From: Micromonospora sp. NBC_01740
GTDB taxonomy: Bacteria > Actinomycetota > Actinomycetes > Mycobacteriales > Micromonosporaceae
Reading direction: 5' to 3'
DNA: 64,000 bases
Assembly: GCF_035920365.1 (NCBI RefSeq)
Contig: NZ_CP109150.1
Span: forward strand, 1,054,001-1,118,000
The translations under genes were made by a program, and so were the position numbers. The notes beneath the pieces are model-generated. The model searched no databases. It was not told the origin of the DNA and worked only from the letters and a program-made list of their open reading frames with translations. Of the stretch, positions 1-64,000 are shown piece after piece; position 1 is the first letter of the stretch; each line of letters starts with the position of its first letter.

Positions 1-725
1 GTCGGCACGATCCGCGGCGGCGGGCCGGCGACCGTCGCGTGCGGACGGTCGGCCGGGACCGCGTACGGGCGGCCGGTGGCGCGCATCCGGCGGACCAGCC
101 AGCCGAGCAGGCCGGGCATCCCCGGCCGGATGCCCCGCAGGCGCAGGTCGACCCCGTGCCGGGCGCACTCCGCCACCAGCGCCCGGGAGTCCACGAACAA
201 CCGTGGATCGTGGATGCCCTTCGGCACCGTGGGCAGCCGCTCGGCGATCCGCACGGCCAGCAGGCGGCTCAGCGCCGTGTCGTTCAGCGTGTCCAGGACG
301 AGCAGGCCGCCGGGCCGCAGCAGGCGGCACGCCTCGGCCACCGCGCGCCGCCAGTCCGGCACGTGCTCCAGCAACTCGCCCGCCGCGACCACGTCGGCGC
401 AGTCATCGGCCAGCGGTACGGCGGTCACGTCGCCGTTGACCACGGTCACCCCGTGCGCGGCGGCCTGCGCCAGGGCCGACCGGGTGAGGTCGACGCCCAC
501 GTGCCGGTAGCCCTTGCCGGCCAGGTGCGGGGCGAGCAACCCGGCGCCGCAGCCGAGGTCGACGAGGAGGGCGCCGGGGCGGGACGCCGGCGGCACGAGC
601 GCCGCGCGGGCCTCGGCCAGCCAGTGCAGCATCGCGAACGCGCCGTCCGGCCGCCACCACTCGCCGGCCAGGTCGTCGTACTGGCGCGGATCGTTGCGTG
701 GCAGGGTGCGGCCCGCGTCTGGCAT
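1..725 (-). CDS. Class I SAM-dependent methyltransferase, UbiG-like (partial)
   Basis: The reading frame starts at ATG 725 on the minus strand and runs off the left edge, so only the first 241 codons are visible and the C-terminus is missing. Motif I of class I SAM methyltransferases (VDLGCGAGLL) lies near residue 55, preceded by a YDDLAGEWWRPDG segment typical of the UbiG/UbiE group. The gene is divergent from a UbiA prenyltransferase whose start is only 45 bp away. Inference: the pair may act on a prenylated quinone or similar lipid. The natural substrate cannot be named from sequence. An unrelated small-molecule methyltransferase is possible. Confidence 0.8.
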   Translation of the reverse strand, partial: MPDAGRTLPRNDPRQYDDLAGEWWRPDGAFAMLHWLAEARAALVPPASRPGALLVDLGCGAGLLAPHLAGKGYRHVGVDLTRSALAQAAAHGVTVVNGDVTAVPLADDCADVVAAGELLEHVPDWRRAVAEACRLLRPGGLLVLDTLNDTALSRLLAVRIAERLPTVPKGIHDPRLFVDSRALVAECARHGVDLRLRGIRPGMPGLLGWLVRRMRATGRPYAVPADRPHATVAGPPPRIVP

Positions 726-770
726 GGACCGAGCGTGGCACGACTGCCCGGTAACGACCAGACTTTCCTC

Positions 771-1610
771 ATGTCGCCAACGGTGCTAGGGCTGGTCAGG
801 GCGAGTCACCCGGAGCCGGCCGCCGCGGTCACCACGGTGGCCGGGCTGCTCGCGTGGGGCGTCGGGCACCGGCCGGGCGGGATCCTCGCCGTGGTGCTCA
901 CCGTGGCGGCCAGCCAGCTCGCCGTCGGCTGGGCCAACGACGCGCTCGACGCCGACCGGGACGCCACGGTGGGGCGTACCGACAAGCCGGTCGCCGCCGG
1001 CGCGGTCGGTCGGCGCGCCACGGCCATGGCCGCGGCGGTGGCCGCGCTCGCCACCCCGGCGCTGGCGCTGGCCACCGGCCCGGCCGCCGCGCTCTGCGCC
1101 ACCCTCGGGCTGGTCTCCGCGCTGCTCTACGACTGGCCGCTGAAGTCGACCCCGGTCTCGGTGCTGCCCTACGCGGTCTCCTTCGGCTCGCTGCCCGCCT
1201 TCGTCGTGCTGGCGCTGCCCGGAGCGGTGGTGCCGCCGGTCTGGCTGGTCGCCGCCGCGGCCTGCCTGGGCGCCGGGGCGCACTTCGCCAACGTCCTGCC
1301 CGACCTGGCCGACGACGCCCGGACGGGGGTGCGTGGGCTGCCGCACCGGCTCGGTCCGGCCGGCAGCCGGGCCGCCGCCGCGCTGCTGCTGCTCGCGGCG
1401 ACCGCCACGCTGGTCCTCGGGCCGCCCGGGCCGCCGTCGGGGGTCGGCCTCGCCGCGGTCGTGGCCGCCGTCGTGGTGCCGCCGCTGAGCTGGTACGCGG
1501 GACGCGCCACCACCCGGGCCGGCGGCCGGCAGGTGGCCGCCTTCCGGGCCGTGATGCTGGTCGCCCTCATCGACGTCGTCCTGCTCGTCACGAGCGGCCG
1601 ACTGGTGTGA
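771..1610 (+). CDS. UbiA-family prenyltransferase
   Basis: This is a 279-residue polytopic membrane protein of the UbiA superfamily, which transfers prenyl chains from prenyl diphosphates to aromatic or other acceptors. The first Asp-rich motif, NDALDADRD, is at residues 56-64. A shorter second motif (DLADD) lies near residue 180. Hydrophobic segments rich in Ala, Val and Leu fill the rest. The frame stays open far upstream, but that part has no family similarity, so ATG 771 is chosen; it places the first helix and motif where the family has them. It is divergent from a UbiG-like methyltransferase, which suggests a shared lipid or quinone pathway. The acceptor is unknown. Confidence 0.85.
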   Translation: MSPTVLGLVRASHPEPAAAVTTVAGLLAWGVGHRPGGILAVVLTVAASQLAVGWANDALDADRDATVGRTDKPVAAGAVGRRATAMAAAVAALATPALALATGPAAALCATLGLVSALLYDWPLKSTPVSVLPYAVSFGSLPAFVVLALPGAVVPPVWLVAAAACLGAGAHFANVLPDLADDARTGVRGLPHRLGPAGSRAAAALLLLAATATLVLGPPGPPSGVGLAAVVAAVVVPPLSWYAGRATTRAGGRQVAAFRAVMLVALIDVVLLVTSGRLV

Positions 1611-1749
1611 CGCGCGTCCCCCCGGGTGCCATCTCCGGGTCGGCGTGCGGGCGTGGATCAGGCCCAACTACCCTGGAGCGCGGTCTGCGCGGGCATGGCC
1701 ACCATGCCCGGCGTGAGCACCGGGTGGGATCGTGACGAGGAGGACCGAC

Positions 1750-2538
1750 GTGACGCGCTCGATCAGGGGTTCCCGGCGGGCGGCCCTGCTGCTGTCCGGG
1801 ATGGCCGCGGCGACCGGGCTGCTGCTGTCCGGCTGCGGCGCCGGCCAGGTCTCCGAGACCGCCAACAAGGCGCCGTCGGTCCAGGGCGTCAACCTGTCGG
1901 CCGGCAACGGCGCCTACGCGGTCCGCGGCCTGCTGGTCGAGTTCCCCGGCACCGAGGGCTACAAGGCGGGTGCCAACGCCGTCCTGAGCGCCGTGATCTA
2001 CAACGACTCGCCGAACCCGGTGACCGTGACCGTGACCACCGACAGCGCGCGCGAGGTGGTGATCACCGGCACCGGCGCCTCGGCCAGCCCGTCTGCGTCC
2101 CCGAGCGAGTCGGAGTCGCCCGCCCCGTCCGGGTCGCCCTCGCCGGCGGAGTCGGCCAGCCCGGGCGCCCCCGAGAGCCCGTCGGGATCGGCCAGCCCGG
2201 GCGCCTCCGAGAGCCCGTCGGAGTCGGTCAGCCCCGGTGCCCCGGAGAGCCCGGCCCCCGAGAGCCCGGCCGCGCCGGCCGGCGAGCCGGCCCGGATCGA
2301 GATTCCGCCGCTCAGCTACGTGCAGCTCAGCGCCCAGTCGAACCGGGTCTTCCAGCTCATCGGCCTGAACGAGGCGCTGCGCTCCGGCCAGAACGTCACC
2401 CTGACCTTCGATTTCGGCAACGGTGCCACGGTCACCGGCCCGGCCCCGGTCGCCGTGCCGCTCACCCCGGCCGCGCCCCCGTCGAAGATCGTCGAGCGCC
2501 TGGGCGGCTACGAGGAGAACGAGGGCGGCGGTCACTGA
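1750..2538 (+). CDS. lpqE: LpqE-like secreted lipoprotein
   Basis: A 262-residue lipoprotein. The N-terminus has basic residues, a hydrophobic stretch and a lipobox ending LLLSGC, so it should be lipid-anchored outside the membrane. GTG 1750 is chosen because GAGGAGGA sits just upstream; a GTG/ATG further upstream would bury this site. The first half is a beta-rich domain. A Ser/Pro/Glu low-complexity linker at about residues 115-185 is built from repeated 'ESPSGSASPGA'-like units, and a second conserved segment follows. In Mycobacterium tuberculosis the lipoprotein gene lpqE also directly precedes radA, which supports the name by position. The molecular role is not established; no metal-binding Met/His motif is evident. 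Confidence 0.7.
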   Translation: MTRSIRGSRRAALLLSGMAAATGLLLSGCGAGQVSETANKAPSVQGVNLSAGNGAYAVRGLLVEFPGTEGYKAGANAVLSAVIYNDSPNPVTVTVTTDSAREVVITGTGASASPSASPSESESPAPSGSPSPAESASPGAPESPSGSASPGASESPSESVSPGAPESPAPESPAAPAGEPARIEIPPLSYVQLSAQSNRVFQLIGLNEALRSGQNVTLTFDFGNGATVTGPAPVAVPLTPAAPPSKIVERLGGYEENEGGGH

Positions 2539-2558
2539 CCCTCCGCCCCGCTGTTTCC

Positions 2559-2605
2559 GACGACACCGTCGGCGTGGTGACCGCCACGCCGGCGGTGTCT
2601 TCGTC
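2559..2605 (+). terminator. Strong hairpin after lpqE-like gene
   Basis: A 19-nt arm (2559-2577) pairs almost completely with 2584-2605, leaving a loop of about 6 nt. It begins 20 nt after the lipoprotein stop and lies just before radA. There is no clean T-tract after it, so it is a probable but not classical intrinsic terminator, or a transcript-stabilising hairpin. Confidence 0.55.
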
Positions 2606-2617
2606 ATACCGGGGGAC

Positions 2618-2623
2618 TAACGT
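2618..2623 (+). promoter_or_regulatory. -10 element giving a leaderless radA transcript
   Basis: TAACGT ends 7 nt before the GTG start of radA at 2630, with no Shine-Dalgarno sequence between them. This spacing predicts transcription starting at the start codon itself. No good -35 is seen. Confidence 0.4.
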
Positions 2624-2629
2624 CCCGGT

Positions 2630-4084
2630 GTGACCACCTCCCGATCGAGCTCCCCCCGCGCTGGCGGGGCCGGCGGGCGCGGCCGGGCCGCCGCTCGCGA
2701 GCCCCGGCCGGCCTACGAGTGCGACGCCTGCGGGCACCAGCCGCCGAAGTGGGTCGGGCGCTGCCCGGAGTGCGGCGAGTGGGGCTCGGTGGTCGAGTGC
2801 ACGGTCACCGGCCCGACGGTCTCCGGAAAGGTGGTCAGCTCCCGGATGCCGGCCGAGCCGGCCCGGCCGATCGCCACCATCAGCGCCGCACCGGCAAGGG
2901 CCCGCCCCACCGGGGTCAGCGAGCTCGACCGCGTCCTCGGCGGCGGCCTGGTCCCCGGTGCGGTGGTGCTGCTCGCCGGGGAGCCGGGGGTCGGCAAGTC
3001 CACCCTGCTGCTCGACGTGGCCCAGCAGTGGGCCGCCGGCGCCGGCAGCCCCTCGCTGGTGGTCAGCGGCGAGGAGTCGGTCAGCCAGGTCCGGCTGCGC
3101 GCGGAGCGGATGGGCGCCCTGCACGACCAGCTCTACCTCGCGGCCGAGAGCGACCTCGCCGCGGTGCTCGGTCACCTCGACGCGGTCAAGCCGGGCCTGC
3201 TGGTGCTCGACTCGGTGCAGACCATCTCCACCAACAACGCCGAGGGCGTGTCGGGCGGGGTGACCCAGGTGCGGGCGGTCACCGCCGCCCTGGTCGCGGT
3301 GGCCAAGGAGCGGGGCATCGCCACCGTGCTGGTCGGCCACGTCACCAAGGACGGCCAGGTGGCCGGGCCCCGGGTGCTGGAGCACCTGGTCGACGTGGTG
3401 CTGCACTTCGAGGGCGACAAGCACTCCTCGTTGCGCATGGTGCGCGGCGTGAAGAACCGGTTCGGCGCCGCCGACGAGGTGGGTTGCTTCGAGATGCACG
3501 AGGGCGGCATCAGCAGCCTGGCCGACCCGTCCGGGCTCTTCCTGACCCGCTATTCGGAGCCGGTGCCCGGCACCTGCGTCACGGTGGCGATGGAGGGGCG
3601 CCGGGCACTCGTCACCGAGGTGCAGGCGCTGATCGGCGCGACCGTGGCCGGTTCGCCCCGGCGGACGGTCTCGGGGCTCGACTCGGCCCGGCTCGCGATG
3701 GTGCTGGCCGTGCTCCAGCGACGCACCGAACGCCTGACCCTGCACGACCGGGAGGTCTTCGCGGCCACCGTCGGCGGCATCCGGGTGGTGGAGCCGGCGG
3801 CCGACCTCGCCGTGGCCCTCGCCGTCGCCTCGGGCGGGCTCAACCTGGCCATCGCGCCGCACCTGGTGGCGATCGGCGAGGTCGGCCTGACGGGCGAGGT
3901 GCGCCGTGTCGGCGCCGTGCCGCGCCGGCTGGCCGAGGCGGCCCGGCTCGGCTTCCGGCTCGCGCTGGTGCCGACCGGCTGCGGCCCCGAGAGCACCGGC
4001 GTCACGCCGGAGCACATGCGGGTGATCGAGGTGACCGACGTACGCTCGGCGCTCCAGGCCGTCGCCCGGGCCTCCGCCGAGTGA
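2630..4084 (+). CDS. radA: DNA repair protein RadA
   Basis: RadA (484 residues) is a RecA-like DnaB-family branch-migration ATPase used in recombinational repair. In order: a C4 zinc finger (C31, C34, C45, C48), a RecA-type ATPase core with Walker A GEPGVGKS near residues 117-124, the RadA-specific KNRFG motif at 275-279, and a C-terminal Lon protease-like domain that lacks protease function in the family. Length is normal for actinobacteria. It lies just upstream of disA, the usual actinobacterial order. The GTG start appears leaderless. No defects are visible. Confidence 0.97.
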   Translation: MTTSRSSSPRAGGAGGRGRAAAREPRPAYECDACGHQPPKWVGRCPECGEWGSVVECTVTGPTVSGKVVSSRMPAEPARPIATISAAPARARPTGVSELDRVLGGGLVPGAVVLLAGEPGVGKSTLLLDVAQQWAAGAGSPSLVVSGEESVSQVRLRAERMGALHDQLYLAAESDLAAVLGHLDAVKPGLLVLDSVQTISTNNAEGVSGGVTQVRAVTAALVAVAKERGIATVLVGHVTKDGQVAGPRVLEHLVDVVLHFEGDKHSSLRMVRGVKNRFGAADEVGCFEMHEGGISSLADPSGLFLTRYSEPVPGTCVTVAMEGRRALVTEVQALIGATVAGSPRRTVSGLDSARLAMVLAVLQRRTERLTLHDREVFAATVGGIRVVEPAADLAVALAVASGGLNLAIAPHLVAIGEVGLTGEVRRVGAVPRRLAEAARLGFRLALVPTGCGPESTGVTPEHMRVIEVTDVRSALQAVARASAE

Positions 4085-4214
4085 CCGCCGAGAATGGTCG
4101 GCGGAACGTCCGGTCCGATACCGGACAGCCCGGACGCCAGCCCACGGTCCGGGCGAGGTGGGGCATCGTGACACATCACAGTAACCACGACAGCACCCAC
4201 CGCAGGGCAGTCCG

Positions 4215-4220
4215 TAGACT
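4215..4220 (+). promoter_or_regulatory. -10 element just before disA
   Basis: TAGACT lies 6 nt before GTG 4227 with no ribosome-binding site between them, the same arrangement as at radA. It suggests a leaderless disA mRNA and a promoter of its own within the 136-bp gap after radA. Confidence 0.4.
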
Positions 4221-4226
4221 GTGTCC

Positions 4227-5408
4227 GTGCCGATCGACCGCGACACCGCCAAGCCTGCTGGCGCGACACCCCACGCCCGCACCGGCGCCGTGGGCTCCCC
4301 CGCCCGCGCGATCAGCGTGACCGTGACCGGCGGCGCCGGGGGCGCCGGTGACCCGTTGCGGGCGAACCTGGCCCTGATGGCCCCGGGCACCGCCCTGCGC
4401 GACGGCCTCGAGCGCATCCTGCGCGGCCGGACGGGCGCGTTGATCGTCCTCGGCTACGACAAGGTGGTCGAGGGTCTCTGCACCGGTGGGTTCCCGCTCG
4501 ACGTCGAGTTCTCCGCCACCCGGGTGCGGGAGCTGTGCAAGATGGACGGCGCGGTCGTGCTCTCCAGCGACGGCACCCGCATCGTGCGGGCCGCCGTGCA
4601 CCTGATGCCCGATCCCACCATCCCGACCGAGGAGTCCGGCACCCGGCACCGCACGGCGGAGCGGGTGGCCCGGCAGACGGGCTACCCGGTCATCTCGGTC
4701 AGCCAGTCGATGCGGATCATCAGCCTCTACGTCAACGGCCAGCGGCACGTGCTGGACGACTCGGCGGCGATCCTGTCCCGTGCCAACCAGGCGCTCGCCA
4801 CGCTGGAGCGCTACAAGCTCCGGCTCGACGAGGTCTCCGGCACCCTCTCCGCCCTGGAGATCGAGGACCTGGTCACCGTACGGGACGCGGTCGCGGTGGT
4901 GCAGCGGCTGGAGATGGTCCGCCGGATCGCCGACGAGATCGCCGGCTACGTGGTGGAGTTGGGCACCGACGGTCGCCTGCTCGCCCTCCAGCTCGACGAG
5001 CTGATGGCCGGCGTCGACGCCGACCGCACCCTGGTGATCCGGGACTACCTGCCGGCCGGCCGGAAGTCCCGCACCCTCGACGAGGCCCTGGTGGAGCTGG
5101 ATCTGCTCGGCGCCACCGAGCTGATCGACCTGGTCGCGGTCGCCAAGGCCATCGGCTACCCGGCCGCGTCCGACGCGCTCGACGCGGCGGTCAGCCCGCG
5201 CGGGTTCCGGCTGCTGGCGAAGGTGCCCCGGCTGCCGGTCGCCGTGGTCGACCGCCTCGTCGTGCACTTCGGCAGTCTCCAGCGGCTGCTGGGCGCCACG
5301 GTCGAGGATCTCCAGGCCGTCGAGGGGGTCGGCGACGCGCGCGCCCGGGGCGTCCGCGAGGGGCTGTCCCGCCTCGCCGAGGCGTCGATCCTCGAACGCT
5401 ACGTCTGA
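4227..5408 (+). CDS. disA: DNA integrity scanning diadenylate cyclase DisA
   Basis: DisA condenses two ATP to cyclic di-AMP and monitors DNA structure. The DAC catalytic domain fills the N-terminal third, with DGA at residues 107-109 and RHRT at 140-143, the two signature motifs. A helical linker follows, then a C-terminal helix-hairpin-helix DNA-binding domain ([19 protein letters not shown] near the end). GTG 4227 is preferred because a -10 element lies 7 nt upstream; GTG 4221 would add two residues. About 50 extra N-terminal residues precede the conserved core. Adjacent radA fits the known RadA-DisA functional link. It is convergent with the next gene. Confidence 0.96.
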
Positions 5409-5560
5409 CCCGGCCGTACGCCGGCCCGGCCCACACGGTCACAGCTTCCGGGGCCACACCGCCACCGCCATCCGTCGGGCGGGCCCGGCCCGGCCGACCG
5501 CGCGGCGGCCCGGTCTGTCCGGCAGCCCAGTGTCCGGCTGGCCGCCCGGCCCACGGGTGG

Positions 5561-6283
5561 TCAGTCGGTGACGGTGAGCTTGACCGGCTCGCTGAGCTTG
5601 GTGCCGACCCGGGCGTAGACCTGGTAGGTGCCGGCCGGCGGGTTGGGGCCCGCCGCCACCCCGTTGGCGCACTTGGTGGTGTCGCGGCCGTTCCAGCCCA
5701 CCTGGTAGGCGCGCTCGAAGCCCGGGGTGAAGGACTGCACGTCGGAACCCTGGGCGGTGCCGCACGTGTCGGACGACCAGACCTTCTCGGCCCCCGACTT
5801 GATGAACAGCTCCTGCACGGAGGCGCCGACATCGCGGCTGCACGTCCGCTCGGAGCGATTCTTGATCTTGAGCCGGAGGTCCACCACGGCCCCCCGGACC
5901 ACCGAGGCGGGCTGGGCCACCGGGGTCACCGTGATCTCGGCGTCCGTGCAGGCGCCGTCACCGGCGGCCGGCACGACGGGTGCCACCGGCGGCGAGTCGG
6001 TGGTGACCGGCTCGCCCGACGGATCTTCGGCGTCAGGGCCGTCCGCCGCACCCGGCGAGGGCCCCCCGGTCTGCGGGGCGAGCACCGAACCGGTGGGTTC
6101 CGGCGAGGCACCGGACGACGTCGCGCCCGGAGTGGGCTGCGCGTCACCGCCCTTCTTCGCGTTCCGGTCCGATCCGGTGCACGAATAGAGCAGGACAATC
6201 AGGAAGAGAAGCCCGGCTCCGAGTACGACGGCGCGACGCCGCCAGTACACGGCGGGGGACAGGGGGCCGACCGTCAGACGCAT
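5561..6283 (-). CDS. Membrane-anchored extracytoplasmic protein (Rv3587c-like position)
   Basis: A 240-residue protein with one transmembrane helix at about residues 18-34, then a Pro/Ser/Gly/Thr-rich linker of about 70 residues, then a compact beta-rich C-terminal domain with paired cysteines. The C-terminal end (PPAGTYQVYARVGTKLSEPVKL) resembles Ig-like or BsuPI-like folds. ATG 6283 is used because upstream codons lack hydrophobic or conserved features. The gene is convergent with disA, the same position and layout as the mycobacterial membrane protein Rv3587c. Function is unknown; an extracytoplasmic binding or assembly role is only a guess. Confidence 0.75.
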   Translation of the reverse strand: MRLTVGPLSPAVYWRRRAVVLGAGLLFLIVLLYSCTGSDRNAKKGGDAQPTPGATSSGASPEPTGSVLAPQTGGPSPGAADGPDAEDPSGEPVTTDSPPVAPVVPAAGDGACTDAEITVTPVAQPASVVRGAVVDLRLKIKNRSERTCSRDVGASVQELFIKSGAEKVWSSDTCGTAQGSDVQSFTPGFERAYQVGWNGRDTTKCANGVAAGPNPPAGTYQVYARVGTKLSEPVKLTVTD

Positions 6284-6431
6284 GATGTCCCCACCGTAGC
6301 GGCGCGGGGCACGCCAGCCCCGCACGACGCGCCGAGTCGCCCACCGCTCACCGCACCGACCCTCCACATGCGACGGCTCCGGCTGCCGACCGTGTCCCGC
6401 CGGCGACGCTGGGTCGCCGCGCCGCCGGCAC

Positions 6432-7016
6432 TCAGAGGTACACCTTGCGCTGGTAGATGGCGTGGGCACCCGCGACCCGGTCCAGGAAGAGCAGGCCGGC
6501 GCAGTGGTCGATCTCGTGCTGGAGGGCCCGCGCCTCGAACCCGTCCGTCACCAGCCGTACGGGCCGGCCGGTGCCGGGCAGGACGCCCTCCACCACCAGC
6601 CGGCTTGCCCGCTTGACGTCCCCGGTCAGGTCGGGCACCGACATGCACCCCTCGCGCGCCACCTTCCACCGGCTCGCCTCGACGACCCGGGCGTTGCACA
6701 GCACGAAGGTGCCGTGCACGGTGAGCGCCTTCGGGTGGCCCGTCACGTCCACCGCGAAGACCTGCGCACCCACACCGACCTGCGGGGCGGCCAGCCCCAC
6801 GCAGCCCGGGGACACCCGCATGGTGGCGATCAGGTCGGCGGCCAGCCGTACCGTCTCCGCCGCCGTCGGATCCACCTCGCTGCCGGAGCGGCTGAGCACC
6901 TGCTCCGGCGCGCACACCACCGGCCGCACCTCCCCCGGAACGGCCAGGGACTCCGGGGTCCAGTCGCCGAGGCCGACGTACGCCTCGATCTCCGGTCCGC
7001 GCCCCGCGCCGGTCAC
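6432..7016 (-). CDS. def: Peptide deformylase
   Basis: A 194-residue metallo-hydrolase that removes the N-formyl group from nascent proteins. All three family motifs are present: GLAAPQVG (74-81), EGCMS (122-126, with the metal-binding Cys) and QHEIDH (166-171, two metal His and the catalytic Glu). GTG 7016 overlaps the stop of the upstream ACT-domain gene in a GTGA junction, so translation is probably coupled. The N-terminus carries about 35 extra residues, common in actinobacterial enzymes. No fmt gene adjoins it. Several def copies are usual in actinomycetes, so this may not be the only one. Confidence 0.95.
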   Translation of the reverse strand: MTGAGRGPEIEAYVGLGDWTPESLAVPGEVRPVVCAPEQVLSRSGSEVDPTAAETVRLAADLIATMRVSPGCVGLAAPQVGVGAQVFAVDVTGHPKALTVHGTFVLCNARVVEASRWKVAREGCMSVPDLTGDVKRASRLVVEGVLPGTGRPVRLVTDGFEARALQHEIDHCAGLLFLDRVAGAHAIYQRKVYL

Positions 7017-7525
7017 AGCAGGTCCGGATCGGCCGGCCGGAGGGTCACCCCGACGCCCAACTCCTCGGCCGTCGCCGCCAGCCGCCCGGCCAGCCCGTCG
7101 GCCGTGCCGGGCGGCAACTCCACCTCGGCGACCACCACGTACAGCGAGCCGGTGAGGCGGGTGCTCAGGTCGGTGACGTTGCCGCCGGCATCGGCGAGCA
7201 CCCGGGTCATGGCCGCCACGATGCCCATCCGGTCCGCGCCGTGCACCGCCAGCACGTACGGCTCGCCGGCGGGAGCCGTCTCGCCGTCGGGGGTGACCGC
7301 GCGTACGGTGGCCAGCAGTTGACCGTCGGCGGAGAGCGGCACCAGCGCGGCCTCGACGTCGCCGGCGGCCGGGCCCACGCAGATCAGGGTCATCGCGAAG
7401 TGCCCCCGCAGCCGGGTCATGGTGCTGTCGGTGAGGTTCGCGCCGAGCCGGGCGAGCAGCTCGGCGACGTCGGCCACGATGCCTGGCCGGTCCCGGCCGA
7501 TGACGGTGATCGCGAGCTCGTTCAT
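7013..7525 (-). CDS. Tandem ACT-domain protein (GcvR-like)
   Basis: A 170-residue cytoplasmic protein made of two ACT domains, about residues 4-80 and 88-165. It begins with the typical 'ITVIGRDRPGIVADVAELLA' strand-loop-helix, and the second repeat has ADRMGIVAAMTRVLADAGGNVTDL. ACT domains bind amino acids; the family includes the glycine-cleavage repressor GcvR and formyltetrahydrofolate-deformylase-like regulators. No DNA-binding or catalytic domain is present. It overlaps def by GTGA, suggesting one transcript and a link with formyl or one-carbon metabolism, which is inference. It is divergent from mutY. Confidence 0.85.
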   Translation of the reverse strand: MNELAITVIGRDRPGIVADVAELLARLGANLTDSTMTRLRGHFAMTLICVGPAAGDVEAALVPLSADGQLLATVRAVTPDGETAPAGEPYVLAVHGADRMGIVAAMTRVLADAGGNVTDLSTRLTGSLYVVVAEVELPPGTADGLAGRLAATAEELGVGVTLRPADPDLL

Positions 7526-7668
7526 CCGGGCATTCTGCCCGATCCGTCCGCCGCCGCGGCAGCGCCCCGCCCGGACCGCCCAGCCAGCGGGACGGTAGTG
7601 GCGCCCCGTCGTGGCACCGTCGCCCGCACCGCCCCGGCGACGGGACGCGTGACATCATCGGCGACGCG

Positions 7669-8568
7669 ATGTCTGAGCCCACTTTCGCCACCCTGGTAAG
7701 CCGGTGGTACGAGGAGAACGCCCGCGACCTGCCATGGCGCGGACCCGACGTGACCCCGTGGGCCATCCTGGTCAGCGAGGTCATGCTCCAGCAGACGCCT
7801 GTCGTACGCGTGCTCCCCGCCTGGGAGGCCTGGCTGGCGCGCTGGCCCGAACCGGCAGCGCTGGCGGCGGACAGCCCCGCCGAGGCGATCCGGATGTGGG
7901 GGCGGCTCGGCTATCCCCGTCGGGCGGTGCGGCTGCGCGACTGCGCGCTGGCGATCGTCGAGAGGCACGGCGGGCAGGTCCCCGACCGGCTGGACCAGTT
8001 GCTGGCGCTGCCGGGCGTCGGCACGTACACGGCCCGGGCGGTGGCCGCGTTCGCGTACGGTCAGCGGCACCCGGTGGTCGACACCAACGTGCGGCGGGTG
8101 GTCTGCCGGGCGATCGCCGGCGAACCGGACGCCGGCCCGGCGACGCGCCCGGCCGACCTGGTCGCCACCGAGGAACTGCTCCCCGTCGAACCGGCCGCCG
8201 CCGCCCTGGCCAGCGCGGCCTTCATGGAGCTGGGCGCGGTGGTCTGCGTCGCCAGGTCGCCCCGCTGCGGCGTCTGCCCCGTCGAATCGGTCTGCGCCTG
8301 GCGCGCGTCCGGCCGCGAGGCGCCCGCGGGTCCGACCCGCCGCCCCCAGCGGTACGCCGGCACCGACCGCCAGGTACGCGGGCTGCTGCTCGGCGTACTA
8401 CGGGAGACGACCGGGCCGGTGCCGCACCAGCGGCTCGACCAGGTGTGGGCCGACGACGTCCAACGGTCCCGGGCGCTCGCCGGACTGGTACGGGACGGTC
8501 TCGTGGAACCGGTCGGCGAATCCTCGTTCCGCCTCGTCGGCGACGGGCCACCCGTCCCGGTGGGCTGA
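7669..8568 (+). CDS. mutY: A/G-specific adenine DNA glycosylase
   Basis: MutY removes adenine mispaired with 8-oxoguanine. The 299-residue protein has the HhH-GPD fold: catalytic Glu37 in SEVMLQQTPV, the hairpin LPGVGTYTARA near residue 113, catalytic Asp138 in VVDTNVRR, and a [4Fe-4S] loop with C193, C200, C203 and C209 in C-X6-C-X2-C-X5-C spacing. The C-terminal NUDIX-like domain is short, as in other actinobacteria. There is no clear ribosome-binding site before ATG 7669. It is divergent from the ACT gene and convergent with the C39 protease gene. Confidence 0.95.
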   Translation: MSEPTFATLVSRWYEENARDLPWRGPDVTPWAILVSEVMLQQTPVVRVLPAWEAWLARWPEPAALAADSPAEAIRMWGRLGYPRRAVRLRDCALAIVERHGGQVPDRLDQLLALPGVGTYTARAVAAFAYGQRHPVVDTNVRRVVCRAIAGEPDAGPATRPADLVATEELLPVEPAAAALASAAFMELGAVVCVARSPRCGVCPVESVCAWRASGREAPAGPTRRPQRYAGTDRQVRGLLLGVLRETTGPVPHQRLDQVWADDVQRSRALAGLVRDGLVEPVGESSFRLVGDGPPVPVG

Positions 8569-8623
8569 CCCGGCGCGGACGCTGGGCGGCGCCGGGTCGG
8601 CGTGGGCCAGCCCCGGCGTGACG

Positions 8624-8655
8624 AAAGGGCCGGCCCCCTTGTGGGGCCGACCCTT
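8624..8655. terminator. Bidirectional intrinsic terminator
   Basis: AAAGGGCCGGCCCC pairs with TGGGGCCGACCCTT around a 4-nt loop. It lies between the 3' ends of mutY and the C39 protease gene and could end transcription from both. Confidence 0.75.
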
Positions 8656-8673
8656 GTCGTTGGGTGTGGTGTG

Positions 8674-9324
8674 TCAGGCGGTGTAGCCGCGGGTGGCGAT
8701 CCAGTCGGCGAGGTTGTCGACGCTCATCCGGTAGGAGGCCTGGTCGGGGTTGGCGGAGTCGGCGATGGTGACGGTGTTGCCGTTGTCGCGGTAGCCGACG
8801 ACGCTGATGTAGTGCCCGCCCTCGAAGGAGTGGGTGGTGCCGTCGGTGTCGGTGGCGGTGCCGGCGATGTTGGCGACCACGGCGTGGCCTTCGTCGATGG
8901 CGGTGACGATGTCGCCGCGCAGCTTGTCGGTCTGCTTGTCGTCGGCCTTGGCGCCGGGGATCTCCACCGACTGGTAGGCGTCCTTGCCGCTCTCCTTGTT
9001 CAGGACGGGGGTGATGTCGTTGATGGAGTTGGTGCCGGCTTCGGTGGTGCCCATGCGCTGGGCCATGCCGTCGACGTCGATGTTCTTGCCCTGCACGCTG
9101 AGGGCGTTGCGGGCGGCGGCGGGGCCGCAGTAGTAGAAGTTCGGCTGTGCCTCGTAGCGCACGCCCAGCTCCCGCTCGCCACCCTTGCGGTCCTGTGCGA
9201 CCGAGGCCGACACGGGCGTGGTGGGGGCGGCGAGGGCGGTGGTGACGGGGCCGGCGATGGCGCCGCCGGTGAAGGCGAGCCCGGCAGCGGTCAGAGCGGT
9301 CTTACGCAGAATGTCGGTACGCAT
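8674..9324 (-). CDS. Secreted C39-family peptidase-like protein
   Basis: A 216-residue exported protein. The signal peptide has basic MRTDILRK, a hydrophobic core and an Ala-rich cleavage region near residues 30-33. The mature part is a papain-like C39_2 domain: oxyanion Gln60, nucleophile Cys66 in NFYYCGPAAARNAL, His171 in GGHYISVVGY and Asp189 in IADSAN. It has no ABC or membrane domain, so it is a free extracellular cysteine hydrolase rather than a bacteriocin exporter. ATG 9324 is chosen for the signal peptide and GAAAGG 10 nt upstream. Substrate is unknown; peptides or the cell wall are possible. Confidence 0.8.
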   Translation of the reverse strand: MRTDILRKTALTAAGLAFTGGAIAGPVTTALAAPTTPVSASVAQDRKGGERELGVRYEAQPNFYYCGPAAARNALSVQGKNIDVDGMAQRMGTTEAGTNSINDITPVLNKESGKDAYQSVEIPGAKADDKQTDKLRGDIVTAIDEGHAVVANIAGTATDTDGTTHSFEGGHYISVVGYRDNGNTVTIADSANPDQASYRMSVDNLADWIATRGYTA

Positions 9325-9829
9325 GATGGCAGCACCTTTCGATCGGGGGTACGCGACACACACCGCGGGGGACGGGTGGCGTCGCGGGCTGAGGGAAAGG
9401 TCGAACCAGGTACGCCCTCGACGAGAGGGTGGGGCGCGTCCGGGGGGATGTAACGACACGGGCCCGGCCGGCATTCCCACCGGCGACCCCGGCCATCCCG
9501 GAGGGCTCAGGGGTGGGGCCCGGGGTTACGCGCTCACGGTGGTTACAACGACCCGGCCCCCCGACCCATGCCCACCGGGCGCGTGACCGAGGCCACCACA
9601 AACCCCCAGCAAACGGACGGATTATCTGATCGGCCCCGCCACCGACGCCGCCCACGAACCGGACGCGCGCCCCAGACCGGCCGTCACTTCCGCCGAGCGC
9701 GCCGTGCGCCGGGCCGTCACCTGCCGGAGCTTCCGGAGCCCGCCCGGCACTCGCCGACGCTACCGACGACCGGACGCCTCAGTCGGGGATGCCGGCGTGG
9801 ACGTCGGTCACGGCGGCGTTGACGGCGGG
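9325..9829. other. Gene-free region upstream of C39 protease
   Basis: About 500 bp with no convincing coding potential. On the minus strand it forms the leader and promoter region of the protease gene. Short repeated GTCGTTGTAAC and GTGTCGTTACA segments (around 9447-9457 and 9541-9551) flank GC-rich hairpins, so a structured leader is possible, but no known riboswitch is recognised. Confidence 0.4.
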
Positions 9830-9900
9830 CGATCATGCAGGTGTGGTGGTGCGTAAAACGCCTGAATGGGCAGTTACCCGGCACCACGACTGCATGATCG
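9830..9900. repeat. Large intergenic palindrome
   Basis: CGATCATGCAG (9830-9840) pairs perfectly with CTGCATGATCG (9890-9900). Inside these arms GTGGTG (9843-9848) pairs with CACCAC (9882-9887). The 33-nt centre holds a small GCGT-AAA-ACGC hairpin. The arms are AT-richer than the surroundings. This is the architecture of a REP-like or miniature palindromic element. It has no gene and sits between the protease and clpC transcription units. Confidence 0.7.
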
Positions 9901-10009
9901 GCGCGGGCAGGGGGTGGCGAGGGTGGCCGCGGGCAGGGGTGGCGGGGGTGGCCGGGCGCGGGGCGGGCGGGGGTGTGGGGGGCCGGTGAGCGGGGGTGGG
10001 TGGAAAGAA
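9901..10009. repeat. G-rich low-complexity tract
   Basis: Runs of GGGTGG and GGGCGGG repeated for about 100 nt on the plus strand, without coding features. It separates the palindrome from the clpC terminator. Four-stranded G structures are possible on the plus strand. Confidence 0.55.
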
Positions 10010-10047
10010 GGCGGCGGCCCGGTGGCTGGTGCCACCGGGCCGCCGCC
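10010..10047 (-). terminator. clpC intrinsic terminator
   Basis: A perfect 17-bp stem (10010-10026 with 10031-10047) with a 4-nt loop, followed on the minus strand by TTCTTTCC. It begins 17 nt after the clpC stop. Confidence 0.85.
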
Positions 10048-10064
10048 CTCGTGCTGTTTCGGTC

Positions 10065-12596
10065 CTACTCGTCCGCGCCTGCGGCGGCGGTGCCACCGAG
10101 GTCGGCCGGGACGGCGTCCGGCACGGTGGCCGGCCGGTCCGCGCCCGTGAAGATGAGCTTGGACTTGTCGATGTCCTCCGGATCGCCCTCGCAGTCCACC
10201 ACCACGATCTGACCCGGGATCAGCTCGTTGAAGAGGATCCGCTCGGACAGGTTGTCCTCGATGTCGCGCTGGATCGTGCGACGCAGCGGACGCGCACCGA
10301 GGACCGGGTCGAAGCCCTTCTTCGCCAGGTACTTCTTGGCGTTGTCGGTCAGCTCCAGACCCATGTCCTTGTTCCGCAGCTGGCCCTCGATCCGCTGGAT
10401 CATGATGTCGACGATCGACAGGATCTCCAGCTGACGCAGCTGGTGGAAGACGATGGTGTCGTCGATCCGGTTGAGGAACTCAGGCCGGAAGTGCTGCTTG
10501 AGCTCGTCGTTGACCTTCTGCTTCATCCGGTCGTAGTTGGACTCGGAGTCCTCCGACGCCTGGAAACCGAGCGAGACCGCCTTGGCGACGTCGCGGGTGC
10601 CCAGGTTGGTGGTCAGGATGATGACCGTGTTCTTGAAGTCCACGATCCGGCCCTGACCGTCGGTGAGCCGACCGTCCTCCAGGATCTGGAGCAGCGTGTT
10701 GAACACGTCCGGGTGGGCCTTCTCGATCTCGTCGAAGAGGACCACCGAGAACGGCCGACGCCGCACCTTCTCGGTCAGCTGGCCGCCCTCGTCGTAGCCG
10801 ACGTAGCCGGGAGGGGCACCCACCAGCCGGGAGACCGTGTAGCGGTCGTGGAACTCGGACATGTCCAGCTGGATGAGGGCGTCCTCGCTGCCGAACAGGA
10901 ACTCGGCGAGCGCCTTGGAGAGCTCGGTCTTACCGACACCGGACGGGCCGGCGAAGATGAACGAGCCCGACGGACGCTTCGGGTCCTTCAGGCCGGCCCG
11001 GGTACGCCGGATCGCCTTCGAGACCGCCTTGACCGCGTCCTCCTGGCCGATGACGCGCTTGTGCAGCTCGTCCTCCATGCGCAGCAGGCGCGAGGTCTCC
11101 TCCTCGGTCAGCTTGTAGACCGGGATGCCGGTCCAGTTGCCGAGCACCTCGGCGATCTGCTCGTCGTCGACCTCGCTGACGACGTCCAGGTCACCGGCCT
11201 TCCACTCCTTCTCCCGCTGGGCCTTCTGGCCGAGGAGCTGCTTCTCCTTGTCGCGCAGCTGGGCGGCGCGCTCGAAGTCCTGCGCGTCGATCGCGGACTC
11301 CTTGTCGCGACGCACCTGGGCGATGCGCTCGTCGAAGTCGCGCAGGTCCGGCGGCGCGGTCATCCGGCGGATCCGCATCCGGGCGCCGGCCTCGTCGATC
11401 AGGTCGATCGCCTTGTCCGGCAGGAAGCGGTCGGAGATGTACCGGTCGGCCAGCGTCGCGGCGGCCACGAGAGCCGCGTCGGTGATGCTGACCCGGTGGT
11501 GCGCCTCGTAGCGGTCGCGCAGGCCCTTGAGGATCTCGATGGTGTGGGCCAGCGACGGCTCACCCACCTGGATCGGCTGGAAGCGGCGCTCGAGGGCGGC
11601 GTCCTTCTCCAGGTGCTTGCGGTATTCGTCGAGCGTGGTCGCGCCGATGGTCTGCAGCTCGCCACGGGCCAGCATCGGCTTGAGGATGCTCGCCGCGTCG
11701 ATCGCGCCCTCGGCGGCACCCGCGCCGACCAGGGTGTGGATCTCGTCGATGAAGAGGATGATGTCGCCGCGGGTGCGGATCTCCTTGAGCACCTTCTTGA
11801 GGCGCTCCTCGAAGTCACCGCGGTAGCGGGAACCGGCGACCAGGGCACCGAGGTCGAGGGTGTAGAGCTGCTTGTCCTTCAGCGTCTCGGGCACCTCGCC
11901 CTTGATGATCTTCTGGGACAGCCCCTCCACCACGGCGGTCTTGCCGACGCCGGGCTCACCGATCAGGACCGGGTTGTTCTTGGTGCGGCGGGAGAGGACC
12001 TGCATGACCCGCTCGATTTCCTTCTCGCGCCCGATGACCGGGTCGAGCTTGCCCTCGCGGGCGGCCTGGGTCAGGTTGCGGCCGAACTGGTCCAGCACGA
12101 GGCTGGTGGACGGTGCGGCCTCGCCCGGCGTGGCGCCCGCCGCGGCCGGCTCCTTGCCCTGGTAGCCGGAGAGCAGCTGGATCACCTGCTGGCGGACCCG
12201 GTTGAGGTCGGCGCCGAGCTTGACCAGCACCTGGGCGGCGACGCCCTCGCCCTCGCGGATCAGGCCGAGCAGGATGTGCTCCGTGCCGATGTAGTTGTGG
12301 CCGAGCTGCAGCGCCTCGCGCAGCGACAGCTCCAGCACCTTCTTGGCCCGCGGCGTGAACGGGATGTGCCCGCTCGGCGCCTGCTGACCCTGGCCGATGA
12401 TCTCCTCGACCTGCTGCCGCACACCCTCCAGGGAGATGCCGAGGCTCTCCAGAGCCTTGGCGGCGACGCCCTCACCCTCGTGGATCAGGCCCAGCAGGAT
12501 GTGTTCCGTACCGATGTAGTTGTGGTTGAGCATCCGGGCCTCTTCTTGGGCCAGGACGACAACCCGTCGCGCTCGGTCGGTGAACCGCTCGAACAT
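10065..12596 (-). CDS. clpC: ATP-dependent Clp protease ATPase subunit ClpC
   Basis: ClpC (843 residues) is a class I Hsp100 unfoldase that feeds substrates to ClpP. Two Clp N-terminal repeats occupy residues 1-145. The first AAA+ domain has Walker A GEPGVGKT at 213-220. A UVR/M-domain coiled coil follows ([22 protein letters not shown]). The second AAA+ domain carries GPSGVGKTE near 555, then the D2-small domain. Start ATG 12596 matches the family's [11 protein letters not shown] and is preceded by GAGGAG. As in mycobacteria it sits downstream of lsr2 and lysS. It ends with a strong terminator. Confidence 0.98.
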
Positions 12597-13057
12597 GCCC
12601 TCGTGCTCCTCACGTGCCGTGCGCACTCGATCTTGATGGTCAAGAAGTCGTGGCGGGGCCGGTGCGCGGACGACCGGGACGGGCGTCCGTGCCTCCTTAC
12701 TCTATCGCCGCGGACCGACTCCGCTGAGGTCGTGTGTCCCCGTCGGAAGCCGTGTACGCGTCGTTTTGCACAACCGTCCGCGCTCAGGGGGTGTTCCGGT
12801 ACCCCTGCCTGTACGCGCAGAGCGAAATTCGACCCCGGTCCCGGACCCGTCGTGCGGGTCGCGCCGGTGCCGACGCGGCCCGGATCCGAGCCGTTCGGGA
12901 GTTGTCCACAGGCTGTGGACAGACTCTCCACCGGCTGTGGACAACGACCGTCGGGACGGAATTCTTCCCCCTCGGACGCGACCCGGGGCGGATACGGCGA
13001 CGCCGGCCCGGAGTCGTGCTCCGGCCCGGCGTCGGTGTCGCCCGTCGGCGGTCTCGG
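12597..13057. other. clpC upstream region
   Basis: A 461-bp gap between lsr2 and clpC, both on the minus strand, so it holds the clpC promoter and leader. Visible elements are an imperfect inverted repeat near 12785-12807 (CAGGGGGT ... ACCCCTG) that could be an operator, and the DnaA-box cluster at 12902-12944. No coding sequence is supported. Confidence 0.5.
12902..12944. promoter_or_regulatory. Cluster of three DnaA boxes
   Basis: TTGTCCACA (12902-12910) is followed by TGTGGACAG (12914-12922) and TGTGGACAA (12936-12944), both on the opposite strand. All fit the high-GC actinobacterial DnaA box TTGTCCACA with at most one change. Together they form a near-palindrome about 300 bp upstream of clpC. 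It could titrate DnaA or regulate clpC. Confidence 0.6.
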
Positions 13058-13408
13058 TCAGTGACCGGCCTTCGCGTGGTACTCGTCGACGATCTCCTGG
13101 GGGATCCGGCCCCGGTCGGAGATGTCCTTGCCGGCCTTCTTGGCCCAGGCGCGGATCGCCTTGTTCTGCTCCCGGTCGGCGGTGGCGCCACCCCGGCCGC
13201 GCGCGGCCCGGCCGCCGACGACGACGCCGCCCCTGCCCACCTTGGTGCCGTGGGCGATGTACGAGGCGAATACGTCGCGCAATTTCTCGGCGTTGGAGCT
13301 AGACAGGTCGATCTCGTACTGAACGCCGTCGAGCGCGAACTTGACCGTCTCGTCAGCGTCCCCGCCGTCCAGGTCATCGACCAGCTTATGAATGATCTGC
13401 TTGGCCAC
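13058..13408 (-). CDS. lsr2: Lsr2 nucleoid-associated protein
   Basis: Lsr2 is an H-NS-like xenogeneic silencer that bridges AT-rich DNA. At 116 residues it has the full family layout: an N-terminal dimerisation domain (VDDLDGG..ADETVKFALDGVQYEIDL), a Gly/Arg-rich linker, and a C-terminal DNA-binding domain with the AT-hook-like RGR at residues 99-101 in DRGRIPQEIVDEYH. GTG 13408 is preferred over ATG 13417 because AAGGA then lies 9 nt upstream and the N-terminus matches family members. It lies between lysS and clpC as in M. tuberculosis. Confidence 0.96.
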   Translation of the reverse strand: MAKQIIHKLVDDLDGGDADETVKFALDGVQYEIDLSSSNAEKLRDVFASYIAHGTKVGRGGVVVGGRAARGRGGATADREQNKAIRAWAKKAGKDISDRGRIPQEIVDEYHAKAGH

Positions 13409-13452
13409 GTCCCACATTCCTTTCGAGCAGGGTGCTCCTGCAAACTGTAAGC

Positions 13453-13483
13453 ACAATAACCCGCGCGGCGCTTGCCGCGTCAA
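13453..13483 (-). promoter_or_regulatory. Probable lsr2 promoter
   Basis: On the minus strand TTGACG (13478-13483) is followed after 19 nt by TATTGT (13453-13458), a good vegetative promoter about 45 nt before the lsr2 start. The region is less GC-rich than its neighbours. Confidence 0.6.
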
Positions 13484-13517
13484 TAGGATGCGGTAACGAC
13501 CCGGTGGAGATGCGCGG

Positions 13518-15026
13518 CTACTCCGGGCGAACCAGGGGGAAGAGGATGGTTTCCCGAATTCCCAGGCCGGTGAGCGCCATCAAGAGCCGGTCGATTCCCA
13601 TTCCCATACCCCCGGCCGGCGGCATTCCGTACTCCATCGCCCGGAGAAAGTCCTCGTCCAGCCGCATGGCCTCGTCGTCGCCGCGGGCGCCGAGCTGGGC
13701 CTGGGCCACCAGCCGCTCCCGCTGCACCACCGGGTCCACCAGCTCGGAGTACGCGGTCCCCAGCTCGAAACCGAGCACGTAGAGGTCCCACTTCTCGGCC
13801 AGCCCGGGCTCGCTGCGGTGCGCCCGGGTCAGCGGGCTCGTCTCCTCCGGGTAGTCGCGGACGAAGGTGGGCGCCTGGAGGCTCGGCACCACCAGCTCCT
13901 CGAACAGTTCCTCCGCCAGCTTGCCCGGCCCCCACTTCGGGTCGACCGCCAAACCGACCTTGTCGGCGTACTCCACCAGGCGGGCGCGCTCGGTGCGTGC
14001 CGTGACCTCCTCGCCGAGCGCCTCGGAAAGCACCCCGAAGAGGGTCACCGAGGGCCACTCGCCGCCCAGATCGAACTCCCGGCCGTCGGCGTGCGTCACC
14101 ACGGTCGAGCCGCTGACGGCGATCGCCGCCTGCTGCACGAGATTCCGGGTCAGCTCGGCCATGGTGTCGTAGTCGCCGTACGCCTCGTATGCCTCGAGCA
14201 TCGCGAACTCGGGCGAGTGCGAAGAGTCGACACCCTCATTACGGAAGTTGCGGTTGATCTCGAAGACCCGGTCGACGCCGCCGACGACGGCCCGCTTGAG
14301 AAACAGTTCCGGCGCGATTCGCAGATACAGATCGGTGCTGAGCGCATTGCTGTGGGTCACGAATGGCCGGGCCGCCGCGCCGCCGTGCAGCAGCTGGAGC
14401 ATCGGAGTCTCCACCTCGATGAAGTCCCGGCCGTGCAGCGTCTCGCGCAGGCTGCGCACGGTCATGGCCCGGGTACGCACCATCTGGCGGGCCTGCGGCC
14501 GGACGATCAGGTCCACGTAGCGCTGCCGGACCCGCGCCTCCTCGCTCAGCGGCTTGTGTGCCACCGGCAGCGGGCGGAGCGCCTTCGCCGTCACCGCCCA
14601 CTGCTCGACCAGCACGGACAGCTCGCCGCGCCGGCTGGTGATCACCTCGCCGGTCACGCCGACGAGGTCACCGAGGTCGACCAGGCGCTTCCAGTCGTTC
14701 AGCCGGTCGGGGCCGACCCGGTCGAGGGAGAGCATGGCCTGCAACTCCGTGCCGTCGCCGTCCCGCAGGGTGGCGAAGCAGAGCTTGCCCGTGTTGCGTA
14801 CGAAGATCACCCGGCCGGTGACCGAGACCTGGTCCCCCGTGGCGGTGTCGGTGGGCAGCTCGGCGTACTTCTCGCGGATCTCGGCCAGCGTGCTGGTCCG
14901 GGGGAATCCGATGGGGTACGGCTCGACGCCCTCGGCGAGCATCCGGTCCCGCTTCTCCCGGCGGACCTTCATCTGCTCGGGAAGGTCGTCGGCGGGATCG
15001 ACTGGCACGGGGTTCTGCTCGGTCAC
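13518..15026 (-). CDS. lysS: Lysyl-tRNA synthetase, class II
   Basis: This 502-residue enzyme charges tRNA-Lys. An OB-fold anticodon-binding domain occupies about residues 60-150. The class II catalytic core carries motif 2 [11 protein letters not shown] near residue 255 and motif 3 [15 protein letters not shown] near the C-terminus. Length and motifs are complete and no membrane domain is fused, so this is the housekeeping type rather than the mycobacterial LysX type. The gene precedes lsr2 in the same direction, with the lsr2 promoter between them. Confidence 0.97.
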
Positions 15027-15104
15027 GGCACGCTTCCTCAGAAGGAGATTTCGGGCGGGGTCAGGCCCCGAGCGTACTCAAGGCCCCAGCGAGGCGTTAC
15101 GGGA

Positions 15105-15110
15105 TAACCT
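15105..15110 (+). promoter_or_regulatory. -10 element of a leaderless methyltransferase gene
   Basis: TAACCT ends 7 nt before ATG 15118 and there is no ribosome-binding site, predicting a leaderless mRNA. Confidence 0.4.
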
Positions 15111-15117
15111 GCCCGCC

Positions 15118-15858
15118 ATGACGGACCCCACTCCCGCCCTGTCGTTCGGGGTCGCCGCACGCGAGTACGACCGGTTTCGACCCCGCTATCCGGAGGCCGC
15201 CCTGCGGTGGGCGCTCGCCGGGGTGGAGGCGCCCGCCCGCGTCGCCGACCTGGGAGCCGGCACCGGCATCCTCACCCGGGGCGTGCTCGCTCTCGGCCAC
15301 GAGGTGGTGCCCGTGGAGCCGGACCCCGCGATGCGCGCCCAACTGGAGGTAGCCACCCCGGGCACGACTGCCCTGGCCGGCAGCGCCGAGGCGGTGCCGC
15401 TGCCCGACGGCACGGCCGACGCGGTGCTCGTCGGGCAGGCGTACCACTGGTTCGACCGGGAGCGGGCGCACGCCGAGGTCGCCCGGCTGCTCCGGCCTGG
15501 CGGGACGTTCGCCCCGATCTGGAACACCCGGGACGAGCGCGTCGACTGGGTCGCCGAGTTGAGCCGGATCGCCCACCTCGGCGACAACGCGGGCAGCGTG
15601 GTGGAGAAGTACGGCGACTTCGGCTCCGCCTTCGAGCCGACGGAGCTGGGGGAATTCGCCCACACCACGACGCTCACCCCCGACGAGGTGGTCGCGATGC
15701 TGCACACCCACTCCTTCTGGCTGACCGCGTCCATCGACGAACAGGACAGGATCGACCGGGAAATCGGCGAACTCTTCGCGAGCCACCCCGACCTGGCCGG
15801 TCGGGAGTCCGTCGAACTCCCCTACCGCACGTTCGTCTTCCGCGCCCGACGCCGCTGA
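15118..15858 (+). CDS. Class I SAM-dependent methyltransferase
   Basis: A 246-residue protein of the Methyltransf_11 type. It opens with FGVAAREYDRFRPRYPEAAL, the usual helix of this family, followed by motif I VADLGAGTGILTRGVL at about residues 42-57, an acidic motif II (VVPVEPDPAMRAQL), and VGQAYHWFDRERAHAEVARLLRPGGTFAPIW. This resembles many actinobacterial enzymes related to trans-aconitate or ubiquinone-type methyltransferases; the substrate cannot be set. It is divergent from lysS and convergent with coaX, with 13 bp between stops. Confidence 0.85.
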   Translation: MTDPTPALSFGVAAREYDRFRPRYPEAALRWALAGVEAPARVADLGAGTGILTRGVLALGHEVVPVEPDPAMRAQLEVATPGTTALAGSAEAVPLPDGTADAVLVGQAYHWFDRERAHAEVARLLRPGGTFAPIWNTRDERVDWVAELSRIAHLGDNAGSVVEKYGDFGSAFEPTELGEFAHTTTLTPDEVVAMLHTHSFWLTASIDEQDRIDREIGELFASHPDLAGRESVELPYRTFVFRARRR

Positions 15859-15871
15859 GCCACCGCCACGC

Positions 15872-16630
15872 TCATAGGTTGCGCTCGTAGACCATCCGCA
15901 GGCCGATCAGGGTGATCATCGGCTCGTGATGCGTGATCGTGTGGCACTCGTTGATCACCAGCGAGGCCAGCCCGCCCGTGGCGATCACCGCGCTCACCTC
16001 GCCGATCTCCTCGATCATCCGCTCGACGATCCGGTCCACCTGCCCGGCGAAGCCGAAGTAGAGGCCGGACTGGAGGCACTCGACGGTGTTCTTGCCGATC
16101 ACCGAGCGGGGCTTGGCCGCCTCCACCTTGCGCAGCTGGGCGGCCCGGGCGGCGAGCGCGTCGAAGGAGATCTCGATGCCCGGGGCGAAGGCGCCGCCGA
16201 GGAACTCGCCCCGGGCGCTGATCACGTCGAAGTTGGTGGTGGTGCCGAAGTCCACCACGATCGACGGCCCGCCGTAGAGGGTGTACGCGGCCAGGGTGTT
16301 CACCACCCGGTCGGCGCCCACCTCCTTCGGGTTGTCGATGGCGAGCTGCACCCCCGTGCGCACGCCGGGCTCGACGATCACGCTCGGCAGGTCCGCGTAG
16401 TAGCGGGCGAGCATGTTGCGCAGCGAGCGCAGCGCGGCCGGGACCGTGGAGCAGGCCGCGACCCCGGTGATCTCGACGGCGTCCGCGGCGAGCAGGCCCC
16501 GGAACTTCAGGCCCAGCTCGTCGGCCGTCGCCCGCGCATCGGTCTTGATCCGCCAGGAGTGCACCAGCTTGTCGCCGTCGAAGGTCGCCAGCACGGTGTT
16601 GGTGTTTCCGATGTCGATGCAGAGCAGCAC
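15872..16630 (-). CDS. coaX: Type III pantothenate kinase
   Basis: CoaX phosphorylates pantothenate in the first step of CoA synthesis and is not feedback-inhibited by CoA. The 252-residue protein has the ASKHA phosphate-binding start IDIGNTNT (residues 5-12), GADRVVNTLAAYTLYG, the second phosphate motif DFGTTTNFD, and a GGLA segment near the end. It is the last gene of a minus-strand cofactor set with nadB and nadC, 32 bp after nadC, and panC/panD lie nearby, so CoA and NAD pathways are grouped. Confidence 0.96.
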   Translation of the reverse strand: MLLCIDIGNTNTVLATFDGDKLVHSWRIKTDARATADELGLKFRGLLAADAVEITGVAACSTVPAALRSLRNMLARYYADLPSVIVEPGVRTGVQLAIDNPKEVGADRVVNTLAAYTLYGGPSIVVDFGTTTNFDVISARGEFLGGAFAPGIEISFDALAARAAQLRKVEAAKPRSVIGKNTVECLQSGLYFGFAGQVDRIVERMIEEIGEVSAVIATGGLASLVINECHTITHHEPMITLIGLRMVYERNL

Positions 16631-16662
16631 GCTCGCAGCCTAGACAACGCCCGGCCGCCGGT

Positions 16663-17559
16663 TCACGCGGTGCGCAGGTCCATGGCGATGTCGAGGATCG
16701 GCGAGGAGTGCGTCAGGGCCCCGACCGACAGGAAGTCGACGCCGGTCGCCGCGTACCGCGCCGCCACGTCGAGGGTCAGCCCGCCGGTCGCCTCCAGCTC
16801 CGCCCGGTCCCCCACCAGGGCGGCCACCTCGGTGAGCATCTCCGGGGTCATGTTGTCCAGCAGCAGGAAGTCCGCCCCGGCCTCGACCGCCTCCACCGCC
16901 TCGGCGACCGTGTCCACCTCGACCTGCACGGGCACGTCCGGGAAGGTCTCCCGGACCCGGCGGAAGGCCGCCGTGATGCCGCCCGCCGCGAACTTGTGGT
17001 TGTCCTTGATCATCGCGACGTCGTGCAGGCCCATCCGCTTGTTCGTGCCGCCGCCCGCGCGGACCGCGTACTTCTCCAGGGCGCGCAGGCCCGGGGTCGT
17101 CTTGCGGGTGTCCAGCACCATCGCCTTGGTGCCGGCCAGGGCGTCCGCCCAGGCCCGGGTGTGGGTGGCCACCCCGGACATCCGGCAGAGCAGGTTGAGC
17201 GCCGTGCGCTCGGCGGTCAGCAGCAGCCGGGTGGGGCCGGTCACCGTGGCCAGCACGTCGCCGCGCGCCACCCGCTCGCCGTCGCGGGCCACCACCGACA
17301 CCTCGACCGTACGACCGGCGCCGGTCGCCTCGCCGACCAGCTCGAACACGGCCGCCGCCACGGCCAGCCCGGCCACCACGCCGTCGGCGCGGGCCACCAG
17401 GTCGGCCGTGTCGGTCTGCCCGGCCGGGATGGTGGCGACGCTGGTGACGTCCAGGAGATCCGGGCCCAGGTCCTCGGCGAGCGCGGCCTCGACCGTCCGC
17501 CGCACCTGCGCCGGATCCAGGCCGGCGTCCCGCAGTGCCCGTTCCGTCGACTCCGTCAT
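16663..17559 (-). CDS. nadC: Nicotinate-nucleotide pyrophosphorylase (carboxylating)
   Basis: NadC converts quinolinate and PRPP to nicotinate mononucleotide. The 298-residue enzyme contains LLCRMSGVATHTRAW, DTRKTTPGLRALEKYAVRAGGGTNKRMGLHDVAMIKDNH with the substrate-binding Arg/Lys residues, and the C-terminal barrel strands ending GVDFLSVGALTHSSPILDIAMDL. ATG 17559 overlaps the nadB stop in an ATGA junction, so the two are translationally coupled. The frame stays open upstream but has no family similarity. Confidence 0.97.
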   Translation of the reverse strand: MTESTERALRDAGLDPAQVRRTVEAALAEDLGPDLLDVTSVATIPAGQTDTADLVARADGVVAGLAVAAAVFELVGEATGAGRTVEVSVVARDGERVARGDVLATVTGPTRLLLTAERTALNLLCRMSGVATHTRAWADALAGTKAMVLDTRKTTPGLRALEKYAVRAGGGTNKRMGLHDVAMIKDNHKFAAGGITAAFRRVRETFPDVPVQVEVDTVAEAVEAVEAGADFLLLDNMTPEMLTEVAALVGDRAELEATGGLTLDVAARYAATGVDFLSVGALTHSSPILDIAMDLRTA

Positions 17560-19250
17560 CGGGTTCCCTCCCACGTTTGCGTCAGCCGGCCCTGCGCCCC
17601 TACCGCGCCGACCAGGTGGCCGTGCCACCGCTCGTCGGCCGTCGGGAAGTCCTCCCGCCAGTGGCAGCCCCGGGTCTCCCGGCGGGCGTACGCGGCGGCG
17701 ACCAGCGCCGACGCCACGGTGATCAGGTTCGTCGCCTCCCAGTCGGCCGTCCGGGGCCGGCCCCGGCCCTCGCCGAGCCCGGTCAGCACGCCGGCGGTCG
17801 CGGCGAGGGTCTCCGCCGAGCGGAGCACGCCCGCGCCCCGGGTCATCGCCCGTTGCAGCGTCGGCGTCGCCTCGGCCGGCACCACCCAGCCCTCGCCGCC
17901 CACCCAGGCGCCCGTCGCCGCCGGCTGGGCCTGCTCGGGCAGCCCGGCCGCGATGTCCTCGGCGATCCGGCGGGAGAAGACCAGCCCCTCCAGCAGCGAG
18001 TTGCTGGCCAGCCGGTTCGCGCCGTGCACGCCGGTGCAGGCGACCTCGCCGCACGCGTACAGCCCGGGGATGGAGGTGCGGCCGCGCAGGTCCGTGCGGA
18101 CGCCGCCGGAGGCGTAGTGGGCGGCAGGGGCGACCGGGATCAGGTCGGTCCCCGGGTCGACCCCGATGGCCAGGCAGGACGCGACGATGGTCGGGAAGCG
18201 CCGGGCCAGGAAGTCACCGCCCAGGTGCCGGGCGTCGAGGAAGACGTGGTCCGCGCCGGTGGCCAGCAGGACCCGGTGGATGCCCTTGGCCACCACGTCC
18301 CGGGGCGCCAGCTCGGCCAGCTCGTGCTGCCCGACCATGAACCGCTTGCCGTCGCCGTCGACCAGGTGGGCGCCCTCGCCGCGCAACGCCTCGGAGACCA
18401 GCGGCTGCTGGGCGTGCCCGGTGCCGGGCACGCCGGCGCCGGCCGGGGTGATCAGCGCGGTCGGGTGGAACTGGACGAACTCCACGTCGGTCACCGCCGC
18501 GCCGGCCCGCATCGCGAGGGCCACCCCGTCCCCGGTCGACACGGCCGGGTTGGTGGTGGCCGCGTAGATCTGGCCCATCCCGCCGGTGGCCAGGACGACC
18601 GCCCGGCCCAGGATGGCGCCCACGCCGTCCTCGCTGCCCTCGCCGAGCACGTGCAGGGTGATGCCGCAGGCCGGGCCGAGCCCGTCGGGGCCGTCCCCGG
18701 GGGCGCGCAGCAGGTCCAGCACCAGGGCGTGCTCCACCAGCCGGATCCACGGGTCGCGGCGCACGGCGGCGTGCAGGGCGCGCTGCACCTCCGCACCGGT
18801 GGCGTCGCCGCCGGCGTGCACGATCCGGTCGGCCCGGTGCCCGCCCTCCCGGGTCAGCATCAGCGAGCCGTCCGGGTTGCGGTCGAACTCCGCCCCGATC
18901 CGCATCAGCTCACGCAGCCGGGTGGGGCCCTCCTCGACCAGCACCCGCACCGCCGCCGGGTCGCAGAGCCCCACGCCGGCGATCTCGGTGTCCGAGGCGT
19001 GCGCGGTCGGCGTGTCCTGCGGGTCGAGCACGGCGGCGATGCCGCCCTGCGCCCAGCGGGTCGACCCCTCGTCGATGTCGACCTTGGTCACCACGGTGAC
19101 GTGCAGCCCCGCCTCGCGCAGGTGCAGCGCGGCGGTCAGGCCCGCCACCCCGGAACCGACCACGATCACGTCGGTGGTCTCCACCCAGCCGGGCGCGGGG
19201 GCGGCCAGCAGTCTGGGCAGCGCCGGCAGGTCGACGGTCGGAAGGTCCAT
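17556..19250 (-). CDS. nadB: L-aspartate oxidase
   Basis: NadB oxidises aspartate to iminoaspartate with FAD, the first step of de novo NAD synthesis. In the 564-residue protein the dinucleotide-binding motif GSGVAGLTA is at residues 32-40. Family segments follow: EGSTRWAQGGIAAV, EGGHRADRIVHAGGDATGAEV, GGMGQIYAATTNPAVSTGDG, EFVQFHPTAL and GVHGANRLASNSLLEGLVFS. ATG 19250 places the motif normally; upstream codons are spurious. It is coupled to nadC. No nadA is visible in this window, so quinolinate synthase must be encoded elsewhere. Confidence 0.96.
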   Translation of the reverse strand: MDLPTVDLPALPRLLAAPAPGWVETTDVIVVGSGVAGLTAALHLREAGLHVTVVTKVDIDEGSTRWAQGGIAAVLDPQDTPTAHASDTEIAGVGLCDPAAVRVLVEEGPTRLRELMRIGAEFDRNPDGSLMLTREGGHRADRIVHAGGDATGAEVQRALHAAVRRDPWIRLVEHALVLDLLRAPGDGPDGLGPACGITLHVLGEGSEDGVGAILGRAVVLATGGMGQIYAATTNPAVSTGDGVALAMRAGAAVTDVEFVQFHPTALITPAGAGVPGTGHAQQPLVSEALRGEGAHLVDGDGKRFMVGQHELAELAPRDVVAKGIHRVLLATGADHVFLDARHLGGDFLARRFPTIVASCLAIGVDPGTDLIPVAPAAHYASGGVRTDLRGRTSIPGLYACGEVACTGVHGANRLASNSLLEGLVFSRRIAEDIAAGLPEQAQPAATGAWVGGEGWVVPAEATPTLQRAMTRGAGVLRSAETLAATAGVLTGLGEGRGRPRTADWEATNLITVASALVAAAYARRETRGCHWREDFPTADERWHGHLVGAVGAQGRLTQTWEGTR

Positions 19251-19378
19251 ACCCACAGTCAACCCGAAGGGTCCTCGCGGGGGGCGGCGGGGGCGGGACG
19301 AGTGGTTTGGGCCATGGGGTCCCGAGCCGGGCAAGCTGGCCGGCGCCACGCGTGGAGCCGCCTGCGTGGGCCGGCGCG

Positions 19379-20272
19379 CTACCGCGTCCGGACCGGGAGG
19401 GCCGCCGGGCCCGCGCCCCGCAGCGAGCCGGTCACCGTACGGTCGTCGAGCCAGAGGTAGCAGCGAACGCCCCGGTCGCCGACGCGCCACCGGCCCGCTC
19501 CCGGCGGACGGACCACCACCCCGCTGCGGAAGCGCAGGTCGGCGTCGTCGGGCACCCTCACGTAGCGGCTGAGCACCGAGCGGCAACCGGCGTACAGCGG
19601 GGCCCAGTCGGCGGCCCGGGTCGGGTACGGGCGGTCGGGCGCCCGCCACACCCCGACGAACTCGGCGTCGTGCCGGGCAGCGCAGTCGACCGGGAGCAGC
19701 GTCCGCACCGAACCGCCCCGGGAGCGGGCCTGCTGGCAGCCGAGGCGTAGCGGGGACGGCCCCCGCAGCGCGTCCCGGAGGCTGCCGGTGCGGACCACCA
19801 CCGTGGCGGCGGCCTCGACGGTGCTCACCTCGGTCAGGTCGCACCGGTACCAGCGGGCGCCCGCCGTCCAGCCCGCCCCGGACGGCACCGCCACCGCCAG
19901 CCGCAGCCGCCCCGCCCGCCAGTCGGCGCCCACGTGACCGGTCGCCCGGCCGTCGCAGTCGGCGAAGGCGCCCCGCAGCTCGGCCGAGCCGCCCGGCGGC
20001 GGGGCGGGCCGCCCGGCCGGGAAGGCGCCCACGTGCACGGTCTCGACCCGGTGCGGCGCGGCGCAGTCCACCGGCGTGTACGCCGCCAGGGTCACCACGT
20101 CGACGAAGTCGGCGACCTGGCACACCCCGGCGGCCGGGGTGAAGGGCCCTGCGGCGGGTGGGGCCGCCCAGTCGTCGACCAGGTCACCGTCCAGCCCGCC
20201 GGCGTCGGCGCAGCCGGCCAGGAGCGCGGCCGTGGCGACGGCAGCGAGCAGGGTGGTCATCGCACGGCGCAC
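19379..20272 (-). CDS. Septum-formation-family lipoprotein
   Basis: A 297-residue lipoprotein: basic start, hydrophobic stretch and lipobox ALLAGC near residue 20. The mature part carries repeated CxxxHxxExVxxxxFP-like units (DCAAPHRVETVHVGAFP and DCAARHDAEFVGVWRAP) with spaced cysteines, the pattern of the actinobacterial 'septum formation' domain. GTG 20272 is chosen because GGGGGAGG lies about 6 nt upstream. It interrupts the cofactor genes between nadB and panD, which looks accidental. The role is unproven; the family is surface-exposed and sometimes linked to division. Confidence 0.75.
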   Translation of the reverse strand: MRRAMTTLLAAVATAALLAGCADAGGLDGDLVDDWAAPPAAGPFTPAAGVCQVADFVDVVTLAAYTPVDCAAPHRVETVHVGAFPAGRPAPPPGGSAELRGAFADCDGRATGHVGADWRAGRLRLAVAVPSGAGWTAGARWYRCDLTEVSTVEAAATVVVRTGSLRDALRGPSPLRLGCQQARSRGGSVRTLLPVDCAARHDAEFVGVWRAPDRPYPTRAADWAPLYAGCRSVLSRYVRVPDDADLRFRSGVVVRPPGAGRWRVGDRGVRCYLWLDDRTVTGSLRGAGPAALPVRTR

Positions 20273-20451
20273 AGCGGCCTCCCCCAGCCACCCGCGTCTC
20301 TCGACGGGCAACCAGACTACCCAGGGATGACCTTCCGGTGACAGACCGCACGCACGGTCGCTTCCCGCACCGCCAGGGTCCTGCGGTCACGAAGGGTACG
20401 AAAGCCCACAGAATGCCGCCGGAGGACCGGGCGGAGGCGGGACCGGGCGGG

Positions 20452-20877
20452 TCAGACGGCGGCGGCGAGGGGATTGGGGATCGGGGCGCCGGCGGTGCCG
20501 GGTGCAGCGGTGGTCGGGTCGGCGTTCAGCTCGACGACCCGGTTGTCGGCGTCGACGTGCACGACCCGCGGCCGGTAGGCGCGGGCCTCGGCGTCGTCCA
20601 TCTGCCCGTACGAGATGAGGATGACCAGGTCTCCCGGGTGCACCAGGTGGGCGGCGGCGCCGTTGATGCCGATCACGCCGCTGCCCCGCTCGCCCGGGAT
20701 CACGTACGTCTCCAGCCGCGCCCCGTTGGTGATGTCCACGATCGCCACCTGCTCGCCGGGGATCAGGTCGGCGGCGTCGAGCAGGTCCTCGTCGACGGTC
20801 ACCGAGCCGACGTAGTGCAGGTCGGCCTGGGTCACCGTGGCCCGGTGGATCTTCGACTTGAGCATGGTGCGCAGCAT
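20452..20877 (-). CDS. panD: Aspartate 1-decarboxylase
   Basis: PanD makes beta-alanine for pantothenate. The 141-residue proenzyme has the self-cleavage site Gly24-Ser25 in [10 protein letters not shown], which yields the pyruvoyl group on the new alpha chain. Also present are [18 protein letters not shown] and [20 protein letters not shown] precedes ATG 20877. It lies 36 bp after panC in the same direction, so the two form one unit that supplies and condenses beta-alanine. Confidence 0.97.
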
Positions 20878-20913
20878 CGGGATGCCTTTCGCGGAAGGTG
20901 GCGGGGGCGGGGT

Positions 20914-21762
20914 TCAGGAACGGGGGGCGAGCCGGATCGCCGCGTTGTCGATCAACCGGGTGGCGCCCACCCAGGCGGCCACGAGCAGCCGCGCCGGCCC
21001 GGAGACCGGCCCCGGTTCCAGGTCCGGGTCGGTGAGCACCAGGTAGTCGAGGCGCGCGCCGGGCGTACCGGCGCCGAAGGCCGCGTGCGCGGCGGCGAGC
21101 ACCGCCCCCGCGTCACCGCCCTCGTCGGCGGCCGCGGCCCCGGCCCGCAGCGCCGCGGACAGGCTCAGCGCGGCCTCCCGCTCGGCCGGGGACAGGTAGC
21201 GGTTGCGGCTGGACAGGGCCAGCCCGTCCGGCTCCCGCACGGTCGGCACGCCGACCACCTCGACCGGCACGTCGAGGTCCCGGGCCATCCGCCGCACCAG
21301 GGTCAGCTGCTGGTAGTCCTTCTCGCCGAAGAACGTCAGGTCGGCGCGGGTGAGCTGGAGCAGCTTCAGCACCACGGTGAGCACCCCGTGGAAGAACCCG
21401 GGGCGGCTCTGCCCCTCCAGGTCCTCCCCCAGCGGGCCCGGGTTGACCCGCACCCGGGGCTGGCCGTCCGGGTACATGTCCGCCACGGCGGGGGCGAAGA
21501 CCACGTCCGCGCCCGCCCGCCGGCAGATCTCCAGGTCGGCGTCGAGGGTGCGCGGATAACGGTCGAAGTCCTCGTTCGGGCCGAACTGCAACGGGTTGAC
21601 GAAGATCGTGACGAGCACGTGGTCGGCGCGCTCCCGGGCCGCCCGCAGCAGCGTCTCGTGCCCGGAGTGCAGCGCGCCCATGGTCATCACGACGCCCACG
21701 GTGCCCTTGAGCCCGTCGCGCGCCGCAGCCAGCTCGGCGCGGGTGTGCACCAGTTCCGTCAC
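20914..21762 (-). CDS. panC: Pantothenate synthetase
   Basis: PanC joins pantoate and beta-alanine at the cost of ATP. The 282-residue protein shows [14 protein letters not shown] with the nucleotide-binding HSGH at 32-35, [28 protein letters not shown] and [13 protein letters not shown] 21762 is preferred because GGAGGGGG lies 5 nt upstream and the N-terminus [11 protein letters not shown] fits the family. GTG 21795, which overlaps the preceding stop, would add 11 unconserved residues. It lies downstream of a DUF2520 gene and upstream of panD, as in mycobacteria. Confidence 0.96.
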
Positions 21763-21791
21763 CTGTCCCCCTCCGTCCACCGTCGGCCCGG

Positions 21792-22745
21792 TCACGCCGC
21801 CACCTCGCGCCGGTCGCCGGCGAGCACGCCGAGCAGCGACTCCGCGTCGACCGGCCGCAACCGGCCCGCGGCGATGGCCCGGTCGGCCGTACGCCGGGCC
21901 AGGGCCAGGTAGGGCGCCACCGACTCGGGGGCAGTCGCGGCGAGCCGCGCCAGGTGGCGCTCGACCGTGCCGGCGTCGCCCCGGGACACCGGCCCGGTCA
22001 GCGCGTCGTCGCCGAGGCGCAGCGCGTTCTCCAGGGCGGCCCGCAGCAGCGGGGCGAGCACCTTCTCCGGCTGGGCCACCCCGGCGTCGCGCAGCCGGTC
22101 GGCCGCCTCGTTGACCAGGGTCACCAGGTGGTTGGCGCCGTGCGCCAGCGCCGCGTGGTAGAGCGGCCGGTCCGCCTCGCCGACCCACTCCGGCACCCCG
22201 CCGAGGTCGGCGACCAGCCGGGCGGCCAGGGGGCGCAGCTCCGCCGGGGCGGTCACCCCGTACGAGATGCCGGCCAGCCGGGCCAGGTCGTCCGGCGTAC
22301 CGGTGAAGGTCATCGCGGGGTGCAGGGCGAGCGGGCGGGCGCCCGCCGCGGCGGCGGGGGCGAGCACGGCCAGCCCGTGCGCGCCCGAGGTGTGCGCGAC
22401 CACCTGGCCGGGGCGCAGCGCGCCACCGTCGGCCAGGGCGGCGACCACCCCGGCGAGCGCGTCGTCGGGCACGGCGACCAGCAGCAGGTCGGTGGCCGCC
22501 CGCGCCACGGCGGCGGCGGAGCGGCGGGACACGTCGGGAAGCAGCAGCGCGGCCCGGGCCCGGGAGGCGCCGGAGCCGGCTGTGACGGCGACGACCCGGT
22601 GGCCGGCGGCGGCGAGTGCGGCGCCCAGCACGGTGCCGACCCGGCCGGAGCCGACGACGCCGACGGTGAGGAGACGGGGGGTGGCGGCCGGCGGTACGGC
22701 GGCCCCGTGGGGGGCGGCCGAACGCGGGCGCGGGGGTGCGCTCAT
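21792..22745 (-). CDS. Rossmann-fold DUF2520 protein
   Basis: A 317-residue protein with an N-terminal NAD(P)-binding Rossmann domain ([17 protein letters not shown], glycines at 32-37) and a C-terminal helical DUF2520 domain ([25 protein letters not shown]). The fold resembles ketopantoate and pyrroline-carboxylate reductases. In M. tuberculosis Rv3603c holds the same place before panC. That position suggests a role in pantoate supply, but this is inference and no activity is assigned. About 25 unconserved Pro/Ala residues precede the core. Confidence 0.88.
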
Positions 22746-22825
22746 GGGCGACGATCCAGTCCTCGAGAAGGGGTACCGGTCGATGGCAAGTATGCGCCGG
22801 GGTTACGGAAGCGGGACAAGGATGT

Positions 22826-22839
22826 GTGAAAACGTTCAC
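22826..22839. promoter_or_regulatory. Candidate operator in the DUF2520/midA gap
   Basis: GTGAA-AACG-TTCAC is a 5-bp inverted repeat around AACG, AT-rich for this genome, in the divergent promoter region. It resembles LacI/GntR-type operators. The regulator is unknown. Confidence 0.35.
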
Positions 22840-22970
22840 CGGCGGCACCGGCGGCACACCCGGGGATGGAACGTCCGCTCCGACCGGCTGACCGTAGGGT
22901 CGGGCCGGTGACGCACGCCGTACGGCCGGCCGGTGGCGGGCAGGACAGGCAGCTCGGGAGGAACGAACTG

Positions 22971-24212
22971 ATGCCGGAGCGCTGGCGGGACGCGATGGAA
23001 CGGTCCCTCTACGGGCCGGGCGGCTTCTTCGTCTCCGGGTCGGGCCCCGCCGGCCACTTCCGCACCAGCGTGCACGCGTCTCCGGCCTTCGCCGATGCGC
23101 TGCTGCGGCTCGTCGAGCAGGTCGACGCCGCACTCGGCCACCCCGCCGACCTCCGCGTCGTGGACGTAGGGGCGGGTCGGGGCGAGTTGCTGCGTGCGCT
23201 CTCCGCCGCGTTGGGGGTTGCCGGGGAGCCCGCCCGCTCCGGACGGTCAGGCTTGATCCCTCCGCGGACGGGCTCCCCGGCAACCCCGACTCCCCCGGCC
23301 GCCGCCCGGCCCTCGGCCTCTTCCGGCCCGCCGGCCGCCGGTCCCGCGCCCTCCGCGTCGGTTCCGCTCGCCTCCCGGGTACGCCTCACCGCGGTCGAGA
23401 AGGCAACCCGACCGGCCGACCTGCCCGACGGGATCGACTGGCTCGACGAGATTCCCGACGGGATCACCGGGCTGCTGGTGGCCACCGAGTGGCTGGACAA
23501 CGTGCCGCTCGACGTGGCGGTGCACACCGCCGAAGGGTGGCGCTACCTGCTGGTCGACCCGGCCACCGGCGAGGAGACCGTGGACGACCCGGTCGACCCC
23601 GCCGACGCGGACTGGCTCACCCGGTGGTGGCCGGTGCCGGCGGCCGACATCGACGGGACCGGCCCGGCCGGGTCGGGGCTCCGGGCGGCCCGATCGGCGG
23701 AGGGATCAAGCCTGACCGCCCGGAGCGACCGCCCGGAACCCCTGACAGCAGTCAGAGCCGAGATCGGCCGGACGCGCGACGAGGCCTGGGCCGAGGCGGT
23801 GGGAAAGCTCGACCGGGGGCTGGCGCTGGCGGTGGACTACGGGCACCTGCGGGACGGCCGGCCCGTGGACGGGACGTTGACCGGGTACCGGGGCGGGCGG
23901 CAGGTGCCCCCGGTGCCGGACGGGAGCCGCGACGTCACCGCGCACGTCGCCGTCGACTCGGTCGCCTCCGCCGGCGCCCGGGTCGCGCGGTGCGCGTACG
24001 ACCTGGTGTCGCAGCGGGAGGCGCTGCGGGCGCTCGGGGCCGACGGCGGCCGACCCCCGCTCAGCCTGGCCGCCAGCGACCCGGCCGGGTACGTGCGGGC
24101 GCTCGCCGCCGCGTCGGCGGTGGCCGAGCTGACCGACCCGGCCGGGTTGGGTGGGCACTGGTGGCTGCGGCAACCGGTCGGCGTCGACCCCGGGCCGTTC
24201 ATGGCACGATGA
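22971..24212 (+). CDS. MidA/NDUFAF7-family (COG1565) SAM-dependent methyltransferase
   Basis: A 413-residue protein. Family hallmarks: YGPGGFF near the start, motif [18 protein letters not shown] (residues about 62-78), [12 protein letters not shown], and [24 protein letters not shown] followed by [14 protein letters not shown]1565 enzymes such as human NDUFAF7 dimethylate an arginine in the 49-kDa (NuoD) subunit of complex I, and the next gene is nuoD, overlapping by ATGA. ATG 22971 has GGGAGGAAC upstream; GTG 22908 is an alternative. Two Pro/Ser-rich inserts (residues about 82-130 and 230-258) are encoded partly by a repeated palindromic DNA element and may be disordered loops. Confidence 0.85.
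23214..23287. repeat. Intragenic palindromic element, copy 1
   Basis: The 24-nt arm 23214-23237 pairs with 23264-23287 with a single mismatch, around a 26-nt loop. The element lies inside the methyltransferase gene without breaking the frame. Its segment 23235-23265 recurs in inverted orientation at 23697-23727. Confidence 0.75.
23679..23727. repeat. Intragenic palindromic element, copy 2
   Basis: The 31-nt segment 23697-23727 matches the reverse complement of 23235-23265 at 30 of 31 positions. It is framed by a 10-bp inverted repeat (23679-23688 with 23716-23725). The host frame reads through it on the opposite strand relative to copy 1. Confidence 0.75.
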
Positions 24213-25378
24213 CGGGCATGACCACGGACGCCGGCGACCTCCGCGAGCTGACCGTCGGCACCGGGGCCGGCGGCGATCAGCTCGGCACCGACATGGTGCT
24301 CAACATCGGGCCGCAGCACCCCTCCACGCACGGCGTGCTCCGGCTCAGGCTGGTGCTCGACGGCGAGCGGGTGGTGGCCTGCGAGCCGATCGTCGGCTAC
24401 ATGCACCGGGGCGCCGAGAAGCTCTTCGAGGTCCGCGACTACCGACAGATCATCGTGCTGGCCAACCGGCACGACTGGCTCTCGGCCTTCTCCAACGAGC
24501 TGGGCGTGGTGCTCGCCGTCGAACGGCTGATGGGCATGGAGGTGCCGGAGCGGGCCACCTGGCTGCGGATGGCCCTCGCGGAGCTGAACCGGGTGCTCAA
24601 CCACCTGATGTTCCTCGGCTCCTACCCGCTGGAGATCGGCGCGATCACGCCGATGTTCTACGCGTTCCGCGAACGGGAGACCATCCAGGCGGTCATGGAG
24701 GAGGTCTCCGGCGGCCGGATCCACTACATGTTCAACCGGGTCGGTGGGCTCAAGGAGGAGATCCCCGCCGGCTGGACCGGCCGGGCGCGGGCCGCCATCG
24801 CCGAGGTCCGCCGGCGGATGCCGGACCTGGACAACCTCATCCGGCGCAACGACATCTTCCTGGCCCGTACGGTCGGCGTCGGGGTGCTCTCCGCGGCGGA
24901 CGCCGCCGCGTTCGGCGCGTCCGGGCCCGTCGCCCGGGCCTCCGGCCTCGACCTGGACCTGCGCCGCGACGAGCCCTACCTGGCCTACGACCAGCTGGAC
25001 GTGCCGGTCGTGACGAAGACCGCCGGGGACTGCCACGCCCGCTTCGAGGTGCTGCTCGACCAGGTGTACGCCTCGCTCGACCTCGCCGAGCAGTGCCTGG
25101 ACCGGGTGGACCGGCTCACCGGGCCGGTCAACACCCGGCTGCCGAAGGTGCTCAAGGCCCCCGAGGGGCACACCTACGCCTGGACCGAGAACCCGCTCGG
25201 CATCAACGGCTACTACCTGGTCTCCCGGGGCGAGAAGACGCCGTGGCGACTGAAGCTGCGCACCGCGTCGTACGCGAACGTGCAGGCGCTGGCCACCCTG
25301 CTCCCCGGCTGCCTGGTACCGGACCTGATCGCCATCCTCGGCTCGATGTTCTTCGTGGTCGGCGACATCGACAAGTGA
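24209..25378 (+). CDS. nuoD: NADH-quinone oxidoreductase subunit D (orphan NuoD)
   Basis: A 389-residue homologue of the 49-kDa complex I subunit, which helps shape the quinone site beside cluster N2. It has [26 protein letters not shown] with the conserved Arg67, [32 protein letters not shown], and the C-terminal [28 protein letters not shown] 24209 overlaps the methyltransferase stop; ATG 24218 is an alternative. No other nuo genes adjoin it, so it is either a second copy or a displaced subunit. The coupling suggests the product is modified by the upstream enzyme. Confidence 0.93.
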
Positions 25379-25390
25379 CCCGGCCGCGTA

Positions 25391-25413
25391 CGCCCGTCCG
25401 GTCGCGACGGGCG
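25391..25413. terminator. Bidirectional hairpin between convergent genes
   Basis: CGCCCGTC (25391-25398) pairs perfectly with GACGGGCG (25406-25413) around a 7-nt loop, in the 70-bp gap between the nuoD stop and the next gene on the minus strand. No T-tract is present. Confidence 0.5.
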
Positions 25414-25448
25414 GCGCGGCGGCTGCCGGTCGGAACCGACGTCCGGGG

Positions 25449-27125
25449 TCAGCGCCAGCGGTCGGCGTTGCGGGCTCCGCCCGCGCGGGGCTCGTCGTCC
25501 TGCGGCGGGTAGCCGTAGGGCTCCTCCTGCCGCCGGCCGTACCGCTGCGGCTCGGGCTCCGCCCGACGGGTGCGGTGCGCCTCGGGCTGACCGGCGTCGT
25601 GCCGCGCCTCGGGCTGCTGTCCCCGCTGACGGGGCGCACGCCACTCGTCGGGCACCGGCACCCCGCCGGCCGGCAGGGCCGGGGCGCCGTCCGGCTCCGA
25701 CCAGCCGCCGCGCCACCCGTCGTCCGCCCGGTCCGGGCCCCGGCGCGGCTCGTCCCGCCGGACCGACGCCCAGCGGTCCGCGACCCGGTACTCGGTGCCG
25801 GTGGCGTCCGCGTGCACCTCGGCACGCCGCTCCCCGATCCGCAGCTCCCGGCCCCGGTCGTCGTCGCGCACGGCCGCCCACCGGTCCCCGGCGCGCAACT
25901 GCGACCAGTACTCCCCGCTCTCCGCCCCCGCCTCGTCCGGCGGGTACGCCCGGCCGTGCCCGCGCGCTTCGACCGGCGCATCCCAGCCCGGTGCCCCCGC
26001 GCCGCCCCGACCCGGGTCGGCCCGCTGCTGTCCGCGCTCGTCGTGCCGCCCCGGCCACTCCCGCTCGTCGCGCTCGCCGGACCACTCCCGGCCGCCGGGC
26101 TGGGCGGGCCGGGGCCGGTCGTCCCGGGCAGCCCCGGGGCCCGGCCGCGACACGTCGTCTTCCCGGCGTGGCCGGTCGTCGTGACGGGACCGGTCGTCGT
26201 GACGGGACCGGTCGTCCGGTTCGCCGTGCCCGTGACCGGCCCAGGAACGGTCGTCCGGCTCACCCGGCCACGGCCGCTCCTCCTGCTCCGGCGACCAGCG
26301 TCCCGCGTACCCGCCGCCGTAGCGGCTCCCGCGGTCACCGGGGACGGACGCGGCGCCGTCCACGATGGTGTGCCGGGTGGTGACGTGCACGGTCTCGGTG
26401 TGCCGCACCACCCCGAGCGAACGGGCCGAGGGCTGGCCCGTCGGCTCCGCCGGCCGGGCCGCCCCGTACACCCCGGCCGTTCCGCCGGCGGCCGGCCGCT
26501 CCGGGCCGTACCCACCGGCCGTGCCCGGGGCCGGCCCGTCCGTGCCGTACCCGGCGGCCGGGGCGGCCACGGGCCGCGCGGCACGCGGAGTCGGCTGCGG
26601 CCTGCCGGCGGGCTCCTCGTCGTCCCGGTCCGCGCGTCCCCGGCGGTGCACCGCGTCGTCCTGGTCCGGCACCTGCCTGCGGCCGGGGACCGCGTCGTCG
26701 ACGGACGCCCGGGCCCGGCCGGCGCCGGCCGGGGCGTCGACGCCGGCCAGCGCGGCGCTGCTCGCGTCCAGCCGCCGACGCAGCGCGGCGACCTCGTCCT
26801 GCGCCCGCTGGGCGTGGTCGAGCGCCTGGTTGCCGCGTTGGGCGGCGGCCACGATCTCCCCGCGCAATTCGCGGCGGAGTTCCTCGATCTCGTCCAGCAG
26901 CTCGTCGGTACGGGCCGGGCCCGCACCGTCGGCGCGCAACGCGATCGACAGGCCGATCAGGACGACGGCCAGGATGGCCAGCACGGCGGCGAACCGCAGC
27001 GGGCCGTTGCCGTCGGCGACGAGCAGGATCAACGCCGCCACCGGCGCCAGGGCGACACCGATCCAGAAGAGCACGGTGAGCAGTGACGGACTGCGCTTGT
27101 AGGCGGGGGCGACCGGGGCTGGCAT
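25449..27125 (-). CDS. Two-TM protein with coiled coil and long disordered tail
   Basis: A 558-residue membrane protein. Two hydrophobic helices lie at about 15-37 and 44-63, then a charged coiled coil (DELLDEIEELRRELRGEI to VAALRRRLD, 73-122), then about 430 residues very rich in Arg, Asp, Gly and Pro with no fold predicted. Within the tail an 18-bp DNA repeat encodes DDRSRH units. It occupies the position of the Ala/Arg/Pro-rich membrane protein Rv3604c of M. tuberculosis. ATG 27125 is used; upstream codons are unrelated. Function is unknown. The tail may bind nucleic acid or polyanions. Confidence 0.65.
   Translation of the reverse strand: MPAPVAPAYKRSPSLLTVLFWIGVALAPVAALILLVADGNGPLRFAAVLAILAVVLIGLSIALRADGAGPARTDELLDEIEELRRELRGEIVAAAQRGNQALDHAQRAQDEVAALRRRLDASSAALAGVDAPAGAGRARASVDDAVPGRRQVPDQDDAVHRRGRADRDDEEPAGRPQPTPRAARPVAAPAAGYGTDGPAPGTAGGYGPERPAAGGTAGVYGAARPAEPTGQPSARSLGVVRHTETVHVTTRHTIVDGAASVPGDRGSRYGGGYAGRWSPEQEERPWPGEPDDRSWAGHGHGEPDDRSRHDDRSRHDDRPRREDDVSRPGPGAARDDRPRPAQPGGREWSGERDEREWPGRHDERGQQRADPGRGGAGAPGWDAPVEARGHGRAYPPDEAGAESGEYWSQLRAGDRWAAVRDDDRGRELRIGERRAEVHADATGTEYRVADRWASVRRDEPRRGPDRADDGWRGGWSEPDGAPALPAGGVPVPDEWRAPRQRGQQPEARHDAGQPEAHRTRRAEPEPQRYGRRQEEPYGYPPQDDEPRAGGARNADRWR
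26172..26217. repeat. 18-bp tandem repeat in coding sequence
   Basis: CCGGTCGTCGTGACGGGA occurs twice in tandem (26172-26189, 26190-26207), followed by a partial third copy. It encodes the repeated DDRSRH hexapeptide of the minus-strand protein. Confidence 0.85.
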
Positions 27126-27282
27126 GGGTCCGGAGCCTACCGAGAGCTGCGCCGCCCGGGAAAGGGTGAACGGGGCATCCGGCATCTTCGCCGCCGATCG
27201 CCCCGCCCGCCGTCGACCGGCCGACCGCGCCGCCCGCCCGTCGGCCGCCGGCGGCACAAAGTCACCGGCGGCCGGTCGGGCA

Positions 27283-28287
27283 TCAGCCGACGGCCAGTGC
27301 GCCGTCCGAGGAGAACACCAGGCCCACGCTCGCGGCCCCGGTCTTCAGCGCGTTCTTGGTCTGCGGGCCGCCCTGGTCCAGCGAGCTGAACGAGCCGGCC
27401 TTGAAGTCGTAGACCTGGACGAGCCCCGCCTGGCACTTCGGCCGCTGCGGGCACTCCGGCGGCCCGGCCAGCACCGTGGCCTGGCCCGAGCACTTGGCGG
27501 CCAGCTCGGAGAGCGTGCTGACGCCGTACTTGTCGGCGAACGCCTTCGTCACGGCGAAGGCGTTCTGGTCCTGCGCGGCGGCGGGCGTGCCGAAGACGAG
27601 GCCCGCCTTGTCGCCGGCCGCCTTGAGCGCCGCGACGGTCTTCTCCAGCTCCGGCGACGACACCGGCTGGGCGTCCTTGCCGTTGGCCTTGGTGTTGAGG
27701 AACTCGGCCATGGTCGCCGCGTACTCCGGGACGACCTGGATCTCGCCCTTCTCCAGGGCCGGCTCGTAGAGCTCGCGGTTGCCGATCTGCTGCACCTTGG
27801 CGTCGTAGCCGGCGGCCGTCAGGGCGATCTTGTAGAGCTCGGCCAGGATCTGGTTCTCCGTGAAGTTGGCCGCGCCGATCACGATCTGCCCACCGGGGCC
27901 CTTGGCGATGCCCGCGGTGACGCCGTTGGCCGCCGCGAACTCCTCGGCCGCTTTCTGGGCCGTCTTGCGGTCCACGTCGACGGCCTTGTTCAGCTGGATC
28001 AGCTTCGGCGTGTCGAGCGCGGCCGAGACCTTGTCCAGCGCCGCGATGAGCTGCGGGTTGGCCGCGTCGGCGTTGACCGCCGGAATGACGTTGTCGGTGT
28101 TCTGGAGCTTCTTGTCGTCGTCGAGGACGACGAGCTGGTCACCGGCGACCGGCGCGCAGCCGGCGCCCGAGGCCGCCTGCTCCGGGGCGTCCGTGCCGGA
28201 GGAGCCGGCGTCGCCGCAGCCGGTCAGCAGCCCCGCCGCGGCGATGGCTCCCACCGCACCGACGGCCAGGCGTGTACGAGCGCGCAT
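27283..28287 (-). CDS. Osmoprotectant-type ABC transporter substrate-binding lipoprotein
   Basis: A 334-residue lipoprotein with lipobox AAAGLLTGC (Cys24). The mature part is an OpuAC/ProX-type periplasmic-binding fold: IVIGAANFTENQILAELYKIAL, VQQIGNRELYEPALEKGEIQVVPEYAATMAEFL, and DQNAFAVTKAFADKYGVSTLSELA. Such proteins bind glycine betaine, choline or similar quaternary amines. It is co-directional with two permease genes 321 bp upstream; a terminator lies in that gap, so it probably has its own promoter. ATG 28287 has GGAAGG about 10 nt upstream. The exact ligand is not determined. Confidence 0.88.
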   Translation of the reverse strand: MRARTRLAVGAVGAIAAAGLLTGCGDAGSSGTDAPEQAASGAGCAPVAGDQLVVLDDDKKLQNTDNVIPAVNADAANPQLIAALDKVSAALDTPKLIQLNKAVDVDRKTAQKAAEEFAAANGVTAGIAKGPGGQIVIGAANFTENQILAELYKIALTAAGYDAKVQQIGNRELYEPALEKGEIQVVPEYAATMAEFLNTKANGKDAQPVSSPELEKTVAALKAAGDKAGLVFGTPAAAQDQNAFAVTKAFADKYGVSTLSELAAKCSGQATVLAGPPECPQRPKCQAGLVQVYDFKAGSFSSLDQGGPQTKNALKTGAASVGLVFSSDGALAVG

Positions 28288-28571
28288 CAGTGCCCGCCTT
28301 CCGTGTCCCGGCGCGACCCTGCCGGGCCGGCCGCGTGTCCGACGGGCGATCTCCGTCCGGCCGCCCGCTGTGTCCCACGGGCGGCTCGCGTTGCGGCCGC
28401 CCGGTTTCCCACCCCAACATCTTCCACGCGGGACCGACAACCCGAGGCGAGGTTTGTCACCGGATCGTCACCGGAAGTCAGCCGCGCCACCCCGTCATCG
28501 AGATGTTCCGGGGTCCGTGGCGTCGAGGCGTTCCGGTCCCCGTGCAACGGTGGCCGGGTACGGCCACGCAA
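28288..28571. other. Region between permease and binding-protein genes
   Basis: About 280 bp with no coding signal. It should hold the promoter and leader of the binding-protein gene on the minus strand. A short GTGGCCG/CGGCCAC hairpin lies near 28550-28568. No recognised operator is present. Confidence 0.4.
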
Positions 28572-28598
28572 CCCACCCGGCGCAGGAATCCGGGTGGG
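28572..28598 (-). terminator. Permease operon terminator
   Basis: A perfect 9-bp stem (28572-28580 with 28590-28598) with a 9-nt loop, 11 nt after the stop of the second permease gene. No T-run follows. Confidence 0.6.
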
Positions 28599-28608
28599 CG
28601 GCCGACGC

Positions 28609-29331
28609 TCAGCCGCCGGCCACCGCCTGCGCCGCCCGGCGGCGCGCCCGACGGCGGTCCGCCCGCAGCGGGCGCGGCGTGACCAGCCGCTCGACCAGGG
28701 CCAGCACCAGTTCCAGCAGCATGGCGAGCCCGGCCACCAGCACGCCGCCGGCGATGATCTGGCCGCCGCCGGCGGCGATGTCCAGGCCGAAGCCCGCCCG
28801 GATGATCTGGCCCAGCCCGCCGCCGTTGACGAAGGACGCCAAAGCGGCGGTCGCCACCACCTGCACCGCCGCCGTGCGGAACCCGGCCGCCAGGTAGGGC
28901 ACCGCCAGCGGCAGCTCGACGCGGCGCAGCAACTGCCACCCCGAGAAGCCCATCCCGCGCGCCGCGTCCCGGGCCTCCGGATCGGCCTGCCGTACCCCCG
29001 TGTACGCGTTGGCCAGCAGCGGCGGCACGGCGAAGACGGCCAGCGCGACCACCACCGACGGCCGGCCGAACCCGAGGAAGGTCAGCGGCAGGATGGTGAG
29101 CAGGGCGAGCGTGGGGATAGCGAGCGACACGTTGGACACCAGCACCACCAGGCCGCCGCCCCGGCCGGTGTGCCCGAGCCAGAGCCCGATCGGCCAGGCG
29201 ACCAGGCAGCCGAGCGCCACCGCCGCCGCCGACATCGACAGGTGCTCGCCGAGCCGCTCCAGGACGCCACCCGGGTTCGTCCAGTTCAGCGGATCGTTGA
29301 GCCAGACCACCGCCGCCTCGACCGGATTCAC
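28609..29331 (-). CDS. Osmoprotectant ABC transporter permease (second)
   Basis: A 240-residue inner-membrane permease of the OpuBB/ProW type with about six helices. The cytoplasmic coupling segment DPEARDAARGMGFSGWQLLRRVELPLAVPYLAAG contains the EAA-like loop. GTG 29331 is chosen: it overlaps the preceding permease stop as GTGA and has AAGGGG 8 nt upstream; GTG 29352 would add seven residues. It should pair with the 228-residue permease to form the transmembrane channel, powered by the ATPase encoded on the other strand. Confidence 0.88.
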   Translation of the reverse strand: MNPVEAAVVWLNDPLNWTNPGGVLERLGEHLSMSAAAVALGCLVAWPIGLWLGHTGRGGGLVVLVSNVSLAIPTLALLTILPLTFLGFGRPSVVVALAVFAVPPLLANAYTGVRQADPEARDAARGMGFSGWQLLRRVELPLAVPYLAAGFRTAAVQVVATAALASFVNGGGLGQIIRAGFGLDIAAGGGQIIAGGVLVAGLAMLLELVLALVERLVTPRPLRADRRRARRRAAQAVAGG

Positions 29332-30014
29332 CGGGACCGCCCCTTCAGCCACGGGGTCAGCAGCCGGCCCGCACCGGCCAGGACCAGGTCGAGCACCAGG
29401 GCGAGCAGGACGCAGAGCAGCGTCCCCGTCATGATCTGCGCCTTGTAGAAGTTGTTCTGGAAGCCGGCGAAGATGAGCTGCCCCAGGCCGCCACGCCCGA
29501 TCACCACGCCCACGGTCACCAGGGCCACCGTGGAGACGGTCGCCAGCCGCAGCCCGGTGAGGATGCCCGGCAATGCCAGCGGCAACTCGACCCGGAACAG
29601 GCGGCCCCAGCGGCCGTACCCCATCCCCTCCGCCGCCTCGCGGACCTCGGGGGGCACCTGGTTGAGCCCGGCGACGGCGTTGCGGACGATCACCAGGAGT
29701 GCGTAGAGGACCACCACGCTGAGCGCGGTCGCCGCGCCGATGCCCAGGTAGGGGGCGACGAACGCGAAGAGCGCGAGCGACGGCACCGTGTAGAGCACCC
29801 CGGTGAGGGCCAGGACCGGCCCGGCGAGCGAGCGGTACCAGTAGGCGGCCACCGCCAGCGGCAGCGCGATCAGGGCGGCGATCAGCACCGCGCGAGCCGT
29901 CAGCGAGGTGTGCTCACGCACGGCGGCGAGGATCGTGTCAGAGTTGTCCCGCACGTACTGCCAGGAGAACCACGGGTTACCCGGGTCGGCCCGGTAGCTC
30001 AGGCGGAAGGACAT
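29328..30014 (-). CDS. Osmoprotectant ABC transporter permease (first)
   Basis: A 228-residue permease of the OpuBD/ProW family with about six helices. The EAA-type loop is PPEVREAAEGMGYGRWGRLFRVELPLALPGIL, and VSTVALVTVGVVIGRGGLGQLIFAGF is a well-conserved helix. ATG 30014 is only 2 nt from the GTG of the divergent ATPase gene, so its promoter must lie inside that gene. It is coupled to the second permease by a GTGA overlap. Confidence 0.9.
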   Translation of the reverse strand: MSFRLSYRADPGNPWFSWQYVRDNSDTILAAVREHTSLTARAVLIAALIALPLAVAAYWYRSLAGPVLALTGVLYTVPSLALFAFVAPYLGIGAATALSVVVLYALLVIVRNAVAGLNQVPPEVREAAEGMGYGRWGRLFRVELPLALPGILTGLRLATVSTVALVTVGVVIGRGGLGQLIFAGFQNNFYKAQIMTGTLLCVLLALVLDLVLAGAGRLLTPWLKGRSR

Positions 30015-30016
30015 GT

Positions 30017-31018
30017 GTGGACGTTACCCCGGAGGGCACCGCCCCCGCCGAACCGCGCGCGGCGTCGATCACGCTCGAGGGCATCCGCAAGCAGTACCCG
30101 GACGGCACCGAGGCCGTCCGCGAGCTGAGCCTGGACATCAGGGCCGGCGAGCTGGCGGTGCTGATCGGACCGTCGGGCTGCGGCAAGTCCACGGTGCTCC
30201 GGATGGTCAACCGCCTCATCGAGCCGACCGGCGGCCGGATCCTGCTCGGCGGCGAGGACGTCACCCGGGTCGACCCGGTCCGGTTGCGCCGCCGGATCGG
30301 CTACGTGATCCAGAACGTCGGGCTCTTTCCGCACCAGACGGTCAGCGCCAACGTCGCCACCGTGCCCCGGCTGCTCGGCTGGCCCCGTCAGCGCAGCCGC
30401 AGCCGGGTCGACGAGCTGCTGGAACTGGTCGGGCTCGATCCGGCCACGTTCGGCCGCCGCTACCCGCACGAGCTCTCGGGCGGTCAGCGGCAACGGGTCG
30501 GGGTCGCCCGGGCCCTCGCCGCCGACCCGGTGGTGCTGCTGATGGACGAGCCGTTCTCGGCCGTCGACCCGATCGCCCGGACCCGGTTGCAGGAGGAGTT
30601 CCTCCGGTTGCAGGCCGAGGTGCGCAAGACCATCGTGCTGGTCACCCACGACCTGGACGAGGCGGTCCGGCTGGGCGACCGGATCGCGGTGCTCTCCGAG
30701 GGCGGGCGCCTGGAGCAGTTCGACACCCCGGCCGCTGTGCTCGGCGCGCCCGCCACGCCCTTCGTGCGGCAGTTCGTGGGCGCCGACCGGGGCATCCGCC
30801 GGCTGGCGGTCACCCCGGTCACCGGCGAGGCCGTCGAACCGTTGCCCGAGACCGGGGTGGCCGAGCTGCCGACGATCCCGCTCGGCGGCTCGGCGTACGA
30901 CGCGCTGGGTGTGCTGCTGACCTCGGCCGCGGACCGGGTCGTGGTGACCGACGGGGGGCGGCCCGTCGGCGTGCTCAGCCGGGCGCGGCTGCTCGAACTG
31001 GGCGCGCCCGAGCGGTGA
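30017..31018 (+). CDS. Osmoprotectant ABC transporter ATP-binding protein
   Basis: A 333-residue ATPase of the OpuBA/ProV type. Walker A GPSGCGKST is at 51-59, signature LSGGQ at 153-157, Walker B VVLLMDEP near 175, and the switch His in VLVTHDLDEA. After about residue 265 there is a CBS-like C-terminal region (YDALGVLLTSAADRVVVTDGGRPVGVLSRARLL). GTG 30017 has GGAAGG 6 nt upstream, but that site lies inside the divergent permease gene. It is likely to energise the two permeases and binding lipoprotein on the minus strand. Confidence 0.93.
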   Translation: MDVTPEGTAPAEPRAASITLEGIRKQYPDGTEAVRELSLDIRAGELAVLIGPSGCGKSTVLRMVNRLIEPTGGRILLGGEDVTRVDPVRLRRRIGYVIQNVGLFPHQTVSANVATVPRLLGWPRQRSRSRVDELLELVGLDPATFGRRYPHELSGGQRQRVGVARALAADPVVLLMDEPFSAVDPIARTRLQEEFLRLQAEVRKTIVLVTHDLDEAVRLGDRIAVLSEGGRLEQFDTPAAVLGAPATPFVRQFVGADRGIRRLAVTPVTGEAVEPLPETGVAELPTIPLGGSAYDALGVLLTSAADRVVVTDGGRPVGVLSRARLLELGAPER

Positions 31019-31030
31019 GGCGCAGCCCGG

Positions 31031-31528
31031 TCAGGCGCGCCCGCCGAGGCTGGCCGCGCCGATGATCCACCCGGACAGGAAACCGTAGGTCGCGCCGGCG
31101 CCGCCCGCCTGGATCGCCGTGAGCAGCGACGGTTCCGGGCCGAGGAAGGCGGCGATCAGGGAGGCGAAGCCGCCGGCCAGGACGTACGCGGCCCAGCCGG
31201 AGAAGAACTGCGTCCCCGACCCCTGCACCCGGGCCACCTGCGAGGTGGGCAGCAGGTAGAGGAAGAGCGCCGCGAGGATGACCAGCAGGACGGCCCGCAG
31301 GTTCGCCACGAGCAGGTTGCCGGTCGCCCCGTCGCCGTTGAAGAGCCACGCCGGCCAGGAGAGCAGTTGCAGGTACCAGCCGCCGGCGGAGTTCGGGTCG
31401 GTGCCGGCGGCCCAGCCGACGTACGCCGGGCTGCCGCAGACCGCGACCAGGAGGAGCGCCGCGAGCGCGCCCGTGCCCGCCGCCGTCCCGTAGCGACCGC
31501 CGGTGCGTGACGGGTTGGTGAGCGCCAT
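31031..31528 (-). CDS. Small polytopic membrane protein
   Basis: A 165-residue protein with about four hydrophobic helices: near residues 19-40, 75-95, 108-128 and 135-160. The connecting loops are rich in Gly, Trp and Ser (WAAGTDPNSAGGWYLQLLSWPAWLFNGDG), suggesting one long outside loop. It is convergent with the ATPase gene, 12 bp away. No family is recognised and no function is proposed. Its coding statistics match the neighbours. Confidence 0.65.
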   Translation of the reverse strand: MALTNPSRTGGRYGTAAGTGALAALLLVAVCGSPAYVGWAAGTDPNSAGGWYLQLLSWPAWLFNGDGATGNLLVANLRAVLLVILAALFLYLLPTSQVARVQGSGTQFFSGWAAYVLAGGFASLIAAFLGPEPSLLTAIQAGGAGATYGFLSGWIIGAASLGGRA

Positions 31529-31588
31529 GATCGGCTCAGTTCCCGGCGGACCGCGGCGGGCAAACCTGCTTGGGGCCGGCGGTCGCCG

Positions 31589-31903
31589 TCACCGTCGCGG
31601 GTGCTTCATCAGGTAGTCGATGAACGCGGCCCGCAGCAGCGGCGCCGACTCCTCGTAGCCGTGCCCGGTCAGCTCGCGCCACAGCGCCGCGGCTTCGTCG
31701 ATCGTCGGCCCGACCGAGTTGGGCGCGCCGTCGAGGACGGCGGCCTCGTCCGCGTTCGGCAGGTGCCGCAGCACGGACCAGAAGAAGCGCACGTCGTGGC
31801 GCTCCCGGGCGACCGCGAACGCCCGCTCCCGCAGCTCCTCGGTGGACAGCGCGTCGAGTTCCTCGAACGACGGGCCGGCGGAGGACGATGGTGTGTCGGT
31901 CAT
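31589..31903 (-). CDS. Small acidic hypothetical protein
   Basis: A 104-residue soluble helical protein: FEELDALSTEELRERAFAVARERHDVRFFWSVLRHLPNADEAA, then TIDEAAALWRELTGHGYEESAPLLRAAFIDYLMKH. ATG 31903 is used; a start further up would add unconserved residues. It has no signal or membrane segment. Such short helical proteins are common in actinomycetes without known function. It may be co-transcribed with the membrane-protein gene upstream. Confidence 0.6.
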   Translation of the reverse strand: MTDTPSSSAGPSFEELDALSTEELRERAFAVARERHDVRFFWSVLRHLPNADEAAVLDGAPNSVGPTIDEAAALWRELTGHGYEESAPLLRAAFIDYLMKHPRR

Positions 31904-31957
31904 GCCGCCGAGCCTAACCGGCGAGATCACTCCCGGCCCGGTGGACGCGGCGCCGGC

Positions 31958-33172
31958 TCACCGCTCGCCGGCGTCCCACCGGCGCGGGCCGCTCTCCCAG
32001 CCGGGGTCGCTCCACGGGTCCACCGGGCTCTCGGGGGACCGCCTCGGCACGGCGGGCGGCCAGTCGCCGACCGGGTCCGCCGGGGGCGCCGTCCAGCCCG
32101 TGCCGATCCGGCCGTCCCCGGCGGGGACCGGTTCCGCCGCCGCGCCGGTCGCCGGCCGCCCGTACGCCTCGACCAGCCGGGTGGCCAGCAGCCCGACGCC
32201 GAGCGCCGCAGCGCCGACCGCCCACCGGCTCACCGTCCAGCCCCGCGCCTGCGCGTACGCGGAGAAGACCGTGACCAGGCAGACCGCCAGCAGGGTGCCG
32301 AAGACGCCGCCCCGCCGGCCGTAGGCGCTGGTGCCGGCGAGCAGCGCCAGGCCGACCGCGAGCACCGTCCAGTCCAGCCCCGGGTCCGGCGCGACCGGGG
32401 CGGCGTCCCGGCTGGCCGTCAGCATGCCGGCCAGCGCGGCCAGGACCGTGGAGCCGACGAGCGCGCCGGAGGTGACCACCGCCGCCACCGCGCCCCGACG
32501 GCGGGCGGGATCCACGACCGGGCGGAACCGGCCGACCACCCGGCGGACGGCCCGCACCGAGCCGAACAGACCGCCGAGCACCGCGACGGCCGCGAACCCG
32601 ACGAAGAGGTGCAGCGCGCCGCGCTCCGGGTCGTAGTCGCCCTGCGGCAGGACCGACGCCGAACGCTGCTGGATGTACACGACCACCCCGGCGGCGGCGG
32701 CGAGGGACGCGGCCCAGCCGGGCACGTGCAGCACCACCACGACCAGCGCCAGGGCGATCCCGCCCAGCGCGGCGACCAGCAGGGCCGGGCCGGCGGCGGC
32801 GCTGACGCCCCGGTCGCCCTGCTCGGCGACGTGCAGCGCGGCAGCCACCGCCACGGGGCCGACGGCCAGGTTCACGGCGGCCGTACGCAGGGTCAGCCCG
32901 GCGGCCAGCGCCAGCAGCCCGAGCACGACCGCGTCGAGGAGCAGGGAACGCAGCCCGTCGCCGCGCAGCGCGGCCGGTTCCTCACGCCAGAGCAGGTACG
33001 CCAGGACGACCGACGCGGCCAGGAGCAGCAGCTCCCAGACGACGTGCACGGCGAACCGGTCGCGGCCGGGCTCACCATGCGCGGGGTCGTCGAAGACGTT
33101 CTCCAGGACGGAGGCGGGGATGCCGGACGAGGGCTCGGGGGACGGCTCACGCCCCGGTTCGTCGTACCGCAT
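31958..33172 (-). CDS. Polytopic membrane protein, ABC sugar-permease-like
   Basis: A 404-residue protein with about ten hydrophobic helices between residues 40 and 335 and a Pro/Trp-rich cytoplasmic tail of about 65 residues. Helices such as LTLRTAAVNLAVGPVAVAAALHVAEQGD and LHVPGWAASLAAAAGVVVYIQQRS resemble RbsC-type permeases (BPD_transp_2), but no ATPase or binding protein adjoins it. It may therefore be an orphan or repurposed permease. ATG 33172 is chosen; upstream codons are Arg/Pro-rich and unlike a membrane N-terminus. Confidence 0.65.
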   Translation of the reverse strand: MRYDEPGREPSPEPSSGIPASVLENVFDDPAHGEPGRDRFAVHVVWELLLLAASVVLAYLLWREEPAALRGDGLRSLLLDAVVLGLLALAAGLTLRTAAVNLAVGPVAVAAALHVAEQGDRGVSAAAGPALLVAALGGIALALVVVVLHVPGWAASLAAAAGVVVYIQQRSASVLPQGDYDPERGALHLFVGFAAVAVLGGLFGSVRAVRRVVGRFRPVVDPARRRGAVAAVVTSGALVGSTVLAALAGMLTASRDAAPVAPDPGLDWTVLAVGLALLAGTSAYGRRGGVFGTLLAVCLVTVFSAYAQARGWTVSRWAVGAAALGVGLLATRLVEAYGRPATGAAAEPVPAGDGRIGTGWTAPPADPVGDWPPAVPRRSPESPVDPWSDPGWESGPRRWDAGER

Positions 33173-33293
33173 GACGCCGCCTCCCACGTGGCCGCCGTCC
33201 AGCCTGGCCCGACGCGCGGGCGGACCGGGGCGGCGTTGCTCTCCGGTCGCAGGCACCGTACCCGCGCGGGAGGCCGGGCGTAACCCCCCGGGA

Positions 33294-33836
33294 TCAGCGC
33301 GGGCCGGGGCGGCCCTCCCGGCCGCCGGGCTCGCGGTCCTCGTCGTCCTCCTGCTCGGGAACCCGGCAGGAGCGCTCCAGCCAGAGCGCCGCCCCCGTCA
33401 GCGCCAACCCGGCGAGCAGGCCGGCACCGGCGATCGGCCGGTCGCCCATCGCGGCGTCGGTACGCTCCACGAAGAGCCAGCCGGTCAGCCCGGCGTAGAA
33501 CCCGGTGAAGATCGCGCCGGCCAGCGCGGAGGCCTTGGCGAGCACCACGAACCGGGCCACCAGCAGCGGATTGACCGGCTCGCGGCCCGGCCTGCGCTCG
33601 ATGCGCCCCCGGGTGTTCACGGCGGCGTACGCCTCCAGCACGGCCAGCGCGGCGAGCGTGACCACCGGCAGCCAGGGCAGCTCCGGCAGGTAGTCGTAGT
33701 AGAGGGTGCTGATCAGCAACCAGGCCACCGCGGCGGCGCCGAGGGCGGCCACCACCAGGGTGGAGATCCGGGTGGGGCCCATCCGGGACCGCTCGGGGCC
33801 CGTCCCGCCCGGTCGCGGGGACTGCGCCTGCGTCAT
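33294..33836 (-). CDS. DUF3180 membrane protein
   Basis: A 180-residue protein with four hydrophobic helices (ISTLVVAALGAAAVAWLLIS, LPWLPVVTLAALAVLEAYAAV, VVLAKASALAGAIFTGFYAGLTGWL and IAGAGLLAGLALTGAAL) and charged tails. Placement directly after folK on the same strand matches the DUF3180 gene Rv3605c of M. tuberculosis. ATG 33836 has GGAG upstream; GTG 33851 would add five residues. No biochemical role is known. Constant linkage with folate genes is the only clue. Confidence 0.8.
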   Translation of the reverse strand: MTQAQSPRPGGTGPERSRMGPTRISTLVVAALGAAAVAWLLISTLYYDYLPELPWLPVVTLAALAVLEAYAAVNTRGRIERRPGREPVNPLLVARFVVLAKASALAGAIFTGFYAGLTGWLFVERTDAAMGDRPIAGAGLLAGLALTGAALWLERSCRVPEQEDDEDREPGGREGRPGPR

Positions 33837-33855
33837 GCCGGCCGGCTCCACTGGG

Positions 33856-34383
33856 TCATGCCGTCGACTCTATCGCCAGATCCGGCCGGGGGCGCAGATC
33901 CAGCGCGTCGTCGGCCACCGGAGGAGTGTTGAGCAGGTCGGTCAGCCAGCCGTGTCCGGGCAGCCGCCCGTACGGCTGGAGGTCGATCCACGGCCGCAGC
34001 ACGAAGGCCCGCAGGTGGGCCCGGGGGTGCGGCAGGGTCAGCTCCGGGTCGTCGCTGAGCACCGGCTCGTCGCCGTCGGCCCACACGGCGATGACGTCCA
34101 CGTCCAGGGTGCGCGGCCCGAAACGCCGCTGCGGGTCGCGGGTGCGCCCGGCGGCGCGCTCCGCCGCCCGGGCGCGCTCCAGCCAGTCGTACGGGGTAGC
34201 GGCCGGGTCCTCGGCGAGCAGCGCGGCGTTCAGGTACGCGGGCTGGTCCGCGTCCCCCCACGGTGGAGTCTCGTAGACGCCGGAGACCAGGAGCACGCTG
34301 TCGCCGAACGTCGAGACGGCGGAGCGCAGGTGGGCGAGCCGGTCGCCGAGGTTGCTGCCCAGCGAGAGCAGGGCGCGGGTCAC
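33856..34383 (-). CDS. folK: Hydroxymethyl-dihydropterin pyrophosphokinase
   Basis: FolK (175 residues) transfers pyrophosphate from ATP to 6-hydroxymethyl-7,8-dihydropterin. It has LLSLGSNLGDRLAHL at the start, YETPPWG.DQPAYLNAAL, the RFGPRTLDVDVIAV metal-binding segment (PRTLDVDVI) and LPHPRAHLRAFVLRPW. GTG 34383 overlaps the folB stop as GTGA. folP, folB and folK are all coupled by 4-nt overlaps, so they form one polycistronic folate unit. Confidence 0.96.
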   Translation of the reverse strand: MTRALLSLGSNLGDRLAHLRSAVSTFGDSVLLVSGVYETPPWGDADQPAYLNAALLAEDPAATPYDWLERARAAERAAGRTRDPQRRFGPRTLDVDVIAVWADGDEPVLSDDPELTLPHPRAHLRAFVLRPWIDLQPYGRLPGHGWLTDLLNTPPVADDALDLRPRPDLAIESTA

Positions 34384-34745
34384 CGGTCCCGCCGCCGCGT
34401 CATCGTGACGGCCACGTCGGTGAAGGCGTGCGGGACGGGCGCCTCCGGCTTGTGCACGGTGACCGTGGCGGCCTCGACGCGGGGGTCGGCCAGGCAGACG
34501 GCCAGCAGCCGGTCGGCGAGCGTCTCGATCAGGTTGACCGGCTCGCCGGTCACCACCGCGACCAGCCGCTCCGCCAGTTCGCCGTAGTGGACGGTGTCGC
34601 CCACCTCGTCGGAGCGGGCCGCCGGGGCGAGGTCCATCTCCAGGACGGCGTCCACCACGAAGTCCTGGCCCTGGGCGCGCTCGAAGTCGTACACCCCGTG
34701 CCGGCCGTGCGCCCGCAGGCCGGTCAGCTGGATCCGGTCGGTCAT
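34380..34745 (-). CDS. folB: Dihydroneopterin aldolase
   Basis: A 121-residue enzyme that converts dihydroneopterin to 6-hydroxymethyl-dihydropterin and glycolaldehyde. It begins with the family signature IQLTGLRAHGRHGVYDFERAQGQDFVVDAVLEMDL, then VNLIETLADRLLAVCL with the catalytic Glu, and VTVHKPEAPV with the catalytic Lys. Its ATG overlaps the folP stop (ATGA) and its stop overlaps the folK start. Confidence 0.96.
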   Translation of the reverse strand: MTDRIQLTGLRAHGRHGVYDFERAQGQDFVVDAVLEMDLAPAARSDEVGDTVHYGELAERLVAVVTGEPVNLIETLADRLLAVCLADPRVEAATVTVHKPEAPVPHAFTDVAVTMTRRRDR

Positions 34746-35662
34746 CGGTCTCCTCCGTGGTCGGCGGTGCGGTCCGCCCGGCCGGCGCCGGCGTGGGCCG
34801 CCCGGGCCCCACCGGTGGCGGCGGGCGCCAGGCGGGGCGCGCCCGTGGCCTGCCAGACGGCGAGGGCGTCCACGGTGGCCCGGACGTCGTGCACGCGTAC
34901 GCCCCAGGCGCCGGCCGCCACCGCGAGCAGGCTGGTGGCGACGGTGGCCACGTCGCGGCCGTCCGTGGGGCGGGGGGTGCCGTCGGGACCGGCCAGCAGC
35001 CGCCCCAGGTACGACTTGCGGCTGGACGCGAAGAGCAGCGGGAAGCCGAGGTCCAGCAGCTCGGACAGGCGGGTGCTCAGTTCCCAGTTGTGCGCGGCCG
35101 TCTTGGCGAAGCCGAGCCCCGGGTCGACGACGATGCGGTCGGCGGCGACGCCGGCCCGCAGCGCCTCGTCGACGCGGCGGCCCAGCTCGGCGCGCACGTC
35201 GGCGACCACGTCGGCGTAGCGGGCCAGCTCACCCATCTCCCGGGAGTGGCCCCGCCAGTGCATGAGCACCCATGGGCAGCCGGCGTCGCGGACGACTCGG
35301 GCCATGTCGGGGTCGGCGAGGCCGCCGGAGACGTCGTTGACCACGGCCGCGCCGGCGGCGAGGGCCGCCTCGGCGACCCGTGCGCGGGTGGTGTCGATGC
35401 TGACCGGCACGCCGGCGGCGGTCAGTTCCCGGATCACGGGCACCACCCGGGCCGTCTCGGTCTCCGCGTCGACCCGGTCGGAGCCCGGCCGGGTGGACTC
35501 GCCGCCGACGTCCACCAGGTGGGCGCCGTCGGTCCGCAGCCGCACGCCGTGTCCGACGGCGGCGTCGAGGTCGGCGTACCGTCCGCCGTCGGAGAAGGAG
35601 TCGGGCGTGACGTTGAGGACGCCCATCACCACCGGGTCCGAGGCCCGTACCAGATCGGTCAC
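34742..35662 (-). CDS. folP: Dihydropteroate synthase
   Basis: FolP (306 residues) joins hydroxymethyl-dihydropterin pyrophosphate with p-aminobenzoate and is the sulfonamide target. It shows VMGVLNVTPDSFSDGGRY, HLVDVGGESTRPG, VVNDVSGG, VLMHWRG, DPGLGFAKTAAHNWELS and SRKSYLG, all in order. GTG 35662 is chosen because the first motif then sits at the usual distance, although no strong ribosome-binding site is seen. The C-terminal 25 residues are Ala/Gly-rich and unconserved. It is first of the folP-folB-folK set and divergent from the type IV secretion-like operon. Confidence 0.95.
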   Translation of the reverse strand: MTDLVRASDPVVMGVLNVTPDSFSDGGRYADLDAAVGHGVRLRTDGAHLVDVGGESTRPGSDRVDAETETARVVPVIRELTAAGVPVSIDTTRARVAEAALAAGAAVVNDVSGGLADPDMARVVRDAGCPWVLMHWRGHSREMGELARYADVVADVRAELGRRVDEALRAGVAADRIVVDPGLGFAKTAAHNWELSTRLSELLDLGFPLLFASSRKSYLGRLLAGPDGTPRPTDGRDVATVATSLLAVAAGAWGVRVHDVRATVDALAVWQATGAPRLAPAATGGARAAHAGAGRADRTADHGGDR

Positions 35663-36005
35663 GGCTAGACGGTACCGGTCGGCCGGAGCGCCCCGGACGG
35701 ACCGGGTCGAGGGCGATGACATGCGCATTCGAACGGGTGTACGATCGGTCGTCCCGGTCGGATCGGGCAGACTCTTCGCGGCTTGTCGCAAACAGTGGGT
35801 GCCCGTACGCTTTGGAACTGCCCGGCATCGAGATGGCGAAGCCTGGAGGGAGGGCCGAAGCGGGAGAATCCGCCCAAAGCCCACCACCCTCCGTGGTGGG
35901 TAACGAACGCAGGGTCGCCGACGCTGCGCACAGGGAGCACCGTTCCCGCCAGGCATGACTACTGCACCACCGCGGCGCCGCCGGCCGCGACTTGGGGAGG
36001 TTCCA
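35663..36005. other. Divergent regulatory region, folP / type IV-like operon
   Basis: A 343-bp gap. It contains the probable operon promoter at 35783-35811 and a downstream leader with three consecutive hairpins: GCGG/CCGC near 35859-35872, CCCACCAC (35880-35887) with GTGGTGGG (35893-35900), and CGCAG/CTGCG near 35908-35928. A near-match to a LexA half-site pair is at 35731-35742. No coding sequence is supported. Confidence 0.55.
35783..35811 (+). promoter_or_regulatory. Probable promoter of the type IV-like operon
   Basis: TTGTCG (35783-35788), a 17-bp spacer and TACGCT (35806-35811) form a plausible vegetative promoter. It predicts a leader of about 190 nt before the first gene. Confidence 0.5.
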
Positions 36006-36320
36006 GTGATCGCCATCGAGCTGATGGAGACGGCGACGTCCGCCGCCGCCCACACGCTCTCCGCCCTGGCGTCGACTCCACTCGCCGAGCCTGCGCCCAA
36101 GGGCATCGACACCGAGGGTGTCGTCACGTTCTTCGCCAGCAAGATCGCTCCGATCCTGCTGGCCGTGCTGGGCGTCATCTTCATCGGGCGCGCCAGCCGG
36201 GGTGAGATCTCCAAGGTCCTCACCAGCTCGGCGATCGCGATCGTCGGGCTCGCCTTCATCGCCGGAGCCGCCACACTCTTCTTCATCGGCGACTACCTGA
36301 TCGACCTGATCTTCGAATAG
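36006..36320 (+). CDS. Small two-TM pilin-like protein
   Basis: A 104-residue protein. The first 45 residues are Ala/Ser/Thr-rich, followed by helix FFASKIAPILLAVLGVIFIGRA (about 45-66) and helix LTSSAIAIVGLAFIAGAATLFFIGDYL (about 73-98), separated by a short basic turn RGEISK. This layout matches VirB2/TrbC-type subunits and small proteins that open Gram-positive conjugation operons. GTG 36006 has GGGGAGG 5 nt upstream; ATG 35955 lacks one. It is the first gene of the operon. The pilin assignment rests on topology and position only. Confidence 0.7.
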   Translation: MIAIELMETATSAAAHTLSALASTPLAEPAPKGIDTEGVVTFFASKIAPILLAVLGVIFIGRASRGEISKVLTSSAIAIVGLAFIAGAATLFFIGDYLIDLIFE

Positions 36321-36333
36321 GCGCGGGCACGAG

Positions 36334-36696
36334 ATGCGGCTGCGCACCGACGACGACATCTACCGGGCTCGCCTGGTCTACCTCGGGCCGCCCGGCTACA
36401 CCCTTCCCGTCCACCTGCCGTACGCCCAGTACGGGCTGTTCATGCTGCTCGTTCCCCTCTACATGTTCATCCACTGGCTGTTCACGTTGCAGGTCGAGCT
36501 CTTCCCCGCCTGGGAGATCGCGCTCGCCATCGTGAGCACCTCGTTCATCTTCCGGTACGTCGATCCGGACCGGCCCGCGCGCATGGTGATCCGCACCGCG
36601 CTGACCGACTGGCGACGGACCCGGGAGCCGGCCGCGGAGCAGCGGGACCCCCGCCTTGTCGGCAGTCGGATCAGGATCCGGGAGGAACTGGCATGA
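36334..36696 (+). CDS. PrgI/VirB3-like membrane protein
   Basis: A 120-residue protein with a cytoplasmic N-terminus, two adjacent helices (YGLFMLLVPLYMFIHWLFTL at about 33-52 and FPAWEIALAIVSTSFIFRYV at about 58-77) and a basic C-terminal tail. Size, two-helix hairpin and position immediately before a VirB4 ATPase are those of PrgI/VirB3/TcpE-type components. It starts 13 nt after the previous stop. Its stop overlaps the start of an 18-codon mini-ORF that has its own strong ribosome-binding site. Confidence 0.7.
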   Translation: MRLRTDDDIYRARLVYLGPPGYTLPVHLPYAQYGLFMLLVPLYMFIHWLFTLQVELFPAWEIALAIVSTSFIFRYVDPDRPARMVIRTALTDWRRTREPAAEQRDPRLVGSRIRIREELA

Positions 36697-36749
36697 CCGG
36701 TCGCACCCCGACCAGGCAGTCGAACGACGCGGATGAGGCGGTCGTATGA
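36693..36749 (+). CDS. 18-codon coupled mini-ORF
   Basis: ATG 36693 overlaps the stop of the upstream gene (ATGA) and is preceded at about 6 nt by GGGAGGAA. Its TGA at 36747-36749 overlaps the ATG of the VirB4 gene (again ATGA). The peptide is MTGRTPTRQSNDADEAVV, hydrophilic with no known motif. The double overlap and strong site suggest real translation, either as a functional peptide or as a device that couples VirB4 synthesis to the upstream gene. Confidence 0.5.
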   Translation: MTGRTPTRQSNDADEAVV

Positions 36750-39700
36750 ATCGCAGTTCCACGCCGGGTTCCCCGGCAGGGCGTCCGGCCGTCCCGCACG
36801 GTAACCGTGCGCGGTCGTTCGACTACCCTGACGATCCCGAGACGGACGAGGTCTCCCTCGACCCGGCCCTGGTGACGACACCCGGGCACGGTGGCGTGGG
36901 CGTCTTCCAGGCCCCCCGGCCGGCGCCACGCCGGACGCCGCCGCCGGCCGAGCCGCAACCCGCCGACAGCGCCGACATCGACTCGCCCTTCCTCGACCTG
37001 TTCGGCGGCACGCACCCCGGCGCGACCCGGCCGACGGCACCCCCGCAGCGGGCCGGCGGGCGGGAGCAACCCGCCATCGGCCAGCAGCCGCCCGCCGCCA
37101 CGCCAGCCCCGGCGGCGCTCCCGCCGGCTCCCGCCCCCCTTCCGCCGCCCCCACGCGCGGGTCACGGGGCCGACGCCCACCGGACCGGCCACCCGGCCGA
37201 CGCGGCTCCCCGGACCGGCCAGCCGGCCCACCGGACAGCCCCGGGGGTGACGGCCGCCGACCAGCCCCCGGCCGACGCGTACGAGCCGCCCGCCCGAGCG
37301 GCCAGGTCCCGGGTACCGCACCAGTCCGGGGACCGGCTGCCCACGCTCCGCCCACTGGCGGAGGCAGAGGACGTGCCGCCCGTCGCGGCGGCACCGCCGA
37401 CGTCCCACCCGGCGCCCCGCCAGCACGCGGCACCGCTCGACCCGCCCGCGCCGGACCCGGCGTCCGAGCCGACATCCCGCCGCACCGGGGAGCGCCCGCC
37501 GGAGCGGGCCGGCCGGGAGGTGGCGCCGCCGCGCCAGCGCTCCGCCGGCCGGCGCGACCAGCCCGTCAAGCCCACCAAGCCCACCCGGGTCAAGCCGCCG
37601 AAGATCAAGTTCGGGGACCGGGACCCGGCGGTCGAGCTGGCCATCACCGAGATCGCCGGCCACCTGACCTTCACCCCCAACACCGTCACCGCCTGGTACT
37701 GGCTGCCCGAGGTGCGCTGGGCGTTCCGGCCGGACGCCGAACGGGAGGCGCTGCTCTCGGCGATCTCCGAGCAGTACGCCGGCCTGGCCGGCTTCCGCCT
37801 GCACCTGCGGCGCACCACGCGGCCCTTCCCGGCCGACGAGTGGGCCCGCACCATCGACGCGCACACCGCCGCGCCGCTGCCCGACGTGCCCGGCACCGCC
37901 GGCTGGGGCGACCACCTCGTGGCCGCGCAGCGGCACCTGCTCTCGGTCAACCACGCCGAGGGGCAGACCTACCTCGGCGTCACCTTCGCCCGGCGCGCCC
38001 TCGGCGACTCGCTCACCGAGCGGCTGCTGCGCACCTTCGGCCGGGGCGTCGCCGAGGGCGAGCGCCGCAAGCTCGGCCGCACCGTCGAGCAGTTCGACGA
38101 GGTGCTGGGCGCATTCGGCATGCGCGGCCGGCGGGTCACGGCACAGGAACTGGAATGGCTGCTCTACCGCTCGGTGGCGCTCTGCATGGCGCCGCCCGGT
38201 CAGCTCTCCCCGCTCACCGACGGGCAGTGGGAACGCGGCGACCTGCTCGCCCTCACCGAGCAGGTCGAGCGCTACCGCACCCCGTACGGCTCGACCGTCA
38301 AGCTGGTCAACCGGATGACCGGCGAGGAACGGCACGTCGCCGTGCTGGCGGTCGGCCGGATGGAGCCCCTGGAGATCCCCGAGCGGCACGAGCCCTGGCT
38401 GCACTTCCACGAGCGGCTGCCGTGGCCGATGGAGCTCTCCACCCGCGTCGACATCCTCGGCTCCGGCGACTCCTTCCGTAACCTGGAGCACCGGCTGCGG
38501 ATGATCCGCTCCCAGCAGCTCGACTACGCGGAACACGGCATCGACGCCCCGCCCGAGCTGGAGCGGCTGGCCAAGCGCGCCCTCGTCATCGGCGACGAGA
38601 TGACCACCGGGCTGCCGGTCGACTCCGCCCGCGCGCACGGCTGGCACCGGATCGCCGTCGGCGGCCGCAACCGCGAGGAGTGCCTGGAGCGGGCCCGCCG
38701 GCTGATCCAGCTCTACTCCCGCGAGCTGCGGATCTCGCTGCAACACCCGAAGAACCAGGACTGGCTGGCCCGCGAGTTCATCCCCGGCGAGCCGATCGCC
38801 AACACCGGCTACGTCCGGCGGATGCCGGTCAACCTGCTCGCCGCCGCGCTCCCCCAGGCCGCCTCCACCGTCGGCGACCGGCGCGGCGACCTCATCGGGC
38901 GCACCGCCGGCACCTGCCGCCGGCCGGTCTTCCTCGACCTGCACTTCCCGATGGAAGTACGCGAACGCTCCGGGCTCGCCGTCTTCGTCGCCGAACCGGG
39001 CGGAGGCAAGTCCACCCTGCTCGGCGCACTCGGCTACCTCGCGGCCCGACGCGGGGTCCAGGTGACGCTGCTCGACCCGTCCGGCCCGCTCGCCCGGCTC
39101 TGCGCCATGCCGGAGCTCCGGCCGTACGCGCGGGTGCTGAACCTGACCGGCTCCGAGCACGGCACCCTGGCCCCGTACTCGCTCATCCCGACGCCGCTGC
39201 GCAGCGAGTTCGGCACCGGGGCCTCGGGCGACCGGGAGTTCGAGATCGCGGTCTCCAACGCCCGCGCCGAGCGGCGGATGCTGGTGCAGGACATCTGCAT
39301 GATGCTGGTGCCCCCGCAGGTCGCCCGGGAGGCGTCCACCGCCACCCTCTTCCGGCACGCCGTACGCCAGGTGCCGGCGGAGGAGACCTCCACCCTGGAC
39401 GACGTGGTCGCCTGCCTCAGCCAGCTCGACGACGACGCCGGCAAGGAACTGGCCAACCTGCTGCTCGACACCGCCGAGATGCCGCTGGCCATGCTCTTCT
39501 TCGGCCGCCCGCCGGAGGGACTGCTCGGCGCGGACGCCGCCCTCACCGTGATCACCATGGCCGGGCTGCGACTGCCCGACCTGAAGATCGAGCGGGAGTA
39601 CTGGTCCGCCGAGGAGGCGCTGGCTCTGCCGATGCTGCACACCGCGCACCGGCTCGCCGTACGCCGCTGCTACGGCGGCTCGATGTCGTCGCGGAAGCTG

Positions 39701-40165
39701 GTCGGCCTGGACGAGGCGCACTTCATGGAGGGGTGGCGCTCCGGACGGTCGTTCCTGGTCCGGCTCGCGCGCGACTCCCGCAAGTGGAACCTCGCCGCGC
39801 TGGTCGCCTCGCAGAACCCGCGGGACATCCTCGGCCTCGACGTGCAGAACCTGGTCTCGACCGTCTTCGTCGGCCGGATCGCCGAGGACGCGGAGATCGC
39901 CTCCGAAGCGCTCCGCCTGCTGCGGGTGCCGGTCAACGACGGCTACGAGGCCACCCTGGCCTCCCTCTCCACCGCCGACGCCACCAGTTCGAGCCGGCTC
40001 GGCTTCCGGGAATTCGTCATGCGGGACGTCGACGGCCGGGTGCAGAAGGTCCGGGTCGACGTCTCGTACGTCGACGGGCTGCTGGACCACCTCGACACCA
40101 CCCCCGCCGCGATCGCCACGGCGGCCGGGGTGCTGCCGGCAATCCTGCCGAACATGGAGGCGTGA
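36746..40165 (+). CDS. VirB4/TraC-family type IV secretion ATPase
   Basis: A 1139-residue protein. Residues 1 to about 275 are Pro/Ala/Arg-rich and probably disordered, an unusually long extension. From about 285 it follows the VirB4 plan: an N-terminal CagE/TrbE/VirB-like domain, then a RecA-like motor with Walker A AEPGGGKST (749-757), Walker B VGLDEAHF (Asp989, Glu990) and an SRKWNLAALVASQNP segment. Such ATPases energise pilus or channel assembly and substrate transfer in type IV secretion. It is coupled by overlap to the mini-ORF and followed one nucleotide later by the TrbL-like gene. No VirD4-type gene adjoins. Confidence 0.88.
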   Translation: MNRSSTPGSPAGRPAVPHGNRARSFDYPDDPETDEVSLDPALVTTPGHGGVGVFQAPRPAPRRTPPPAEPQPADSADIDSPFLDLFGGTHPGATRPTAPPQRAGGREQPAIGQQPPAATPAPAALPPAPAPLPPPPRAGHGADAHRTGHPADAAPRTGQPAHRTAPGVTAADQPPADAYEPPARAARSRVPHQSGDRLPTLRPLAEAEDVPPVAAAPPTSHPAPRQHAAPLDPPAPDPASEPTSRRTGERPPERAGREVAPPRQRSAGRRDQPVKPTKPTRVKPPKIKFGDRDPAVELAITEIAGHLTFTPNTVTAWYWLPEVRWAFRPDAEREALLSAISEQYAGLAGFRLHLRRTTRPFPADEWARTIDAHTAAPLPDVPGTAGWGDHLVAAQRHLLSVNHAEGQTYLGVTFARRALGDSLTERLLRTFGRGVAEGERRKLGRTVEQFDEVLGAFGMRGRRVTAQELEWLLYRSVALCMAPPGQLSPLTDGQWERGDLLALTEQVERYRTPYGSTVKLVNRMTGEERHVAVLAVGRMEPLEIPERHEPWLHFHERLPWPMELSTRVDILGSGDSFRNLEHRLRMIRSQQLDYAEHGIDAPPELERLAKRALVIGDEMTTGLPVDSARAHGWHRIAVGGRNREECLERARRLIQLYSRELRISLQHPKNQDWLAREFIPGEPIANTGYVRRMPVNLLAAALPQAASTVGDRRGDLIGRTAGTCRRPVFLDLHFPMEVRERSGLAVFVAEPGGGKSTLLGALGYLAARRGVQVTLLDPSGPLARLCAMPELRPYARVLNLTGSEHGTLAPYSLIPTPLRSEFGTGASGDREFEIAVSNARAERRMLVQDICMMLVPPQVAREASTATLFRHAVRQVPAEETSTLDDVVACLSQLDDDAGKELANLLLDTAEMPLAMLFFGRPPEGLLGADAALTVITMAGLRLPDLKIEREYWSAEEALALPMLHTAHRLAVRRCYGGSMSSRKLVGLDEAHFMEGWRSGRSFLVRLARDSRKWNLAALVASQNPRDILGLDVQNLVSTVFVGRIAEDAEIASEALRLLRVPVNDGYEATLASLSTADATSSSRLGFREFVMRDVDGRVQKVRVDVSYVDGLLDHLDTTPAAIATAAGVLPAILPNMEA

Positions 40166-40166
40166 C

Positions 40167-42134
40167 ATGGCGCGGGCCCGGGCACGGTTGGCGGCGTTCC
40201 TGCTCGCGCTCGGCGTACTCGCCGGGGCCACGATCGGCTGGCCGGCCGTCGGCGCCATGGCGGCCGCCCCCGCACCGCTGACCGCCCAGGCGAAGGCCGA
40301 GCTCTGCACCACGCCGGAGTGGCAGGCCGACTTCCGCGCCTGCGTCGCCAAACTGAAGGAAGTCGCCGACTCAGAGGTCAAGTGCCGGAACGCCCCGACT
40401 CCCGGTGCGCCCGACTCGGGGCTCGCCGGCTGGTTCGCGTCCCGCCCGGAGTCGGCCACGAAGCCGGGCCCGAAGGGCTTCTACAGCGACTACGGCTACG
40501 CCGGATACAGCTACTCCACGTACGACATCGACAGCGGTTGCGCGACCGCGGTGCTGCACCCCGACTACAAGTTCACCAACACGGTCGCCAATGGCGAGTT
40601 CATGATCGCCACGGCGATCGTGGGCGCCTCGAACGCGCTGCGGGAACGCGCCTGGGATCCGCGCTCGATGTGGGGCTGGGCCGATCCGTTGGTGGACCAG
40701 GCGACCAAGGCCGTCTACCAGAAGGTGTTCAGCGTCTTCGGCATCGTCACGCTGTGCGTGGTCGGCCTGTACCTGCTCTGGCGCTCCCGCCAGTCGGACA
40801 TGAGCAACGCGATGACCACGGCGGGCTGGGCCCTGCTGGTGATGGTGGCGGTGACCGCCCTGGCCGCCTGGCCGGTCAAGTCGGCCAACATCGCCGACGG
40901 CACCCTCGTCACCACCCTGGGCGTGGTCCACGACGCGGTCGGCCCGGCCACCAAGGACACTCCTCCAAGTCAATGCGACGACCCAAATCCGGAGGCGTGC
41001 AAAGACAACCGGCCTCCCGCCGTGCGGGCCAGTGACACGGCCACCGAGGCGATGCTCTACCGCAACTGGCTGCGGGGTGTGCTCGGCTCGGCGGACAGCG
41101 AGACCGCGAAGAAGTACGGTCCGGCCCTCTACGACGCGAAGTCGCTCTCCTGGGAGGAGGCGGCAAAGCTCCGGTCGAATCCGGCCACGCGAGAGGCCAC
41201 CATCAAGGCCAAGCAGCAGCAGTGGGCGCGGGTCGCGCAGCAGATCGAGGCCGAGGACCCGGAGGCGTACGAGTATCTCCAGGGCGTCCGGGACATGGAC
41301 CGGGTTGGCTCCGGATTCATCGCGGTGCTGGCCGCCGTGCTCTTCGCGATGTTCGACCTGACCGCCTCGCTGCTGGTGCTGCTGGGCTTCCTGATCTTCC
41401 GCTGGGCGGTGATCGCCGCGCCGATCCTGGGCACGGTGGGCCTGATGCGCCCGGCCAGCGCCGGGTTGCGGCGGTTGGCGAACGCGGTGGTCGCCGCCGT
41501 CTTCAACATCGCCATCTTCGGCACCGGTGCCGCCATCTATCTCTTCGCGGTCGACCTCATCATGAGCACGCCGACCCTGCCCGGCTGGCTCCAGGTGGTG
41601 CTGGTATGGCTCTGCGGTGTGGTCGGCTGGCTTTTGCTGCGTCCCTATCGACGGATCACCCAGCTGGGCGGCAAGGACAGCAGCGAGGCGGTCAGCTCGG
41701 CCGGCTCGTGGCACCGGCGATTCTTCCGGGACATGCGCACCGCCGCCCGGCTCGACGTCGCTGAACCCGGCGGCACGGCCGAGCCGGCGATGGGCCGGCG
41801 TCGGGCTGTCGTGGCGGAGCAGCCCACCCTCCGGCCCGAGGCCCGGCGCGAGGATCCAGCGCACGCCGCCACCCGCGGTGGGCATGCCGCCAAACCCGGC
41901 GGAGAGGAGCGGCAGCGGCCCGACGGCCGCGAGTCGGCCGCCGAGAAGGGGGCGCCCTCCGAGGAAAAGGATGCCTCCCGCCCGGTCGCCCCTCGACCCC
42001 GGCGGCGGCAGCCGGCCACCTGGACGGAGCCGGACGTGCCGGACGAGAACCCCTCGTTCGTCATCTACCGTCCCGGGTCCACGGAACGCGAGCCCGACCG
42101 GCCCACTCCCCGGATCCGCTCAGAGGCGCGGTGA
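40167..42134 (+). CDS. VirB6/TrbL-like polytopic membrane protein
   Basis: A 655-residue protein. It has a signal-like first helix (about 8-32), an outside Cys-containing region with Tyr/Ser-rich FYSDYGYAGYSYSTYD, helices near 185-205 and 215-240, a second soluble loop, then a bundle of four helices between about 385 and 490. A basic, Pro-rich cytoplasmic tail of about 150 residues follows. The arrangement fits VirB6/TrbL channel proteins of Gram-positive type IV systems. A less GC-rich patch (about 40950-41020) encodes the SQCDDPNPEACKDN loop. Its stop overlaps the next start as GTGA. Confidence 0.75.
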   Translation: MARARARLAAFLLALGVLAGATIGWPAVGAMAAAPAPLTAQAKAELCTTPEWQADFRACVAKLKEVADSEVKCRNAPTPGAPDSGLAGWFASRPESATKPGPKGFYSDYGYAGYSYSTYDIDSGCATAVLHPDYKFTNTVANGEFMIATAIVGASNALRERAWDPRSMWGWADPLVDQATKAVYQKVFSVFGIVTLCVVGLYLLWRSRQSDMSNAMTTAGWALLVMVAVTALAAWPVKSANIADGTLVTTLGVVHDAVGPATKDTPPSQCDDPNPEACKDNRPPAVRASDTATEAMLYRNWLRGVLGSADSETAKKYGPALYDAKSLSWEEAAKLRSNPATREATIKAKQQQWARVAQQIEAEDPEAYEYLQGVRDMDRVGSGFIAVLAAVLFAMFDLTASLLVLLGFLIFRWAVIAAPILGTVGLMRPASAGLRRLANAVVAAVFNIAIFGTGAAIYLFAVDLIMSTPTLPGWLQVVLVWLCGVVGWLLLRPYRRITQLGGKDSSEAVSSAGSWHRRFFRDMRTAARLDVAEPGGTAEPAMGRRRAVVAEQPTLRPEARREDPAHAATRGGHAAKPGGEERQRPDGRESAAEKGAPSEEKDASRPVAPRPRRRQPATWTEPDVPDENPSFVIYRPGSTEREPDRPTPRIRSEAR

Positions 42135-42688
42135 GCGCGGTGCGGCGGGCGATCGAATTCCTGGTGACCCGGGTCCTCCGGTCCCGGATCGGCATCGCGA
42201 TCGGCATCGCCGTCCTCGTGTTCGGGATCATCGGAGCGGCACGGCTGGTCTCCGGGCCCGGTGACCCCACCTCCGGGCTCAGCAACCGCCCCAACCAACC
42301 GATCACCACGGTCGACCCGACCGCCGGCGACGACGGGGCATTCTCCACGGGCGCTCCCCCCTTCCCCGTCACCCGCCCCGGCGAACTCACGCCGGAGCAG
42401 ACCGCCGCACGCTTCGTCGCCGCCTGGCTCGGCAAGCCGGGCACCACGGCAGAGCAGTGGCAGGAGGGCCTACGTCCCCTCTCCACCCCGGTGCTGACCG
42501 ACAAGCTGGCCGGCGCCGACCCGTCCGGGGTGCCGACCGGTCAGGTCGACGGCGACGTCACTCTCCGGCCCCGGGCCGAGAACTTCGTCGAGGTGCTGGT
42601 TCCGCTCGACACGGGTCAGCTCCGCCTCGAACTCGTGGCGCCCGACGGGCGATGGCTGGTGGATGCCGTGGACTGGGAGCAGAAATGA
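42131..42688 (+). CDS. VirB8/TcpC-like single-TM protein
   Basis: A 185-residue protein with a short basic cytoplasmic segment, one helix (about 20-39), a Pro/Thr linker, and an NTF2-like alpha+beta domain: TPEQTAARFVAAWLG helix, conserved W..GLRPL, and strands ending LRLELVAPDGRWLVDAVDWE. This is the topology of VirB8/TcpC scaffold proteins. GTG 42131 overlaps the previous stop and its own stop overlaps the next gene (ATGA), so it is tightly coupled within the operon. Assignment is by topology and context. Confidence 0.7.
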   Translation: MSAVRRAIEFLVTRVLRSRIGIAIGIAVLVFGIIGAARLVSGPGDPTSGLSNRPNQPITTVDPTAGDDGAFSTGAPPFPVTRPGELTPEQTAARFVAAWLGKPGTTAEQWQEGLRPLSTPVLTDKLAGADPSGVPTGQVDGDVTLRPRAENFVEVLVPLDTGQLRLELVAPDGRWLVDAVDWEQK

Positions 42689-43851
42689 GCGACGGGACGC
42701 GACCGCGCGGTCGACAGCTCCGACTCGGCGCACTGGCCGCCGCGTTGACGGCAACGCTCGCCCTGCTCTGCTGCACCGGCGGCGCGGGGGCCTTCTTCCT
42801 CACGGAACTGGGCGGCGAGTCCACGGACATGACCCCGGTGAGCATGGACTGCAAGGAGAACTACCGGGTCGATGTTCGTGGCAAGATCCCTCGGATGTCC
42901 GGCTACGGTCAGGTCCAGCTTCGTAACGCCGCTCGGATCATCAAGGTCGGGCAGGAGATGAAGGTGCCGCCGCGCGGATGGGTGATCGCCGTGGCGACCG
43001 CCATGCAGGAGTCCCGGCTGCGCAACCTGGCGAACCGGACCGTCGGCGAGTCCGAGGACATCCCCAACGAGGGGGTCGGTGCCGATCACGACTCCGTCGG
43101 GCTGTTCCAGCAGAGGGCGAGCTGGGGCACCGTGGCGCAGCGGATGACGCCCGAGTACGCCGCCCGGAAGTTCTACGAGAAGCTGGTCAAGGTGCCCGGC
43201 TGGGAGACGATGCCGCTGACCCGGGCCGCGCAGGCCGTGCAGATCAGCGCCTTCCCGGACGCGTACGCCAAACACGAGGACGTGGCCAGCCAGATCGTCA
43301 ACGCGCTGGCCGGCGGAGCTGCCCGGATCGCGCTGATCGACGGTAGGAAGGCCTGCGACCGCGCCGCCGCCGGGCAGATAGCCGCCTCGGGCTGGACGGC
43401 TCCCATCCCCGGCGGCGTCGGCTCGGGCTTCCAGACCGCAAGCCGTCCCATGCACAACGGGGTCGACATCGCCGCGCCGAAGGGCACCGATATCCGGGTA
43501 GCAGCCACCGGACGCGTCCTGATCTCCCGGTGCGACCCGGACAAGAGAGGCCGGCGCACCTGTAACGTCGACGGCTGGCCGAACAAGGGCGGCTGCGGCT
43601 GGTTCGTCGACGTCCTGCACGCCGGTGGGTTCATCACCCGCTACTGCCACATGGTCAGCAAGCCCCGGGTCAAGGTCGGCCAACTCGTCGAGGCCGGCAC
43701 GGTCATCGGCGAGGTGGGCAGCAGCGGCAACTCCTCCGGCCCCCACCTCCACTTCGAGGTGCACGAGGACGGAGACAGGAGCAGCCGGGGGGCCATCGAC
43801 CCGGTGCCGTTCATGCGATCGCGCGGCGCGCCACTCAAGGGCGCGGAATGA
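42685..43851 (+). CDS. Bifunctional lysozyme-like / LytM (M23) cell-wall hydrolase
   Basis: A 388-residue protein with an N-terminal membrane anchor or signal (about 11-38). The first domain is lysozyme/transglycosylase-like, with Glu109 in TAMQESRL and SVGLFQQR at 137-144. The second is an M23 endopeptidase with zinc ligands His257 and Asp261 (MHNGVDIA) and HLH at 354-356. Pairing of SLT-like and peptidase domains is typical of VirB1/PrgK/TcpG hydrolases that open peptidoglycan for type IV secretion. Cysteines in the insert between the M23 motifs may form disulfides. It ends the overlapping run. Confidence 0.88.
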   Translation: MSDGTRPRGRQLRLGALAAALTATLALLCCTGGAGAFFLTELGGESTDMTPVSMDCKENYRVDVRGKIPRMSGYGQVQLRNAARIIKVGQEMKVPPRGWVIAVATAMQESRLRNLANRTVGESEDIPNEGVGADHDSVGLFQQRASWGTVAQRMTPEYAARKFYEKLVKVPGWETMPLTRAAQAVQISAFPDAYAKHEDVASQIVNALAGGAARIALIDGRKACDRAAAGQIAASGWTAPIPGGVGSGFQTASRPMHNGVDIAAPKGTDIRVAATGRVLISRCDPDKRGRRTCNVDGWPNKGGCGWFVDVLHAGGFITRYCHMVSKPRVKVGQLVEAGTVIGEVGSSGNSSGPHLHFEVHEDGDRSSRGAIDPVPFMRSRGAPLKGAE

Positions 43852-43864
43852 GACGCTCGCCGTC

Positions 43865-44467
43865 ATGAGCGACCCGCTTCCCGACCCGTTCGCCGACCAT
43901 CCGGACTGGGCGCCCCGACCGCCCCGACCGATCGAGATCGTGCCGGCCACCGGGCGCGTCGAGCTCCGCGGGCAGCGCGTGCTGGTCGGCCTGCCCGGAC
44001 TCGGCTGGCGCGGTGACCTCCGCGCCGACGACCGGGTAGTGCAGGGCAGCCGGACCTACGTGCCGGTCATCCCCGAGCACGAGTGGTACCGGGCGGAGTC
44101 CGACCAGGTGGAGGTCTTCGCGCCGCTGGTCCCGGTCGAGCGGGTCTGGGTGGAGACGGTGGGGGCCCGGCGACCGGACGCGTCGGTGGATCGCGAGACG
44201 GGCGTCCGCCTGGTCTCGCTGGACGCCCCGCCGCACCGCGCCCCGACCCCGGTCTTCGAGTCGCACGCCGTCACGGGCCGCCGGGTGGTGCACGTGGTGG
44301 AGTCCGTCGAGCACCGGGACCTGCGTGCCGTCACCGAGACCTACTCCGGCGCGGAGGGCGACATCTGCGTCCGGGTTGCGCCGGAGGTGGAGTGGTACCG
44401 CTGGGCCTGGCGGGGCCAGCCACCAACCACACTGGAGGTTCCTGTGCATCTGCTCTGGATCGAGTGA
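43865..44467 (+). CDS. Unknown soluble protein downstream of wall hydrolase
   Basis: A 200-residue protein without signal or membrane segment, rich in Val, Arg, Glu and Trp. It appears beta-rich, with two repeated segments ending in WYR (HEWYRAESDQVEVFAPLVPVERVWVE and VEWYRWAWRGQPPTTLEVPVHLLWIE), suggesting internal duplication. It starts 13 nt after the hydrolase stop and is probably in the same transcript. No family is recognised. It is convergent with the next gene, with only 3 nt between stops. Confidence 0.65.
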   Translation: MSDPLPDPFADHPDWAPRPPRPIEIVPATGRVELRGQRVLVGLPGLGWRGDLRADDRVVQGSRTYVPVIPEHEWYRAESDQVEVFAPLVPVERVWVETVGARRPDASVDRETGVRLVSLDAPPHRAPTPVFESHAVTGRRVVHVVESVEHRDLRAVTETYSGAEGDICVRVAPEVEWYRWAWRGQPPTTLEVPVHLLWIE

Positions 44468-44470
44468 CGG

Positions 44471-45034
44471 TCAGCCGGCCTTACGGCCACTACAGACCCG
44501 CCAGCCTTCGTCTCTTTCCACCACATCGAAGACCCAGTCCTCACGCCTGCTGCTACGGGGCTGGCCGTTGGCTGAGCCGGAGATGGTGAGCGTTGTGGCA
44601 ACTGATTCGCCCTCGCTCGTCTCAGTTCGGGTGAGCGGCCCCCAACTGACTCTGACCACGACGCCGAAGTTGGCCTCACGCTGCTCGATCTCGCTACGCA
44701 GTCCGAGGACCCCAGCCCGATCGCCGCTTCCCTCGCAGGTGAAGAGGTCGGCGCGGGTGTCGTTGCGGTCCACGAGGAAGGCGCGGAGGTAGTTGTCCAC
44801 CACCACGTCGGGCGCGCTGCGGTCCGGGGCCGCGGCCCGGTTGTAGAGCACGAATCCGGCGGCCACTCCGCCGAGGCAGAGTGCCGCGACAACGCTCGCG
44901 ACCACGGTGACCATGGTGCGCAGCCGCCGCCGTGGCCGCTCCGGCACCGGGGCCGGCGAGGGCGGCGCCAGGTGGTCGGAGGGGGGCCGTTGCGCCGGTA
45001 CGCGGGAGACCTGGGAACCGGCGGGGGGCTGCAC
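44471..45034 (-). CDS. Second single-TM, NTF2-like protein
   Basis: A 187-residue protein: a Pro-rich cytoplasmic N-terminus of about 38 residues, one helix (VTVVASVVAALCLGGVAAGFVLY), then an extracytoplasmic domain beginning with VVDNYLRAFLVDRNDTRADLFTCEG and ending DWVFDVVERDEGWRVC, like NTF2/VirB8-type or lumazine-binding-like domains. GTG 45034 is preferred (GAGG about 10 nt upstream); GTG 45043 is possible. The 3' half is less GC-rich than its neighbours. It faces the type IV-like operon and is divergent from the FtsK-like gene. Confidence 0.65.
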   Translation of the reverse strand: MQPPAGSQVSRVPAQRPPSDHLAPPSPAPVPERPRRRLRTMVTVVASVVAALCLGGVAAGFVLYNRAAAPDRSAPDVVVDNYLRAFLVDRNDTRADLFTCEGSGDRAGVLGLRSEIEQREANFGVVVRVSWGPLTRTETSEGESVATTLTISGSANGQPRSSRREDWVFDVVERDEGWRVCSGRKAG

Positions 45035-45238
45035 TGATTCCACCCTCTGAGGCTAGCGGCTGGACGCGGTAGACCCAATGCCCCAGATCCAGCGGATCGT
45101 GACGGACCACTCCCCATCGGTGAGTTCCACGACATCCCCGGCGCAGTGCCGCCGCGCATCCCGGACGAGTCGGCCCGACTGGGTTACGGTCTCTGCGCGG
45201 GGAGGGGTTGCCGACCTCGGGCGGAGGGGGTGGACGCG

Positions 45239-47779
45239 GTGGCCGGTCCGAAGGCACGCACCAACCGCGCCGCCGCACTGCACCGGCGGGCCGCTGCCAC
45301 CGCGACCGCCGCCGCGAGCGTCCTCGACGACACCCGGCCCGTTCCCGCCGACCAGCGCCGCCAGTACGAACTGGCAGACCGCCTCCGTTCGGCGGCGGCG
45401 GTGCTGGCCCCCGGTTGGGCGGGCGCTCCCCTGGAGACGGTGGCACCGGCCACACCGGCCGGTGAGGGGCCACCTCCCTTCGTCCGGGTCGGTACGGCGG
45501 CACCGCTGGACGACGCCCGGTTCCCCGCGCTGGTGCCGTTGCTCGGCACGGGTCACCTCTCGGTGGACGTGGACGCCCGGGATCCCCGGGTAGCGGGGCT
45601 GCTGCGGGGCGTACTGCTGCGGCTGTTGGCGGCGAGCCCGGCCGGGGCGCTGCTGGTCCGCGCGGTGGACGCGACCGGCTCGGCCCTCGCGCCGTTCGCG
45701 CCGCTCGCGGACGCGGGTTTGCTGCCGCCCCCGGCGGTGGACGTGGCCGGGCTGCGGGCCGTGCTCACCGAGGCCGAGCAGTGGGTGACCCCGGGGTCGA
45801 GCGGGCGACGCCGGCACGACCGGACGCTGCTGCTGGTGATCGCCGCGCTGCCCGAGTCGACCGGTCCCACCGACCTGGCCCGTATCGAGGCCCTGGCCGA
45901 GCCGGACCGGTCCGCAGGGCTGCACCTCGTGGTGGCGGGCTGGCCCCCGGCAGGCGACCGGGAGCCGCTGCCGCGCGCGACGACGCTGGCGGTCCGGACC
46001 GCGTACGCGCTGCTGGGTGACCCGCCGGGCGGGTCGTTCGCCGGCCCGGGTGCCGAGCCGCCGGGCGGGCTGAACTCGCCGGTCTTCATCGAGGCGGATC
46101 CGCCGGCCGAACTCGTCGACGCGGTCTGCCATCGGCTGGCCGCGCAGGTGGAGGCGGGTTCCCGGCTGGCGCTGACCGACCTGCTGCCGGCGGCCGACGA
46201 GGAGCTGTGGACGGCGAGCGGGGTGGGCGGGCTGACCACGACCGTCGGGGACGCCGGTGGCCGTCCCGTGTCGCTCGGCTTCACGGAGCTGACGCCGCAC
46301 TGGCTGGTCAGCGGCCGCTCGGGCACGGGTCGCTCCACGTTCCTCACCACCGCGCTGCTCGGCCTGACCGCCAGGTACGGCCCCGACGAGCTGGCTCTCT
46401 ACCTGGCGGATCTCGCCGACGCCGAGTCCTTCGTGGAGTTCCTCCAGACCGAGCGGGACCGGTCGTGGATCCCGCAGGTGCGGGCCGCCGCGATGGCCGC
46501 CGACCGGGAGTACGTGCTGAGCCTGCTGGACGAGCTGGTGGCGGAGGTACGCCGGCGCGAGGAGGCGGGCAGCCGGGCCGGCGGGCAGCGCTTCGCCGAG
46601 CTGCGGCAGCACCGGGCCATGCCCCGGATCGTGTGTGTGCTCGACAATCTCCCGTTGCTCTTCGCCGAGCGGGACCGGCTGGCCGCCGACGCCACCGCCC
46701 GGCTGGACGCGCTGGCCCGGACCGGGCGCGCGTACGGGGTGCACCTGGTGCTGGCCGGCGAGGGCGACCTGGGGTTGGGCTCACGTACGGACCGGGACTC
46801 GGTGCTGGGGCAGTTCCCGGTGCGGGTGGCGCTGCCCGGTGGGGGCGCCGTGCTGGAGCCGACGAACGACTCTGCCGCCGGGCTGCCGGTGGGCAGCGCG
46901 GTGGTGAACACCGCAGGCGGGCTCGGCGGGCCCCGGGGCGCGATCCGGGGGCACGAGCGGATGGTCCGGTTCCCGGATCCGCAGGATCACCCCGACACGG
47001 TGGAGGCGCTGCGGCACCGGCTCTGGTCGGCCCGCCCGGAGGGGGCCACCCCGCCGGTGGTCTTCGCCGGCTACGCCCGCCCGCTCCTGCGCAACGATCC
47101 CCGGCACCGGGCCGCGCTCGCCGGGCAGGCGCCCGGTCCCGCCGCCCTGCTGGGTCGGGCGGTGGACGTGCCCCGGAGCACCGTCGCCGTGTCGCTCGGG
47201 CCGGCCCCGGGGCGGAACCTGGCCGTGCTCGGTCCCGGGCCGGAGGCGGCCCGGCTGCTGGTCACCGCGGCGCGCAGCGTGGCGGTGCACCACGCGCCGG
47301 GGGCCGCCCGCTTCGTGCTCGCCGCGCCGGACGAGGAGTGCCGGCCGGTGGCCGAGGCGTTGGCGACCGAGCTGGCCGGGCGGCATCCGGTGGACATAGT
47401 GGACCTGACCGGCCTGCTCGCCGCCGTGGACGACGCCGTGCCGGCCTACCTGGTGGTCTTCGGGCTGGACGTGCCGACCCCGGAGCAGCTGCCTCCGGAG
47501 CGGCTGCGCGCGCGGCTGCTGGAGGGCCCGCCCGCCGGCCGGCACCTGCTGGGCCGCTGGCGGACGGTGCCGTCGTTCGCGGCGCTGCTCGAACCCGAGG
47601 GCGAGGTGGACAAGCTCGCCGCCGTGGCCGTGGTGGACCTGCCGGGTGCGCAGCTGACGTCGGTCTTCGGGCGGCAGGTGCAGTGGCGGCCCCGCCCCGG
47701 CCGGGCGGTGCTCTGGGACGGTCCCGGCGAGCAGGGCATCGTGCTGGTCCCGTTCGGCGAGGAGGGGGAGCCCGGATGA
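45239..47779 (+). CDS. FtsK/SpoIIIE-like protein with degenerate ATPase motifs
   Basis: An 846-residue protein with no transmembrane helix. The central domain resembles FtsK/SpoIIIE/EccC motors: LTPHWLVSGRSGTGRSTFLTTALLGL. The P-loop reads GRSGTGRST (359-367) with Arg365 where Lys is invariant, and the Walker B region VCVLDN (Asp469-Asn470) lacks the catalytic Glu. A second, weaker domain (LAVLGPGPEAARLLVTAARSV) lacks a P-loop lysine altogether. GTG 45239 has GGAGG about 9 nt upstream. It overlaps the next gene by ATGA. It may be a scaffold or substrate receptor rather than a motor. Confidence 0.75.
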   Translation: MAGPKARTNRAAALHRRAAATATAAASVLDDTRPVPADQRRQYELADRLRSAAAVLAPGWAGAPLETVAPATPAGEGPPPFVRVGTAAPLDDARFPALVPLLGTGHLSVDVDARDPRVAGLLRGVLLRLLAASPAGALLVRAVDATGSALAPFAPLADAGLLPPPAVDVAGLRAVLTEAEQWVTPGSSGRRRHDRTLLLVIAALPESTGPTDLARIEALAEPDRSAGLHLVVAGWPPAGDREPLPRATTLAVRTAYALLGDPPGGSFAGPGAEPPGGLNSPVFIEADPPAELVDAVCHRLAAQVEAGSRLALTDLLPAADEELWTASGVGGLTTTVGDAGGRPVSLGFTELTPHWLVSGRSGTGRSTFLTTALLGLTARYGPDELALYLADLADAESFVEFLQTERDRSWIPQVRAAAMAADREYVLSLLDELVAEVRRREEAGSRAGGQRFAELRQHRAMPRIVCVLDNLPLLFAERDRLAADATARLDALARTGRAYGVHLVLAGEGDLGLGSRTDRDSVLGQFPVRVALPGGGAVLEPTNDSAAGLPVGSAVVNTAGGLGGPRGAIRGHERMVRFPDPQDHPDTVEALRHRLWSARPEGATPPVVFAGYARPLLRNDPRHRAALAGQAPGPAALLGRAVDVPRSTVAVSLGPAPGRNLAVLGPGPEAARLLVTAARSVAVHHAPGAARFVLAAPDEECRPVAEALATELAGRHPVDIVDLTGLLAAVDDAVPAYLVVFGLDVPTPEQLPPERLRARLLEGPPAGRHLLGRWRTVPSFAALLEPEGEVDKLAAVAVVDLPGAQLTSVFGRQVQWRPRPGRAVLWDGPGEQGIVLVPFGEEGEPG

Positions 47780-48540
47780 CCCGTGGCGGGGCACGGACCA
47801 CGACGGGGCACGCCGCGCCGGGGCGGCAGCGTTCCGGCGCCGACCCGACGCCGGAACGCGCCGACACGGCCGGGCAGGCAGAGAGCGTCGGGGGCGTCGA
47901 CCCGGTGCGGACCGCGTGGACCGAATACCTCGCCGCCGCCCGCCAGCTCGACGGGGTACGCCGCGACGCGGCCACCGCCGCCGGCGAGCAGGCCCGGTCG
48001 GTGCAGGCCGCCCGCGAGGAACTGACCGCCGTACGCACCCGGCTGGCGTCGCAGGAGGCCCGGCTGCACGAGCGGGGCGTACCGCCGATCTCGCTGGTCC
48101 CGACGCCGCCGGAGCTGACCGAGGCGACCCGGGCGATGGCGGGCGGGCCGGCGGCGGTGCTGGCCGCACTGCGCACCGCCCGGGGCCGGGCGGACGCCGC
48201 GGACGCGACGCTCGCCGCGCGTGGGCTGCCCCGCCTGGCCGCCTGGCCGCCGCGCCTGCGGAACCTGCTGGTGTACGGGCCGCTGGCGCTGCTGGTGCCG
48301 GCGATCCAGCTGGTGTTGTTCGTGACGACCGGCACCGGGGCGGCGAGCGTGGCCGCGCTGGTCTGCGGGCTGCCGATGCCGGCGGTGGCGTTCGTGGCGG
48401 GCTGGATCGGCGTCGGGCGGCTCTTTCCGCCGCCGGCGGGTGGCCGGGTGGAGCGCACGGCCCGGCTCGGCGCCCTGGTGTGCCTGGTCCCGGCGGTGCT
48501 GGTCAGCGCGGGCCTGTTGCTCGCGATGCTGGCCGGCTGA
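47776..48540 (+). CDS. Coiled-coil membrane protein
   Basis: A 254-residue protein. The first 45 residues are polar and Gly/Thr-rich. A long helical, coiled-coil segment (WTEYLAAARQLDGVRRDAATAAGEQARSVQAAREELTAVRTRL) runs to about residue 100. Three hydrophobic helices follow (about 170-190, 193-215 and 231-253), the last at the extreme C-terminus. It is translationally coupled to the FtsK-like gene, so the products probably act together at the membrane. No family is recognised. A bidirectional terminator follows. Confidence 0.7.
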   Translation: MTRGGARTTTGHAAPGRQRSGADPTPERADTAGQAESVGGVDPVRTAWTEYLAAARQLDGVRRDAATAAGEQARSVQAAREELTAVRTRLASQEARLHERGVPPISLVPTPPELTEATRAMAGGPAAVLAALRTARGRADAADATLAARGLPRLAAWPPRLRNLLVYGPLALLVPAIQLVLFVTTGTGAASVAALVCGLPMPAVAFVAGWIGVGRLFPPPAGGRVERTARLGALVCLVPAVLVSAGLLLAMLAG

Positions 48541-48548
48541 CGCGCGAC

Positions 48549-48581
48549 GGCCGGCCGACCCGGGTGTGGGTTCGGCCGGCC
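48549..48581. terminator. Bidirectional terminator
   Basis: GGCCGGCCGA (48549-48558) pairs perfectly with TCGGCCGGCC (48572-48581) in the 53-bp gap between the convergent coiled-coil protein gene and folE. Flanking GCGAC/GTCGC can extend the stem. Confidence 0.7.
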
Positions 48582-48593
48582 GGTCTGTCGCGG

Positions 48594-49157
48594 TCAGCGG
48601 GGGATGATCAGCGCCATCGCCTCGGCGCGCGACTTGGCGTCGCGCTGGAGGGTGCCCCGTACGGCCGAGGTGATGGTCTTGGCACCCGACTTCTGGATGC
48701 CGCGCATCGCCATGCACATGTGCTCGCATTCGAGCACCACCACCACGCCGCGCGGCGCGAGCCGCTCCATCAGCAGGTCGGCGATCTGCGAGGTGAGCCG
48801 CTCCTGGACCTGCGGCCGGCGGGCGAAGACCTCGACCAGCCGGGCCAGCTTCGACAGGCCGGTGATCCGGCCGTCCGGCCCGGGAATGTAGCCGATGTGG
48901 GCGCTGCCGCGGAACGGCAGCAGGTGGTGCTCGCACAGGCTCATCACGTCGATGTCCCGGACGAGCACCAGCTCCTCGTGGTTGGCCTCGAAGGTGGTGC
49001 TGAGCACCTGGGCCGGGTCGACCCGGAGGCCGGCGAAGAGTTCGGCGTACGCCCGGGCGACCCGGGCCGGCGTCTGCTGGAGCCCGTCGCGGTCCGGGTC
49101 CTCCCCGACGGCGATGAGGATCTCGCGGACCGCCTTCTCGATCCGCCCGAGGTCCAT
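48594..49157 (-). CDS. folE: GTP cyclohydrolase I
   Basis: FolE converts GTP to dihydroneopterin triphosphate at the head of folate synthesis. The 187-residue form has [20 protein letters not shown], the zinc-binding Cys and His in [46 protein letters not shown], and CEHMCM..RGI. ATG 49157 has GAGGAG closely upstream. The same frame is open for 34 more codons to a CTG at 49259 that also has a good ribosome-binding site, so the N-terminus could be longer. It follows ftsH on the same strand. Confidence 0.95.
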
Positions 49158-49297
49158 GGTCTCCTCGACGGGCCGACCGGTGAGCTTGCCGCTGATCAGG
49201 CGCGCGGCGACGTAGTCGAGGGTGTCGTCGCCGTCCGGCTCGGTCGCGGAGACGGCCAGTCCCCGGTGCTCCCGGGAACTGGCCGTCGGGTCCGTGC

Positions 49298-51322
49298 TCA
49301 GTGCGTACCGTCCGAGTTGTTGGAGTTGTTCGAGGTGCCGCCGCCCACCGTCGCCTGGGCGCCGTCGGCCTGGGCCTGCACCTTGAGCGCGTCCTTCTCC
49401 GCCGGCGTGAGCACGGGCGGCTCGGTGGAGGGCTGGCGCTTGCCGAAGCCGTTGTACGGCGCCATCGGCGGCCGCTTGGCCACCCGGGCGCAGATCCGGG
49501 CCATGTCGGCGGTGGAGAGGGTCTCCTTCTCCATCAGCTCCAGCACGATGTTGTCCAGGACGTCCCGGTATTCCACCAGGATCTCCCAGGCCTCGTCGTG
49601 GGCCAGCTCGATCAGCGCCCGCATCTCGCCGTCGATCTCGGCGGCGACGACGTCGGAGTAGTCCCGCTCGTGGCCCATGTTGCGGCCGAGGAACGGCTCG
49701 TCGCCGCTGGTGCCGTACTTGATCGCGCCGAGCTTGGAGCTCATGCCGTACTGCGTGATCATCGCGCGGGCCAGCTGGGTGGCCTTCTCGATGTCGTTGC
49801 CGGCGCCGGTGGTCGGCTCGTGGAAGACCAGCTCCTCGGCGGCCCGGCCACCCAGCGCGTACGCCAGGGTGTCGACCATCTCGGCACGGGTCTGGGTGTA
49901 CTTGTCCTCGGTGGGCAGGACCAGGGTGTGGCCCAGCGACCGACCGCGGGACAGGATCGTCACCTTGTGCACCGGCGCGGCGTGCGGCAGCGCCCAGGCG
50001 ACCAGCGCGTGCCCACCCTCGTGGTACGCGGTGATCTTCTTCTCCTGGTCGCTCATCACCCGGGTGCGGCGCTGCGGACCGGCGATCACCCGGTCGATCG
50101 ACTCCTCCAGGGAGTCGTTGCTGATCGCCCGCTGGTCCTTGCGGGCGGTGAGCAGCGCGGACTCGTTGATCACGTTGGCCAGGTCGGCACCGCTGAAGCC
50201 CGGGGTACGCCGGGCCACCGCGTCGAGGTCGACGTCGGGGGTGAACGGCTTGCCCTTGGCGTGCACCCGCAGGATCGCCTTGCGGCCCTCCATGTCGGGG
50301 GCGTCCACCGGGATCTGCCGGTCGAAGCGGCCCGGGCGCAGCAGCGCCGGGTCGAGGATGTCCGGCCGGTTGGTGGCGGCGATCAGGATGACCCCGCCCT
50401 TGGTGTCGAAGCCGTCCATCTCGACGAGCAGCTGGTTGAGGGTCTGCTCGCGCTCGTCGTGACCGCCGCCCATGCCGGCGCCGCGGTGGCGGCCGACGGC
50501 GTCGATCTCGTCGACGAAGACGATGGCCGGGGCGTTCGCCTTGGCCTGCTCGAAGAGGTCGCGGACCCGGCTGGCGCCGACACCGACGAACATCTCCACG
50601 AAGTCCGAGCCGGAGATCGAGTAGAAGGGCACCCCGGCCTCGCCGGCGACGGCGCGAGCCAGCAGCGTCTTACCGGTGCCGGGCGGGCCGAAGAGCAGGA
50701 CGCCCTTCGGGATCTTGGCGCCCAGGGCCTGGTACTTCGCCGGGTTCTGCAGGAAGTCCTTGATCTCGTGCAGCTCCTCGACGGCCTCCTCGGCGCCGGC
50801 CACGTCCGCGAACGTGGTCTTCGGCGTGTCCTTGGTGATCATCTTCGCCTTGGACTTGCCGAAGTTGAGCACCCGGGAGCCGCCGCCCTGCATCTGCGAC
50901 ATGAAGAAGAGCAGCAGGAGCACCAGCAGGGCGATCGGGAGCAGGTTGACCAGCAGGCTCACCCAGATGCTGTCGGACGACACCTCGACGTTGGCCGGGC
51001 CGGTGACCCGGTTGTTCGCCTTGGCCTCGAGGACCTCGTTCCAGACCTCGTCGCCGACCTCGTAGGGGAACTGCGCCTCGATCCGGTCGGTGTCGGTGTC
51101 ACCGAACTTGGCCTTGTCCTTCAGGTCGAGCCGGAGCGTCTGCTCCTTGTCCTGGAAGACGACCTTGTCGATGCCGCCCTTGTTGAGCTGGTCGAGCGCA
51201 ATGGAAGTGTCCACCCGGTGGTAGCTGGGACCAGCGGTGAACAGTTGACTGAGCACAACGGCGCCGAGGATGACCAGGATGATCCAGACCACCGGTCGGC
51301 GGAAGAAACGCGTACGTTCCAT
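49298..51322 (-). CDS. ftsH: ATP-dependent zinc metalloprotease FtsH
   Basis: FtsH is a membrane-anchored AAA+ protease for quality control of membrane and regulatory proteins. Of 674 residues: TM1 at about 11-29, an extracytoplasmic domain, TM2 at about 115-138, AAA+ Walker A GPPGTGKT near 210, DEIDAVGR, the second region of homology [21 protein letters not shown], zinc motif HEGGH near 433, and a C-terminal Asn/Ser-rich tail. ATG 51322 fits the family; upstream codons are not conserved. It is followed by folE on the same strand as in M. tuberculosis. Confidence 0.97.
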
Positions 51323-51476
51323 GCTGTTGTCGAGCGCCGAGGCGCCCGCATCCTCCTGATCGACGTCCTGACCGTCTGATGGTGTCGCCGCCTGTGGCGG
51401 CGGCCGGAGCCGCCGTGCGGGCCGGCTCGACCCCGAGGCACGAAACTGCCGCGCCGCGGTCATTCGACGGTACACC

Positions 51477-51633
51477 GTGCACGCGAGGAGTGAGCTTGCG
51501 AGCCCCGCAGTCGCGCACAAAGGGAACAGCTGTGCGCGCACCGAGCGAGCTTGCGAACCCCGCCATCGCGCACGATCCGATCATCGTGCGCGCGTGGAGC
51601 GCGCTTGCGAGCCCAACAATTACGCGTAGGGCG
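51477..51633. repeat. Three tandem imperfect ~55-bp repeats
   Basis: Units begin at 51477, 51532 and 51586 with GTGC(A/G)CGC. They share a core of the form GAGCGAGCTTGCGAGCCCCGC followed by a TCGCGCAC end in the first two copies. The period is 54-55 bp. They lie in the 493-bp gap upstream of ftsH and carry no credible gene. Confidence 0.75.
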
Positions 51634-51815
51634 AACCGGGTCCAGCCGGCGTGACGGGAGCTCCGCGCCCGGCCTCCCGTCCGCCCGGTCCCGCGGTTCG
51701 AGGGGTCGGGCGTGGAGGATGCCTCCACGCCACCGGCCTCTACCGTAGTCCGAATCGCTGAGAGCCCGCTGAACGTCCGCTCGACCGGTGCCGATGTGAC
51801 CGGGCCGGCGAGGGC
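51634..51815. other. Gap between ftsH region and hpt
   Basis: About 180 bp after the tandem repeats and before the hpt stop. It has no coding support. It may contain part of the ftsH promoter region on the minus strand. Confidence 0.35.
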
Positions 51816-52391
51816 TCAGGTGCGGGCGTACACCTCGGGCTTGAGCACCCCGACGTAGGGCAGCTCGCGGTAGCGCTCGCCGAAGTCGAGGCCGTAGCCG
51901 ACGACGAACTCGGTCGGGATGTCGAAGCCGACGTACTTCACCGGCACCGGCACCTTGACCGCGTCCGGCTTGCGGAACAGCGCCACCACCTCGACGCTCG
52001 CGGCCGAGCGGGACTCCAGGTAGCGCAGCAGCCAGGACAGGGTCAGGCCGGAGTCGACGATGTCCTCGACCACGACCACGTGCCGGCCGGCGATGTCCCG
52101 GTCGAGGTCCTTGAGGATGCGGACCACGCCGGAGGAGGTGGTGCCCTGGCCGTAGGAGGAGATGGCCATGAAGTCCAGCTCGGCGGGCGGCCCGCTGCGG
52201 CCCAGCGCCCGGGCGAAGTCGGCCATGAACATCACCGCGCCCTTGAGGACGCAGACCAGCAGGAGCCCGTCATCGACGTCGGCGTAGTCCGCCGACACCT
52301 GCTTGGCGAGTTCCGCGGTCTTCTCGCGGATCTGCGCCTCGGAGATGATCACGTGGTCGATGTCGGCGTCGTACCAGGAGCCGTCAGCCAT
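51816..52391 (-). CDS. hpt: Hypoxanthine phosphoribosyltransferase
   Basis: A 191-residue purine salvage enzyme that makes IMP or GMP from hypoxanthine or guanine and PRPP. It shows VCVLKGAVMFMADFARAL, the PRPP-binding motif VVVVEDIVDSGLTLSWLL, and the base-recognition region LFRKPDAVKVPVPVKYVGFDIPTEFVVGYGLDF. It lies between ftsH and tilS as in M. tuberculosis, although an AraC regulator and a gamma-glutamyltransferase gene are inserted here before tilS. Confidence 0.96.
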   Translation of the reverse strand: MADGSWYDADIDHVIISEAQIREKTAELAKQVSADYADVDDGLLLVCVLKGAVMFMADFARALGRSGPPAELDFMAISSYGQGTTSSGVVRILKDLDRDIAGRHVVVVEDIVDSGLTLSWLLRYLESRSAASVEVVALFRKPDAVKVPVPVKYVGFDIPTEFVVGYGLDFGERYRELPYVGVLKPEVYART

Positions 52392-52493
52392 GGCTCCTAG
52401 CCTGCCGTACGCCGGATGGCCTCCGTCGGCGGGGCCGCCCCTTTTGGGCGCGGTCCCACCCCGGATGAATCCTGACGAAGGCCGCGAACCACC

Positions 52494-52631
52494 TCAGCAG
52501 GCACGCGACCGCCAGCGGCGACCGTCGTCGGACGGCTTCCAGTCGGCCGAGTCCCGGCTGTCGGCGGTGAGGCCGGCGGCCGAGGCCAGGGCCAGGAGGA
52601 CGAAGAAGAAGAGGAAGAGGAGGATCTCCAT
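52494..52631 (-). CDS. 45-residue single-TM protein
   Basis: ATG 52631 opens a 45-codon frame: MEILLFLFFFVLLALASAAG forms one strong hydrophobic helix, followed by LTADSRDSADWKPSDDGRRW, a charged tail ending in Arg-Ser-Arg-Ala-Cys. The amphipathic layout is unlikely by chance in such GC-rich DNA. It lies 102 bp upstream of hpt on the same strand. The ribosome-binding site is weak. Function is unknown. Confidence 0.6.
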   Translation of the reverse strand: MEILLFLFFFVLLALASAAGLTADSRDSADWKPSDDGRRWRSRAC

Positions 52632-52769
52632 GGCGGCGCTCGCTTTCGCATGGTTGCTGTCGGTTTCGCCGCCGGTGCGCACCGGACTGGAACCAGTTTC
52701 CGCCGGCCACCGCCACCCGGACAGTGGCAGGAATGCCACTCCCCCTCGATTTCCTGCCAACCGCACGGT

Positions 52770-52775
52770 TACCCT
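52770..52775 (+). promoter_or_regulatory. -10 element of the AraC-type regulator gene
   Basis: TACCCT ends 6 nt before ATG 52782 with no ribosome-binding site, the same leaderless arrangement as at radA and disA. Confidence 0.35.
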
Positions 52776-52781
52776 CGTCAC

Positions 52782-53738
52782 ATGCTCAGATCGGTCGCCG
52801 TCCTCGCCCTGGACCAGGTCGCCACGTTCGAGCTCGGGGTCCTCGCCGAGGTCTTCGGGACCGACCGCACCGCCGACGGGTTCCCCGACCACCGCTTCCA
52901 CGTGTGCAGCCCCGACGGGGCCCCGGTGCGCACCTCGTCGGGCTTCCACCTGACCCCGCACGCCGACCTCGGCCCGATGGAGGAGGCCGACCTGGTCGCC
53001 GTCCCGGCCCATCACGGCACCGTCGTGCCCGGCACGGTGCTCGCCGCGCTGCGCCGCGCCGCCGACCGGGGGGCGTACGTGTTCAGTGTCTGCTCCGGCG
53101 CGTTCGTGCTGGGCGAGGCCGGCCTGCTCGACGGCCGGGAGTGCACCACCCACTGGCGGTACGTCGACGAACTGCAACGCCGCCACCCGACCGCCAGGGT
53201 CCGCTGCAACTCGCTCTACGTGCAGGACGGCCGGCTGCTCACCAGCGCCGGCACGGCCGCCGGCATCGACGCCTGCCTGCACCTGATCCGCCAGGAGCAC
53301 GGCTCGGCGACGGCCACCCGGCTGGCCCGCCGGATGGTGGTGCCCCCGCACCGCGACGGCGGACAGGCGCAGTACATCGAGGCACCCATCCCCGAGACCC
53401 CCGAGGCGCCGACGCTGGAGCCGGTGCTGGAATGGCTGATGGGGCACCTGGACCGCCCGGTCACCGTCGACGAGCTGGCCGCGCGGGCGGAGATGTCGCC
53501 GCGCACGTTCGCCCGGCGGTTCCGCGCCGAGACCGGCACCACGCCGCACGACTGGCTGACCAACCAGCGGGTGCTGCTGGCCCGGCGGCTGCTGGAGGAG
53601 ACCGGGCTCAGCGTCGAGGCCGTCGCCGACCGGGCCGGCTTCGGCGACTCGGCGGCGCTGCGGCACCACTTCGCCCGCCGGGTCGGCGCCACGCCCCACA
53701 CCTACCGGACCACGTTCCGCGAACGCGTGGAGGCCTGA
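52782..53738 (+). CDS. GlxA-type AraC family transcriptional regulator
   Basis: A 318-residue regulator. The N-terminal DJ-1/PfpI-like domain (about 1-180) contains VFSVCSGAFVLGEAGLLDGRECTTHW with the nucleophile-elbow-like Cys. The C-terminal AraC domain has two helix-turn-helix motifs: VTVDELAARAEMSPRTFARRFRAETG and LSVEAVADRAGFGDSAALRHHFARRVGATPHTYR. Family members such as FtrA and GlxA sense small molecules. Ligand and targets are not evident. It is convergent with the gamma-glutamyltransferase gene, and both interrupt the otherwise conserved hpt-tilS order. Confidence 0.9.
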   Translation: MLRSVAVLALDQVATFELGVLAEVFGTDRTADGFPDHRFHVCSPDGAPVRTSSGFHLTPHADLGPMEEADLVAVPAHHGTVVPGTVLAALRRAADRGAYVFSVCSGAFVLGEAGLLDGRECTTHWRYVDELQRRHPTARVRCNSLYVQDGRLLTSAGTAAGIDACLHLIRQEHGSATATRLARRMVVPPHRDGGQAQYIEAPIPETPEAPTLEPVLEWLMGHLDRPVTVDELAARAEMSPRTFARRFRAETGTTPHDWLTNQRVLLARRLLEETGLSVEAVADRAGFGDSAALRHHFARRVGATPHTYRTTFRERVEA

Positions 53739-53804
53739 GCTCCGGACCCGCGACGTCGGACCGCGGCACCGGGAGCGGGGCCGACGGCACGCCCGGGGCT
53801 CCGG

Positions 53805-55445
53805 TCACCAGCCGAGCATCCCCCCGCCCACCCGGGGCTCCGAGCCGACGACGTAGCCGCCGTCCGGCAGTCGCCAGATCGCCTGCCCGTGCCCGAAGAC
53901 CCCCGGCTCCTCCGCGACGGCGATCTCGTGCCCCCGGGCCCGCAGCTCGTCGACCGCGGCCCGCCCCTCGGCAGTGGCGACCAGCTCCGACTCGACCAGC
54001 ACCGACCGGCCGGCGTGCCAGTACCAGCGCGGTGCGTCCAGCGCCGCCTGCGGGTCGAGCCCGCCGTCCAGGGTCGCCGAGACGAGCTGCACGTGCCCCT
54101 GCGGCTGCATGTGCCCGCCCATCACCCCGAACGGGCCCACCGGCCGCCCATCGCGGGTGAGGAAGCCGGGGATGATCGTGTGGTAGGGCCGCTTCGCCGG
54201 CCCCACCACGTTGGGGTGGGCGGGGTCGAGGCGGAACCCGAGCCCCCGGTTCTGCAGGGCGAAGCCGTGCCCGGGCAGCACCACGCGGGAGCCGAACGCC
54301 AGGTAGGTCGACTGGATCAGGCTGACCATCATGCCGCCGGCGTCGGCGGTGCAGAGATAGACCGTGCCGCCGCGCTCCGGGTCGCCGGCCGTCGGCTCCC
54401 CCGCCCGCTCGCTGATCAGCGCGCGGCGGGCCGCCGCGTACGCCGGCGAGAGCAGCGCCTCCGTCGGCACCGGCACCCGCTCCGGGTCGGCGACGTGGGC
54501 GTGCGCGTCGGCGAAGCCGAGCTTCATCGCCTCGATCTGCCGGTGCAGCCGCTCGGCGAGCGACAGCCCGGCGAGGTCGGCCCCGTCGAGGATGTGCAGC
54601 GCCAGCAGCGCCGCCAGGCCCTGCCCGTTGGGCGGCAACTCCCAGACCTCGTGGCCCCGGTAGCGGGCGGACACCGGGGTCACCCACGTCGAGGCGTGCC
54701 GGGCCAGGTCGTCGCCGGTGATCAGGCCGCCGGTGCGGGCCGCGTGCGCGGCCAGCGCCTCCGCGATCCCGCCCCGGTAGAAGTCCTCCGCCCCGGTGTC
54801 GGCGATCAGCCGCAGGGTCCGCGCCGCGTCCGGGTTGCGCCAGCGCTCCCCGGCCCGGGGCGCCCGGCCGCCGGGCGCGAACACGCGGTCGAACTCGGCG
54901 AACTCCGCGCCGGTCGGGCCGGGTGCGGCGAGCGCACGTGACCAGATCCCCGACACGCCGGGGGAGACCGGATGACCGTGCTCGGCGTAGCCGATCGCGT
55001 CGGCGAAGAGATCCGCGAAGGGCAGCGAGCCGAACCGGTCGTGCAGGTCGCGCCAACCGGCCGGGGCGCCGGGGACGGTCACCGGCAGCCAGCCCCGGGC
55101 GGGCATCGCCGGCCCGGCCCGCTGCGCGCCGCCCAGGGCGTCGACCGGGGCCGCGCCGGACCCCCCGGTCGCGGCGAGCACCAGCTCGCGGGTCAGGGCC
55201 GCCGGGGACCGGCCGGAGGCGTTGAGGCCGTGCAGCCGCTCGCCGTCCCAGACGATCGCGAACAGGTCACCGCCGATGTCGTTGGACGGGGGCTGCACCA
55301 CGGTCAGGGTGATCGCGGTGGCGAGGGCCGCGTCGACGGCGTTGCCGCCGCGTCGCAGCACGGCCAGGCCGGCCGCCGCGGCCAGCGGCTGGCTCGTCGC
55401 CACCGCGCCGTGCGGCGCGAAGAGCGGCTGTCGGGGGTACGCCAT
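53805..55445 (-). CDS. ggt: Gamma-glutamyltransferase family protein
   Basis: A 546-residue Ntn-hydrolase. The chain opens with VATSQPLAAAAGLAVLRRGGNAVDAALATAITLTVVQPPSNDIGGDLF, typical of the family. The self-cleavage site is Gly-Gly-Thr near residue 361 in GGTVYLCTADAGGMMVSLIQSTYLAFGS. FGVMGGHMQPQGHVQLVSATLDGGLDPQAALDAPRW follows. No signal peptide is seen, so it may be cytoplasmic or exported by another route. It could act on glutathione-like or other gamma-glutamyl compounds; actinomycetes use mycothiol, so the substrate is uncertain. Confidence 0.9.
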   Translation of the reverse strand: MAYPRQPLFAPHGAVATSQPLAAAAGLAVLRRGGNAVDAALATAITLTVVQPPSNDIGGDLFAIVWDGERLHGLNASGRSPAALTRELVLAATGGSGAAPVDALGGAQRAGPAMPARGWLPVTVPGAPAGWRDLHDRFGSLPFADLFADAIGYAEHGHPVSPGVSGIWSRALAAPGPTGAEFAEFDRVFAPGGRAPRAGERWRNPDAARTLRLIADTGAEDFYRGGIAEALAAHAARTGGLITGDDLARHASTWVTPVSARYRGHEVWELPPNGQGLAALLALHILDGADLAGLSLAERLHRQIEAMKLGFADAHAHVADPERVPVPTEALLSPAYAAARRALISERAGEPTAGDPERGGTVYLCTADAGGMMVSLIQSTYLAFGSRVVLPGHGFALQNRGLGFRLDPAHPNVVGPAKRPYHTIIPGFLTRDGRPVGPFGVMGGHMQPQGHVQLVSATLDGGLDPQAALDAPRWYWHAGRSVLVESELVATAEGRAAVDELRARGHEIAVAEEPGVFGHGQAIWRLPDGGYVVGSEPRVGGGMLGW

Positions 55446-55548
55446 GCGCCATGTCTACCGCCTCCCGGCGGATCCCGCGGCCCCGGAACCGGGCCCCGGG
55501 CCGACGGACCGGCGCCCGGGCCACGGGGTCACCGTCCGGCGGAGCGGA

Positions 55549-56541
55549 TCAGCGGGAGCCGATGGCGGCGAGCCGGCCGTCGCGGCGCAGCACCCGCAGC
55601 CCGCCCGGCAGGTGCGCCGCCCCCTGCCCCCGCCAGCCGGTCACCAGCGTGTCCAGCGCGGTCACGTGCCGGTGCGACAGGGCGGCGGGCGAGGCGCCCA
55701 ACTCCCGGGCCCAGGCGTGCAGCACCCGGCCGCGTACCGCCGGCGGGAGCTCGGCCAGCGCCCGCACCGCGAGCCCGCCGTCGGGATGGCGGACGTCGGC
55801 CAGCGCGGCGTCGGCCAGCTCGTCGAGGACGGCGTTGTCCGCCGCCACCAGCCGGGCGGTCCGGGCCAGGTTGTCCAGCACCCCCGGCCCGAGCGCGCGG
55901 ACCAGGGCGGGCAGCAGGTCGGCCCGGACCCGGGCCCGGGCGTACGACGGGTCGGCGTTGTGCGGGTCCTCCCAGGGGTTCAGCCCGAGCACCGCGCACG
56001 CCGTGCGGGTCTGCTCCCGGCCGACCTCCAGCAGCGGGCGCAGCAGCGGCACCCCGTCGAGGTCCCGTCGGGCGGGCATCCCGGCCAGCCCGCGCGGGCC
56101 GGCGCCCCGGGCGAGCGCGAGCAGCACGGTCTCCGCCTGGTCGTCGCGGGTGTGCCCGGTGAGCAGGGCCGTCGCCCCGAGCCGGCCGGCCACCTCGGCG
56201 AGCGCCAGGTAGCGCGCCTCCCGGGCGGCCGCCTCGGGCCCGCCCGGGCGCCCGGCCACCTCCACCCGCACCGACTCGACCGGGGCCAGGCCGACCTCGC
56301 GGGCCCAGGTCACCACCGCCGCGGCCCGCCGCGCCGAGCCCTCCTGGAGGCCGTGGTCGACCGTCACCAGGCCGGCGGCGCGACCCAGCCGAGGCGCCAC
56401 GAACGCGGTGGCGGCGGCCAGCGCGAGCGAGTCCGCGCCGCCCGAGCAGGCGACCAGCACCGGCCCTCTGGGCGGCAGGTCGGCCAGCGCCCGGCGGACC
56501 GCGACCCGGATCGCGGCCACCGGCGGGGCGAGCGCGGCCAC
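55549..56541 (-). CDS. tilS: tRNA(Ile)-lysidine synthase
   Basis: TilS modifies C34 of the tRNA-Ile CAU anticodon to lysidine. The 330-residue protein has the PP-loop ACSGGADSLALA (SGGADS at 33-38), VTVDHGLQEGSARRAAAVV, ALLTGHTRDDQAETVLLALARG and RPLLEVGREQTRTACAVLGLNPWEDP. The C-terminal tRNA-binding region is compact, as in mycobacterial TilS. It starts 10 nt after the DUF2342 gene on the same strand. The order with hpt is as in other actinobacteria. Confidence 0.95.
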   Translation of the reverse strand: MAALAPPVAAIRVAVRRALADLPPRGPVLVACSGGADSLALAAATAFVAPRLGRAAGLVTVDHGLQEGSARRAAAVVTWAREVGLAPVESVRVEVAGRPGGPEAAAREARYLALAEVAGRLGATALLTGHTRDDQAETVLLALARGAGPRGLAGMPARRDLDGVPLLRPLLEVGREQTRTACAVLGLNPWEDPHNADPSYARARVRADLLPALVRALGPGVLDNLARTARLVAADNAVLDELADAALADVRHPDGGLAVRALAELPPAVRGRVLHAWARELGASPAALSHRHVTALDTLVTGWRGQGAAHLPGGLRVLRRDGRLAAIGSR

Positions 56542-56551
56542 GGGCGTACGG

Positions 56552-57622
56552 TCAGCCGGCGGTCGGGGCCGGGCCGACCGGCCCGTGCACCCGCGCCACC
56601 CAGGCGTCCGGGTCTCCCAGCTCCTCCAGCCGGGGCAGGGTGAGCGGCGAGTCGAAGATCTTGTTGAAGCCCGCCATGCCTACCCGGTCCACGACGCCGT
56701 GCACGAACTTGCGGCCCTCGGCGTACTGACGCATCTTGACCTCGATGCCGAGCAGCCGGCGGATGGCCTTCTCCAGCGGGTTGCCGGCCTCCCGGCGCCG
56801 GTTGAACGCCGCCCGGATCCGATCCACGCTCGGGACGACCTGCGGGCCGACGCCGTCCATGACGAACTCGGCGTGCCCCTCCAGCAGGGTCATCAGCGCG
56901 GTGAGCCGGTCCAGCACGGCCCGCTGCCCCGGGGTCTGGACGATGTCCAGCACGCTGGTGCGGCTCTCCGGGTCCTTCACCGCGTCCGAGAGCGTGGCGA
57001 CGCCCCGGCGCAGCCGCTCCAGCAGGTGCTCGCCGCCGCTGGACGACGCGTCCACGAAGGCCTGCACCTCGCTGAGGAAGTACGCCCGCATCCACGGCAC
57101 GGCGGTGAACTGGGTGCGGTGGGTCACCTCGTGCAGGCAGACCCAGAGCCGGAAGTCGCGCGGGTCGGCCCCGAGCTTGCGCTCCACCTCGACGATGTTC
57201 GGCGCGACCAGCAGCAACTGCCCCGGGTCGGCGGAGAAGACCTCGTACTGGCCGAGGACCCGGCCGGAGAGGTAGGCCAGCACGGTGCCGGCCTGCACGC
57301 CGGTGACCCGGGAGCCGATCGCCTCTGTCAGCGCGCTTGGCTGCTTGTCCTTGGTGAGCCGGCCGACCAGGGGGGTGATCACCTCGCGCAGCCCGGCGAT
57401 GTTGGTCGCCGCCCAGTCCCGCCGGTCCACCACCCGCACGGGCGGGTGCGACACCTGCGAGCGGAGACCCGTGTAGTCCGCGACGTGCCCCGCCGCCTCG
57501 TCGGTCAACCGCCGCAGGTCACTGACCACGTCGGTGGCCTCGGTGTACGAAACCCGGGGGCCCGACTTGCTCAGCGCCCCCGCGGTCGCGGCGGCCAGAT
57601 CCCAGTCCACGAACTGCGCCAT
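56552..57622 (-). CDS. DUF2342 zinc-metalloprotease-like protein (F420-associated family)
   Basis: A 356-residue protein of the DUF2342 family, annotated in actinobacteria as coenzyme F420 biosynthesis-associated or zinc-dependent peptidase. It has FVDWDLAAATAGAL at the start and a metalloprotease motif HEVTH (His164, Glu165, His168) in LWVCLHEVTHRTQFTAVPWM. Later segments SVLDIVQTPGQRAVLDRLTALMTLLEGHAEFVMDGVG are family-typical. It occupies the Rv3626c position between tilS and the carboxypeptidase gene. No signal peptide. Substrate is unknown. Confidence 0.88.
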   Translation of the reverse strand: MAQFVDWDLAAATAGALSKSGPRVSYTEATDVVSDLRRLTDEAAGHVADYTGLRSQVSHPPVRVVDRRDWAATNIAGLREVITPLVGRLTKDKQPSALTEAIGSRVTGVQAGTVLAYLSGRVLGQYEVFSADPGQLLLVAPNIVEVERKLGADPRDFRLWVCLHEVTHRTQFTAVPWMRAYFLSEVQAFVDASSSGGEHLLERLRRGVATLSDAVKDPESRTSVLDIVQTPGQRAVLDRLTALMTLLEGHAEFVMDGVGPQVVPSVDRIRAAFNRRREAGNPLEKAIRRLLGIEVKMRQYAEGRKFVHGVVDRVGMAGFNKIFDSPLTLPRLEELGDPDAWVARVHGPVGPAPTAG

Positions 57623-57806
57623 GCACCCCACCGTACCCGCGCCGCGACACCCCGGCCCGGGCTCGCGCCCGGCGAGCGACGCCCGTCCCGCCCGACGCGG
57701 TCCCCGTCCGGCCCCGGCACTACGTGACGCCGATCCCGCCCAGGCCCGGCGCACGTCGCCGGTCCCGTCCAGGCCGGCGTGCGGCACCCGTCCCGCCCGG
57801 CGGCGG

Positions 57807-59699
57807 TCAGCGGCAGCCGCAGCCGGCCAGGGCGGCGCCGATCTGGTCCAGCGCCCCCCGGGCGGCCGTCAGCCCGTCGGGGGGCACCGCGTCGGTGAGC
57901 ACGGCGAAGGTGAGCAGCCGACCGTCGGCAGTGCTGACCAGGCCGGCGACGGCGTGCACCTTGGTCAAGGTACCGGTCTTGGCCCGGACCACCCCGGCGC
58001 CGGCCTTCGTCGCCGCCGTCTCGTAGCGGTCGGCGAGGGTGCCGGACCAGTCGGCGACGGGCAGGCCGCCGAAGATCGCGGCCAGCTCGGGGCGGCTGCC
58101 GTCGCCGGCGAGCGCGATCAGGTCGGTAAGCAGCGAGGGGCTGATCCGGTTGCTGCGCGACAGGCCACTACCGTCGGCGAGGGTGAGTTCGTCGGCCGGC
58201 AGGCCGAGCTCCCCGGCCACGGCGTCCATCGCCGCCCCGGCGCCGGCGAACGAGGCCGGCTGGTTGCGGGCCAACGCGACCTGCCGGGCCAGCGCCTCGG
58301 CGACGATGTTGTCGCTGTCGCTGATCATGATGTCGACCAGCCGGACCATCGGCAGCGACTCCACCCTGCCCAGCTCCGCGCCGGGCCCCGGGGCGGCCGC
58401 GGGGGTGGTGCCCGCGTCGGCAGCGGGGGTGGAGCCGGCGGGGGCGGTGCCGCGGGCAACCGCACCGGCCGGCACGCCGAGCAGCCTGGCGAAGGCCCTG
58501 CCGGCCGCGAGGTCGGGCTGGGACACCCGCTCGGCCCAGTGGTTGCCGGCCGCCTCGTCCTTCTTCGCGCGGGTCACGTCGCTGCGGGCCCCGTCGGTCA
58601 TCAGCGCCGAGATCGCCCCGCCGTAGCCGCCGGTGGGGATGTCGTCGTCCCAGCCCGGCTCGAAGAGCGGACCGGAGTAGAGCGACGAGTCGACCGTCAC
58701 CTTCGTCGGCTTCGTGCCGGCGAGGGCGTCCCGCACCTGGTTGGCGAGGTCGTCCAGGCGAGCCGCGCCCGGGTAGAAGCCGTTCTTGTCGACCGCCAGC
58801 GTGGGGTCCCCGCCGCCGACGATCACCACCTCGCCCGGGGACGCGCCGGCCACCGCCCGGGTCGGGATGCGGTACGCCGGACCACGCGCGGCGAGCACCG
58901 TGACCCCGGTGACCAGCTTGGTCACCGAGGCGGGCACCGTGCCGTCGTCCTCGCCCCGGCCGAAGAGCGGCTGGCCGGTGGTCACGTCGGCCACCGAGAC
59001 GTGGACCCGGTCGCCGAGGGCGGGCACGCCGACGAGGGGGGCGAGCGCGGCGCGTACACCCTCGGGGGTGGGCATCGGGGCGTTCGCGTCCGCGCCGGCC
59101 AGCACCGCCACGGGCGCCGGTTCCGCCGCCGTCTCGGCGGCCCCCCGCTCGGCGGGCTCGGTGCCCAGCCAGTCCGCCACCGGTCCCGGACGGACCACGG
59201 CGATCCCGACGGCGGCCAGCACCAGCACGAGCACCGCAGCCAGCACGACGGGCAGGGTCCGGCGGCGGCGAGAGGCCGGCGCGGGCGACACGGCGGGGCC
59301 GTCCGGGCCGCCGGGGCCGGATGGACCGCCGGGGCCGGATGGACCGCTGGCGGGTCGGTTCGCGGCGGCGGCCCAGAGGTCGGTCGAGCCCGACGAGGCA
59401 TCCGGACCGGCCGCGCCGGTCGGGCCCGTTGCGCCGGGCTGGCCGCCCGGGGCGCCCGGACCGGCCGAGGCACCGGGACCCGTCGGACCGTCAGGACCGG
59501 TCATGGCGTCGGCACCGGCCGGGGCGTCGTTGCCCGGGGACGGGACCCGCGTCAGGGCAGGGTCGCCCGGGGACGCGGGCGGGTGGGGAAGATAGGCGTC
59601 GGGCACCGGGAACCGCCCGGTCGCCTCGCCGGAAGCAGATCCCCCGGTACCCCGTCCAGCGTCGGCATCCGGACGGTAGTGTGAATCTTCCCTCCCCAC
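57807..59699 (-). CDS. dacB: D-alanyl-D-alanine carboxypeptidase (PBP4-type, S13) with collagen-like N-terminus
   Basis: A 630-residue penicillin-binding protein. Catalytic motifs: SVTK (258-261), SDSDN, and KTGT near 577, with the large insert typical of S13 enzymes. A single helix at 149-168 anchors it in the membrane with the catalytic domain outside. The first 140 residues are cytoplasmic and include Gly-X-Y collagen-like runs (about 67-100 and 119-136, such as GPSGPGGPSGPGGPDGP). GTG 59699 has GAGGAGGGGG upstream. It lies between the DUF2342 gene and ppa, matching Rv3627c. A Pro/Ala-rich insert near residue 420 is unusual. Confidence 0.92.
   Translation of the reverse strand: MGREDSHYRPDADAGRGTGGSASGEATGRFPVPDAYLPHPPASPGDPALTRVPSPGNDAPAGADAMTGPDGPTGPGASAGPGAPGGQPGATGPTGAAGPDASSGSTDLWAAAANRPASGPSGPGGPSGPGGPDGPAVSPAPASRRRRTLPVVLAAVLVLVLAAVGIAVVRPGPVADWLGTEPAERGAAETAAEPAPVAVLAGADANAPMPTPEGVRAALAPLVGVPALGDRVHVSVADVTTGQPLFGRGEDDGTVPASVTKLVTGVTVLAARGPAYRIPTRAVAGASPGEVVIVGGGDPTLAVDKNGFYPGAARLDDLANQVRDALAGTKPTKVTVDSSLYSGPLFEPGWDDDIPTGGYGGAISALMTDGARSDVTRAKKDEAAGNHWAERVSQPDLAAGRAFARLLGVPAGAVARGTAPAGSTPAADAGTTPAAAPGPGAELGRVESLPMVRLVDIMISDSDNIVAEALARQVALARNQPASFAGAGAAMDAVAGELGLPADELTLADGSGLSRSNRISPSLLTDLIALAGDGSRPELAAIFGGLPVADWSGTLADRYETAATKAGAGVVRAKTGTLTKVHAVAGLVSTADGRLLTFAVLTDAVPPDGLTAARGALDQIGAALAGCGCR
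59284..59345. repeat. Tandem 18-bp repeats in the carboxypeptidase gene
   Basis: Units of the form CCGCCGGGGCCGGATGGA recur in tandem and encode the collagen-like GPSGPG/GPDGP runs on the minus strand. Confidence 0.7.
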
Positions 59700-59855
59700 G
59701 GCCCCCTCCTCGCCCCGTGAAAATCTGCTTGGGTGACACTACTTCGGTCCGAACACTATGCGGCGGCCGGAGCCCGCGGGTGGGCATTCACCCGTGCGGG
59801 AGCGGCGTGCCGCTGGTTTCCGTTGGCCAGCGTGGGCAAACGAGGGAGCGTGCAG

Positions 59856-60362
59856 ATGGATTTCGACGTGACGGTTGAGATCCCCAAGGGTCACCGCAAC
59901 AAGTACGAGGTCGACCACGCGACCGGCCGGATCCGGCTGGACCGTACCCTCTTCACCTCCACGCAGTACCCGGCCGACTACGGCTTCATCGAGGGGACAC
60001 TGGGCGAGGACGGCGACCCGCTGGACGCGCTCGTGCTGGTCCCCGAGCCCACCTTCCCGGGCTGCCTGATCCGGTGCCGCACCATCGGCATGTTCCGGAT
60101 GACGGACGAGAAGGGCGGCGACGACAAGGTCCTCTGCGTGCCCTACGAGGACCCGCGCCAGGAGCACCTGCGCGACATCCACCACCTCGGCGAGTTCGAC
60201 CGGCTGGAGATCCAGCACTTCTTCGAGGTCTACAAGGACCTGGAGCCCGGCAAGTCGGTCGAGGGCGCCACGTGGGTGGGGCGGATCGAGGCCGAGGCGG
60301 AGATCGTGGCGTCGTACCAGCGCGCCCGGGACGCCGAGGCGCGCGGCGAGTCCACGCACTGA
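59856..60362 (+). CDS. ppa: Inorganic pyrophosphatase
   Basis: A 168-residue family I soluble pyrophosphatase that hydrolyses PPi with Mg2+. It shows [60 protein letters not shown] with the catalytic Asp cluster (DGDPLDAL), and [16 protein letters not shown] 59856 has GAGGGAG 7 nt upstream. It is divergent from the carboxypeptidase gene, as in M. tuberculosis Rv3627c-Rv3628, and convergent with eccD. Confidence 0.97.
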
Positions 60363-60379
60363 CCCGGCACAGACCACCG

Positions 60380-60421
60380 ACGGGCCCGGGGGCCGCTCAG
60401 CCGAGCAGCCCCCGGGCCCGT
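60380..60421. terminator. Bidirectional terminator, ppa / eccD
   Basis: ACGGGCCCGGGGGC (60380-60393) pairs perfectly with GCCCCCGGGCCCGT (60408-60421). The right arm overlaps the last codons of eccD, so the hairpin serves both convergent genes. Confidence 0.75.
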
Positions 60422-61797
60422 TCGTACAGGTCGAGCACCGCGCAGGCGACGGGCACCACCGACACCACCAGGGCGGTGTCGGCCAGGTCCGCGATCCGGC
60501 CGACGTACGGGGAGACCGGGCGGCGGGCGTACGTGGTGCCGGCGACCACCGCCACCAGGGCCAGCGCCAGCCCGCCGACGACCAGCGTGAGGCGGCCGGT
60601 CGGGCCGGAGCGCCCGACGAGCACGGCGCCCAGCACGGCGTACCCGGCGAGGCCGGCGACGACGGTCGGCACCCGATGGCGCAGGGACACGAACAGCCGG
60701 GAGCGGAGCAACAGCACGGCCGCGGCCACCGCCACCAGCAGCCGGCCGGCCGTCCCGCCGGAGAGGCCCAGCACCACCGCGGCGGCGACCGCCAGCACGG
60801 CGTGCCCGAGCAGCATCCCGGTGAGCATCTCCTCGGTGCGGGCCACCGCCGCGTAGACCCGGTCCCGGTCCGGCAGGTCGCGGACCCGGTCGGCGTCGCC
60901 CGGCTCGCCGGTGGGCAGGGTGATCGGGGGCAGCGGCACCTTCCCGAGCCGGATGGCCAGCAGCGGCACCGCCCCCACGGCGAAGACCAGCACGCAGAGC
61001 AGAATCGCCGCCGTGCCGGCCGGGCTGAGCAGCAGTCCGCCGAGGGCCGCCAGCGCGCCCACGAACCCGGCGGTGGCGCCCGCCACGAAGACCCGCAGCC
61101 GGGTGGCGACGCCGACCAGCCCGAGCACCGACACCAGCAGCAGCGCCACCGACCCGGCGAGCAGCTCGGGCGCGCCGACCCAGCGCAGCCCCGGGACCGG
61201 CCCGACCGGATCGCCGGAGCTGACCGCCAGGGCGCCCGCCGCCGCCGCGTACGGCAGGGCGTAGCCGCCCAGGGTCGCGCCGGCGGCCCCGTCCGCGTGG
61301 GCGCGGGACGCCACCACCCCGGCGAGGGTGAGCAGGAGCGCCACCACGGCGGCGGCCGGCCAGGCCGACCCGTACGCCGGACCGCCGGCCGTCACGGCGA
61401 GCAGCCCGACGGCCAGCGGCACGGCGGCCCCGGCGAGGGCGGCGGCCCGGGTGGCGGCGGGTGACCACGCCCCGCCGCGCCGCCGGGCGCCGTCGGCGAT
61501 CGCCTCGACCACGTCGTCGTACTCCAGCTCGGGCCACTGCGCGCGGGCCGGCACGAGGTGCAGCACCTCGCCGTCGCGGACCCCCTGCGGCAGCAGGGCC
61601 TGGGCGGTGGTCAGCACCGCGCCGTCGGTGCGCCGCAGCACCCAGCCGCCGTGCCGCTCGCCGTCGTCGGCGAGCCCCTCGCCGGCGTGCCGCAGCACCT
61701 CGGGCAGCAGCTCGGCCAGGGGCACCTGCTCGGGCAGTGCGACGTCGACCCGCCGCTGGGGGGCGCTGATGGTGACCCGGGCCAGCCCGATCGTCAT
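60397..61797 (-). CDS. eccD: Type VII secretion integral membrane protein EccD
   Basis: EccD forms the membrane pore of ESX (type VII) systems. The 466-residue protein has an N-terminal ubiquitin-like domain (about 1-85; VTISAPQRRVDVALPEQVPLAELLPEVL and DGEVLHLVPARAQWPELEYDDVVEAIAD), then about eleven hydrophobic helices, ending ARGLLG. It is divergent from eccC with 101 bp between them, so both can be fired from one intergenic region. Substrate WXG100 genes are not in the visible part. Confidence 0.93.
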   Translation of the reverse strand: MTIGLARVTISAPQRRVDVALPEQVPLAELLPEVLRHAGEGLADDGERHGGWVLRRTDGAVLTTAQALLPQGVRDGEVLHLVPARAQWPELEYDDVVEAIADGARRRGGAWSPAATRAAALAGAAVPLAVGLLAVTAGGPAYGSAWPAAAVVALLLTLAGVVASRAHADGAAGATLGGYALPYAAAAGALAVSSGDPVGPVPGLRWVGAPELLAGSVALLLVSVLGLVGVATRLRVFVAGATAGFVGALAALGGLLLSPAGTAAILLCVLVFAVGAVPLLAIRLGKVPLPPITLPTGEPGDADRVRDLPDRDRVYAAVARTEEMLTGMLLGHAVLAVAAAVVLGLSGGTAGRLLVAVAAAVLLLRSRLFVSLRHRVPTVVAGLAGYAVLGAVLVGRSGPTGRLTLVVGGLALALVAVVAGTTYARRPVSPYVGRIADLADTALVVSVVPVACAVLDLYERARGLLG

Positions 61798-61898
61798 CGA
61801 CTGATCTCCATGTTCGGCGGGATTGGTGGCTGCGCGGACGACAGGACTTTACCTACCATGAGCCAGGCTCGGGTTACCGAGCGCTGTCAGGAGGTCGA

Positions 61899-64000
61899 GT
61901 GTCCACTGTCGTCATCAAGCGGCCGCCCCGCCGACCGGCGCCGGAGATCCCGGTGGGTGAGCTGCCGGTGGACGCGCCGCCGGAGATCCCCGCCGTGGCC
62001 GGCGGGCGCTGGCAGCAGCTGCTCATGGTGCTGCCCATGCTCGGCGGCACCGTGGCGATGGCGATGATGTTCGGCCGCGGCGGGGGCGCCTACTCGTACG
62101 TGGTCGGCGGGATGTTCGGGCTCTCCTCGCTGGCCATGCTGGTGACCTCGTGGGGCAGCGCCTCCGGCACACCGAAGAAGTCGGAGATGATGGCCGCCCG
62201 GCGGGACTACCTGCGGCACCTGACCGTGCTGCGGCGCCGGGTCCGGCAGACCGCCGGGCAGCAGCGTGCCGGGCTCTACTACCGGCACCCGGATCCCGGC
62301 CGGCTCTGGTCGACCGTCGACAGCCACCGGGTCTGGGAACGCCGCCCCACCGACCCCGACTTCGGGGTGGTCCGGGTCGCCGTCGGCCCGCAGACCCTCG
62401 CCACCCCGCTGGTCCCCCCGGTCACCCGCCCGCTGGAGGAGCTGGAACCGATGACCGCCGGCTCGCTGCGCCGGTTCCTGGACGCGTACTCCGTGGTGCC
62501 GGACCTGCCGGTGGCGCTCTCCCTGCGCAGCTTCGCCCGCGTCTTCGTACGGGCCGCCGGCCCGGCCGACGACGGCGACGGACCCGCCGCCCAGGCCCTG
62601 GCCCGGGCGATGCTCGCCCAGCTCGCGGTCTTCCACGCCCCGGACGAGCTGCTCGTCGCCGTCTGCGCCGGGCCGGAACGGCGGGCCGCCTGGGAGTGGG
62701 TCAAGTGGCTGCCGCACGCCCACCACCCCACCCGCACCGACGCGCTCGGCCCGGTCCGGCTGGTCACCAGCGCGGGGGTCGAGCTGGAGGGGCTGCTGGA
62801 CGAGGTGCTGGCCAGCCGGTCCCGGTTCAGCCCCGCCGGCCCGGCCACCGACGGCCCGCACGTGGTGGTGGTGCTCGACGGGGGCGACCTGACCGGCGCC
62901 ACCGACCTGACCGGCGACGGCGGCATCGACGCGGTCACGATCATCGACCTGGACACCCCGCCGCCGCGCCTGCTGGACCGGTTCGCGCTGCTGCTGGAGC
63001 TGCGCGGGGGTCGGCTGCACTCCCACTCCGCCGACGGGCACGCCGAGGTCGGTACGGCGGACCGGCTGGACCTCGTCGACGCGGAGGCCGTCGCCCGACG
63101 GCTGGCCCCGCTGCGGCTGGCCACGGCGGCACGCGGCCCGGACGCCCCGCCGGGCGCGGAGCTGGGCCTGCCCGAGCTGCTCGGTCTCGGCGACCCGGAG
63201 AGCTTCACCGCCGAGCAGGGGTGGGCGCCCCGGTCCGCCCGGGAGCGGCTGCGGGTGCCGATCGGGGTGGGCACCGACGGCGGCGCCATCGAGCTGGACC
63301 TCAAGGAGTCGGCGCAGGACGGGATGGGGCCGCACGGCCTGCTGATCGGGGCGACCGGCTCCGGCAAGTCCGAGCTGCTGCGCACGCTGGTGCTCGGGCT
63401 GGCCGCCACGCACAGCTCGGAGCAGCTCAACTTCGTACTGATCGACTTCAAGGGCGGCGCGACCTTCGCCTCGTTCGACCGGCTGCCGCACACCGCCGCG
63501 GTGATCACCAACCTGGCCGACGCGCTGCCGCTGGTCGACCGGATGGTCGACGCCATCAACGGCGAGCTGGTCCGCCGCCAGGAGCTGCTGCGCCGGGCCG
63601 GCAACTTCGCGAGCCTGCGCGACTACGAGCGGGCGCGCGCCGCCGGCACCCCGCTCGCCCCGCTGCCGTCGCTGCTGCTGATCTGCGACGAGTTCTCCGA
63701 GCTGCTCTCGGCCAAGCCCGACTTCATCGACCTGTTCGTGCAGATCGGCCGGCTGGGCCGGTCGCTCGGCGTGCACCTGCTGCTGGCGAGCCAGCGGTTG
63801 GAGGAGGGGCGGCTGCGCGGACTCGACACCCACCTGTCGTACCGGATCGGGCTGCGGACCTTCTCGGCGCTGGAGTCCCGCACGGTGCTCGGGGTGCCGG
63901 ACGCGCACGAGCTGCCCCGCTCCCCCGGCCACGGCTACCTGCGCTTCGGCACCGAGCCGCTGGTGCGGTTCAAGGCCGCGTACGTCTCGGGGGCGCTGCG
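61899..64000 (+). CDS. eccC: Type VII secretion ATPase EccC (partial)
   Basis: GTG 61899, preceded by AGGAGG 4 nt upstream, opens a frame that runs off the right edge after about 700 codons. Two N-terminal helices (WQQLLMVLPMLGGTVAMAMMF and GMFGLSSLAMLVTSWG) anchor the protein. After a conserved MAARRDYLRHL region, the first FtsK-like ATPase domain has Walker A GATGSGKSE (Lys490), FVLIDFKGGATF and Walker B LLLICDEFSELL, followed by LGVHLLLASQRL. The later ATPase domains lie beyond the window. EccC selects and powers export of ESX substrates with EccD encoded next door. Confidence 0.94.
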   Translation, partial: MSTVVIKRPPRRPAPEIPVGELPVDAPPEIPAVAGGRWQQLLMVLPMLGGTVAMAMMFGRGGGAYSYVVGGMFGLSSLAMLVTSWGSASGTPKKSEMMAARRDYLRHLTVLRRRVRQTAGQQRAGLYYRHPDPGRLWSTVDSHRVWERRPTDPDFGVVRVAVGPQTLATPLVPPVTRPLEELEPMTAGSLRRFLDAYSVVPDLPVALSLRSFARVFVRAAGPADDGDGPAAQALARAMLAQLAVFHAPDELLVAVCAGPERRAAWEWVKWLPHAHHPTRTDALGPVRLVTSAGVELEGLLDEVLASRSRFSPAGPATDGPHVVVVLDGGDLTGATDLTGDGGIDAVTIIDLDTPPPRLLDRFALLLELRGGRLHSHSADGHAEVGTADRLDLVDAEAVARRLAPLRLATAARGPDAPPGAELGLPELLGLGDPESFTAEQGWAPRSARERLRVPIGVGTDGGAIELDLKESAQDGMGPHGLLIGATGSGKSELLRTLVLGLAATHSSEQLNFVLIDFKGGATFASFDRLPHTAAVITNLADALPLVDRMVDAINGELVRRQELLRRAGNFASLRDYERARAAGTPLAPLPSLLLICDEFSELLSAKPDFIDLFVQIGRLGRSLGVHLLLASQRLEEGRLRGLDTHLSYRIGLRTFSALESRTVLGVPDAHELPRSPGHGYLRFGTEPLVRFKAAYVSGAL

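Follow-up and report, generated by a model that had tools for sequence, protein, structure and literature searches.

The Enterococcus pCF10 and pIP501 type IV systems are mobile and possess a relaxase and a coupling protein. A chromosomal system is the cmd cluster of Streptomyces coelicolor, cmdABCDEF (SCO4126-4131), whose deletion, according to excerpts of PMC2782261, causes defects in sporulation and chromosome segregation and leaves the transfer of an SLP2-derived plasmid unchanged. Mutants in tgdA, a transglycosylase gene neighbouring cmd, show the same antibiotic phenotype (PMC6585502, in excerpt). The excerpted texts also report cmd in several Streptomyces and a resemblance of three of its genes to the conjugation genes of SLP2 (PMC2782261, PMC6585502). 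Another Gram-positive-type channel that serves the cell's own life is the essential system of the epibiotic Saccharibacterium Southlakia epibionticum; in the part of PMC12857230 that describes it, and by description alone comparable to the locus considered here, it differs from that locus by its VirD4-like component and its set of six VirB2-like pilins.

The locus lies in a stretch of 64,000 nt of Micromonospora sp. NBC_01740 (GCF_035920365.1, NZ_CP109150.1:1,054,001-1,118,000, forward strand), referred to as the window, in which an earlier note had placed a type IV gene set at 36006-48540, between core folate genes. Both claims hold: an ORF check found ten ORFs (w1 to w10) in this interval, flanked on the left by folP, folB, folK and DUF3180 and on the right by folE, ftsH and hpt, all on the minus strand. 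Since third-position GC is high in most of w1 to w10, since the core genes w1 to w4 are conserved across Micromonosporaceae loci, and since median dN/dS values are 0.09-0.45, these are not chance ORFs. The features are as follows:

35783..35811, plus strand: conserved promoter-like element TTGTCG-N17-TACGCT upstream of w1, from an alignment of 64 upstream regions, the window included
36006..36320, plus strand: w1, VirB2/pilin-like protein, 104 aa, with two hydrophobic segments (translation, weak homology, position)
36334..36696, plus strand: w2, PrgI/VirB3-like protein, 120 aa (homology, with E 6e-6 to 1e-7, to its counterparts on three plasmids)
36746..40165, plus strand: w3, VirB4-type ATPase, 1139 aa (PF12846, 1.7e-23)
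40167..42134, plus strand: w4, 655-aa polytopic membrane protein of the VirB6/TrbL type (E 9e-21 to 1e-48 with homologues on plasmids)
42131..42688, plus strand: w5, VirB8-like bitopic protein with an NTF2-like domain, 185 aa (predicted fold)
42685..43851, plus strand: w6, VirB1-like cell-wall hydrolase (PF01551, 9.8e-25; muramidase 8b2e, 6e-23)
43862..44467, plus strand: w7, soluble accessory protein, 201 aa
44471..45043, minus strand: w8, protein with one hydrophobic segment, convergent with w7 (NF051431, 1.1e-6, under its cut-off); the earlier note had not given its strand
about 45146..47779 (true start uncertain), plus strand: w9, FtsK/EccC-like P-loop protein (PF01580, 3.2e-16)
47776..48540, plus strand: w10, protein whose C-terminal part has three hydrophobic segments (ORF, hydropathy); in the earlier note's reading, a putative coiled-coil protein

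The "overlapping gene run" of the earlier note is accurate for w4 to w6 and for w9 and w10; short gaps separate the remaining ORFs. The part of the window from 36006 to 43851 encodes a VirB2/PrgI/VirB4/VirB6/VirB8/wall-hydrolase operon, in which homology or fold identifies the VirB4 motor, PrgI/VirB3, VirB6, VirB8 and the hydrolase. As regards w1, two of the three plasmid proteins in the equivalent place are weakly homologous to it (E 1e-3), which, together with HMM values of E 1.6e-5 for the pVAPN1571 counterpart and 5e-3 for that of a Streptomyces plasmid, hints at a VirB2-like subunit, as does its position. The Walker A (AEPGGGKST) and Walker B (LDEAH) motifs of w3 are intact, as they are in all 38 VirB4 rows of the w3 type; the protein is 32-37% identical to plasmid VirB4s and scores far under the cut-off of the TcpF model. 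Its N-terminal extension of about 280 aa, rich in Pro, Ala, Arg and Glu, lies outside the alignment with these plasmid homologues, from which it sets the window's VirB4 apart. The hydropathy script gave seven hydrophobic segments in w4. The predicted fold of w5 supports its assignment as VirB8, and this NTF2-like fold would be common to PrgL and TraM of the pCF10 and pIP501 systems. In w6, a muramidase-like domain (residues 73-204) precedes a Peptidase_M23 domain (residues 256-365). Of 40 hydrolase sequences, 39, the window's among them, keep the motif H.G.D; 34 have H[LI]H[FLW]E, and five of the six exceptions retain H-x-H at the same place.

The remaining genes (43862-48540) are accessory: across the 40 fetched Micromonosporaceae loci, w7 to w10 are bound to the locus less tightly than w1 to w6, w8 occurring in 29 and w10 in 21, while w9 was not found in 18, of which three are loci of a second type and some are truncated where the fetched region stops. 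The w7 protein repeats a single small beta-barrel domain in tandem, which only weak matches suggest to be Tudor/SH3-like, and w8 is weakly similar to the Rv0361 family. In w9, the Walker A lysine is replaced in the window (GRSGTGRST), so the description "degenerate FtsK-like" fits the window and 8 of 22 homologues; it does not fit the 12 that keep the lysine (two do not align). The script revealed no N-terminal membrane anchor in w9, and comparison with plasmid FtsK proteins gave no match at E 1. A type VII EccC was considered and rejected for w9, as it has only an EccC-like P-loop domain, scores far under the cut-offs of the EccC models and lacks the N-terminal hydrophobic segment.

The earlier note had equated this set with a minimal Gram-positive type IV channel. 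The core parts bear this out, namely VirB4 with both Walker motifs intact, VirB3/PrgI, VirB6, VirB8 and a VirB1-like hydrolase; the VirD4/FtsK-type coupling protein, which is also part of such a channel, was not found in the strain's own genome. This 7.3-Mb genome gave no match to the VirD4 profile PF02534 or to the TrwC profile PF08751, TrwC being the relaxase class searched genome-wide, and none of its 12 PF01580 places, in 8 open frames, is close to the FtsK proteins of plasmids. Pfam revealed no integrase among the ten locus proteins, the direct repeats over 35300-49300 include no convincing att-like boundary pair around the locus, and a phage search gave no match. Among 146 plasmid records that matched VirB4, none reached 60% identity.

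The locus is resident in the chromosome of most Micromonosporaceae. A VirB4-type ATPase is found in 115 of 121 genomes of the family, and the core is present in 37 of the 40 fetched loci (w1, w2 and w4 in 37 each, w3 in 38) and adjoins folP in 31; these 40 include three second-type VirB4 matches (L056, L058, L063) that were chosen deliberately and in which most of the core is missing. In 58 long named loci, w3 to w7 are always present, and folP, w1 and w2 occur in 57; exceptions to the gene order exist in the family. The 115 genomes, the fixed locus and the lack of plasmid matches reaching 60% identity rule out the sporadic distribution of a conjugative element. Because the presence is not sporadic, VirD4 and TrwC matches are lacking and no direct repeats convincingly bracket the locus, a resident export or DNA-transfer machine, as the earlier note proposed in place of an active integrative element, is the right frame; as far as they were run, neither of that note's refuting checks went against it. 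The operon is under purifying selection: the median dN/dS is lowest in w2 (0.088), and with 0.160 for w7, 0.187 for w4 and 0.195 for w3, compared with 0.245 for folP and 0.311 for folK, the values of w1 to w4 and w7 do not exceed that of folP; w5, w6 and w8 to w10 evolve faster than folP (0.34-0.45). Divergence of the operon parallels that of the folate genes (r 0.75-0.94; 0.93 for w3), which are themselves linked to it.

Three plasmid operons, from Streptomyces sp. NEAU-S7GS2, Nonomuraea sp. NBC_00507 and Prescottella (Rhodococcus) equi pVAPN1571, are homologous to the window's operon and have the same order of VirB2-like protein, PrgI, VirB4, VirB6, VirB8-like protein and hydrolase. From their parts they are presumed to be transfer operons; PLSDB types two of the plasmids as non-mobilizable and one as mobilizable. 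They differ in that an FtsK/SpoIIIE-domain protein with N-terminal hydrophobic segments is encoded near the operon and in that pVAPN1571 is typed MOBF, neither of which has a counterpart found in the strain's own genome, and their hydrolases are annotated as NlpC/P60, C40 or M23-type, whereas that of the window is a muramidase-M23 protein. In a VirB4 tree, the VirB4 of Micromonosporaceae falls among those of plasmids and apart from the other resident clade, its own basal branch having a support of 0.248. We infer that the source of the channel was an actinobacterial plasmid or ICE; as the tree is midpoint-rooted, the direction from plasmid to chromosome can only be inferred.

On balance, the best explanation is that the locus is a resident, vertically inherited type IV secretion-type channel which derives from a conjugation apparatus, apparently works without relaxase and coupling protein, and now serves its host. 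The VirB4 ATPase would dock on VirB3, VirB6 and VirB8, extract and assemble the VirB2-like subunits, and move a substrate through the membrane; the muramidase/M23 hydrolase would open the thick cell wall at the channel site. The bacteria probably use the channel for their own growth or sporulation; by analogy with cmd, its role in the mycelium may be developmental (differentiation of hyphae, formation of spores or chromosome placement at septation) rather than plasmid transfer.

Another mechanism, which we consider unlikely, is a resident protein-secretion machine that releases specific proteins (enzymes, cell-wall hydrolases or toxins acting on neighbours) around the cell or passes them into other cells. 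The operon does contain a wall hydrolase, and a Gram-positive precedent exists in the 89K system of Streptococcus suis; however, none of the genes in the locus was recognised as effector-like, and 89K, as excerpts of PMC12857230 describe it, has a VirD4, for which the Micromonospora genome gave no match. A chromosome-donor machine that still carries DNA of the host from hypha to hypha, its coupling motor being w9 or one of the host's FtsK/EccC proteins, would account for the homology with plasmid operons, for the Walker lysine kept in over half of the w9 homologues and for the other FtsK-family proteins of the genome, which include open frames of 570 and 564 aa. This is rather improbable, given that w9 has neither an anchor nor a plasmid FtsK match, is degenerate in Micromonospora and is missing from many loci, and that no TrwC relaxase was matched. 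The ComB system of Helicobacter pylori functions without a relaxase and VirD4, and a DNA-uptake machine with comparable parts would suit both the part list, devoid of VirD4 and TrwC matches, and the retention of the locus with intact motor and hydrolase motifs; we regard it as very unlikely. A decaying integrative element or a random remnant without present function, as the degenerate w9 and the fast evolution of w8 and w10 (dN/dS 0.39 and 0.45) might suggest, can practically be dismissed in view of a core found in loci of 33 sampled genera, intact motor motifs, w1 to w4 and w7 as constrained as folP or more so, and the lack of convincing att-like repeats.

The resident channel has a counterpart in a Nonomuraea-related family (f17), where a comparable chromosomal VirB operon occurs and where, among the matches listed, each of 21 genomes has one match. 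In the seven loci opened, VirB4 and VirB6 profiles match in all seven, adjacent in six, VirB8 in three and VirB2 in two; the PrgI profile matched none of the seven, and a PrgI part is our own reading. All seven genes of one such locus (L085) occur in order in the 11.85-Mb record NZ_LT559118 of Nonomuraea gerenzanensis. This VirB4 is about 28% identical to that of the window and forms a separate branch (support 0.966-0.993), and the hydrolase, unlike that of the window, is an SLT-NlpC/P60 protein. Since Nocardiopsis plasmids carry VirB4s with 71-74% identity to it, the type is not confined to resident loci.

In Streptomyces, a rearranged resident operon appears, by its arrangement and a Walker lysine at residue 90, to be the cmd cluster. 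Like the window's locus, cmd is chromosomal and combines a VirB4-like motor with membrane proteins and an adjoining wall-hydrolase gene (excerpts of PMC2782261 and PMC6585502). Expression of cmdB is reported to be induced during development. The cmd gene order differs, and its VirB4 is apparently, in our reading, split into an ATPase half, CmdB (475 aa in locus L075), and a CmdC-like protein of 519 aa. CmdB gave no tblastn match with the window's VirB4 at E 0.01 and was matched by no family profile; the missing VirB4 match, the other gene order and the apparently split VirB4 rule out the window's operon as a cmd ortholog.

It is possible, and offered tentatively, that the conjugation machines of plasmids were converted, repeatedly and independently, into resident machines of development in mycelial actinobacteria that form spores, with VirB4 as sole motor and no coupling protein. 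There would be at least one such conversion in Micromonosporaceae and one in the Nonomuraea-related family, origins that are separate by their tree positions, and probably another in Streptomyces, as suggested by gene order. If so, the resident type IV systems of these bacteria would form a distinct functional class, and the cmd operon would be placed within a wider pattern. A channel locus that is nearly family-wide and has no recognised transfer genes is a testable case of benefit to the owner, and Micromonospora, Salinispora and Actinoplanes are genera in which a single deletion could decide its role.

In the partly surveyed literature on Micromonosporaceae, the only mention found is a single virB4 gene of Micromonospora lupini, in one table row and one sentence of the excerpted PMC4182475; it is probably the gene of locus L170. 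As for the control of the operon, a stricter consensus scan omits the element at 35783-35811 and yields another site at 35716-35745. The conserved element looks vegetative rather than developmental.

The ten genes of window 36006–48540, all on the plus strand except w8, which is on the minus strand, lie between two minus-strand flanks, folP/folB/folK/DUF3180 to the left and folE/ftsH/hpt to the right, so that the earlier note was right to place a type IV set between core folate genes. The genome is one contig of 7,317,348 bases, in which the window occupies positions 1054001–1118000. Since Pfam and NCBIfam clearly recognised only the w3 ATPase, the M23 domain of w6, and the P-loop of w9 (with w8 recognised weakly), the type IV reading needed testing by other means. 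We consider the w1–w6 locus to be, very probably, a resident, domesticated type IV channel.

Median dN/dS of window genes against the loci from named genomes (pairs with dS outside 0.1–1.5 removed)
w1, VirB2-like: 0.217 (n = 64)
w2, PrgI/VirB3-like: 0.088 (n = 63)
w3, VirB4-type ATPase: 0.195 (n = 79)
w4, VirB6/TrbL-like: 0.187 (n = 72)
w5, VirB8-like: 0.344 (n = 75)
w6, muramidase and M23 hydrolase: 0.340 (n = 76)
w7, soluble accessory protein: 0.160 (n = 71)
w8, weakly Rv0361-like: 0.388 (n = 59)
w9, FtsK/EccC-like P-loop protein: 0.350 (n = 67)
w10, C-terminal hydrophobic segments: 0.454 (n = 60)
folP: 0.245 (n = 63)
folK: 0.311 (n = 62)
DUF3180: 0.322 (n = 62)
folE: 0.126 (n = 56)

PF12846 matches were found in 115/121 Micromonosporaceae genomes, a count that takes in some VirB4s of another type, mostly as a single match per genome; the matches cover 105/107 good-quality genomes and 42/44 genera. 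Forty loci, picked for genus coverage, were fetched from the listed PF12846 places, and the core was found in nearly all of them: w1, w2, and w4 in 37 (33 genera), w3 and w5 in 38, and w6 in 39; the accessory genes w7, w8, w9, and w10 were found in 31, 29, 22, and 21, respectively. folP adjoins the operon in 31/40 (with folP and folB inverted in three of these 31), and folE lies within 21/40 of the fetched stretches. L039, L041, L045, L047, L048, and L059 have no folate neighbours; these six loci form a single clade in the VirB4 tree (support 1.0), in which the six-gene core lies away from the folate genes; in L041 and L059, w7 was found, alongside a convergent small gene that may be w8. Three loci without most of the core (L056, L058, and L063) were included on purpose as second-type VirB4 matches, and represent second, distantly related VirB4 loci of some Micromonosporaceae. 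In the genus of L056 (g23), the PF12846 matches were only of this second type, which suggests that the resident system was replaced there.

Among named genomes, a scan turned up 262 relatives; the 80 retained include Micromonospora, Actinoplanes, Dactylosporangium, Salinispora, Asanoa, Phytohabitans, Plantactinospora, Virgisporangium, Planosporangium, and Rugosimonospora. The best 120 of 1502 matches to the w3 VirB4 have 95–100% identity and, where named, are Micromonospora/Verrucosispora proteins. The full order from DUF3180 to ftsH is present in 44/80 named loci; among the 58 longer than 21 kb, w3–w7 are always present, folP, w1, w2, and w8 are each present in 57, w9 in 53, w10 in 52, and folE in 49. 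Three Micromonospora loci show a one-sided break in a stretch that continues, due either to rearrangement or to an assembly fault: folP, w1, and w2 are absent from the 10 kb upstream in L162, and w9, w10, and folE from the 10 kb downstream in L122 and L137. In both Planosporangium loci, folE directly follows w8 without w9 and w10; L112 has no w10 match and L115 no w8 match. From these folP–folE comparisons and the genome counts, the presence of the locus extends beyond one strain and is not sporadic.

The distances of w1, w2, and w4–w10 correlate with those of folP, folK, and DUF3180 (r = 0.75–0.94; 60 loci; 0/499 permutations reach any of these values), and the correlation for w3, which is 0.39 with its low-complexity N-terminus, becomes 0.93 after trimming (62 loci). 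Because these markers are linked to the operon, the correlations reflect descent of the entire block. GGGKST and LDEAH are kept in 38/38 VirB4 rows of the window type; in w6, H.G.D is kept in 39/40 sequences and a strict HLHFE-like pattern in 34/40, five of the six exceptions having H-x-H at the equivalent position.

In the genome that carries the window, AAA_10 has a single match, and searches for VirD4 (PF02534) and for a relaxase of the TrwC class (PF08751) gave none, in line with the lack of a relaxase noted earlier. The FtsK family has 12 places, within 8 open frames. The FtsK proteins of three plasmids with colinear, presumed conjugation operons (from Streptomyces sp. NEAU-S7GS2, Nonomuraea sp. 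NBC_00507, and Prescottella equi pVAPN1571) share 32–38% identity with each other; of the own-genome frames, an EccC alone was matched, weakly and by two of the three (E 1e-5 and 2e-6). No direct repeats around the locus were convincing as a boundary pair, which agrees with the reported absence of att-like repeats; the two members of a 22-nt, 82% pair, at 35401 and 48137, fall within folP and w10, and their similarity appears to be fortuitous. Near family-wide presence, purifying dN/dS, the lack of VirD4 and TrwC matches, and the lack of convincing repeats uphold the earlier proposal of a resident export or DNA-transfer machine rather than an active integrative element.

As to what the channel does, Streptomyces coelicolor cmdABCDEF (SCO4126–4131) offers a comparison. 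Xie and colleagues reported that mutants deleted for cmdB or for the whole cluster are late in aerial growth, form short spore chains with anucleate spores, and make more actinorhodin, and that transfer of an SLP2-derived plasmid is unchanged (PMC2782261); raised antibiotic production is reported as common to mutants of tgdA, a neighbouring transglycosylase gene, and of cmdBCDEF (PMC6585502). The Micromonosporaceae also sporulate, and the conserved channel at their locus comes with a wall hydrolase of its own and no recognised transfer genes, which makes a developmental role the best explanation: by likeness to cmd, a VirB4-driven envelope machine would be at work in development, and the channel may well serve that of the hyphae. 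Other possible roles are the secretion of proteins and the exchange or uptake of DNA.

A class-wide search gave matches in 67/246 genomes (the listing covers only 20 of the non-matching genomes, so the per-family figures are counts of matching genomes). Genus g65 has 21 matching genomes with one match each, from profile position 14 or 15 to 290, in open frames mostly of 471–555 residues (outliers, 633 and 1086); four loci (L075–L078) were opened. The L075 ATPase is 475 residues long, with its Walker A lysine at residue 90, a CmdB position mutated by Xie and colleagues (PMC2782261); at K404, their second mutated position, L075 does not have lysine. Since this lysine matches CmdB and the neighbours fit the cluster, the g65 loci are taken, on sequence grounds, as Streptomyces cmd. 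Plasmid relatives of CmdB reach about 50% identity, and none reaches 60%. A 519-aa CmdC-like protein (L075, 8225–9784) appears to join a PrgI-like segment to the N-terminal half of VirB4, in which case CmdC and CmdB would together be one split VirB4.

The Nonomuraea-related family f17 has 21 genomes among the matches listed, with one match each and a VirB4 longer than in g65. In the seven loci opened, VirB4 and VirB6 profiles were always found (adjacent in six), VirB8 in three, VirB2 in two, and PrgI in none. The closest named record to the f17 VirB4 (89% identity) is Nonomuraea gerenzanensis (11.85-Mb record), which has all seven genes of the f17 operon L085 in the same order. VirB4s of 71–74% identity are carried by Nocardiopsis plasmids, so this type also occurs on plasmids. 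In the VirB4 tree (midpoint root, CmdB left out), the Micromonosporaceae cluster with plasmid VirB4s (support 1.0), and the f17 clade is placed elsewhere, with the second-type locus L058 (support 0.966–0.993); each clade has a long stem and a short crown, the basal branch of the Micromonosporaceae clade having a support of only 0.248. Two separate domestications would be expected to produce such a pattern. Repeated independent conversion of plasmid conjugation machines into resident developmental machines in mycelial, sporulating actinobacteria is a tentative idea, made slightly less probable by the Nocardiopsis plasmids. L090 (family f20, genus g110) has at 8142–15997 a window-related operon that encodes PrgI, VirB4 (38% identity), VirB6, VirB8, a hydrolase of the M23 type, and a relative of w7 with a single domain. 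Solute-binding protein and oxidoreductase genes lie nearby, and the operon is possibly another resident case.

In Streptomyces, a resident VirB4 gene cluster has been known since its description in 2009. For Frankia, a 2008 paper described a lone VirB4 conserved across three strains, and its authors doubted that such genes make a significant export pathway (PMC2266912). The Micromonosporaceae literature that we found gives only one gene's annotation, a virB4 of Micromonospora lupini (PMC4182475). New here are the fixation of the operon across nearly the whole family, the more complete channel, the lack of a coupling protein, and the placement of the clades apart in the tree.

Between folP and w1, TCGAACGGGTGTACGA (35729–35744) is partly conserved across 64 aligned upstream regions and overlaps a promoter-like match; it resembles an actinobacterial LexA (SOS) box. 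The w1 leader contains an inverted repeat, CCCACCAC-CCTCC-GTGGTGGG (35880–35900), which is conserved only partly and has no Rfam match. What appears to be the start of a type VII (ESX) cluster lies about 12 kb downstream of the locus (60397–64000 and beyond), with a predicted EccD-like ORF at 60397–61797 and, near 63.2 kb, an FtsK/EccC-type open frame of 1363 aa that extends past the window end; the genome has another frame of this kind, 1355 aa long, at around 2.07 Mb.
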